Part shown: positions 1-32,631 of the stretch, in pieces
How positions within the stretch are numbered: the stretch's first letter is position 1
Layout of the letters: the number at the start of each line of letters is the position of its first letter
Virus record (IMG/VR): IMGVR_UViG_3300038301_000293
Span: 1 to 32,631 of that record
Source: a virus
Reading direction: 5' to 3' (one strand)
Length of the DNA: 32,631 nt
Position numbers and translations under genes: made by a program
The notes under the pieces: generated by a model
The model's database searches: none
Seen by the model: the letters and a program-made list of their open reading frames with translations, nothing else
What the model was told of the DNA's origin: nothing

Positions 1-240
1 CTCAGGGAACAACAGGAACAACAGGTGGGAATGGAACTCAAGGAACTCAGGGAACAACAGGAACAACTGGTGGGAATGGAACTCAGGGAACAACAGGAAC
101 AACTGGTGGGAATGGAACTCAGGGAACAACAGGAACAACTGGTGGGAATGGAACTCAGGGAACTCAGGGAACAACAGGAACAACTGGTGGGAATGGAACT
201 CAGGGAACAACAGGAACAACTGGAACTCAAGGAACAACTG
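1..240 (+). repeat. 36-bp tandem repeats coding collagen-like [12 protein letters not shown] units
   Basis: Five copies of a 36-bp unit begin at 27, 72, 108, 144 and 189. Spacing is 36 bp, or 45 bp where a 9-bp GTQ codon block is inserted. Each unit encodes a 12-residue Gly-X-Y stretch in the tail-fibre frame. Length variation in whole Gly-X-Y units fits slippage or recombination that keeps the triple-helix register. Confidence 0.85.
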
Positions 241-3200
241 GATCTACAAGTTCAATAACGAGTGCAGTTGTAACAGGAGCATTAGGATTTACACCATACA
301 ATGCTACCAACCCTTCAGGATATACTGACGACCAAACTGCTGCTGAAATCCTTACGGCTATTAAGACAGTTGATGGTGCTGGTTCTGGGTTGGATGCTGA
401 TACTGTTGATGGGCTACAAGCCTCTGCCTTTACCTCAAGCGACCACTTTAAGTGGCGCGGCACTTCTAACTTATCAAGCACTACGACCTCTGCTCTTAAA
501 ACTGAACTGTTAAACAGGGATGTGTTTGATAGTCATGTTAGTGCGTTTAAGACAAGTTGGAGTTATGCTGGGAACGGCGACCTAACGGACGCAGGTCGTT
601 TTACTGAAATGGCAGGAACTTCGTGGCTCACTTGGACGGACAACTCCACTGACAACACGCAAGGTAACTTTACCGCCCTAGCTATTGCACCCAATACTGG
701 CGGTTCTGCTGGTAAGGTCTTTATTTATAACGACCAAGGGTCTGGCTATATCCCAGGTTGGCGTGAAGTTTGGACAAGTGCGTCTGATGGCTCAGGCTCA
801 GGCTTAGATGCTGACTTGCTAGATGGACAACAAGGTTCTTATTACACAGATTTTTCAAATATGACGGTTTCAGATGATGAAATACCAATTGCAAAATTAG
901 CATCTGATAATGTAAATTTCGGAGGAGTTACTGTTGCATTAGGTGCATCAGACACAACACCAGCATTTGCGTTAGCAGACGCAACTGGATTACCAATAGT
1001 AGCTGGAACAACTGGAATTTTATCAGTAGCTCGTGGTGGAACTAATTTAACTTCACTTTCTACATTATTAAACTCTAATGTTACTTCCGTTTCTGGTAAT
1101 GCGGGTACTGCAACTAAAATTTCATCTATCACAAATAGTAATATTGTACAATTAACAAGTTCACAAATTTTAACAAACAAAACTTTAACCACTCCAACGA
1201 TCGGCAGTTTTACAAACTCAACACATACCCATGCAAATGCGGCGGGTGGTGGTCAGATTACTCTTGGTACTGGTACAACAGGAAATTATGTAGCAACTGC
1301 AGTTGCTGGAGCTGGTATTGATGTTACGGGCGCTACAGGTAATGTAACGATTTCTATTGGTTCAACTGAAGTTACTAATGCTATGTTGGCTGGTTCAATT
1401 GCTAATACTAAATTAGCAACCAATCCACTAGCAAGAGCAAATCATACAGGAACTCAAATAGCTTCAACAATTAGTGATTTCGATACCGAGGTAGCTAATA
1501 ATTCTGCTGTAACAGCGAATACTGCTAAAGTAACAAATGTAACTACTAATCTTTCTGTAAGTAGAGATGGCACGAAATTAGATGTAGTGTCATCTGATGG
1601 AACAAATGCTGTACTTCCTTTAGCTGATACAACCAATTGGGGTGTGATGTCAGATGAGATGTTTGATAAGTTAGATGCAATAGAAGCTAGTGCAACGGCT
1701 GATCAATCCAATGCAGAAATTAGAGCTGCTGTTGAAGCGGCTACGGATTCCAATGTTTTTACAGATACAGATCATACTAAACTTAATGCTATTGAAGCTT
1801 TAGCGGATGTAACCGATACAATCAATGTAGAGGCAGCAGGTGCGTTAATGGATAGTGAAGTAGATGCAGATATTAAGACACTCTCACTTCCTGCAAGTAC
1901 AACAATCTCCACATTTGGGGCATCACTTATAGATGACGCAGCTGCATCAAATGCAAGAACAACTTTAGAATTAGGAACAGCAGCAACAACAGCGGCCTCG
2001 GCTTATGCAACATCAGCACAAGGTTCAACTGCAGATTCCGCACTTCAATCAGCGGATACAATGTATGTTGGCACAACTTCAATTGCATTTAATAGAGCAA
2101 ATGCTGCATTAACACTTGCTGGAATTACTTTAACAACACCAAATTTAGGAACACCAGCAAGTGGTACAGCAACTAATATAACTGGACTGCCAATAGTAGC
2201 TGGAACAACTGGAAATTTATCTGTGGCTCGCGGTGGAACTGGAGTTTCAACTCTAACTGATGGTGGTGTTCTATTAGGAAATGGAAATGGTGAAATTATT
2301 GCAATGTCAGTTCTAACTAACGGTCAAATGATTGTTGGTGACGGTACTACAGACCCAGTTGCAGAAAGTGGAGCAACACTTAGAACAAGTATTGGTGTAG
2401 GTACGGGTGATGATGTACAATTTACAGATTTAACACTTACGGGTGACTTAACCGTAAATGGCGCAACCACAACAGTTTCTACGACAAATATGGTTGTGAA
2501 AGATAATTTAATAGAATTAAATAATGGTGTTACTTCAAATGCAAATGATTCTGGTATTGTAATAGAAAGAGGTTCTACCGGCAATAACGCTATTTTTGCT
2601 TGGGATGAATCTGCAGATGGATTCATAGTTGGAACGACTACAGCAACTGGTGCCAGTACAGGAAATTTAACTATTGCTGCAGCACCACTTCAAACGGCAG
2701 CTTTAACTTCAACTACTGGTACATTTAGTGGGGATGTCTCATTTGGTGGGGATATAACATCTAACTTAAATGTAGATAATGGGTCATGGACATTAGTAAC
2801 AAGTACAAGTAGTTCATCAGGGGGCTTTAATATTGTTTCTTCAGGTGTACAATGGAATATGACGGTAGGTAATTTTGGTACTGACCATATGTATATTTAT
2901 CCCGTAACAGCAAACGATATGTTCTATATTGCTGATAAAGACAGGTCTCCAAAACTTTCGATTAATACATCATCAGGCAACGCCACATTTGCTGGGACTA
3001 TAAATTCAGGTGGGAATATTACTGTTGGTGGGAATATTACTGTTGGTGGCACAGTTGATGGAGTAGATATTGCTACGAGGGATGCCGTCTTGACTGCAAC
3101 TACAGCTACCGCAGGTGCCGCTCTACCTAAAGCTGGTGGAGCAATGACTGGTGCAATTACCACTAACTCAACTTTTGATGGAAGAGATGTAGCTACAGAT

Positions 3201-4496
3201 GGCTCTAAACTTGATGGTATTGAATCTAGTGCAACTGCAGACCAAACTGCTGCTGAAATCCTTACGGCTATTAAGACAGTTGATGGTGCTGGTTCTGGGT
3301 TGGATGCTGATACTCTTGATGGACTTGATAGTTCTGGGTTTGTACGAACTGCAGGAAGTTCTTCAACATTCATTTCTTCAAATTCTGGTGGAGCAATAAA
3401 CCCAAATAGTGTTACTTATAATGGATTATACTATTGTAATAGCATTTCATTATTTGGGCAAACTGATGGTGCTTTATATTCTCAGGCATATAGTTCATCT
3501 TGGCAAGGTCAAATTTTCCAAGATTATAGAACTGGTCAATTAGCATTAAGAGGAAAGAATAATGGAACTTGGCAATCTTGGAGAACTAACTGGGATTCTG
3601 GTAATGATGGAAGTGGTAGTGGTCTAGATGCTGATTTACTAGATGGTCAGCAGGGTTCTTACTACCTTAACTATAATAAATTGAGTAATACCCCAACAAT
3701 TCCAACAAACAATAATCAATTAATCAACGGTGCCGGTTATGTAACTGCAAATCATACGCAGGAGTTATTGACTCCTACTAGTCAATATGGGCTTGATGGG
3801 TCAGATAATGGGCGAGATTTTAATTGGGGCATTGAGACGGGTTTTGTTAGAGCGGCTGATAGCTATCCTGACTATGGTTCAGTTATAAGGTTGAACACCC
3901 TATCTGGTCAAGATGGTGGAAGTGGTGAATTGTATTTTCCATATTCCAGTGCTAATGGTGGAGATTCTTTGCGTTACCGTTTGGGGAAATATAATAATGC
4001 GGGTTGGACAGGTTGGAAAACTATTATTGATTCAAGTGGTGGGTCTATAACAGGCGACCTCACTGTTTCGGGAACTTTGTTAGACTCAGTATCTCAGTAT
4101 TCTTGGATTCGCTTCCGGGGGTCGACCATTAATTATGGTACTAATTCTGTAATAAATTGGGATTACAGTGAATATACAGGGTCAAGCATTACTTGGGGCT
4201 TAGGGCGTATTACTGTTGATGTTGCAGGGGTTTATCTAGTAAGTGCAGGGGTTTCAAGGTACAATACCACGACGTCAACTATGGATTTTTCATTATATAA
4301 GAATGGAACTTTGGTTAAAGGTTCAAGGCTATATTTGTCGGGTAGCGCAGGTCCAAACTATGCTGGAAAGACATTTGCGCTTGCAGTTCGTTTAAGCGCG
4401 GCAGATTATCTTGAGATAAAAGGCAGAGGGTATATACAGGGCTCAAGTTCAGCTCCAATGACTTATTTTAGCGGTGTAAGAATAGGAGGATTATAA
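1..4496 (+). CDS. Tail fibre protein, 5'-truncated, collagen-like start and C1q-like C-terminus
   Basis: The frame is open from the left edge (first full codon at position 3), so the N-terminus lies outside; about 1497 residues are visible. A TTG at 390 is only an internal codon. The first 80 residues are Gly-Thr-Thr/Gly-Asn-Gly repeats of collagen type. The middle has modules typical of phage fibres: [17 protein letters not shown] (twice), [10 protein letters not shown]-type strands, and a [17 protein letters not shown] segment. The last ~130 residues (from about [14 protein letters not shown]) have the alternating beta-strand pattern of a C1q/TNF-like jelly roll ending in GVRIGGL, a likely receptor-binding tip. 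It ends in TAA overlapping the next ATG (TAATG), with an AGGAGGA ribosome site inside its last codons. The module at about 400-840 looks richer in GC than its surroundings, suggesting module exchange. Role as host-contact fibre is inferred from family; exact receptor unknown. Confidence 0.88.
331..404 (+). repeat. 74-bp direct repeat inside tail fibre, copy 1
   Basis: Positions 331-404 are identical to 3241-3314 (offset 2910), both in the tail-fibre frame. They encode [20 protein letters not shown] followed by DADT. Identity at DNA level over 74 bases, between flanks that differ, points to recent intragenic duplication or gene conversion. Confidence 0.85.
3241..3314 (+). repeat. 74-bp direct repeat inside tail fibre, copy 2
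   Basis: Second copy of the 331-404 sequence, ending at a G/C mismatch (405 versus 3315) after which similarity continues only at protein level (DGL). Both copies are followed further on by a [17 protein letters not shown] segment, so a whole module appears duplicated with diverged middle parts. Confidence 0.85.
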
Positions 4497-5485
4497 TGGC
4501 AAATAGAATTGATGCAATAATAGATTTAATCGGTGAAGGTGCATTTAATTTTTGCTCAGAGACTGATATTGATTTAAAAGATGGATACACACTTCCTTCT
4601 GAGGCTGATATAAATGCGAAAATCATATCATTACAAGAATTGGACACTGCAAGAGAAGCTTATAATGCGGTTGATGAGTTTAAATTAATGTATTTAGATA
4701 AAGAAGATGGCGGGACGAGGCATAGCACAGAATTAAAAGGTATTCTTGGAGCTGGATATAAAGAACCAACATCTGGAGCAAAGGGCAATACAGGTTCAGC
4801 TGGTGCTAAGGGTGATATTGGTGCTACAGGTCCTACGGGAGCTACAGGAAGTGCTGGAGCTAAGGGCAATAAAGGGGATACTGGAGCTACGGGTCCTCAA
4901 GGGGCAACAGGTAGTGCAGGTGCTAAAGGTGATAAAGGAGATACTGGTTCCGCAGGAAGTAATGGTACTAATGGAAGTGCAGGTGCTAAAGGTGCCAAGG
5001 GGGATACTGGTGGCGTTGGAGCTACGGGAGCAAATAGCACAGTAGCTGGTCCAACTGGCGCAACTGGAGCTCAAGGAGCGACAGGGCCTCAAGGAGCAAC
5101 TGGAAGTGCAGGTGCTAAAGGTGCCAAGGGGGATACTGGTGGCGTTGGAGCTACGGGAGCAAATAGCACAGTAGCTGGTCCAACTGGCGCAACTGGAGCT
5201 CAAGGAGCGACAGGGCCTCAAGGAGCAACTGGAAGTGCAGGTGCTAAAGGTGCCAAGGGGGATACTGGAAGTACTGGACCACAAGGTTCAATAGGTGCTA
5301 CTGGAAGCGCGGGAGCGAAAGGGAACACTGGGTCTGCTGGGAGTAACGGCACCAATGGAAGTGATGGGGCAACAGGGAATAGCCACTTATCGGGGATAAC
5401 GAGCATGGCGATAGACTCTAAAACTGGCGATTTGAGCATTGTCGTTTCAGGAAAAACCTATATTTACGCAAAAAAACTTAAATAA
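4496..5485 (+). CDS. Collagen-like tail protein
   Basis: 329 residues. An N-terminal globular part (about 1-93, starting [19 protein letters not shown]) is followed by an almost unbroken Gly-X-Y collagen region (about 94-290, rich in [12 protein letters not shown] and GSAG triplets) and a 39-residue C-terminal cap beginning [10 protein letters not shown]. Collagen-like regions in phage proteins form trimeric fibres; the N-terminal part probably anchors to the tail and the cap probably closes the trimer. The gene is translationally coupled to the tail fibre (TAATG overlap, AGGAGGA site at 4484-4490). It contains a perfect 129-bp internal tandem duplication. The C-terminal cap is homologous to the end of the TPR-like protein two large genes downstream. 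Function as accessory fibre is inferred. Confidence 0.85.
4972..5268 (+). repeat. 129-bp (43-codon) perfect tandem duplication in collagen region
   Basis: The 168 bases from 4972 to 5139 are identical to 5101-5268, i.e. two full 129-bp units plus a 39-bp partial third. The unit codes a collagen block containing [18 protein letters not shown]. No mismatch was found between copies, so the duplication is recent or kept uniform by recombination. Confidence 0.9.
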
Positions 5486-5504
5486 TAACAAAATAGGAGA
5501 GGAA

Positions 5505-5564
5505 ATGGATTACCCTGGTAAAATAATATGATGTTTTGAATATTTTCTTGATATATATAAATAA
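5505..5564 (+). CDS. Possible 19-residue peptide containing an in-frame TGA
   Basis: A strong purine-rich ribosome site (AGGAGAGG, 5495-5502) sits just upstream of an ATG. Under the standard code only 8 residues follow. If TGA at 5529-5531 is read as Trp, as two larger genes nearby require, the frame gives MDYPGKIIWCFEYFLDIYK and ends in TAA at 5562-5564. It is in frame with the next gene's ATG at 5571. It could be a leader peptide, a small protein or a decayed remnant; the good ribosome site is the only positive evidence. Confidence 0.25.
5556..5563 (+). promoter_or_regulatory. TATAAATA element, T4-late-promoter-like
   Basis: TATAAATA matches the -10 element of T4-type late promoters. It lies 7 bases before the ATG at 5571, so a transcript from it would have almost no leader, and no ribosome site precedes that ATG. 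No other T4 late-transcription component is visible in the window, so this may be chance in an AT-rich gap. Confidence 0.25.
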
Positions 5565-5570
5565 ACAGTT

Positions 5571-7349
5571 ATGGGAAATGTTATTAAAAATTTAGCAAAA
5601 AAGGCAATCCAATCCGGTGGATCTATTCATCCACTTATAATACCAAACAATGAAACAAATGGTACAGGGTTATGTAATCCATCTGTATATGTTGATAAAG
5701 GCAATATAATAGTAAATGTGCGGCATGTAGACTATCTATTGTATCACTCAGTAGGATCACAATACTATATGGATCAAGAAAATTGGGGAAAATTCCAATC
5801 AAGGTGGGGACCCCTCTCATACTTACATCCTGAAGACGACCTAAGACTAAAAACTACAAATTACGTGTGTGAATTAGACAGTAATCTCGATATCAAGACA
5901 CATTATAAAGTAGGTACTTCAAAATTAGATGTAGAACCGGTATGGACATTTACTGGATTAGAAGATGCTAGAATAGTTAGATGGGATGCTAAATTATATC
6001 TATGTGGTGTCAGACGAGATGTTAAAGATAATGGTGAGGGTAGAATGGAACTATCAGAACTTGATGAAAATTACAATGAAATATCAAGAGTTAGAATAGA
6101 ACAGTTCAACAATCCAATATCATATTGTGAAAAAAATTGGATGCCGGTATTAGATATGCCATATCATTTCATAAAGTGGGCAAATCCAACTGAGTTAGTG
6201 AAGGTAGACCCAGAAACAGGTAGAAGTGAGACAGTATATCAATCAAAAACAAAGATCGATTTACCCAGAGAACTAAGAGGAAGCTCACATATTATAAAAT
6301 GGGGTGATTTTTGGTTAGGAATAACACATGAAGTTGACTATTGGTATTTTACTGGTAGAGGTGATGCTTGCAAGGACGCAATGTATAAACACCGAATTAT
6401 TTTATGGGATGATGATTGGGATATTGTAAAAGTTACTGCTGAATTTCAATTCATGGATGGCCAAATAGAATTCTGTACAGGTGCAGCTATTAATGGTGAT
6501 GATTTATTAATATCATTTGGTTTTCAAGATAATGGCGCATATTTATTAAAAACCCCTAATAGCATTATTAATGATCTACTTGATAATTATACTATACAAA
6601 TCAATAAAAAAGAAAATGTTATAGAATTCCCAAGTGTTAAGTATAATAGCAAAAAATATGAAAACTTGAGACATAAGTTTAAAGGTTCTAATAATATTGA
6701 CATCAACTACTCACAGGCGTATCAGGATATGTTTGTATTGAGTATGTTAGAAGGCAAAAGAAAAGGATCATATTTAGAAATAGGATCTGCAGAACCCTTC
6801 TATAATAATAATACTGCACTACTAGAGGTAGAATTTGGATGGGTGGGTATATCATTAGACATTTCTGAAGAGTTAGTAAATGAATTTTCAAATGAACGAA
6901 ATAATTTAGTATTATGTAAAGACGCATTAAAAGTAGACTATGAAGAAATATTAAAGTCTTTTAATGTAGGAAAAAATATAGACTACTTACAGATAGATTG
7001 TGATCCACCTGAAGTTTCATTTGAAATACTCAAGTTAATCCCATTTGATAAATATAAATTTGCAGTTATTACATTCGAACATGATAATTATGTGGATAGC
7101 ACGAAGTCAGTAAGAAAAGAATCTAGAGAACTATTACAATCCCACGGTTACATTTTAATAGCAGGTAACATAGCACCAAACGACACAGATAACTTTGAAG
7201 ATTGGTGGGTACATCCTGATTTAATATTAAATAAGACTATAGATAAAATGATATGTAAAAATGATGTAACAAAAAATGCAGAAAAGTATATATTTGATGA
7301 AGTATTGTATCCTAATTTGAACTATGTAAATACTGTGAAAATGGAGTAG
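5571..7349 (+). CDS. GH130-like beta-propeller fused to FkbM-type methyltransferase
   Basis: 592 residues in two parts. Residues about 20-335 look like a five-bladed beta-propeller of the GH130/GH43 type: GLEDARIVRWDAKLYLCGVR at 129-148, then KNWMPVLDMPYHFIKW and a GxxFCTGAAI stretch. Residues about 378-590 match FkbM-like SAM methyltransferases: SQAYQDMFVLSML, the GSYLEIGSAEPFYNNNT motif near 399-415, GISLD (D430, ribose-binding position) and DYLQIDCDPPE. The first part would act on or bind a mannoside-type glycan; the second would methylate a sugar or another small group. Lying among fibre genes, it may modify virion or host-surface glycans (inference). Stop is TAG. The start has no Shine-Dalgarno site. 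Confidence 0.75.
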   Translation: MGNVIKNLAKKAIQSGGSIHPLIIPNNETNGTGLCNPSVYVDKGNIIVNVRHVDYLLYHSVGSQYYMDQENWGKFQSRWGPLSYLHPEDDLRLKTTNYVCELDSNLDIKTHYKVGTSKLDVEPVWTFTGLEDARIVRWDAKLYLCGVRRDVKDNGEGRMELSELDENYNEISRVRIEQFNNPISYCEKNWMPVLDMPYHFIKWANPTELVKVDPETGRSETVYQSKTKIDLPRELRGSSHIIKWGDFWLGITHEVDYWYFTGRGDACKDAMYKHRIILWDDDWDIVKVTAEFQFMDGQIEFCTGAAINGDDLLISFGFQDNGAYLLKTPNSIINDLLDNYTIQINKKENVIEFPSVKYNSKKYENLRHKFKGSNNIDINYSQAYQDMFVLSMLEGKRKGSYLEIGSAEPFYNNNTALLEVEFGWVGISLDISEELVNEFSNERNNLVLCKDALKVDYEEILKSFNVGKNIDYLQIDCDPPEVSFEILKLIPFDKYKFAVITFEHDNYVDSTKSVRKESRELLQSHGYILIAGNIAPNDTDNFEDWWVHPDLILNKTIDKMICKNDVTKNAEKYIFDEVLYPNLNYVNTVKME

Positions 7350-7356
7350 AACCATC

Positions 7357-8064
7357 ATGAATCATTTAAAACAAGCATTATTAAATTACATAGGAAACCC
7401 AAGCTCAGATATATTATGCTTTGAACTCGGATATGAATATGGCAAATTAGGTCAATATGCAACAGCATTATCATTTTATTTAAAGTCTGCTGAGATAACA
7501 AAAAACGATGATTTAGCATACGAATCCTTAATCTGCGGATCAGTATGTTTGACAACACCAGGTAGTAGAGATTATTCAGCAAAGGGTATATTGTTACATG
7601 CAGTTTCATTAATCCCAACTAGACCTGAAGCATATTACTTTTTAAGCAGATTACATGAAAGCAACTATGAGTGGCAGGAAGCATATACAATGGCATCGTG
7701 TGGATTAGAATTCTTAGAAAACTCAAAAAACGTAACTAATAAGTACTTGGGTTATAATGAGGACCATCATTTACTTTTCCAAAAATCAGTTGCTTCATGG
7801 CATATAGGTAGAATTGAAGAAAGCAAGGAGTTAACATATAAACTAAGTAAAGATAACAATCTTGATAAGAAACATAAATTAGCAATAAAAAATAATCTAA
7901 AGAATATAGGACACCCTACAACCGCTGGGAATAAACATATTCCAATTGCTGGAGCAACAGGAAATAGCCATTTGTCTGGCGTTACATCTATAAGTTTCAA
8001 CAAGAGCGGTCAATTAGAGGTTATAATTGGTGGCGTAACTAAAAAGTTTAGTGCGGTAAGATAG
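7357..8064 (+). CDS. TPR-like protein with a tail-fibre C-terminal module
   Basis: 235 residues. Residues about 15-185 form helical pairs of TPR type (FELGYEYGKLGQYATALSFY, then LLHAVSLIPTRPEAYYFLSR). Proteins of this type accompany glycosyltransferases in large marine-type phages, from memory of the family. A linker follows, and residues 199-235 ([13 protein letters not shown] onward) match the end of the collagen-like protein at 5366-5482. It follows the propeller/methyltransferase gene by 7 bases and so probably shares its transcript; a joint role in glycan modification is inferred. No Shine-Dalgarno site precedes the ATG. Stop is TAG. Confidence 0.7.
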   Translation: MNHLKQALLNYIGNPSSDILCFELGYEYGKLGQYATALSFYLKSAEITKNDDLAYESLICGSVCLTTPGSRDYSAKGILLHAVSLIPTRPEAYYFLSRLHESNYEWQEAYTMASCGLEFLENSKNVTNKYLGYNEDHHLLFQKSVASWHIGRIEESKELTYKLSKDNNLDKKHKLAIKNNLKNIGHPTTAGNKHIPIAGATGNSHLSGVTSISFNKSGQLEVIIGGVTKKFSAVR

Positions 8065-8069
8065 ATACT

Positions 8070-8111
8070 ATACAAGTTTAACCTGTTTAACAGTGGATTA
8101 AACACTTGTAT
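8070..8111 (+). terminator. Imperfect hairpin after the TPR-like gene
   Basis: ATACAAGTTTAA (8070-8081) pairs with 8098-8111 apart from a 2-base bulge, starting 6 bases after the TAG stop. The following AATTTTGTAT is only a weak U-tract. It could end the fibre/glycan transcript or act as a processing site. Confidence 0.35.
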
Positions 8112-8154
8112 AATTTTGTATAGGTGAATGATATTATGTCTTTAATAGTACAGC

Positions 8155-8183
8155 TTGACTATATTAGCAATTGACAGTAAATT
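8155..8183 (+). promoter_or_regulatory. Possible sigma-70-type promoter before the recoded virion genes
   Basis: TTGACT (8155-8160), a 17-base spacer and TAAATT (8178-8183) lie 43 bases before the ATG at 8227. An overlapping TTGACA (8171-8176) with a 19-base spacer to TATTAT (8196-8201) is an alternative. Which sigma factor would use it is unknown; the phage carries its own. Confidence 0.3.
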
Positions 8184-8226
8184 TAAAGTAAGGAATATTA
8201 TAATAATTAACAGTAGGGACAAAAAT

Positions 8227-8721
8227 ATGCCAACACGATCAGACTTAATTACAAATTATATATCATTTGATGACCAACTATTTGTAGATAGGCTACGAAA
8301 GTGGTTAAATGATACAGCCGAGCTAAATGTTCTAGAAGAAGTTCAAGAGTCTACGGATGAACAGTTACATCATGCTCTTCAAGACACTCTAGATGAGATA
8401 AACTATGAATTCTCCCCATCATCAAATTATAAATCATTTGCTCAAGTTCCAAGCTGAAACCTTTTAAAAATGGGTGCTACTTTACAAGTTCTGACGAGTA
8501 AAGGTATAATGTCATCTCGTAACACCCTTACTTACCGAGATGGAGGAGGCGTGACTGTGCAGGATATGGACAAATATGGGCGGTATATTAACTATTTCAA
8601 TATCTTAATAACTAAGTATTCTCGCGGAGTATCAAACATGAAACGTAGTGCTAATATCGATGCGGCCTACGGAGGTGTTGGGTCAGAATACGGGACAGAC
8701 TACTGGGAAACTGTAAAATAA
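8227..8721 (+). CDS. Virion neck/connector-type protein with one in-frame TGA (Trp)
   Basis: 164 residues if TGA at 8455-8457 is read as an amino acid. Under the standard code it splits into two fragments in the same frame, with no frameshift. The codon falls in AQVPS-TGA-NLLKMGAT. The following LQVLTSKGIMSSRNTLTYRD and the Gly-rich GGGVTVQD belong to a conserved phage structural family in which an aromatic residue, usually Trp, precedes LLK.GA (from memory). The N-terminal half is helical and acidic (DQLFVDRLRKWLNDTAEL). The next gene starts 2 bases after its TAA. Position upstream of the tail-terminator-like, sheath and tube genes suggests a head-tail connector role (inference). The start is ATG 8227, with AGGG 12 bases upstream, rather than the TTG at 8155. 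Confidence 0.82.
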
Positions 8722-8722
8722 A

Positions 8723-9508
8723 GTGCTAGTATTAAAGTCATTAGATGTCAACTCTTTCGACATAAATAGTTTTACACTGACATGAGAATTTGAACCTACG
8801 TTTGAACTTATATCAGATTATAATATAGATGTATACAGGTCAGAATCCCCAAACTTAGGAGAAATAACAGACTATGACCACATAGCATCCGGACTTTCTG
8901 CAACCACATATTCATATACAGATACTGGAGTATCTGGTCTTTACGATCCGCATCGGAATTGGTACTATAAAATAAAACTTACTGACTCTGATACGGCCGA
9001 AACAAATGTTGTGCCATTCATGCCTGCGTACGTAAAAGATATAAGTGTTGATAAAGTAATAAAACATGCTTTAAGAAGGAAGTCTTTAGCATTAAAAAAA
9101 TATTCTGGCAGACCTTTGAAAGTATTAAAAAAGAGATCATGAGGAACTAGATGTACGGAATGTTGGGATGATACCCTCATGAGAGTTACAGACAACTGCA
9201 GCACATGTTATGGTACAGGCTGGCTAGAAGGATATTTTACACCAATAGATGTAAAAGGTATGCTAAGCCCCTCCCCAAAAGTAAACCAAATTACTATGTT
9301 TGGGGAATGGATGCCAAGCGATACTCTTCTTACCATGTTAAATTTTCCCCCACTGAAGCCTAGGGATGTAATTGTGGACGATGTAAATAAACGGTGAATT
9401 GTAAAAAATATAAGAACTATTGAGAAAGGAGGGTTTATTATTGAACAAAGTGCCCAATTAAACTTAATTTCCCAAGATGATCTTATTTACAGTATAGCAG
9501 TTGTTTAA
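8723..9508 (+). CDS. Virion protein with FN3-like and zinc-ribbon parts; three in-frame TGA (Trp)
   Basis: 261 residues if TGA at 8783-8785, 9140-9142 and 9395-9397 are read through; one frame with no indels. The contexts are FTLT-TGA-EFEPT, KKRS-TGA-GTRCTECWDD and VNKR-TGA-IVKNIRT. Residues about 20-90 resemble a fibronectin-III-like fold (IDVYRSESPNLGE, then YSYTDTGVSG and NWYYKIKLTD). Residues about 140-165 hold two CxxC pairs (CTEC, CSTC) followed by YGTGWLEGY, a zinc-ribbon pattern. The end, IIEQSAQLNLISQDDLIYSI, continues family-like sequence after the third TGA, so this is not a decayed tail. Ordinary TGG Trp codons also occur (NWYYK, CWDD, GTGW, GEWMP). GTG at 8723 is the only plausible start. 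Likely neck or head-completion protein by position. Confidence 0.82.
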
Positions 9509-9516
9509 AATAAAAC

Positions 9517-9545
9517 TTGACAATTTTTAACTTCTTAGGTACATT
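9517..9545 (+). promoter_or_regulatory. Possible promoter with almost no leader
   Basis: TTGACA (9517-9522), a 17-base spacer and TACATT (9540-9545) end 5 bases before the ATG at 9551. Transcription would start close to the A of the ATG. No Shine-Dalgarno site precedes this gene, which fits leaderless expression, but the -10 match is partial. Confidence 0.35.
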
Positions 9546-9550
9546 TAATT

Positions 9551-9748
9551 ATGAAGTTTATTATAGACGATTTAGGCCTGAAAAACGAAGAGGAAACTAT
9601 TTTAAAAGAAGTAGAAATGGAAGCATTATCTGAAGTTGAAGGAGGCATGAAAGATAACATAGAATCTACTACTAGTGTACAGGTGGTACATAATCAAATA
9701 CCAAAGGATTTAAAAAGTTATTTATTTAAGGAAATAGAAGGTTTATAA
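9551..9748 (+). CDS. Small acidic protein of unknown function in the virion cluster
   Basis: 65 residues, predicted mostly helical and Glu-rich (LKNEEETILKEVEMEALSEV), with no motif I recognise. It ends in TAA overlapping the next ATG (TAATG at 9746-9750), so it is co-translated with the tail-terminator-like gene. It could be a small assembly factor. The tight coupling and clean frame support it being a real gene. Confidence 0.6.
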   Translation: MKFIIDDLGLKNEEETILKEVEMEALSEVEGGMKDNIESTTSVQVVHNQIPKDLKSYLFKEIEGL

Positions 9749-10650
9749 TGGCTGTTAGTACAGGTAATTTAAGTTTAGATGTAAAATATTTATTTATTAC
9801 TTTCTTACAAGAGCTATTCTCAGAGGACTCTAAGTTTTCTTGGAATTCAAACGTGAGGGACACTAAGTTAATAATAGCAGATAAAAATGCAATAGATTTA
9901 GGCGTAGTAGAAAAAAAGCCTGCGTTAATAATTTCTAGGGGGGCGATGGCTTGGACTTTCACGAATTTTTCTAGGTCTGGTGCAAATCCTGAATTTTTAT
10001 ATAAAGATGGAAAGGAAACGTTAGCTGGCCCGTTAGGGTCTGCCGACTCGATAAAGAATTCTTCAGTTACTGATTTATTAAGAGCATCCGTCACAATAAC
10101 TTGTGTGGCAAAACATGGTGTATTGGCAGAAGAGCTAGCAAATTTAGTATTTACAGCTTTAACTGCACATAAAACAGACTTAAGAGCAAATGGAATTCAT
10201 AAAATTCAGTCTCTCTCTTTTGGAGAAGAGCAAATTTTAAAATCAAGTTCAGGTATTGACTTGTCGGCAGTCGCAGTACAAATGCAGTATTTGACTCAAA
10301 AGGAAATTCGTAGTGGAGAAAAACAGTACAACATGCGAGTGTGGAAAGACGACGTGGAGCAGTATGAGGGTATAGACTACAGAGTTGAGTTGCCGTATGC
10401 AACGGATATCATCTTCGAAGTTGATCCTGGCAGTGACGCAGTTATTACAGGATCGTACTTAGACGCTATATCAGGAGATTCGCATGACAACGTAACTTTT
10501 GTAAGGGTGTCTTCAGCACATTATTCTGTACCAATAAATAGCGTATATGGGTATTATAGGGTTGTAGACGGTATGCTTATTGACATACCAGATGAGAATG
10601 ATGTTCTTGTAACATCAGGAGGAGGATTTGTTCTCGTAGGAGAATCATAA
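9748..10650 (+). CDS. Tail-terminator/tail-completion-like virion protein
   Basis: 300 residues. The first ~190 have the alternating pattern of tail-terminator proteins: an N-terminal helix (LDVKYLFITFLQELF), a central strand pair (PALIISRGAMAWTF), and later LLRASVTITCVAKHGVLAEE leading into a helix and LSAVAVQMQYLTQ. The last ~100 residues form a separate beta-rich part (YGYYRVVDGMLIDIPDEND). Its place directly upstream of the sheath and tube genes is the usual place for this function; the family match is weak and partly positional. TAATG overlap with the preceding small gene. All Trp codons are TGG. Confidence 0.5.
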   Translation: MAVSTGNLSLDVKYLFITFLQELFSEDSKFSWNSNVRDTKLIIADKNAIDLGVVEKKPALIISRGAMAWTFTNFSRSGANPEFLYKDGKETLAGPLGSADSIKNSSVTDLLRASVTITCVAKHGVLAEELANLVFTALTAHKTDLRANGIHKIQSLSFGEEQILKSSSGIDLSAVAVQMQYLTQKEIRSGEKQYNMRVWKDDVEQYEGIDYRVELPYATDIIFEVDPGSDAVITGSYLDAISGDSHDNVTFVRVSSAHYSVPINSVYGYYRVVDGMLIDIPDENDVLVTSGGGFVLVGES

Positions 10651-10670
10651 ATACAGTGCTAGAGTGTATC

Positions 10671-10726
10671 AAATTGCAACAAAAGACGTTGTAATTTACA
10701 GCTGAGCAAATCTAGCTAGAGCTCAG
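10671..10726 (+). promoter_or_regulatory. Two adjacent hairpins in the leader of the sheath gene
   Basis: AAATTGCAAC (10671-10680) pairs with 10688-10697 over 10 bp with one G-U pair and a 7-base loop. CTGAGC (10702-10707) pairs with GCTCAG (10721-10726) around the palindrome TCTAGCTAGA (10711-10720). No U-tract follows, so a simple intrinsic terminator is unlikely. They may stabilise or process the message for the highly expressed sheath and tube genes. Confidence 0.45.
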
Positions 10727-10768
10727 TTTAATAACAATATTATAATATTATAATTGGAGGAAAAAATA

Positions 10769-12391
10769 ATGGCGTATGTCAAACCTGGAGTTGAAGTAAC
10801 TCAAGTACAAAATACGGCTACACCGGTTTTAGTTGCTCCTGACTTAGAAGCAGTTGTTGTTGGTAAAGGATATTATTGGCAGGACCCTACTCTGGATTCA
10901 TCTGAGTATTCTGTTAGTTATTCTGGAGTTAGCATGACCATAAATTTGAGCGGCATAAACTCAGATTTTAATTCCTTAGTTTCTGTGAATGATGAGGATC
11001 TTATTATTGTAGACATGTACGGGTCTCCAATTGTAGGCCACGGTACGGAGAAAAAACATCTTGTAAAAGGAACTGATTGGAGTTATAATGCAGCTACAGG
11101 AGATATTACTCTTGTATCTGGCATAGTGACACCTTCTGGTGAAGCCTATGAACTTGCCTCGGTAAAAATTGGTTTTAGAGCTGATAATGTCGAAGCAATG
11201 GGATTTAAGAAAAGCTTAGCAAGTCCGGACGATATAAAAGACGTGTTTGGTGGAGAAATTGTAAGTTGGAATCCGCTAGCATATGGTGCGCTTTTAGCAC
11301 AAGATAATGCCTCTGCATCTATTAATACTTTTTGTATTAGCGGTGTATCCAATATTTCCACAGAAATGTCTAGTGCACGATCAGCATTAGCGTTAGAAGA
11401 GGTATATGCTATTGGGGTTTTAGACAGTAGTGCGGGGTCAAGTGGATGGAAATCTCACGTAGAGTCATACTCTGATGCAATAAATAAAAAAGAACGAATT
11501 GTATTCTTAACGGATGAAGTAGCATATGGAAATTATGCAAGTAACAGTACTAGTGAAAAAACTACTGTAGCAGAAACTTTAAGATCTAATAATGCAACAT
11601 TTCAGTCTAAAAGAATGTTTATGATACATCCCGATGTAGCATACGTAGGAGAAACACGACATATATCTACGATTCATCCTGATTGGGTTGATGCAAGTTT
11701 TAGAGAGCACTCTGGATTCGATATGTCCGACCGCGGAGCTTATGCCCTATTTACGGGCCCTAAATCCGTAGGCAGTAAAAATTATAAAGCAGGCGATAAG
11801 ATTACAAGCGCAGTTCATGCAGAATTAATTTCGGCTGGATTCCATAGTTTGGATGTCTTTGCTCCTGTTCCTGGTTTTTACTTTAATGCAGCAAGTGCTG
11901 GGTTATGTGTAGGGATAGCACCAGAAGCACCTCTTTCTAATGTTCCTATTTCAGGAATTTCCAGAACTTACGGGTCTCAAGATTACTTTACAGAGGCTCA
12001 GATGAACATCATGGCTGAAGGCGGTACTTATATTATGACCCAATCTTCAAGCTCTGCTCCTATTGTTTCTAGACATCAAACTAGTACGGACGTTACGAGT
12101 GTTGCTAAAAGAGAGCTTAGTGTTACTAAAGCTTTAGATTACACAGCTAAATTTTTAAGGAAAGGATTAAATCCTTATATTGGTAGACATGTAGTAACAC
12201 CAGCATTTTTAAAGATGTTAGAAAGTGTTCTTATCAGTCAAGGCCTATTCTTAGTAAGAGCTGGGGTATTAAATGACTTGCAGGTTGCAAGCGTAAAACA
12301 GGACGATGCTAATCCAGATACTATTCAAGTAGAACTTAGTCTCTTGGTAAAGTATCCTGTTAACTACATTAAAATAAAAATGGTATTTTAG
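10769..12391 (+). CDS. Contractile tail sheath protein
   Basis: 540 residues, beginning MAYVKPGVEVTQVQNTATPV, the usual sheath N-terminus that forms the inter-subunit arm. The C-terminal ~130 residues match the conserved sheath domain: GGTYIMTQSSSSAPIVSRHQ, then KRELSVTKALDYTAKFLRKG, and a final strand VKYPVNYIKIKMVF. Sheath subunits surround the tube and contract during DNA injection, so the phage is a myovirus. The start is ATG 10769 preceded by TTGGAGGAAAAAATA; a TTG five codons earlier overlaps the ribosome site and is rejected. Stop is TAG. The tube gene follows by 10 bases. Confidence 0.93.
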   Translation: MAYVKPGVEVTQVQNTATPVLVAPDLEAVVVGKGYYWQDPTLDSSEYSVSYSGVSMTINLSGINSDFNSLVSVNDEDLIIVDMYGSPIVGHGTEKKHLVKGTDWSYNAATGDITLVSGIVTPSGEAYELASVKIGFRADNVEAMGFKKSLASPDDIKDVFGGEIVSWNPLAYGALLAQDNASASINTFCISGVSNISTEMSSARSALALEEVYAIGVLDSSAGSSGWKSHVESYSDAINKKERIVFLTDEVAYGNYASNSTSEKTTVAETLRSNNATFQSKRMFMIHPDVAYVGETRHISTIHPDWVDASFREHSGFDMSDRGAYALFTGPKSVGSKNYKAGDKITSAVHAELISAGFHSLDVFAPVPGFYFNAASAGLCVGIAPEAPLSNVPISGISRTYGSQDYFTEAQMNIMAEGGTYIMTQSSSSAPIVSRHQTSTDVTSVAKRELSVTKALDYTAKFLRKGLNPYIGRHVVTPAFLKMLESVLISQGLFLVRAGVLNDLQVASVKQDDANPDTIQVELSLLVKYPVNYIKIKMVF

Positions 12392-12401
12392 GAGGTAGAA
12401 A

Positions 12402-13079
12402 ATGAAAAATTTACAAAATTGGGATTTTAGATCCGGTAATGTACAATCAGTTACGAATTCTACAGATTTTCTCTCGTCTGAGTCAGTTATTCTGTGCGCA
12501 GGTACTCCAAGGTACGATGACATGACAAACCCAGAAGCTGAGCTTATCCCTGTGGGATTAATTCAGAATGCTACGGTTTCGCAGAATAAACAAATTCAAC
12601 AATTGTTTGAAATTGGTTCTAGGGAACCAGTGTTTATTCCAGGTAGAACAGTAGTACAGGTTGCTGTGTCGAGAATTTTGTTTGATGGAGAATCATTAAT
12701 GCGTGCATTGTATTCTAATGCTAACACAGATTTCGCTTCTTCAGTGTTTAAAGGGGAGGATGACGATAGAGCACCCGGATTACCCTATACGACTTCTGAA
12801 AAGTCTAGCAAGTTTTTTATAAACTTGGCAGCAGAATTCTTTAATAGACCGATGGGGTTAGCTTTTATTCTTGAAGATATGGATAATGATGGGGCAGGAA
12901 CATCACGATATGGTGGATTTTACTTAGAAAATTGTAGAATTCAATCACATCAATTTTCTGTTGCTAGTCAACAAACTATTTTGTTAGAGAATATTGGGCT
13001 TAGAACTTCTAAGTTAATTCCCATACAAGTTAGTGATCAAGTATCATCTAATACAGTAGCACCTGACTCACCTGTTTAG
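12402..13079 (+). CDS. Tail tube protein
   Basis: 225 residues. Placement immediately after the sheath, size, and segments such as LIQNATVSQNKQIQQLFEIG, EPVFIPGRTVVQVAVSRILF and the end YLENCRIQSHQFSVASQQTI fit the gp19-like tail-tube family of myophages. Tube proteins polymerise into the channel through which DNA passes. A strong AGGAGGT site (12390-12396) overlaps the sheath stop. It is the last late gene before the terminator at 13105-13133. Stop is TAG. Confidence 0.85.
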   Translation: MKNLQNWDFRSGNVQSVTNSTDFLSSESVILCAGTPRYDDMTNPEAELIPVGLIQNATVSQNKQIQQLFEIGSREPVFIPGRTVVQVAVSRILFDGESLMRALYSNANTDFASSVFKGEDDDRAPGLPYTTSEKSSKFFINLAAEFFNRPMGLAFILEDMDNDGAGTSRYGGFYLENCRIQSHQFSVASQQTILLENIGLRTSKLIPIQVSDQVSSNTVAPDSPV

Positions 13080-13104
13080 AAGACGTTAGGTTTTTAAGTT
13101 AAAA

Positions 13105-13133
13105 AAATAGGGAGGAATTTATCCTCCCTATTT
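13105..13133. terminator. Bidirectional intrinsic terminator between convergent blocks
   Basis: A perfect 12-bp stem (13105-13116 with 13122-13133, AAATAGGGAGGA and its complement) with a 5-base loop lies between the tube stop and the stop of the - strand Nmad1-like gene. T-rich sequence follows on + and an A-run precedes it, so it can work for both directions. Confidence 0.9.
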
Positions 13134-13142
13134 CTTTATTTT

Positions 13143-13508
13143 TTATCTAGCCCATTTTCCTTCAGAAACAATCCTTGATATAACTCCATAAACAGATAAG
13201 TCACCAAAAGCATCAACAACAGACTCATTCTGCGGCTCCCGCATTGTTTTCACAACCAAGTTTAGTAATCTTTGAACTTTATCATTCATTCTAATTATAA
13301 GCCCTGTTAAACTCATTCTTACTTCACTTTCGTCTACAAGGCCTGTCCCTAAACTTATATTTCCAGGGCCGTAGTCCATTTGCTTCTCACAAAAAACTTT
13401 GTAGTCTTCTTGCTGTATTTCCTTAAAGCGCTCCATCATGCTCGGATAAAATCGTTCACAGTAATCTATTGCGCTCTCTTTCTTTTCTTTTCTTTTATTA
13501 TTTTTCAT
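13143..13508 (-). CDS. Nmad1 (DUF1599)-like nucleotide-modification-associated protein
   Basis: 121 residues from the ATG at 13508. Key segments are FCEKQMDYGPGNISLGTG, then LIIRMNDKVQRLLNLV, and ESVVDAFGDLSVYGVIS. These match the family pattern KQxDYGxxN, RxxDKxxRxxxL and DxxxDLxxY known as nucleotide modification associated domain 1. The family occurs in phages with modified bases; the precise reaction is not settled. The ATG overlaps the polymerase stop (TAATG), so it is coupled to DNA polymerase. The TTG-initiated form starting at 13520 is less likely. A role linked to nucleotide pools or DNA modification is inferred. Confidence 0.75.
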   Translation of the reverse strand: MKNNKRKEKKESAIDYCERFYPSMMERFKEIQQEDYKVFCEKQMDYGPGNISLGTGLVDESEVRMSLTGLIIRMNDKVQRLLNLVVKTMREPQNESVVDAFGDLSVYGVISRIVSEGKWAR

Positions 13509-15265
13509 TAGTGTACCCAATGGTTATCTATTACAGCTTCTACTTCCATAGCTATTCCAGGACAGTAGTGCTCAAATGCTTCTATCATCCCGACTTCTAA
13601 AAGCTTTCCTACGTCATCGGCATCGTCTTCATGAGCCTCTACTAGAATTTCATCATGAACTACATTAACTATTTTAGCATCGTACTCACCACTATCTATA
13701 GCTTCTTTTACCAGACATAACGCTAACTTAGTTATTGATGCAGATGCTCCTTGGCATATAATATTTTTAGAAATATTTAATGCATGAGAAACCTGCCTCT
13801 TATCATCCCAATCAAAAGATGACAAGTCTCTTCGTCTTTTATCTAAAGGCGAAAGAGCGTACTTTAGTTTCTTTGCCGCAGACACTGCCTGATCTAGTAC
13901 CTTTTTAATATTTGGGAATGTTGAGAAATATTTATTCATTAAAGTTTTAGCTTCCATAAAGCTAATACCTAAATTCTCTGCAAGTCTTCCAGGACCAATA
14001 CCGTATATTAAACCAAATGTAAGCGCTTTAGCAGCGTTACGTTGTTTCTTAGTAATGTCCTTATATGGAATTCCATATATTAGGCTTGCTGAATTTGTGT
14101 GTAGATCAACTTTATTATTTATAGCATTTATTAGTCCAGGCTCTTTGCTTATATATGCCAGTACCCGAATTTCTTGGCTAGCATAATCAGCAGCAATAAT
14201 TCTATACTCAGAGTCTTGTGCCGTAAAAGCTGACCTGTATCTCTCGTCACTTGGAATATTTTGTAAGTTAGGTTGAGTACTTGAGTACCTACCAGAGTCA
14301 GCACCGAGCTGTTTAAAGTTAGAGTGGATTCTACCGTCGTATGAACTTACAAATTTTCTAAAAAACTCTTCTCCATACGTACTAATACGCTTCTGCTTTT
14401 CTCTATAGTCTAGTAAAAAGTCCACAACTTCGTGATTTACTTTTTTTAACTCTTGCTCACCTGTTGAAGTTATATTCATACCAGTAATTTTACTTAGAAT
14501 CGGTAATAATTGTTTTGGTGACCTATAGTTTATATCAACATCCTCAAACAAAGTTAACTGACCACAGTAAGGTTCGAAGTATTTATCTAAACCTTTTTTA
14601 GCAATATCTGCATCAGCCTCAGCTTCTACTTTCAAAGCTGTCCACTTCTTCCTATCTAAAAAAAGCCCATTTAGCTCCATATCCCCTGTAGGAGCAACTG
14701 TCCTATACTCCAATCTTGACAGTTCGTCCATGTTTCTACTTTCTAAAAGTCTTTGCATGTTTTTATATAGAGGAATTAGGTGTTTAGTATCATCGCCAGC
14801 ATACTTTATTTGGCTTTCTGTGAAAGTTGATCCTAATCTCATATCAATAAAAGATTTTTGTTCGGCTTTACTAACTTCAACCCCTAAGTATTTATACAGA
14901 ACAGAATCCAATCCGCTACTTAATTTTTTCCCGGTCGTTAAAAGTTGGTTTGCAAGCATAGTACATCTCATATTTGTAAGCTCTATTTCAAAATTTCCTT
15001 TTATCATTTTATAATCAAACTTTGCGTTGTGTAAAACCTTAACTAAATCTTTTTCTGTTAACCAATGTAACACTGTAAAAATTTTAGTATTTAGTTTGAA
15101 AACATCAAACACAAATTGTTTATGTTCTGTACCCACTTGCAATAATAGTACTTTATTTAGTACCGGGTCCAGTCCATTTGTTTCTGTGTCAACCGCTACA
15201 ATGCTTTGAGTCTTTAAGTAAGACATAGCTTCTACCAATTCCGACTCCGTTGTTACGTATCCCAT
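13508..15265 (-). CDS. polA: Family A DNA polymerase with 3'-5' exonuclease
   Basis: 585 residues. The exonuclease domain carries VAVDTETNG (D26, E28), HNAKFDY (D84) and YAGDDTKHL near 155-163. The polymerase domain carries motif A AADYASQEIR (D360), motif B KQRNAAKALTFGLIYG (407-422) and motif C VVHDEIL (H537-D538-E539). No 5'-3' exonuclease domain is present, as in T7-type replicative enzymes. Phe at the O-helix position (F417) resembles E. coli Pol I rather than T7. It is the likely phage replicase, working with the primase-ATPase at 28755-31493. A GGAGG site lies in the end of the sigma gene, which it overlaps by 13 bases. Confidence 0.95.
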   Translation of the reverse strand: MGYVTTESELVEAMSYLKTQSIVAVDTETNGLDPVLNKVLLLQVGTEHKQFVFDVFKLNTKIFTVLHWLTEKDLVKVLHNAKFDYKMIKGNFEIELTNMRCTMLANQLLTTGKKLSSGLDSVLYKYLGVEVSKAEQKSFIDMRLGSTFTESQIKYAGDDTKHLIPLYKNMQRLLESRNMDELSRLEYRTVAPTGDMELNGLFLDRKKWTALKVEAEADADIAKKGLDKYFEPYCGQLTLFEDVDINYRSPKQLLPILSKITGMNITSTGEQELKKVNHEVVDFLLDYREKQKRISTYGEEFFRKFVSSYDGRIHSNFKQLGADSGRYSSTQPNLQNIPSDERYRSAFTAQDSEYRIIAADYASQEIRVLAYISKEPGLINAINNKVDLHTNSASLIYGIPYKDITKKQRNAAKALTFGLIYGIGPGRLAENLGISFMEAKTLMNKYFSTFPNIKKVLDQAVSAAKKLKYALSPLDKRRRDLSSFDWDDKRQVSHALNISKNIICQGASASITKLALCLVKEAIDSGEYDAKIVNVVHDEILVEAHEDDADDVGKLLEVGMIEAFEHYCPGIAMEVEAVIDNHWVH

Positions 15266-16071
15266 CTCAAAAAATCCTCCAAAGTTTTAGAATACTTCTT
15301 ACTCCGCAACTTTTTTAATATTTTCTCTTTAATTTGCCTTATTCTTTCTCTAGTTAACCCCATATCTACACCAATCTCTTTTAACGTATATGGCCTAACT
15401 TGTTCAATACCATAATACATTTTTAATATGCTCTTCTCCCTCTCAGGAAATGTTTTTAGGATATGAGTGAGTTCTTTCTTAAACTCTCCGTCTGTTTTTA
15501 AAACACCATAAGACAAGTCAGCAGGTATAATCTCATTTAAAGTTTCATTATTTTCAGTATGTGGAGTATCAAGACCAATAACTGTGTAATTAAACTTCAT
15601 GTCTCTTATGGCTGTCGTATCTCCATCTAAGTATTCTTCTAATTCATTTATCGAAGGATATCTTCCTAATTTATTTTCTAGCCTTTCGGAAGCTTTAGTA
15701 GCTTTCGTTATGTTAGAAATTTTATTCAAGGGCAATCTAATAATTTTCGCATTTTCATGCAGTGAATTAAATATAGCTTGACGAATCCACCACACAGCGT
15801 AAGTAATAAACTTTACATCTTTACTAATATCGAACTTCTCAAATGCTTTTACTAGGCCTAAGTTACCTTCTGATACTAACTCGTCTATTGTAAGTCCTTG
15901 ATTTTGGTACTTCTTAGCCACGCTAATAACAAATTTTAAATTAGATGTTATTACTTTTTCCCTAGCAGCCATGTCACCGAGTTTTCCTTTCTTTATTAAT
16001 ACCCTCTCTGCCTTTTTACTTAAAGGTGTACTAGGTATAATAGATTTTAAATAATAACTGAATGCATCCAT
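15253..16071 (-). CDS. Phage-encoded sigma-70-family RNA polymerase sigma factor
   Basis: 272 residues covering regions 1.2 to 4.2. Region 2 includes NLKFVISVAKKYQNQGLTID and FITYAVWWIRQAIFNSLHEN; a region 3 segment follows; region 4 ends with TLKEIGVDMGLTRERIRQIK, the helix-turn-helix that reads -35 elements. It would redirect host RNA polymerase to phage promoters, probably middle or late ones. The ATG has no Shine-Dalgarno site and lies only about 13 bases after the T-run of a terminator (16091-16117). Expression therefore needs readthrough or a promoter inside the upstream gene. It overlaps polA by 13 bases, tying replicase and sigma expression together. Confidence 0.95.
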   Translation of the reverse strand: MDAFSYYLKSIIPSTPLSKKAERVLIKKGKLGDMAAREKVITSNLKFVISVAKKYQNQGLTIDELVSEGNLGLVKAFEKFDISKDVKFITYAVWWIRQAIFNSLHENAKIIRLPLNKISNITKATKASERLENKLGRYPSINELEEYLDGDTTAIRDMKFNYTVIGLDTPHTENNETLNEIIPADLSYGVLKTDGEFKKELTHILKTFPEREKSILKMYYGIEQVRPYTLKEIGVDMGLTRERIRQIKEKILKKLRSKKYSKTLEDFLRWDT

Positions 16072-16080
16072 ATTTATTTT

Positions 16081-16117
16081 TGATTAAAAAAAAGGGCACA
16101 TCAATGACGCGCCCTTT
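16081..16117 (-). terminator. Intrinsic terminator after holin-like gene, before sigma gene
   Basis: On the - strand AAAGGGC (16117-16111) pairs with GCCCTTT (16097-16091) around a 13-base loop, followed by a run of T residues (8 in a row counting the end of the stem). It lies between the holin-like stop (16137) and the sigma start codon (16071). Confidence 0.8.
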
Positions 16118-16136
16118 ATTGTTTTAAATGTTTGAA

Positions 16137-16340
16137 CTAGTTTTTTGCTTGAAAGTATGCTCCCATAGCATCGACCACTCCTTGTCCCGCGATATACGAA
16201 GGTACAATTGTAGTGATAGCTCCAACTAAGTTTTGAGCCATTGCAGGGTCTAACCCTGCCCAGTCTACAATAAGTACAGAGAAAACTCCACCTAATGCAA
16301 CCCATAATTTCCTACTTACTAGTTTTTCTTTCCAATTCAT
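16137..16340 (-). CDS. Small holin-like membrane protein
   Basis: 67 residues. A short charged N-terminus (MNWKEKLVSRK) precedes a hydrophobic helix (LWVALGGVFSVLIVDWAG, 12-29) and a second apolar stretch (NLVGAITTIVPSYIAGQGVV, 37-56). This resembles small phage proteins annotated as holins, which permeabilise the host membrane at lysis. No endolysin is adjacent, so lysis function is tentative. A terminator follows directly. Stop is TAG. The leader is A-rich with no Shine-Dalgarno site. Confidence 0.5.
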   Translation of the reverse strand: MNWKEKLVSRKLWVALGGVFSVLIVDWAGLDPAMAQNLVGAITTIVPSYIAGQGVVDAMGAYFQAKN

Positions 16341-16345
16341 TTGTT

Positions 16346-16606
16346 TTATTTGGTTTGTTTATTTAAATGATAAATTTTATCATCATCTTGTCTAACGGCT
16401 TTTCCATCGTCCTGTAACTTTTGGCAAATAGAGCAGTTAATGTACCCCCTGCATTTATCAGGGTTATCCCAGTTATGAAATATTTGATCAAACTTATCTC
16501 CATAATCTGGTCCTACCGGACTTTGAGTATTCCTAATTTCACCAAAGTCTATGCTCTGTGCTCTTTTTTGCCTACCGTCATCTTGTTTGATTGAATTTAT
16601 GTTCAT
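16346..16606 (-). CDS. Small unknown protein with clustered cysteines
   Basis: 86 residues, polar, not recognised. CRGYINCSIC (C-x5-C-x2-C) near 53-62 could bind a metal. The N-terminal third is rich in Gln, Asp and Arg. It starts 20 bases after the E1-like gene's stop, and the interval holds CTTTAATATAACTAAT (16608-16623, + strand), a 16-mer also found at 27976-27991. It may belong to the ubiquitin-like cassette, but that rests on proximity alone. Confidence 0.55.
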   Translation of the reverse strand: MNINSIKQDDGRQKRAQSIDFGEIRNTQSPVGPDYGDKFDQIFHNWDNPDKCRGYINCSICQKLQDDGKAVRQDDDKIYHLNKQTK

Positions 16607-16626
16607 ACTTTAATATAACTAATAAT

Positions 16627-17220
16627 TTAGAAGTGGGCAATATAATTATGAGTGTTTTTATCTCCCCTAACCCAGTTTAAAATAAACTGTGCTCCGATAC
16701 TGCTCACTATTCTGTTCCCAAGTTGTATTATATTATTTTCAAACTCCCACTGTCTCTGGCAACTGCCATTTTCTACGTCTTCTTTAGGCAATGTTTTCAT
16801 CATTACGTCAAGAGTATTTTTCTTACTCTTAGTAAAAATAGCTATATCTCGTCCCTCGCTTCTCATATCCATCCAAAAAATATTGTCGTATTTATCCACA
16901 TACTTAAATAGTAGCTTCCTAAACTTAGAGTTGTCGACACAGCATACAATTCCATCATAATTCATTAACTGTTCTTCCTTCTCTATACGATTGGTAATTG
17001 AGTTAAATCCGTACCTTGCTGACAGTGATTCAGATTTTTCATCCATTATGTCTTCTAATGAAAAATTTTGGTATGATAAGTTTTTATTTTCTACCGTGTC
17101 ATCATCTGCAAAAGTAAATACCATATCATCTGGAAATTGGCCGTGCAATTCTAGATTAAAGAGGTGCTCTGCTAACCAACTTCCTATTCCTCCTGCTCCT
17201 ACTATTAGTACATGTCTCAT
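16627..17220 (-). CDS. ThiF/E1-like adenylyltransferase
   Basis: 197 residues. The nucleotide-binding GAGGIG (8-13), acidic strand end FADDDTVENKNLSYQ (D39-D41, N47, Q51; Tyr replaces the usual Arg before Gln), a Lys at 62, and IVCCVDNSKFRKLL (D96) are the standard E1/MoeB/ThiF adenylation signature. Such enzymes activate the C-terminal glycine of ubiquitin-like proteins with ATP. C154 (NGSCQRQW) is a candidate for thioester formation but is not proven. The protein is short and lacks a CxxC zinc site. Its ATG directly follows the JAB stop (TAA-ATG), and the Gly-Gly-ended partner lies one gene further upstream. Resembles PRTRC-type ThiF proteins in context. Confidence 0.85.
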   Translation of the reverse strand: MRHVLIVGAGGIGSWLAEHLFNLELHGQFPDDMVFTFADDDTVENKNLSYQNFSLEDIMDEKSESLSARYGFNSITNRIEKEEQLMNYDGIVCCVDNSKFRKLLFKYVDKYDNIFWMDMRSEGRDIAIFTKSKKNTLDVMMKTLPKEDVENGSCQRQWEFENNIIQLGNRIVSSIGAQFILNWVRGDKNTHNYIAHF

Positions 17221-17649
17221 TTAATTTGTCTCCAGTTCTATAGGGTCCCAGTTACGGTTAGACTCATTACCATCGTAATAATAGGCCCTAGTTTCCTTAA
17301 ATTTAGGTGAGTGTATAATATATACCCCCGTGTAACCTGCTCCTTGAACATCTGTAACAGAGGGTATTGGCCGGTTATTTGGGTGAGAGTGCATAATTCC
17401 TAAAAAGTCACTTTCTGCGCTCGAAGAAACATGAGTAGTTTTTCTTAACATACTCATAAATTCATTAGGGTCCGGTACATAATGTACTTCTTTGTTCTCT
17501 GTACTTATATTAGTTAGTGGTATAAACTCTTCACACTTCCATGAGTTACCTTGTTTTTTGCCAACCATAGCCCCAACAATTTCGTCGGGGCTACTATTTG
17601 CATAACTTGTCATCTCATAGAGTATGTCTCTTGAAATGCTAAAATTCAT
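17221..17649 (-). CDS. JAB/MPN-type (JAMM) metalloprotease
   Basis: 142 residues from ATG 17649. The catalytic JAMM pattern is complete: HSH-x7-S-x2-D at H87, H89, S97 and D100, plus an upstream Glu (E23 in SPDEIVGAMVG). Known relatives remove ubiquitin-like proteins from targets or trim them to expose Gly-Gly. A TTG 12 bases upstream was rejected: the ATG has a GGTGGA site formed by the last Gly-Gly codons of the previous gene and starts 1 base after its TAA, so translation of protease and ubiquitin-like protein is coupled. It belongs to the E1/JAB/Ub-like trio. Confidence 0.88.
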   Translation of the reverse strand: MNFSISRDILYEMTSYANSSPDEIVGAMVGKKQGNSWKCEEFIPLTNISTENKEVHYVPDPNEFMSMLRKTTHVSSSAESDFLGIMHSHPNNRPIPSVTDVQGAGYTGVYIIHSPKFKETRAYYYDGNESNRNWDPIELETN

Positions 17650-17650
17650 C

Positions 17651-17899
17651 TTATCCACCAACTAACGCGTTAGCCATCATGATTTCTTCCGCATCTATCA
17701 CATCTTCTAAAGTAATTGAGTCAGGTGTTTTATGGTTTCCGTCAATATAAGCCCATCGGCCCGTAGTTTCTGATTCATACTTTATCTTTTCTAGGGCTGC
17801 AACAGGTATTCCAGACCACTCGTCGTGCCCATTAGTTGACACAATTTTTATTGTAACCTCTGATAACTCGCTTGAAATGTTATTTTTGTTTTCGTTCAT
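17651..17899 (-). CDS. Ubiquitin-like (beta-grasp) small protein ending in Gly-Gly
   Basis: 82 residues ending ANALVGG, so a free diglycine (81-82) is present from the start. The order fits a beta-grasp fold: strands at EVTIKIVSTNG and GIPVAALEKIKYESETTGRW, a YIDGN turn, then ITLEDVIDAEEIMMA. The end resembles the PRTRC protein C pattern (xPExVxxxYxxxYPELxxAxVxG), from memory. It lies directly upstream of a JAMM protease and an E1-like enzyme, the usual partners of a ubiquitin-like modifier. Fold assignment is inferred from length, C-terminus and neighbours. Confidence 0.6.
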   Translation of the reverse strand: MNENKNNISSELSEVTIKIVSTNGHDEWSGIPVAALEKIKYESETTGRWAYIDGNHKTPDSITLEDVIDAEEIMMANALVGG

Positions 17900-17921
17900 A
17901 TTTTCTTACCGTGATTATTTG

Positions 17922-19997
17922 TTATAATGTGTTAATAGCACTTGCGACCAAAGCGTCGTTGTGAAGTGCGTATATTCTATTTACTAATTTATCCATGCCT
18001 ACCTGGCTGGATGACTTATCCACAATACAAATATACCTTCCTTCCGGGAAAGAATATACTCCACATTGAGGATCGTTAGTATCTATTTGTTCCTTACCTC
18101 CAGTGTCTATGAAGTATTTTCTCAAAGACCCTTTTATAAGGTACCCAGTTTTAGAAGAACCGTCGCCCATGGTAACTGTCTCTTCTTCGATGTTGAATGT
18201 TTTTTCTGTGTCAGTTAAAAGTTCCTTACTCTTCTCTATAGCATCTACATAAGCTTTCTTACCAGAAGAAATAATTCCTTTTATACTGTCAACTTCCACG
18301 CCCTCTACAGACTTACCGTCAAGAAGCGTGTTCACCACATCCATCATGGATCCTTTTCTAGATAATCCTATGACTTTCTGAGTATTTTTTACTCTATAAG
18401 ACTCATCGTTTATCACGAGGTAGTTTATATTCTTTCTTCTTTCCAGAGGTAACTTTAAAGCTACCGTGATATTATCAAACTCATCACGAACATTTATATC
18501 AACACCTACTTGAAGATAAGTATGTATTTTTAGGGAACATTTACTAACAGAGGCTATAAAATAGTCAAAGTCTGCTTGGTTAGTAAAACACAAACCCCTC
18601 TCTAGTACAGACTCCACCTCATCAGAATTTATTCTTTTATTATTTACATAAATTCTTGTGGCCGTAAAACCGAGGGTATTGGTACTAACTCTTTTCTCCA
18701 CTTTAAATGAGACCTCCCCTACATTTCCGATTCCTTCTGAATCAGAGACGTATGATAAAAATATAGGCAAAGCTTGGTCAAAGTTTACATCGTCTAAACT
18801 ATATGCACGAGATAGCGTATTCAGGATTTTATAAGTTAAGTTTGGTATATCTGACCTTAAGACTTGTCCTTCGTACTCTATTTTTTCATCTGAGTAGGTA
18901 ACTCCATTCAGTTTAAGGGACTTTCCTGGTGTTAATAAAGTCTGTAACCTCTTTTCTATTTTTTCTCGGAGTTTGTTTTTAGCTTTAGACTTGGCTTCTT
19001 TTCTAGCAGAGCGTTGTAGTTCTCTCTTAGTAAGGATGTTCAAAGAATTGTTATCTAGAAATTCAACATAATCACCATTTTTCCCGAGAAGATAGTTGCT
19101 TAATACTACCCTATTTGGCAAAGTAGGCTCAGGATCAGTAAAAATTAGATTACCTAGAGGTACCATTCTTTTTTCATTTCTACCTGAGTAGTGTAAATGA
19201 GTACCAGAACCCAAGTAGTATACCCTACCCACGTCTACATAGTCATAAGACGGGTCAGAGTGAGGCACAAGTCTAAAGAACGAGTTATATCTCGTACCAT
19301 AACCGTACGTAGAAGAGTAATAAGAAACATACCCTCTAAAATTATCTAGCTCCAATACGTGAGCTATGAAATATAGGTTGGGGTTACTATTTAGAAGTCT
19401 AGTTGTCTTTTCACTCGGAGCAGTTGTTGTTAACTTTCCTCCTTTAAAAAAAGATCCTAATAGTTTATCAATATCTTCTTTTTCCACAGGTATGTGCGTC
19501 GAGTCCCAAGCAGTTTTTAAGTTACGTTCGTACTCTACCCTAAAATCACTTACATTTTTAAACACTTTATTTAAAATATCAGGAAAGGACGTATTAGTAA
19601 GAATATGTGATATCACATAAAGAGCTTCAAAATCCGAGTCTTTTATGTTTTCAAAGTAAATATCTGTACCGTACGAAGGAGAAAATTTAAAAAATTCTGT
19701 CTTATCGCCCCAATGTCTATATTGCCCATCTTCTACAAAGTAGTTGTGCGTTGTTTTTTGTATATCAACACTTGATCCATACCCGGAGGACACAATAACT
19801 GATGACCCCTTTACCTGGTATTTTAAGGCATTTAAAACAGTACTTACCTTACTTTCATCCCCATCACCCTTAAACATCTCAATTGTTTTGTTCTGTAAGT
19901 TACTTACTTTAGAGTTTATATCCTCTATATTTTTGTCAGTAAGATTTAGTTCATACAACCCGTTAATAGCGGGTAGTAAGTGTTGTGTTGTATTCAT
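17922..19997 (-). CDS. Large protein of unknown function beside the ubiquitin-like cassette
   Basis: 691 residues, not recognised. The start is ATG 19997 with AAAGGAAAC just upstream; a TTG eight codons earlier is rejected. The middle (about 225-265) is Tyr-rich (YVSYYSSTYGYGTRYNSFF). A basic, probably coiled segment follows near 345-375 (SARKEAKSKAKNKLREKIEK). No transmembrane segment, signal peptide or known catalytic motif was seen. The gene lies 16 bases after the OB-like gene and 22 bases before the ubiquitin-like gene in one run of genes, so it may be target, scaffold or effector of the E1/JAB module (inference). Confidence 0.75.
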   Translation of the reverse strand: MNTTQHLLPAINGLYELNLTDKNIEDINSKVSNLQNKTIEMFKGDGDESKVSTVLNALKYQVKGSSVIVSSGYGSSVDIQKTTHNYFVEDGQYRHWGDKTEFFKFSPSYGTDIYFENIKDSDFEALYVISHILTNTSFPDILNKVFKNVSDFRVEYERNLKTAWDSTHIPVEKEDIDKLLGSFFKGGKLTTTAPSEKTTRLLNSNPNLYFIAHVLELDNFRGYVSYYSSTYGYGTRYNSFFRLVPHSDPSYDYVDVGRVYYLGSGTHLHYSGRNEKRMVPLGNLIFTDPEPTLPNRVVLSNYLLGKNGDYVEFLDNNSLNILTKRELQRSARKEAKSKAKNKLREKIEKRLQTLLTPGKSLKLNGVTYSDEKIEYEGQVLRSDIPNLTYKILNTLSRAYSLDDVNFDQALPIFLSYVSDSEGIGNVGEVSFKVEKRVSTNTLGFTATRIYVNNKRINSDEVESVLERGLCFTNQADFDYFIASVSKCSLKIHTYLQVGVDINVRDEFDNITVALKLPLERRKNINYLVINDESYRVKNTQKVIGLSRKGSMMDVVNTLLDGKSVEGVEVDSIKGIISSGKKAYVDAIEKSKELLTDTEKTFNIEEETVTMGDGSSKTGYLIKGSLRKYFIDTGGKEQIDTNDPQCGVYSFPEGRYICIVDKSSSQVGMDKLVNRIYALHNDALVASAINTL

Positions 19998-20013
19998 TTT
20001 GTTTCCTTTGGTT

Positions 20014-20409
20014 TTACTCAAATAAGCTAGATTTTTCCAAGTTTTCTTCGTCCATTTTACATGATGTCATAACTAAAAAGTTGTCATTATCTGGGTATAC
20101 ATTTACTTCTTTACCAATTAATTCATTTAGATCTGAGATTTTGTAATACCTCATTAATTTAGCTAGGGAGCTGTTTGGCGATATATTACCTTCATGGTTT
20201 AGTGATAGCCAAAGCCCCTGAATTTTCTTATTTCCCTTATTGTCTTCTGTCCATACGTCTGAAATTTGGAAGCTTTTTCCATCTGGCTGGGACACAGAAA
20301 ACCTAATTTTTTCTGATGTTTCACCACGTACGTCTACTTCCACTTTTTCTGCGTTTATAACAGTAACTTTTCTTAGTTGACTTCCTACTTTTAAATTTAA
20401 AAAACTCAT
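20014..20409 (-). CDS. Small beta-rich, possibly OB-fold protein with C-terminal SLFE
   Basis: 131 residues, predicted mostly beta: SQLRKVTVINAEKVEVDVRG, then KIRFSVSQPDG, and LIGKEVNVYPDNDNFLVMTS. The end is acidic and finishes LEKSSLFE. The DUF669 protein at 25882-26313 finishes TGASLFE, so both may bind the same partner through their C-termini. A nucleic-acid-binding role is only a guess from the fold pattern. It starts a transcription unit after a strong terminator, with an A-rich leader and no Shine-Dalgarno site. Confidence 0.65.
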   Translation of the reverse strand: MSFLNLKVGSQLRKVTVINAEKVEVDVRGETSEKIRFSVSQPDGKSFQISDVWTEDNKGNKKIQGLWLSLNHEGNISPNSSLAKLMRYYKISDLNELIGKEVNVYPDNDNFLVMTSCKMDEENLEKSSLFE

Positions 20410-20474
20410 ATGTTTTCTTTTTGATTTATTGTTTATCTTATTATTGCTATTATTAGTGTGTGTTTGATAAACAA

Positions 20475-20528
20475 AAATGGCCTATAAAAATTTATAGGCC
20501 ATTTCATAGTAAGTCGCATACTTACTAT
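20475..20528 (-). terminator. Double hairpin and U-tract after the ribonucleotide reductase gene
   Basis: On the - strand a 9-bp hairpin (ATAGTAAGT, 20506-20514 with 20520-20528) is followed by a long hairpin (14 complementary bases, 20475-20488 with 20491-20504, AAATGGCCTATAAA) and then TTTTTGTTTATC. The second is a strong intrinsic terminator for the dUTPase/reductase transcript. The first may protect the 3' end. Confidence 0.9.
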
Positions 20529-20547
20529 ATTATTCTTATACCATATA

Positions 20548-23529
20548 TTATATTATTTCACAGGTGTCATTGTTGCAAAATTTTTCTACATTAGCTTCTT
20601 CATCCTTCACGGTTCCAAAGCTTAATTTACTTAGACTTTGCGTCATTTTATTGTAGGTATCTTCGTCTATTGATTCATATGGCATCTGAGCGTATGCACC
20701 AATCTTCGTACGGGGAAGAAAGGAAACCGACTTTAGTTTGTACTGATAGTGCTCTAATGCCCTTTCAATGTCGTGGCCCTCAGTTTCAGGGTTAAATGTT
20801 ACTGTCACTGACACCGCGTTATCTGCCCAGTTCTCTGACATAAAAGCTGCTAATTCTAGTTGCTCCCACATCGTCACTTCATTTAGTGGGCGTATACCGC
20901 TTCCGACGTCTACCGGTATCTCTACCACTGACGTGGATTCTTCTTGCCCTACTGCGGGCTCTACTGTGTAACCTGCTTTTTCTAAAGGGCTTAGCAGCTG
21001 ACTATGATTACCTATTCTCATACGCCTTATATAAAAACGTGACTCAGGGTAATGTATACCAGGAGTACTACCATTTAGTAAACTGATACTTCCGCTTGGT
21101 TTGTTAGTTGTTATTCGTATACTTCGGGGTATAGCTAACCAATTAGAGTATATTTTATCATACTCTTTTAAAGCATCATACCCATCGTTCAACCACTCTC
21201 TTAGAGTAGGTAAATTCTGGTTTGTTAAGAATTGCGCAATACCACTCACACTGGTACCTACTCTCCTATTTCTTAGCATGACTGCATTAGTCTGTGGCCA
21301 ATGAGTGTTTAAAAGTGTCACAGTTTTACTGTATAGATAAGCGTACTTTAAAGATTTTATAAAGTCTTCTTTAGATTCATGTTTGTCAGGGAAGACCTCA
21401 CATAAATTACATTGAAAAGTTAAAGAATTTCCAAAAACACCCATTCCCGTAAGGGGCTCGTAAAAACAAAATGTAGGATGGGTACCCGGTAACTCCTCAA
21501 TAGATCTAATAGACTGGTGTTTTTTATTACTTACAGGCTTTGAATCTTTATATGCGTTGTTCTCTGAATACCCAGTGCCAAAATTTCTTATCTTTTTTAA
21601 TCGCGTGGGGATAGATTTACAGTCATGAGAGTGAATTCTGAGCCCCCATAAAGCATAGTTTCGAATTCCCTTATTTGTTTTAAATCCTTTAGGGGAGCAT
21701 TCAAATGCGGCAGTGTAATTAATTCCAACACGCCGTAAAAGAACTTGCATGTCCTTCATTTGTAGCTCCTTACCATATAAAACATAGTGCTCAGTATATT
21801 TATTTTTAAGAACTGTGCCATCAGTCTCTATGTACCCTGCTGTAAACTCTAATATTGATTTCTTATCCATAGTAAAAACAAAATCAGGAAGCCCTTTCAT
21901 TTTACGTAAATCAGTGGACTTATCAACGTCCAGAACAGATTTTAAATATAGCCTGTTTATGGGGTCTTTACACTCTTTCTTTATTTGAGGCTTTCCCCAC
22001 TTTCCTTTTACATTAAGATTCTTTAATTTAACCTTATCTCCACATAAAGTTACTATGGGGTTTTCTTTATAAACACAACCATCACCTGCCATTAAACCGT
22101 ACTCAAAGGCATTAGGATAATACTCCCCCTCAATACCGCCTAAAGTGAAATCAGGAAGTCTGTAACCCTTTCTAAGCTCTGAGGCTTTTACAGTTTTAAA
22201 CTTAACACTGCCAGAGGGTAAAGCACTAAATCTATGGTAGTCCGTCGTTTCAAGAACTGACCCATCAGTCATAGTAATTCTTAAAAGCTTAGACGACGTA
22301 GAAGTTTTAAAAGGTGTAACTTTGGACCAATTTTCCCCGTTCCATATCTCTACTTCTTTACCAACAATGTTTTTAATTTTTGCATTACCGCTTTTTAATT
22401 GTAAGCGAGTGTCACCTGCTACGCATTTTTCTGCGCTCTCTAAGAATATCTCACCACATGGATTTGTGGCTTGTGTTCTGTCATCTTTTTGTAATCCATT
22501 AGATGTATCTCCCATCCTCTTATTATTATGTGCATTTTCTAACCACAACAACCCAGGCTCTCCATTAATACGAATGCTCTCAGCTATATCTTTGTAGTCC
22601 ATACCTAGTGTAGCATTTACACTATTATTAGATGACCAACCGTAGTCAACTCTTCCGGGATTCACTTCGTAGTTTTTTAAGTTTAAAAACTCTTCTGAAG
22701 TATCACCTGCTATTAAGATAGCTGACCTTCTTGTATTTCCCGCAACAACTACTTTTCCCGTAAGATTGAATATATCGGCTATAGTGGTTTGCGTAATTAA
22801 ACTGCCGACATTTTTATCTAATGTTTTACATACTGCAGAATGAAATTCTTTTAAAGGTGCGCTACCTGAAGCAGTCCCACCAAACGTTTTAATAGGAGAG
22901 CCTGCAGGACGAATTAATGAGTAATCCATAATAGGAGTTTTATTTTTACCAAAATAGGCCCCAATGACCAGTCCTAGTGACTCAACCCACCCTTCTCTTG
23001 TGTCTGGTATAACAAAAATCTCTTCTTCTTTAGACGGTTCTCGTACATCTATGGTACCTGCCCCCTTTAGATCTACCCCCATTCCCACACCAAGCATTAA
23101 CATATCTTTAGCAAACATGAATGGGTAAGAGGGGTCCTTAGCTATATTTTCAGTACTGACAAAACAGCAATTGAACAAGGCGGGCGTCAAACGCTTTTTA
23201 CTTATAATGTCCGACCCTTGTGCAAATAAACCTCTACCTGGGGGCAATATTTTCATATGAAACATGCGGTCATACATCTCTTGTGCGGAAAATTGTGACT
23301 TCTGTGGGTTCCATTCTAGCCTGTGCTGTTCAATCCAATCCTTTTGGATGTTGTAGGTTCCCTCAACAACACGTTTTATTGTTTCCCACCATCGCTCATT
23401 TTTGCCGTCGTCCTTTATTCTACTATAGGTTCTGTAGTATACAAGTTCTCCTAAACCGTTAAACCCAAAAGGTGGTTTCTTTCTTTTATACTTAGATATA
23501 AAATTTTCTGATAATGAAAATTTGCTCAT
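20548..23529 (-). CDS. nrdJ: Class II (adenosylcobalamin) ribonucleotide reductase with intein
   Basis: 993 residues; 655 after removing a 338-residue intein (369-706). The reductase part matches monomeric B12-dependent ribonucleoside-triphosphate reductase: FNCCFVSTENI near 119-129, FAKDMLMLGVGMGVDL, NPCGE (thiyl C358, E360), CNLCEVF after the intein, NKPSGSISLLNGSTPGIHYP, and a C-terminal C-x4-C pair (CNNDTC) for redox shuttling. Spacing C358 to the spliced Cys is 11 residues, as between C408 and C419 of the Lactobacillus enzyme. It makes dNTPs for phage replication without a separate small subunit but needs host cobalamin. A GGAGG site sits in the end of the dUTPase gene, whose stop lies 2 bases before the start. 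Confidence 0.93.
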   Translation of the reverse strand: MSKFSLSENFISKYKRKKPPFGFNGLGELVYYRTYSRIKDDGKNERWWETIKRVVEGTYNIQKDWIEQHRLEWNPQKSQFSAQEMYDRMFHMKILPPGRGLFAQGSDIISKKRLTPALFNCCFVSTENIAKDPSYPFMFAKDMLMLGVGMGVDLKGAGTIDVREPSKEEEIFVIPDTREGWVESLGLVIGAYFGKNKTPIMDYSLIRPAGSPIKTFGGTASGSAPLKEFHSAVCKTLDKNVGSLITQTTIADIFNLTGKVVVAGNTRRSAILIAGDTSEEFLNLKNYEVNPGRVDYGWSSNNSVNATLGMDYKDIAESIRINGEPGLLWLENAHNNKRMGDTSNGLQKDDRTQATNPCGEIFLESAEKCVAGDTRLQLKSGNAKIKNIVGKEVEIWNGENWSKVTPFKTSTSSKLLRITMTDGSVLETTDYHRFSALPSGSVKFKTVKASELRKGYRLPDFTLGGIEGEYYPNAFEYGLMAGDGCVYKENPIVTLCGDKVKLKNLNVKGKWGKPQIKKECKDPINRLYLKSVLDVDKSTDLRKMKGLPDFVFTMDKKSILEFTAGYIETDGTVLKNKYTEHYVLYGKELQMKDMQVLLRRVGINYTAAFECSPKGFKTNKGIRNYALWGLRIHSHDCKSIPTRLKKIRNFGTGYSENNAYKDSKPVSNKKHQSIRSIEELPGTHPTFCFYEPLTGMGVFGNSLTFQCNLCEVFPDKHESKEDFIKSLKYAYLYSKTVTLLNTHWPQTNAVMLRNRRVGTSVSGIAQFLTNQNLPTLREWLNDGYDALKEYDKIYSNWLAIPRSIRITTNKPSGSISLLNGSTPGIHYPESRFYIRRMRIGNHSQLLSPLEKAGYTVEPAVGQEESTSVVEIPVDVGSGIRPLNEVTMWEQLELAAFMSENWADNAVSVTVTFNPETEGHDIERALEHYQYKLKSVSFLPRTKIGAYAQMPYESIDEDTYNKMTQSLSKLSFGTVKDEEANVEKFCNNDTCEII
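21412..22425 (-). other. Intein with LAGLIDADG homing endonuclease in nrdJ
   Basis: The intein covers residues 369-706. Block A is CVAGDTRLQL; block B is TTDYHRF with the expected His; two LAGLIDADG-type helices are EYGLMAGDGCV (476-486) and FTAGYIETDG (562-571). It ends GNSLTFQ before Cys 707. The terminal residue is Gln with Phe before it, rather than the usual His-Asn; Gln-ended inteins are known but uncommon. Boundaries are set because removal gives LESAEK-CNLCEV, the exact reductase spacing. Cys 707 is both the splicing nucleophile and the predicted redox Cys. Confidence 0.9.
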
Positions 23530-23531
23530 AC

Positions 23532-23933
23532 TTAATCCTCCGATAAAGAGTCGTCTTCCTCTAGTTTAAAGTCATGGGTTTTTAAGATTGTTACTTGTGC
23601 TATAGGGTCTCCAGGTAATAATGTTATAGGATAAGCTCCTGTATTTGACATTATTACTGTTACCTCTCCCCTAAAAGAGCTGTCTATAATACCTGCTTTT
23701 ACCGATAAGGTGTGCTCTATAGCAACACTATTTCTATCCCAAATTTTGCCAAAGTATCCATCTGGTATCTCTAAACAGATACCTGTTTTTATTTTTTTTA
23801 CTGTTTGACCTGCCACGACTATTTTTTCACTTACAAATAAACCTAGCTCGGAAGAGTTATCGTGTACTATAGATGGTCCTTTCACTGAACTCCGTAATTT
23901 TTTATATTTTACTATCATTTTTGATTCAGTCAT
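23532..23933 (-). CDS. dUTPase-like protein lacking the C-terminal motif
   Basis: 133 residues. Motif 3 is clear (VKAGIIDSSFRGEVTVIMSN), motif 4 is GDPIAQV and motif 2 is WDRNSVA. Motif 1, normally AGxDL, reads SELGLF with Gly in place of Asp. The protein stops at DDSLSED, exactly where trimeric dUTPases continue with the Gly-rich motif 5 (RGxGGFGSTG). The enzyme normally converts dUTP to dUMP; this form may be weak, use a partner for closure, or have another role. Its last codons contain the ribosome site of nrdJ, so the loss of motif 5 coincides with tight gene packing. Confidence 0.8.
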   Translation of the reverse strand: MTESKMIVKYKKLRSSVKGPSIVHDNSSELGLFVSEKIVVAGQTVKKIKTGICLEIPDGYFGKIWDRNSVAIEHTLSVKAGIIDSSFRGEVTVIMSNTGAYPITLLPGDPIAQVTILKTHDFKLEEDDSLSED

Positions 23934-23946
23934 TTTCTTCTTTTGG

Positions 23947-24174
23947 TTATGTTAAAATCATTATTAATTTAATATTTTTAGTGGGTATCAATATAGTATA
24001 TGGTGTAGGTTCCCCAAATTCTTTTATTATTTCTTCATTAGTGTGTGGCTTTAACATGACAAATGTTTCATTGTAACATACAATATGTCCAACCCCACCA
24101 CCTACTAGTGAGTCATGTACTATCTGCACCACATTTTTCTTTTGAACTATCTCTTCTATAAATCGTAAATCCAT
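23947..24174 (-). CDS. Small unknown protein
   Basis: 75 residues, not recognised. Segments such as FIEEIVQKKNVVQIVHDSLV and GVGHIVCYNETFVMLKPHTN suggest a small mixed alpha/beta fold without membrane segments. It overlaps the recU end by 19 bases and precedes the dUTPase-like gene by 13 bases, so it is co-transcribed with nucleotide and recombination genes. No function can be assigned. Confidence 0.6.
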   Translation of the reverse strand: MDLRFIEEIVQKKNVVQIVHDSLVGGGVGHIVCYNETFVMLKPHTNEEIIKEFGEPTPYTILIPTKNIKLIMILT

Positions 24175-24632
24175 GTGTCTTTATCGGTTAGTAATGTTAA
24201 GTAGTCGTCAGCTTCCACTAACCACTCGTCTTTAAAATCATTATATGGTATGGACTTTCTTCCATCACCATACCAATACTTAGACACCAGTGATATAGGC
24301 GTCACAAATGCACGCTTATGCATTTTTTTAAAATGTATGAGAAAGAACGCTAAACCTCCAAGCTCCTCCACCAATTCTAAGTACATCAATTGGTGTTGTT
24401 TTATGTTTTTTAATGGAAAAGATGTTTTTATCTGAGTTTCTTTCGCATCAAATGCTACAAATCTCCCGTTAGGGGGAACTAATCCTGTGTAGTCTACTGT
24501 ACTAGTTTGTGCAATTAAGCCCTTTCGCGTGTAAAGGATTGGTACAGGTACCTTCAGTATAAGTGCTTTCTTCTTCTTTCTATACTTCCAATTTGCTGCA
24601 TTAGCAGATTTTTCTAGTTCATTAACTTTCAT
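24156..24632 (-). CDS. recU: RecU-type Holliday junction resolvase
   Basis: 158 residues. The catalytic core is visible: STVDYTGLVP with D47, FVAFDAKET (D62, K64, E65), then TSFPLKNIKQHQLMYLELVE and a GGLAFFLIHFKK strand. This is the RecU/PD-(D/E)xK arrangement of Gram-positive-type resolvases that cut four-way DNA junctions. It would resolve recombination intermediates before packaging, acting with the Sak4-like and DUF669 proteins encoded nearby. The start overlaps the end of the glycosyltransferase gene by 11 bases. Stop is TAG. Confidence 0.88.
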   Translation of the reverse strand: MKVNELEKSANAANWKYRKKKKALILKVPVPILYTRKGLIAQTSTVDYTGLVPPNGRFVAFDAKETQIKTSFPLKNIKQHQLMYLELVEELGGLAFFLIHFKKMHKRAFVTPISLVSKYWYGDGRKSIPYNDFKDEWLVEADDYLTLLTDKDTWIYDL

Positions 24633-25797
24633 TTTTTATAAGAATGGTTAGACCATTGTTATTAGTGTACCTCTTAAAGATAGACCACTCATTGTGATGA
24701 GATATAAATTCTTCAACAGCTATCCACAGACCCTTACTTTTCCCGTCCTCGCCAGTAAGTTCAAACGAAGTTGTATCATGCATTACTATGTACTTACTTA
24801 CTTTCGAATGATGCGTTTCTAATTCAGCTATCAATTGTTGGTATACATGCCATGTGTCAATAAATAAGAGCTCTGTCCTATCTATCTCTAACTTCAAAGT
24901 GTCTTCTTCATCGAATTTAAAGTCTATACCCTTTTCCTTGGCATATATTATCAATGAACTTGCATCATCATCCTTCTTATCTATGTCATAGGACCTTAAA
25001 ATACTTGGTTCACCCATTATCAACGCTATTGTTGATACTCCGTGCCGGACACCAAACTCTGTTACATGGTTAACTTCTGATGCAAGATTTTTAAGGGTCT
25101 GAAGGTGCTCATTTATGTCTGATTGGCTATTACATAAGTCATGGAATCTTTTATTAACTCCACCAAAAGGAGATGCATAAGTTTCTTCTCCCGGAGGTCC
25201 ACCCCATTTCTTATTGTAGTGTTCTCTTAGAGCATAAAAATCTCTATTCAATGATTGATCTTTTTGAATAGTCATGGACCCTCTGTATATACTAGGGTTA
25301 CACCCCTCATCAATCACGGGAAAAGCTCCACTTAGTTTAAGTCTATAGATGTAATCGTTATCCTCAAAATAAGCCGGATAAAAAGTAGTGTCAAAGTAAC
25401 CTACTGCATCAATAGCTTTTTGAGAGATAAAAAAAGAGCACCAACCCAACTTACTATAGATTACGCTATAATTTTTATGTGTCTCTACGATCTTTTTTAA
25501 ATCAGACGATGTTTTAGTTAAAACAATGTCATCATTTAATATAAGAAGATGGTCCCCATTACTATTAAAAAATTTGTCAATTAAAAAGTTCCAGCTGCCT
25601 GCGACACCCAAATTATGTTTTGGACGTATTATTGTTGTAATGTCTTTTAAACTATTAGGTACTGATATATCTTGTCCCCCGTTATCAATTATACATAGTT
25701 GGTAAAGATCGGGTAAATTCGTAGCTAGATCATCTAAGCTCTCGTGCAAAAGATCTGCTCGATTTATTGTTGGTATCCCTACGAATAATTTAATCAT
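24622..25797 (-). CDS. Glycosyltransferase family 2 fused to a class I methyltransferase
   Basis: 391 residues. Residues 1-215 are a GT-A glycosyltransferase: KLFVGIPTINRADLL, CIIDNGG, LLILNDDIVL (N88-D89-D90) and YFEDNDYIYRL (acceptor-site ED). Residues about 240-390 resemble CmcI-type SAM methyltransferases: VTEFGVRHGVSTIALI (SAM loop), LLFIDTWHVYQQLI and YIVMHDTTSF. The fusion probably adds and methylates a sugar. It lies among DNA-metabolism genes rather than tail genes, so base glycosylation or surface modification are both possible. The ribosome site AAGGAG precedes the ATG, and a terminator lies upstream, so it begins its own unit. Confidence 0.85.
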   Translation of the reverse strand: MIKLFVGIPTINRADLLHESLDDLATNLPDLYQLCIIDNGGQDISVPNSLKDITTIIRPKHNLGVAGSWNFLIDKFFNSNGDHLLILNDDIVLTKTSSDLKKIVETHKNYSVIYSKLGWCSFFISQKAIDAVGYFDTTFYPAYFEDNDYIYRLKLSGAFPVIDEGCNPSIYRGSMTIQKDQSLNRDFYALREHYNKKWGGPPGEETYASPFGGVNKRFHDLCNSQSDINEHLQTLKNLASEVNHVTEFGVRHGVSTIALIMGEPSILRSYDIDKKDDDASSLIIYAKEKGIDFKFDEEDTLKLEIDRTELLFIDTWHVYQQLIAELETHHSKVSKYIVMHDTTSFELTGEDGKSKGLWIAVEEFISHHNEWSIFKRYTNNNGLTILIKNES

Positions 25798-25831
25798 GCT
25801 GCATCTCCTTAAGTTAAACTATAAAATTTAA

Positions 25832-25860
25832 AAAGGCGGGCATAAATTATACCCGCCTTT
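25832..25860 (-). terminator. Intrinsic terminator after the DUF669 gene
   Basis: A GC-rich stem (AAAGGCGGG, 25832-25840, with 25852-25860) and an 11-base loop are followed on the - strand by TTTTTAAATTTT. It ends the exonuclease/Sak4/DUF669 transcript upstream of the glycosyltransferase gene. Confidence 0.92.
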
Positions 25861-25881
25861 ACACAAACTTATTACAAGCTA

Positions 25882-26313
25882 TTACTCAAATAAACTTGCA
25901 CCAGTAAGTTCCTCACCTTCAATTATACCTTTATATTTTGATAAAGGGTTAGTAGGATTACCGTTCGGAGTTTTACCCGGTTCTGTGTATGCCGAGACTT
26001 TCAATCCAACAAGACCATCGGCGATCTCATTTGGCTCAACATCTTCCTTGGTTACTAAGTCGCTACCTGCTGCTCGTAGAAATCCAAATAAAAATCCATA
26101 AGCTTTAGGAGTCAAAACAAAGTTACTCCACAGTTTTCTGTTTATAAAGATACCATCCGTTACATGAAACGTAGTTTTTATCATTTCATTCCCTGTAGAC
26201 GCAGTTGTCAGTTCGGCATTCTCCACTACTAAGTTGTAACGTCCTTCTGGCAATGGCTCAAACCCATCTCCACTCCTTTGAGTTTCCCCTACTTCTTTAA
26301 AGTTAATACCCAT
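25882..26313 (-). CDS. DUF669 family protein, putative single-stranded DNA-binding
   Basis: 143 residues with the DUF669 pattern: FEPLPEGRYNLVVENAELTT, NEMIKTTFHVTDG, and NRKLWSNFVLTPKAYGFLFG, then KVSAYTEPG. Members sit beside Sak4-like ATPases in phages and are thought to bind single-stranded DNA during recombination. The C-terminus EELTGASLFE is acidic and ends in SLFE, as does the protein at 20014-20409. TAATG overlap with the Sak4-like gene indicates coupled synthesis. Confidence 0.88.
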   Translation of the reverse strand: MGINFKEVGETQRSGDGFEPLPEGRYNLVVENAELTTASTGNEMIKTTFHVTDGIFINRKLWSNFVLTPKAYGFLFGFLRAAGSDLVTKEDVEPNEIADGLVGLKVSAYTEPGKTPNGNPTNPLSKYKGIIEGEELTGASLFE

Positions 26314-27251
26314 TATTTATTATTGGTTTTTGTTGTTAAATCTGATAATAATAACTCAGCTTCGTCTTGTTTTAGATCCAGCACACTTGTTACCATGTAG
26401 TCAGCTTTTAGTTTCTTTTTTAAGTCTTTTTGGTCCAGGCCGCTAGCAGCATCTTCTATTTTTTCTAGGGTATCAGCCTTTACTCCCGCTGTTTTTAATT
26501 CTTTACCTTTGTATTCTATATCAACACTTCTTCCCATACTTTCATTTTGTTCTAGGTTTTGTTGTTGATTAAATACTACAGCCTCTCTTTCTAACCCTTC
26601 TATTCCTATAAACTGAGTAAAAGATTTATAGTTAAACTCAAATTCATGAGGTAACTTATTTGTTCTATCTTTCACCATTTTGGCCATGTGGTTACCTTCT
26701 TCGTCTGTGTACAGTTCGAGCACTATATCAAAGTGGTAGGGCAAATCTTTAGGGCCTTCAGGCGTAGTTCCTATCACCTGCATAAATTCATCCTTATCAG
26801 TACTATACAAGGGTTTTGATTTAGCTGTTACGATAATGTTCATATCCAACGATAACATTTTTGTAATTAAAATCTTAACGTCTGACTTAATGAATTTATA
26901 ATCTAGAGGCCTAATTTCATAATTAGGGTTCCCAGACTTTATTCTCATTTTTGCTACTTGCTTTTCTATGATTGAGTCATATAAGTTACTGAAAGAATCA
27001 ATTACAAAAGTTTTAAACCCCGCAGGATCCTTTAGTAGCTCGTCTACTGCTTTATTAACTTTCTTAGGGCTAACTGTTTGAATACGATGAAAGTCAAAGT
27101 ATTCTCCATAGTGCTCAGTTCCCCTCTCTGTGTCGATTACAGCAGGCTTAGGAAAGTGTAGACTTACTACCGATTTTCCAGTCCCTGATGCACCGTATAT
27201 AAGCATTTTTAGTCTTTCTGCTCTTGGCTTTGCTTTTTCAAATAAGCTCAT
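26313..27251 (-). CDS. Sak4-like RecA-fold ATPase (AAA_24)
   Basis: 312 residues. Walker A is GASGTGKS (20-27); Walker B is TFVIDSFSNL (D85); DTERG near 40-44 and VTAKSKPLY are typical of the AAA_24/Sak4 group. These proteins anneal or exchange single DNA strands in phage recombination with a DUF669-type partner, which is the next gene. The C-terminal ~80 residues are charged and Lys-rich and probably regulate or bind DNA. The N-terminus MSLFEKAKPRAERLK is typical of the family. The leader is A-rich without a Shine-Dalgarno site. Confidence 0.88.
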   Translation of the reverse strand: MSLFEKAKPRAERLKMLIYGASGTGKSVVSLHFPKPAVIDTERGTEHYGEYFDFHRIQTVSPKKVNKAVDELLKDPAGFKTFVIDSFSNLYDSIIEKQVAKMRIKSGNPNYEIRPLDYKFIKSDVKILITKMLSLDMNIIVTAKSKPLYSTDKDEFMQVIGTTPEGPKDLPYHFDIVLELYTDEEGNHMAKMVKDRTNKLPHEFEFNYKSFTQFIGIEGLEREAVVFNQQQNLEQNESMGRSVDIEYKGKELKTAGVKADTLEKIEDAASGLDQKDLKKKLKADYMVTSVLDLKQDEAELLLSDLTTKTNNK

Positions 27252-27274
27252 CTAGTTTTCTTGGTTATATTATT

Positions 27275-27931
27275 TTATTTTATAAAAGTGTAATTTTTTG
27301 ATATTAAGTATGCGTTGTATGTTGCTTGAACATCTCTTAAACAATACTCCTTTATTTCTTTGATCCTCCCATCTTTAAACGCTACAGATACGTTCTCTGC
27401 AGTTATTTCTTCTTCTTTGGGAGAGGGTATTCCGAGGTGATCACATGTCAATCTAAGGCTGGCCCCTTTAAACCTATCATAGTCTGCCATAATAACATGA
27501 ACATCCCAATGAGGGTACTTAAAGAATTTCTTAGTGTTTAAAAAACTTTGGTTAGTAGCTTTCAATCCATGTTTCATCGACCTTTTTATAATCCAAGGAA
27601 CGTCAAAAGACAACCCATTGAATGATATAAATAGACCCCTAAAACCTGACACTATCTTCCAGAACCTAGATAAAATATCTTTTTCATCTCCTGTTAACCC
27701 AATAGTATCATACTTACCATCTGTTGTAGTTTTCATTAATCCTATACATACTATTTCCCCAAAGTATGGGTTGGTTCCCATTATCAAAGACTTTGCAGAT
27801 TCGTATTCTTCTGTGGTTGGTTCACTAGACCCCGAGAACCTTCTTTCTAACTTTTTATCCAGCTCATGCTGTTGGATATTACTTAGCTCTGTCTGAGGTA
27901 CAGTTTCTATATCGAAAGTAATAGTTTCCAT
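27275..27931 (-). CDS. PolB-like 3'-5' exonuclease (DEDD, RNase H fold)
   Basis: 218 residues. Exo I is TFDIET (D7, E9), Exo II is FNGLSFDVPWI (D110) and Exo III is YCLRDVQATY (Y196, D200), a DEDDy set. The spacing and the FNGLSFD form match the predicted PolB-related exonuclease family found as a stand-alone enzyme in phages. It would trim DNA ends during recombination or repair; the phage polymerase already has its own exonuclease, so replication proofreading is less likely. It is 23 bases before the Sak4-like gene. Confidence 0.85.
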   Translation of the reverse strand: METITFDIETVPQTELSNIQQHELDKKLERRFSGSSEPTTEEYESAKSLIMGTNPYFGEIVCIGLMKTTTDGKYDTIGLTGDEKDILSRFWKIVSGFRGLFISFNGLSFDVPWIIKRSMKHGLKATNQSFLNTKKFFKYPHWDVHVIMADYDRFKGASLRLTCDHLGIPSPKEEEITAENVSVAFKDGRIKEIKEYCLRDVQATYNAYLISKNYTFIK

Positions 27932-27945
27932 TTAATTTTGTGATT

Positions 27946-27991
27946 ATTAGTTATATTAATTTATTTTACTTCTCTCTTTAATATAACTAAT
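27946..27991. repeat. Perfect 13-bp inverted repeat in an intergenic gap
   Basis: ATTAGTTATATTA (27946-27958) is exactly complementary to 27979-27991, separated by 20 bases, upstream of the exonuclease start (27931). The right arm, extended to CTTTAATATAACTAAT (27976-27991), recurs at 16608-16623 just before another - strand gene. It may be an operator, a promoter element or a terminator of the MBL gene (stop 28000); no U-tract is obvious. Confidence 0.6.
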
Positions 27992-27999
27992 TCACCTAA

Positions 28000-28755
28000 T
28001 TAAAGCAACAATGGTTCTGATATTGGCGCTATTAAAAACAAACTTTCAAACTCAGGGAAGGTATCTTTCATTAATTTTAACACGGTATCTGGCGTATTTG
28101 TTCTGGAACTTAGATGCCCGAAAGCAATCCACTCTACGCTACCCAAATCAACATCATTCTCTATATACTCCGATATTTGATGGTTACCTAAGTGACCAAA
28201 AGGTCCCGATATCCTCATCTTTAATAACTCATCATACTTTTCATAGTCATCTAACATTTGTTGATCGTAATCAGCCTCTAGAAAGTATGCGTCACAAGAC
28301 TCTAAAGCTACCCTCATTACTTTTGATATGCTTCCGGAGTCAGTTAAGTAGCCAAACTTTTTATCTGTACCGGTATCTGTGATTGTGTAGCCTAAACTTG
28401 CTTTACTGTCATGCTTAGTAGTGTATGCTTTTACTAACATATCTCCTACTTTGATTTCATCCCCACCTTTTATGAACTGTACATCACAATTTTTAAATAT
28501 TTTTTCTTTTGCAATGAATGATTCTTCTGGTATATAAATAGGACATCCCTGTTTCCTACCTACAACACCTGCCCCAGCAACATGGTCATGATGCTCATGT
28601 GTTATAAACAGGGCGGATATTTCTAAGTCATCTTCTTCAGATGCTTCAAGTATTTTTTTGTAGCTCACTCCAGCGTCTATAAGCAAAGTAGCCTCCGAAG
28701 AGGCCACTTTACAACAATTACCTGAGCTGCTACTGTACAACGGGTGTATTTCCAT
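28000..28755 (-). CDS. MBL-fold metallohydrolase, YycJ/WalJ-like
   Basis: 251 residues. The metal site THEHHDH (H53, H55, D57, H58) is intact, preceded by YSSSSGNCCKVASSEATLLI and DAGV, the usual opening of the YycJ group. Further ligands are likely at TTKHDSKASLGYTI, LTDSGS and FGHLSS. Related proteins are nucleases or hydrolases; phage copies occur in replication clusters. TAATG overlap with the primase-ATPase gene shows coupled synthesis and suggests a DNA-processing role (inference). Confidence 0.88.
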   Translation of the reverse strand: MEIHPLYSSSSGNCCKVASSEATLLIDAGVSYKKILEASEEDDLEISALFITHEHHDHVAGAGVVGRKQGCPIYIPEESFIAKEKIFKNCDVQFIKGGDEIKVGDMLVKAYTTKHDSKASLGYTITDTGTDKKFGYLTDSGSISKVMRVALESCDAYFLEADYDQQMLDDYEKYDELLKMRISGPFGHLGNHQISEYIENDVDLGSVEWIAFGHLSSRTNTPDTVLKLMKDTFPEFESLFLIAPISEPLLL

Positions 28756-31493
28756 TATAAATAATCTGGTTTAACTGTAATTACTCGCACAGATCTTCCC
28801 TGCATTTTTCTTGACTGTACTGTTTTATCATAAATCATTCCGTTTTCGTAAAGCTCGTGTATTATAGCTTTCTTTGTGTGCGTCAAACTCTCGTTAGATG
28901 CTCTTAGAAATGATTGAATTTCTTTAAAAGCTAGGCTAACGACTAAGTAACCAACGGGCTGCTCTACTTCTTTGCGTGTTCCCCAATATCCTATTATTGG
29001 CGTGTGATTGTTCTCTTCCACATCTTCCATATAATTTGGTAACATTCTTACTTTCCCGCTGGATAAAAGCTCTTGAAGTACTTTTAAGAACCTATCCGAT
29101 GCTAATTCCTCAGCAGCTTCTAGTGCAACATCAATTATCTGAGTGTCTAGTAAGGATAAAAACTCTTCTTGTGCTTCCTTTGCTCTCTTCTTACTCCATA
29201 CAAATTCTGATACAAATTTAAAACTTGTCGCTAAGAGAGATACATTTCTGGCTATCCGTATATCATTAGATTGCCCAGCTATTTTGGAGTAAAAATGGTC
29301 CATATTATCTTGCATAGATTTGTTTATTAGTACTGGAGCAATATTAAATACATGGTGTAGGTATCTAGCAGTGAATCCTGGGTAGAACTGCTTCATTTCT
29401 TGAATCCTACGTCCTTTTACCATGTCTTTAAACTTAGTATTGCACGTAGTTGGGACCATTCTTGCTAAATTAGATGCTTCACCGGATGGCGTATCTTCGC
29501 CTGTGGAAGCAAGCCACCCTCTAACAATAAATGTCTTTGCTAATTCCATGTTAGCAGTCATCCTTGATCTGGCTGTGTTATCTGCATAGTTTTGCATTAG
29601 GGTCATAGCACCGTCAAAAGCTCCTGGTTTGAAGAACATTCTCTTTTTGAAGTCATCTATCATAAATAAAGTATCTTTCATAAAGTATCCTATTCGTCCT
29701 AGTGAGTTTGATGTAGAACTCCATGTAGGAAATGACTCAAACTTACCATAGAAATGTTGAAATGCTTCCATTGTGTAAGACTTACCTGTACCTGACTCTC
29801 CTCTAACAAAGTATGTAAACTTTGTTCTATCACCCTCTAAAAAAGGAAATAAAATGGGTAAGAAAGTAAATGATAGGGCACCGTATGTAACTTCTTTGTT
29901 TACAATTTTCATCAAATCTTCTTGAATATGCTTCTTTAAAGATATAAAAGTTTCATCGTCTATTATTTGTAAGTCAAGGTACTCTGCGAATTCTTCCCCC
30001 TCTAAACTAACCAGGGTATCATCATTATTTCTTATACCATTTTTGTCTATAATAACGGACGGACTCATATATTTGTGAGGATACTTATCGTCCCCCTTTA
30101 GATCATTAAACCCAAACTGTTTTAGTATAAAGACTGCCTTAGACTTAGCATACTTTTGGATAGCTGTTTTTATAGAAGGTATGTTTTCTATAAGTAGTTG
30201 GTTAGGCCCTAGAGTTTTATAAACAAAACCTTTTAATTTTTCATCGTTAGAAAAATCATCTGAAGAAATTTCGAACTCTATCTCATCTTTTTCTTTTCGT
30301 ATGTTACCTTCAAATATTCTTTTATCAAATTCAGCCATGCCTGTGCTGATTGTAGTATCCTTTGTTATTTCCATTGTAAAGCTAGAAAGTTTTTTTATCT
30401 TCGTGTCTTCCTTTCCAGGTAACCTCTCATAGTAAGAATTTCCTTTGCGGAAAAGAAAGTCTGATTTGTCTAAAGCATTAATATCCACTTCCTTCTCTTG
30501 AGTAGACCAGTGGTAAAAAGCTATCGGACTTTTTGCCCTACCAATAGCGGTACACCTTTGTGAACAAATGCTCCCATATTTACCATCCTGTAACTTTTCA
30601 CAAGTAATGGGAAGGTATCCTTCCCCCTCCTCCTCCCTCATCTTTGTTTTCATCACTGCTATGTTTTTTTTAGTGACCTCTGGGTCATAGTTTTTCATTT
30701 TACTAAAAAAGTTTTGAGTAGCATACTTTTCAGCCTCTTCACCCATGTTTGTAAACATATACCCAACTATTTCATTGAAAAAATTAGGTGACTCTTCCTG
30801 GTCTACGCAGGTATTCCACATGTTTCGTAAAGCTTCGCATTTTTTTAGAGGCTCTGTGTATGGTGCAGATTCATTAGAAAACGACATTGTATCAGCGTAG
30901 TTAACTGTACTCACTGACAAGTTATCTATAAACTCACTAAATACTCTAGATTTATGGTGGTACCCATTAGGCCCTTTTACAAGATTTCCAAAAGATCCTT
31001 TATTTACCTGGGTTTGCTTGGGGAATATTTCCCACTCAATTCCGTTCGTAGTGGGGCGCATACTTGAGAATATACCCTCAAAACCACTTTTTATAATACT
31101 TGACGGTACGGGATTTTCAAAGAAAACCCACACATGGTACCCCTTATTTCCTGAAAATTCTATGTAAGAAGGTATACCCTTATTACTAAGAAGTTTCTTT
31201 GAAATTTCTGCTTGTTCTAATAACTTATCTTTCCAGTCATCTAGATTAAAATTTTCATTGCTCCACACTGACTTAGTAAGATCAATGTCTAGACAAGCCC
31301 ACTTAACTGTATTTTCCTCAGGCTTTACTTGGTAAAGTCCAATTGTTTGACGACCAGCCAAGTGTGCATTCATAATATCATCGTCAACAGGTTCTTTTAC
31401 TGGAATATAAGAACCTTTTGTTTGTTGTATAGCGTAGACATCGTCCCTGTGGACGAAAAGCTTTTTAAATGTATCTGTACTAATTTTTCCCAT
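28755..31493 (-). CDS. TOTE-type AEP primase fused to an ATPase/helicase
   Basis: 912 residues. Residues about 40-320 are an archaeo-eukaryotic primase of the TOTE-conflict type: LAGRQTIGLYQV, metal-binding CLDIDL (D69, D71), IEFSGNKGYHVWVFFENPVP (nucleotide-binding S114/H120), EIFPKQTQ and FGNLVKGPNGYHHKSR, then a Cys cluster (C298, C310, C314). Residues about 540-720 hold a P-loop ATPase: GESGTGKS (565-572), DTLFMIDDF (D613, D614) and a GWLASTGED sensor region. It is likely the replicative primase-helicase partner of the family A polymerase. TAATG overlap with the MBL gene. Confidence 0.88.
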   Translation of the reverse strand: MGKISTDTFKKLFVHRDDVYAIQQTKGSYIPVKEPVDDDIMNAHLAGRQTIGLYQVKPEENTVKWACLDIDLTKSVWSNENFNLDDWKDKLLEQAEISKKLLSNKGIPSYIEFSGNKGYHVWVFFENPVPSSIIKSGFEGIFSSMRPTTNGIEWEIFPKQTQVNKGSFGNLVKGPNGYHHKSRVFSEFIDNLSVSTVNYADTMSFSNESAPYTEPLKKCEALRNMWNTCVDQEESPNFFNEIVGYMFTNMGEEAEKYATQNFFSKMKNYDPEVTKKNIAVMKTKMREEEGEGYLPITCEKLQDGKYGSICSQRCTAIGRAKSPIAFYHWSTQEKEVDINALDKSDFLFRKGNSYYERLPGKEDTKIKKLSSFTMEITKDTTISTGMAEFDKRIFEGNIRKEKDEIEFEISSDDFSNDEKLKGFVYKTLGPNQLLIENIPSIKTAIQKYAKSKAVFILKQFGFNDLKGDDKYPHKYMSPSVIIDKNGIRNNDDTLVSLEGEEFAEYLDLQIIDDETFISLKKHIQEDLMKIVNKEVTYGALSFTFLPILFPFLEGDRTKFTYFVRGESGTGKSYTMEAFQHFYGKFESFPTWSSTSNSLGRIGYFMKDTLFMIDDFKKRMFFKPGAFDGAMTLMQNYADNTARSRMTANMELAKTFIVRGWLASTGEDTPSGEASNLARMVPTTCNTKFKDMVKGRRIQEMKQFYPGFTARYLHHVFNIAPVLINKSMQDNMDHFYSKIAGQSNDIRIARNVSLLATSFKFVSEFVWSKKRAKEAQEEFLSLLDTQIIDVALEAAEELASDRFLKVLQELLSSGKVRMLPNYMEDVEENNHTPIIGYWGTRKEVEQPVGYLVVSLAFKEIQSFLRASNESLTHTKKAIIHELYENGMIYDKTVQSRKMQGRSVRVITVKPDYL

Positions 31494-31848
31494 GTATTCT
31501 CACTTCGTCCCAAAAGACTTGGTTATTTTCGATTAATTGTTTTATATGTTTTTGCTTTTTTGATAGCCTAGACTTACCAGATTTTACTTCAATAAAAGTA
31601 ATTTGGTCATCTCCGTAGTGGATATAATCTATTGGTTGGCCCAAGAATTTTACTTGCTTAGGGTCATAAGGAAAGTTATCTAAAAATGGAGCAAGTTGTT
31701 CTGCTATATGGCCCGTAACAACTTCACTACTTTTCTTTTGAGAAAGAACTTTAGAGTACTTAGACTTCAAACCTTTCACTGCTCTTAAAGTATAAAATAG
31801 ATTTAAGCTCAGAGCTGCTATTAAAATTATTAAAAAAGCAATTAACAT
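31480..31848 (-). CDS. Membrane-anchored Holliday-junction-resolvase-like endonuclease
   Basis: 122 residues. An N-terminal hydrophobic helix (MLIAFLIILIAALSLNLFY) is followed by a short helix and a nuclease-like domain: GHIAEQLAPFLDNFPYDPKQ, VKFLGQPIDYIHYG and ITFIEVKSGKSRLSKKQK. D-x(n)-E-V-K is the PD-(D/E)xK metal site. This matches the Endonuc_Holl (Holliday junction resolvase-related) family, in which a membrane segment is common. It overlaps the primase-ATPase gene by 14 bases. Substrate is uncertain, since a true RecU is also present. Stop is TAG. Confidence 0.83.
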   Translation of the reverse strand: MLIAFLIILIAALSLNLFYTLRAVKGLKSKYSKVLSQKKSSEVVTGHIAEQLAPFLDNFPYDPKQVKFLGQPIDYIHYGDDQITFIEVKSGKSRLSKKQKHIKQLIENNQVFWDEVRIHGKN

Positions 31849-31851
31849 TTT

Positions 31852-32631
31852 TTATTTTGATTTTTCTACGTTGTCACATAAAAAGTTACAGAAAACTCCG
31901 CACCTTAGCCTACCGTCAGGAAATATATCAGCATTTCCTTTTTGCTTTTCAGACCAGGTATGAAAAAGATGTGGCTTATCTAGTGGACATCTTATATGAT
32001 TTATTTTATAAACTGCGCGTCTTAAGTTCTGAGGCTTGTTTTGTAACTTACCTATAACAAGCTTTTGTTCAAGATATTCCCTAACCTTACCTACTGCTTC
32101 GTCGACATTATCAGTTGTCTTTTTTATTATAGACTCAATCTGTGAGTTAGATAATTTAATTTTTATTTTGTCTGGAGATGACTTAGCTAATAATTTATTA
32201 ACTTTTGACCTTAGTATATCTACAGGTTTCATTGATATATCAGGACGTCCACATCCCATTCTATCAGCCATACGTAGATCAAGTAAGTTATGTATATTAT
32301 TTTCCCCGACTTTTGCAACTAGTTTCTTTACTGATGCCTCCGATTTTCTAAAAGATGCATCAAATAAGTGATTTTTTATTAGAAGAACAACTGTCTCTAT
32401 AGTAGAACTTGGGTACCCCCACTGCATTAATATCTTCTCAGCTACAAATGCTCCAACATTTTCATGATTGTAGAAGTGCATTCCCGTATCAGTATACACC
32501 TCAGTAGCGGGTTTCCCGATGTCATGAAGAAGAGCAGAGGTTCTTAATAATAGCGTATTTGAATGATTTAGAGGGACAGAGTCTAATGCGTACATTATAT
32601 GCTGGTACAAATCTAAGTTTTTCCTTTTATT
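31852..32631 (-). CDS. HD-domain protein, CCA-enzyme-like, 5'-truncated by window edge
   Basis: The frame is open to the right edge; about 259 residues are visible. The codons before the TTG at 32608-32610 read NKRKNLD in frame and fit the family (LDLYQHIMYALD), so the TTG is internal. The HD metal site is LLHDIGKPATE, with MHFYNHENVGAFVAEKIL and IKNHLFD, the arrangement seen in tRNA nucleotidyltransferase/poly(A) polymerase HD regions. The C-terminus is Cys-rich (CPLDKP, RLRCGVFCNFLC) and may bind zinc. Whether a nucleotidyltransferase domain precedes it cannot be seen. The downstream endonuclease starts 3 bases after its stop. Confidence 0.75.
   Translation of the reverse strand, partial: NKRKNLDLYQHIMYALDSVPLNHSNTLLLRTSALLHDIGKPATEVYTDTGMHFYNHENVGAFVAEKILMQWGYPSSTIETVVLLIKNHLFDASFRKSEASVKKLVAKVGENNIHNLLDLRMADRMGCGRPDISMKPVDILRSKVNKLLAKSSPDKIKIKLSNSQIESIIKKTTDNVDEAVGKVREYLEQKLVIGKLQNKPQNLRRAVYKINHIRCPLDKPHLFHTWSEKQKGNADIFPDGRLRCGVFCNFLCDNVEKSK

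Follow-up and report, generated by a model that had tools for sequence, protein, structure and literature searches.

Sequence evidence that a large contractile-tailed phage reads UGA as tryptophan in late structural genes, with a long-armed UCA-anticodon tRNA in its recoded relatives

Analysis of a virus fragment of 32,631 bases (IMG/VR record IMGVR_UViG_3300038301_000293, 36.5% GC; hereafter the window) indicates, from its genes and those of its relatives, that the phage concerned reads UGA as tryptophan in late structural genes. The phage is a large contractile-tailed myovirus with a genome of about 200 kb, a size estimated by comparison with relatives. No close relatives were found among GenBank phages, only remote ones such as Salmonella phage Arash and Vibrio phages. 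To our overall explanation, a myovirus in which a late-operon tRNA(UCA) charged by the host tryptophanyl-tRNA synthetase (TrpRS) decodes UGA as tryptophan, we assign a probability of roughly 0.86, in the absence of expression or protein data.

Table 1. Features of the window, and the UCA tRNA of contig G029 (coordinates of that contig)
Feature	Coordinates	Strand	Remarks
Late virion gene 1, 164 aa, helical, one in-frame TGA	8227..8721	+	From translation; 11 homologues aligned
Late virion gene 2, 261 aa, GTG start, three in-frame TGAs	8723..9508	+	Predicted FNIII-like plus stopper-like fold; phrog_2806 (unknown function)
In-frame TGA, gene 1 residue 77 (PS-W-NLLK.GA)	8455..8457	+	Non-TGA homologues: Trp 13/17
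In-frame TGA, gene 2 residue 21	8783..8785	+	Non-TGA homologues: Trp 13/13
In-frame TGA, gene 2 residue 140 (before GTRCxxCWD)	9140..9142	+	Non-TGA homologues (n=15): Trp 7, Tyr 7, Phe 1
In-frame TGA, gene 2 residue 225 (after KR)	9395..9397	+	Non-TGA homologues (n=13): Trp 11, Val 2
Further late structural genes, without TGA	9748..13079	+	Includes tail sheath, 10754-12391
Divergent early/replication block	13143..32610	-	DNA polymerase A, sigma factor, RNR, dUTPase, primase-helicase; 0 in-frame TGA, 0 TGA stop
UCA tRNA of G029	complement 45135-45234	-	Adjoins amidase gene

A preliminary description of the window had located four in-frame TGA codons, without any indel, in two adjacent genes. 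The positions are exact (Table 1), and the sequence continues in the same frame and is conserved on both sides of each TGA. The read-through products that it predicted both have full-length homologues on viral contigs. The same four TGAs are present in G001 and G002, contigs from two other IMG samples that are 99.99% identical over ~25 kb, so sequencing or assembly error is excluded for practical purposes. The stop codons of the 29 genes of the window are TAA (23) and TAG (6), never TGA, and no gene other than these two was found to be interrupted, so the in-frame TGAs exceed what chance would give. Two virion genes are indeed the full extent of the phenomenon within the window, but the relatives and adjoining contigs hold many more such genes.

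Both genes had also been likened to phage neck or connector families, which stood for gene 2 only. The best PDB match of its AF2 model (pLDDT 72.7) in Foldseek was the stopper of phage 812 (8qgr, E 3.6e-4), with more phage connector/stopper structures matched at E 0.004-0.006, and on this predicted fold gene 2 probably encodes the head-to-tail stopper. For gene 1 the resemblance remains unproven, as its AF2 model was of low confidence and had no significant PDB fold match; from gene order, directly upstream of gene 2, we infer that this helical protein is probably the head-tail adaptor. Pfam and PHROGs provided no name for gene 1 and nothing beyond phrog_2806 for gene 2, and a sequence search of solved structures gave no useful relative. 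To the left of these genes, within window positions 1-7700, both contigs G001 and G002 break at 7450/7709, and the leftmost 7.4 kb, where a fibre gene lies together with collagen-like repeats and a 592-aa gene that matched nothing in Pfam, is perhaps a variable tail-fibre region.

The assignment of UGA was examined in related sequences with a home-made, Codetta-like tally. On 18 recoded contigs, 691 TGA sites had informative homologues; BLOSUM62 scores summed over these sites were 1431 for tryptophan, 326 for tyrosine and 104 for phenylalanine, and tryptophan was the commonest residue at 357 of the sites, near the behaviour of TGG control columns. The sites are not an independent sample, but the margin is very large. 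No UGA = Trp signal was obtained from the standard-code relatives G007, G015, G019/G020 and G035, which use TGA as a stop. The homologue columns at the four TGAs of the window are rich in tryptophan (Table 1), and other phages in the clade have TGA at different tryptophan columns of the same two proteins. The residue before GTRCxxCWD had been expected to be aromatic, commonly tryptophan; aromatic it is, but tryptophan alone was too strong a claim, the column holding tryptophan or tyrosine. Coding coverage was 0.945 under code 4 versus 0.921 under the standard code for the window, and 0.959 versus 0.868 for the 82%-identical contig G003. The original inference that UGA encodes tryptophan is therefore supported by the tally and the columns together, and is the sole assignment that fits.

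No tRNA was detected in a search of the 32.6-kb window. Each of the near-complete recoded relatives G005 (210 kb), G017 (210 kb) and G024 (205 kb) carries a lone UCA-anticodon tRNA on the late strand, flanked by tail-fibre genes and an amidase (lysis) gene, ~80-175 bases upstream of the latter and away from the main tRNA array, which sits on the opposite strand. An amidase-alignment scan, itself blind to tRNAs, yielded 14 distinct lineages; such a tRNA lay beside the amidase in all five recoded lineages (G005, G017, G024, G033 and G034) and in none of the nine standard-code lineages, an outcome with a chance of ~1 in 2002 if shared ancestry is ignored. Genes for RF1/RF2 and TrpRS were looked for in 15 records, which may be incomplete, and none was found. 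Two of the relatives also have tRNAs with a CUA (amber-reading) anticodon (G017 c115365-115439, L137; G024 c105393-105469, L157), although TAG is an ordinary stop there; these are apparently unused amber suppressors, as likewise reported for phage Lera (PMC12386605).

For the window phage, the UCA tRNA that had been named as a check on UGA decoding is absent from the fragment itself and was found by a DNA pattern scan on the adjoining contig G029 (IMGVR_UViG_3300024261_000050, 49 kb), which shares its sample with G002. The two contigs do not overlap, but they are syntenic with G005, on whose map G002 reaches ~64 kb and G029 begins at 65.9 kb. Their tetranucleotide correlation is 0.936, for which the references are 0.84-0.91 between within-genome halves of three relatives and 0.93 and 0.92 for the same-sample pairs G012/G032 and G004/G033; G002 correlates at 0.976 with its near relative G003 and at most at 0.78 with all others. 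From shared sample, synteny and composition, with no joining read, we infer that G029 is very probably another part of the window's phage. A search of the G001 and G003 samples for a second contig pair of this kind, as confirmation, found none. A phage-encoded, late-strand UCA tRNA is thus established for the relatives and very probable for the window phage.

In all, 57 distinct UCA tRNA sequences were parsed, one of which (L209) is a chance match, so that arm counts refer to 56. The set has a 7-bp acceptor, a 5-bp T stem and the anticodon loop CUUCAAA, and the variable region, mostly 21-27 bases, forms a stem (mean 5.4 bp vs 3.5 in shuffles) whose pair types vary freely. In the acceptor, which the search pattern did not constrain in these respects, the discriminator is G73 in 56/57, pair 3-70 is G-C in 46/57, and pair 1-72 is A-U in 45/57 and G-U in 10/57. 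Bacterial tryptophan identity involves G73, A1-U72, G2-C71, G3-C70, G4-C69, G5-C68, A9 and C34 C35 A36 (PMC9976931), and every acceptor position of this list has the tryptophan state as its majority state across our set. The acceptor of the window phage's tRNA on G029 (AGGCCUG/CAGGCCU G) fits tryptophan at pairs 1-3 and G73 and has C-G at pairs 4 and 5. As for C34 C35 A36, the decoding arm reads UCA, and a CCA is located in the variable-arm hairpin. When applied beyond the clade, the pattern caught 41 contigs on which UGA = Trp was again obtained over 222 sites, one or two of these contigs (such as that of L209) being chance pattern matches.

These features raise the question of whether the UCA tRNA of the phage instead serves selenocysteine or serine and has no connection with the reading of UGA as tryptophan. 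ARAGORN labels it SeC, and in Rfam RF01852 (tRNA-Sec, gathering cut-off 47 bits) two of five tRNAs score just above the cut-off, that of G029 lying below at 38.5. Like bacterial tRNA-Sec, the phage tRNA has a UCA anticodon, a long variable arm, G73 and, in part of the set, an extended D stem, and the long arm and G73 are features recognized by SerRS (PMC7609411). However, bacterial tRNA-Sec has an 8-bp acceptor with G1-C72 and a 13-bp acceptor/T domain, as opposed to the 7 bp and A1-U72 of the phage form. The same distinction separates the 19 tRNA-like hits of a pattern scan of 84,980 bacterial and archaeal genomes, 14 of which are of tRNA-Sec form with the longer G1-C72 acceptor and five of phage type. 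In addition, the phage tRNA has the variable loop NUCCAAA, its 3' half aligns to tRNA-Trp, and it is found beside UGA codons whose homologue columns hold tryptophan, neither serine nor cysteine. On the acceptor stem and these columns we dropped a tRNA-Sec identity, and we regard the reading as a whole as quite unlikely. Because the long variable arm and G73 form the SerRS recognition set and the Rfam scores are near the cut-off, charging could nevertheless be mixed. The five phage-type tRNAs from cellular genomes (L303, L319, L323, L336 and L347; Bacteroides neonati, a Coriobacteriia MAG and others) lie on contigs that are mostly denser in coding under code 4 and are candidate recoded prophages.

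The distribution of TGA between early and late genes bears on the host. G002 (52 kb, near-identical to the window) and G003 (64 kb) each have two divergent gene blocks. In G002 the TGA:TGG ratio is 1:75 in the early/replication block versus 28:52 in the structural block (Fisher p 9.5e-9), in G003 4:82 early versus 52:103 late, and in G005 0:105 versus 93:145 (p 2e-18); the p values are only indicative, as codons within a gene are not independent. Across these predicted genes TGA does not serve as a stop; it is common in late genes and almost missing from the early replication operon. Several late genes of the window (fibre, sheath, tube) nevertheless lack TGA, so "late" does not equal "recoded" for every gene. 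Were the host itself to use genetic code 4, no suppressor tRNA would be needed, and both the lack of TGA stops and the lack of a tRNA in the window would be as expected. At 36% GC, however, TGA should then be a main tryptophan codon everywhere, and early genes have almost none; some relatives (G007, G015) keep the standard code and have many TGA stops, and recoded relatives carry the UCA tRNA exactly where standard-code ones lack one. A code-4 host, dropped on the early/late contrast, retains very little credibility.

Just as little can be said for the idea that an ordinary tRNA-Trp(CCA), of host or phage, reads UGA through a Hirsh-type D arm (A24), with low-level readthrough being enough. A tRNA-Trp(CCA) is present in G005, G017, G024 and G025 and absent from G007, and that of G005 has U11-A24. 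The D-arm feature is not common to all, G024 having the usual U11-G24, and on this ground the candidate was rejected; moreover, losses would compound where one virion gene holds several TGAs, and every recoded near-complete relative has a dedicated UCA tRNA. That the two genes are decayed pseudogenes or carry sequencing errors has nothing in its favour beyond the stops themselves and can be set aside almost entirely, given three assemblies with the same TGAs, conservation on both sides, no other type of stop in the frames and a clade-wide pattern.

The preferred reading, a phage tRNA(UCA) with tryptophan identity, leaves the CCA of the variable arm to be considered. In most of the set the loop of this arm is seven bases, NUCCAAA, to be compared with the tRNA-Trp(CCA) anticodon loop CUCCAAA. 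When one such tRNA was compared by BLAST with GenBank phages, it matched annotated tRNA-Trp genes, mainly through the 3' half, and in the alignment the variable arm, together with its CCA, lies opposite the tRNA-Trp anticodon arm. Because UCCAA had been part of our first pattern, the scan was repeated with no constraint on the variable region; UCCA was present there in 48 of 53 long-armed UCA tRNAs, and four of the five without it resemble tRNA-Sec, so that 48/49 of the phage type carry it. A strict 7-base loop is formed in 36 of the 48, and in the tRNA of G029 the loop is either GUCCAAA closed by a C-A mismatch or nine bases long. The amidase-found set, which is free of pattern bias, has UCCA in the variable region in 5/5, compared with 1/33 tRNA-Ser, 1/33 tRNA-Leu and 0/12 tRNA-Tyr controls. 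A short variable loop was seen in another 13 UCA tRNAs from the free scan; the two-hairpin form therefore has alternatives, and these predicted opal suppressors of ordinary form coexist with the long-armed form. Short-loop examples are L349-L356, L358-L361, L366, L367, L369, L372 and L374, several of them (L369, L356, L352, L355) on code-4-like contigs.

These observations suggest a tRNA with two anticodons, in which the UCA hairpin would read UGA and a retained tRNA-Trp hairpin (NUCCAAA) would supply the CCA determinant of host TrpRS. Charging and decoding are both inferred here, and we offer this only as a tentative hypothesis, somewhat short of even odds. If it is true, charging and decoding would be divided between two loops of one tRNA, an ordinary host TrpRS could charge a UGA reader, which would account for its use by phages, and many such tRNAs would have been overlooked because tRNA finders label them SeC or miss them.

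In the course of infection that we propose, early genes would be translated under the standard code of the host. Transcription of the late operon would then bring tRNA(UCA) with it, which host TrpRS may charge through G73, A1-U72, G2-C71 and G3-C70, the CCA-bearing variable arm making up for the anticodon identity that the change of C34 to U removed. At UGA the charged tRNA would compete with release factor 2 of the host, and full-length virion proteins would in consequence be made only late. The early block also contains a phage sigma-70-type factor (15253-16071, minus strand), a candidate for a late-transcription switch of the recoded genes and the tRNA. Two further observations concern this block. 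Its class II ribonucleotide reductase (20548-23529, minus strand; 993 aa) has an intein-like insert with a LAGLIDADG-like domain, and that of G003 is 664 aa without the insert. Neighbouring genes on the same strand for a ThiF/E1-like protein (16627-17220), a JAB-protease-like protein (17221-17661) and a small 82-aa protein (17651-17899) look like a phage ubiquitin-like modification cassette.

Phages that read UGA as tryptophan are already known, and the window phage is a further member from a different contractile-tailed clade. Code-4 phages that encode a UCA suppressor tRNA, in some cases together with RF1 and TrpRS, were described by Borges et al. 2022, as far as that work is related in PMC10746230 and PMC11210395, and the zeta crAss-like phage Lera is recoded in the same way (PMC12386605); in a 2024 survey only 11/73 code-4 phages had a UCA tRNA, although part of the code-4 phages infect code-4 hosts (PMC11210395). 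To the extent that these accounts cover them, the earlier phages share with ours the UGA = Trp assignment, TGA enrichment in structural and lysis genes, a phage UCA suppressor tRNA and a proposed early/late regulation. They differ, within the same limits, from our phages, which belong to another clade by gene content, have no RF1 or TrpRS gene that we could find, and carry a suppressor whose gene adjoins the amidase within the late operon and whose variable arm is long and contains CCA. The bacterial selC* tRNA-Cys and allo-tRNAs (PMC7609411) are likewise tRNA-Sec-like in form and not used for selenocysteine, but selC* is charged with cysteine, and allo-tRNAs have 8/4 or 9/3 forms and insert serine or alanine, whereas the phage tRNA is 7/5 with tryptophan identity. 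With the phage tRNA-Trp(CCA) of Aeromonas phage B614 and Erwinia phage Stratton it aligns well over the 3' half, starting at the anticodon hairpin and ending at CCA, but in front of the CCA hairpin it has an additional arm with the anticodon UCA, and the CCA hairpin thereby becomes the variable arm. A literature search whose scope did not include Borges et al. 2022 itself retrieved no account of a UCA tRNA from a phage in which the variable arm is long and bears CCA; within that scope, the Sec-like two-hairpin suppressor tRNA and its late-operon place beside the lysis amidase are apparently new.

Stop-codon recoding is known in phages, and how UGA is decoded within standard-code hosts is poorly resolved. 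Because a single clade shows the decoder, where it lies in the late operon and how its presence or absence matches recoding, the idea that recoding times late expression becomes directly testable. If the hypothesis of the second CCA-bearing hairpin is true, it would represent a new way to change the codon of a tRNA while keeping its synthetase, and would be useful for genetic code engineering.

Follow-up and report, generated by a model that had tools for sequence, protein, structure and literature searches.

A compact phage cassette of a ubiquitin-like protein, a JAB protease and an E1-type enzyme as a candidate system for reversible protein modification

Introduction

So far, ubiquitin-like conjugation in prokaryotes has been associated mostly with defence against phages or with sulfur chemistry. 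The PRTRC cassettes of plasmids, which sit in a replicon-maintenance neighbourhood (ParB), include the E2-like protein PRTRC B (Prok-E2_D), and archaea possess the SAMP system, in which Gly-Gly beta-grasp modifiers are served by a MoeB/ThiF-type E1 and removed by JAMM isopeptidases; to our knowledge, no E2 is known for archaeal sampylation. Bacterial neighbourhoods of E1, JAB and Ub-like genes were described by Iyer et al, who proposed that JAB proteins process fused Ub-like domains and noted the TAPI/TAPK proteins of phage lambda (Iyer et al, 2006; PMC1779556). In type II CBASS and in Bil, conjugation is used in defence (PMC10097602, PMC11354881).

Here, we describe, using profile searches, structure prediction and phylogenetic analysis, a tailed-phage cassette of a ubiquitin-like protein (UBL), a JAB protein and an E1-like enzyme that may modify proteins reversibly. 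A published description of this cassette was not found in a literature search of incomplete coverage that included few subscription papers, and the main text of a jumbo-phage survey contains no mention of JAB, ThiF or Ubl (PMC7824862).

Results

A coupled gene trio in a tailed-phage record

The window, which is the whole stretch of 32,631 nucleotides that was analysed (Table 1), is a genuine tailed-phage record with tail fibres, a tail-sheath match, polA, a sigma factor, ribonucleotide reductase (RNR), primase, Sak4, RecU and dUTPase. All three open reading frames of the cassette lie on the minus strand in the order UBL, JAB, E1, and the translated UBL ends in MMANALVGG. The ATG of JAB at 17649 stands 1 base past the TAA of UBL, and the stop of JAB is followed by the ATG of E1 at 17220 with a gap of 0; the TTG start that the ORF finder chose for JAB, 12 bases upstream of the ATG, would overlap the modifier gene. 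Pfam assigns Prok-JAB (E 4.5e-13) and ThiF (E 4.5e-14) to the second and third protein, both above the gathering score. A preliminary description of the locus had proposed a small protein with a C-terminal Gly-Gly, a JAB protein and an E1-like adenylyltransferase, encoded by coupled genes with 1-base and 0-base gaps, and both the three frames and their start and stop positions bear this out. The spacing that it gave for a complete JAB site, HSH-x7-S-x2-D, is likewise right, as E27, H91, H93, S101 and D104 are all present (numbering of the 146-residue ORF).

Table 1. Position of the cassette, its companion genes and its context genes in the window.
Feature	Position	Strand	Evidence or remark
IMGVR_UViG_3300038301_000293 (window)	1-32,631 (32,631 nucleotides)		Virus record from IMG/VR
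UBL, 82-residue ubiquitin-like modifier (candidate), C-terminus NALVGG	17651..17899	-	Beta-grasp model, Foldseek matches, Gly-Gly in 20/20 lineages
JAB/JAMM metalloprotease, 142 residues from ATG, complete E / HxHP-x6-S-x2-D site	17221..17649	-	Pfam Prok-JAB, closest solved structure PfJAMM1, residues 20/20
E1/ThiF-type adenylyltransferase, 197 residues, GAGGIGS loop, D96, candidate thioester Cys154 (GSCQ)	16627..17220	-	Pfam ThiF, kinship to PRTRC ThiF and Marine Group II archaeal E1, residues 20/20
~700-residue companion, 691 residues from ATG / 699 from TTG at 20021	17922..19997	-	Before the trio in 30/30 bait loci
131-residue companion	20014..20409	-	Immediately precedes the ~700-residue gene in 28/30 loci
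86-residue accessory protein, conserved H, W, C..CxxC (possible zinc site)	16346..16606	-	Behind E1 in 14/30 loci
Ribonucleotide reductase	20548..23529	-	Context gene, upstream neighbour in 14/20 lineages
Sigma factor	15253..16071	-	Context gene, downstream neighbour in 17/20 lineages
DNA polymerase A	13508..15265	-	Context gene, downstream of the sigma factor

Conservation of the cassette and its location

No close relative of the cassette was found among the INPHARED phage records. Searches of IMG/VR first returned near-identical and about 80% identical relatives; as the alignments grew, further loci with an E1 identity of 35-59% were reached, on contigs of up to 210 kb. With a lineage defined as an E1 under 90% identity to others, the cassette occurs in 20 lineages, all from IMG/VR and including that of the window (at least 19 related ones). 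Invariant in 20/20 lineages are G81-G82, S21, G24 and W49 of the modifier, the five JAB site residues named above, and the G-x-GGIGS loop, D39, D41, K62, D96, R101 and S153-C154-Q155 of the E1; the trio is beyond chance, since the terminal Gly-Gly, the JAB set E/H/H/S/D and the SCQ of E1 are all kept. It is also under purifying selection, as comparison of the window with its 80% relative gives dN/dS values of 0.070, 0.077 and 0.060 for the three genes.

A bait scan with the ~700-residue protein encoded upstream, used alone and independent of the trio, returned 32 loci. UBL, JAB and E1 follow the ~700-residue gene in the same order in 30/30 new loci, and the trio is present in the remaining two as well, which are short contigs found earlier (L003, L005). 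Mostly, the cassette is placed between RNR and the sigma factor/DNA polymerase genes, with RNR inside the flank in 14 and the sigma factor in 17 of the 20 lineages. The cassette is a component of a core block and not a stray gene.

Several other features of these genomes were observed. Several lineages have an additional gene separating UBL from JAB (for instance L017 3716-4522 and L025 5256-6053). The RNR of the window (20548-23529) is 993 residues long, where most relatives have about 660; its matches are confined to residues 21-377 and 811-934, and it has an internal CVAGDT-type start. It probably carries an intein. In several relatives (L017 7956-9982, L025 8260-9381, L077 9159-11458), the DNA polymerase A frame is broken at or close to the DFSGQ motif, which suggests introns, inteins or homing elements. 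At 24622-25797 of the window, a Glycosyltransferase family 2 domain is joined to a methyltransferase-like region.

The 82-residue protein is a predicted beta-grasp modifier

Sequence searches of Pfam, PHROGs, NCBIfam and PADLOC yield nothing convincing for the 82-residue protein, and it is therefore identified by its predicted fold, its context and its homologues; against solved structures, a sequence comparison of its profile gives chance matches only. The best of five AlphaFold2 models, for which a three-sequence alignment was the input, has the order strand-strand-helix-strand-strand-helix-strand and a mean pLDDT of 75 (42-65 for the others). Foldseek places SUMO, NEDD8, ubiquilin and other ubiquitin-like chains of the PDB on top, with ubiquitin among the matches, at a probability near 1, yet with E-values no better than 4.5e-3. 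By VIA, TtuB (Z 5.2), protein L (5.1), SUMO-1 (5.0) and Caldiarchaeum ubiquitin (4.9) tie; TtuB is a sulfur carrier. A predicted beta-grasp topology is well supported, at middling model confidence. The preliminary description had staked its reading on such a fold and on a Gly-Gly kept among homologues: the first is what the model predicts, and the second holds throughout the 20 lineages, so that the moderate-confidence model, the Foldseek matches and the conserved end together agree with a modifier that offers a free C-terminal Gly. By tblastn, the modifier also matched HMO-2011 (E 2) and Lily (E 0.2), inside an amidase and a capsid gene; we regard these as chance matches.

In 14/20 lineages the modifier ends exactly at Gly-Gly, and in 6/20 a tail follows. 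In four of the latter the tail is short, at one to three residues (GGK, GGNAN, GGC and GGN), while in L022 (3756-4463) and L036 (3716-4432) a conserved domain of roughly 150-160 residues is fused past the Gly-Gly, like ubiquitin fusions. The tailed forms look like precursors.

Relationships of the JAB protein and the E1

When compared with solved structures, the JAB family profile finds PfJAMM1, an archaeal isopeptidase-type JAMM, first and aligned along its length. The E1 family profile finds a ThiF-type protein and NEDD8 E1 first. Aligned to E. coli MoeB, Cys154 of the phage E1 falls beside the TC cysteine, and D96, K62, N47 and Q51 are at conserved positions. However, E1 activity is not to be presumed, because the Arg of the MoeB NLQRQ motif (Arg73) is Tyr50 in the phage protein, which also lacks both the N-terminal helix and the zinc cysteines that MoeB has. 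The E1 appears to combine an ATP site with a candidate catalytic cysteine, albeit with Tyr in place of MoeB Arg73.

Profile comparison relates the phage E1 to the E1 of Marine Group II archaea (99.9%), PRTRC ThiF (99.4%, E 1.5e-21 by hhalign, homologous along its length) and the ThiF of crAss-like and Flavobacterium Fpv phages (98.9%). In a maximum-likelihood tree, which has several long branches that make deep joins unsafe, the phage E1s form one clade (98/98); the archaeal E1s are nearest to it (89/72, not firm), phage, archaeal and PRTRC E1s group together (97/92), and MoeB and the crAss/Fpv E1s are elsewhere. A longer ThiF/MoeB-like protein on a Listeria-labelled contig (L013) was judged, by reading, to belong to an ordinary cofactor locus.

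A related gene set in Marine Group II archaea

E1-like genes on MAG contigs of Marine Group II archaea (L037-L057; Poseidoniales assignment from the record titles) are mostly followed by a protein with the JAMM motif HTHP-x6-S-x2-D. In four of these loci, the phage modifier profile finds the protein just before the E1 at E 4e-11 to 4e-4, compared with E 1.5 for the best of 1180 shuffled frames that served as a control. In the archaeal modifiers a tail extends beyond PGLVGG or PGLIGG, and L057 encodes a fusion of two UBL repeats with the E1 (UBL-UBL-E1). The archaeal set resembles the phage cassette in its homologous Gly-Gly modifier, in the closest E1 relatives and in an adjacent JAMM of the same motif, but differs in gene order (UBL-E1-JAMM), in its tailed or fused modifiers, in a JAMM that is weakly alike by profile and in that no ~700-residue partner was seen. 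Judged by sequence, it appears to be the nearest cellular counterpart among those found; within our incomplete literature coverage, no paper on it was found.

Companion genes and the search for an E2

The ~700-residue companion has invariant Cys470, Cys487, His492, Cys657 and Lys661 (691-residue numbering), and because of these cysteines it is a candidate carrier or target selector. Its model, of pLDDT 82, was searched as one piece and gave no clear PDB relative by Foldseek or VIA; three viral structure models without a name match it at E 2e-7 to 3e-6. An E2 hidden in this protein was considered, and neither an E2 Pfam match in 16 members nor an hhalign match to PRTRC B or to the crAss/Fpv proteins that look E2-like at first sight was obtained; a divergent E2 might still lie in one of its domains. 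Pfam finds no E2 domain in the 197-residue E1 protein, and Prok-E2_B and PRTRC B (Prok-E2_D) were each detected in 0/18 phage records by searches whose positive controls were likewise silent. The preliminary description had seen no E2, and none emerges from these Pfam and hhalign searches either.

Discussion

How does the phage cassette relate to the described systems? The preliminary description likened it to the core of PRTRC, and this likeness holds for the E1 and not for its partners. A further shared trait is the setting, as PRTRC too lies among replicon-maintenance genes (ParB). TIGR03736 (PRTRC ThiF) is the best NCBIfam match of the window's E1 by E-value and matches all 16 aligned E1 members, though the window scores 46.9 bits against a cut-off of 144.75. 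In contrast, the modifier gives an hhalign probability of 0 with PRTRC C and no Prok_Ub match in Pfam or NCBIfam, whereas true PRTRC C proteins do match Prok_Ub; PRTRC A is absent from the NCBIfam matches of JAB at E up to 1, neither the 131-residue nor the ~700-residue companion matches PRTRC E, PRTRC B is not seen in the phage cassette, and gene set and order differ. The seven cellular genomes matched by the E1 yielded no PRTRC C in a search whose control was also silent. We do not file the cassette as a PRTRC member.

The crAss-like and Flavobacterium Fpv phages L010, L011 and L012 have ThiF and JAB cassettes of their own in a replication neighbourhood, with the JAB-like frame of Fpv1 split by an endonuclease gene. 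Their E1 is related but is located elsewhere in the tree, their upstream proteins are not alike by profile and a Gly-Gly modifier was not recognised; they were rejected as close relatives. With archaeal SAMP, HvJAMM1 and PfJAMM1 the cassette shares the types of modifier, E1 and JAMM enzyme as well as the want of a known E2, but the modifiers have no sequence match and JAB scores 62.5 bits with the desampylase model NF041370 (HvJAMM1), far under its curated cut-off of 130. The E1 and JAB domains of Bil and type II CBASS (Cap2/Cap3) are broadly related to those of the cassette; those systems own an E2 and act against phages, whereas here the genes belong to the phage and an E2 is not seen.

We consider it fairly probable that the trio is a phage-encoded, reversible ubiquitin-like protein modification system that either works without an E2 or uses a novel one. 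In this reading, E1 would bind ATP, adenylate the C-terminal Gly82 of the modifier and then carry the modifier in thioester linkage to Cys154. Transfer to target lysines could be direct, as has been proposed for archaeal sampylation, or, at a guess, proceed through the obligate ~700-residue companion as a carrier or target-selecting factor. JAB would trim precursors with residues past the Gly-Gly, as the tailed forms suggest, and would strip the modifier from its targets; we argue for deconjugation since JAB is kept where the modifiers (14) end at Gly-Gly, so that processing alone is insufficient. Because of the conserved location of the cassette, the targets might lie in phage replication, nucleotide supply or transcription, or be host proteins that meet these processes; speculatively, the ~700-residue companion could be the missing carrier or itself a target. 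This reading draws on the coupled genes, the beta-grasp model, the invariant residues, dN/dS, the kinship to PfJAMM1, the archaeal counterpart and the finding of no sulfur-donor genes; its strength is tempered by the lack of an E2, the departures of the E1 from MoeB, a modifier with no sequence link to known modifiers and the TtuB tie. The preliminary description, which spoke of a compact ubiquitin-like conjugation/deconjugation cassette, agrees with the fold, the intact residues and the conserved linkage. It had the kind of system right and drew it too narrowly, overlooking the ~700- and 131-residue partners, the precursors with a tail past the Gly-Gly and the counterpart in archaea.

The main rival to protein tagging is a role as sulfur carrier, in which E1 activates the small protein, a host donor makes the thiocarboxylate and sulfur is passed to a nucleotide, tRNA or metabolite, with JAB trimming precursors as proposed for ThiS/MoaD-like fusions. 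Bacterial UBL-JAB-E1 operons have been tied to sulfur metabolism and siderophores (PMC1779556), models of ThiF and MoeB match the E1, TtuB heads the VIA matches of the modifier in a tie with SUMO-1, and no E2 was found. However, none of 14 modifiers has a ThiS/MoaD Pfam match, the neighbours are replication and transcription genes, and the donor genes that would complete such an operon are scarce: rhodanese (0/18), ATP_bind_3 (0/18) and aminotransferase V (1/18, weak) in phage records that may be fragments, with positive controls that worked. This scarcity speaks to some degree against a sulfur system that is complete in the phage, though the host might provide the enzymes; overall, we think this explanation unlikely.

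More unlikely still is counter-defence or host take-over, in which host proteins are tagged by the phage or freed by JAB from the tags of a conjugation-based host defence such as type II CBASS or Bil. Such host systems exist (PMC10097602, PMC11354881), and JAB weakly matches Cap3 and PADLOC JAB models. Yet a JAB for that purpose would need no UBL and E1 of its own, and the strict linkage to the ~700-residue partner fits a core function, as does the constant position within the replication/sigma block across the 20 lineages. Counter-defence genes usually show a patchy distribution. This conserved setting in a replication, nucleotide and sigma block also weakens the suggestion, made in the preliminary description, that the phage counters host conjugation. 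The JAB protein matches PHROG tail proteins, and phage tail clusters hold the Ub-like TAPI together with a JAB peptidase (PMC1779556), which might hint at virion assembly, with the small protein as a processed scaffold, JAB as its protease and conjugation never taking place. In lambda, however, the pair occurs without an E1, in the tail module and with JAB fused to NlpC/P60, whereas the phage cassette is outside the tail module, its JAB is a stand-alone domain and its E1 residues are invariant, and we give this possibility very little weight.

A wider form of the protein-tagging reading, which we put forward tentatively and with considerable doubt, is that a broad group of tailed phages relies on a tagging cycle of its own as a core of genome replication or gene expression, that the ~700-residue companion is a new E2/E3 acting as both thioester carrier and target selector, and that related machinery operates in Marine Group II archaea.

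If the protein-tagging reading is true, viruses would themselves employ protein tagging during their life cycle. The cassette would then also provide a minimal system, with modifier, JAB and E1 adding up to about 420 residues, in which conjugation can be studied without a known E2, and would offer a way into the origin of such conjugation systems.
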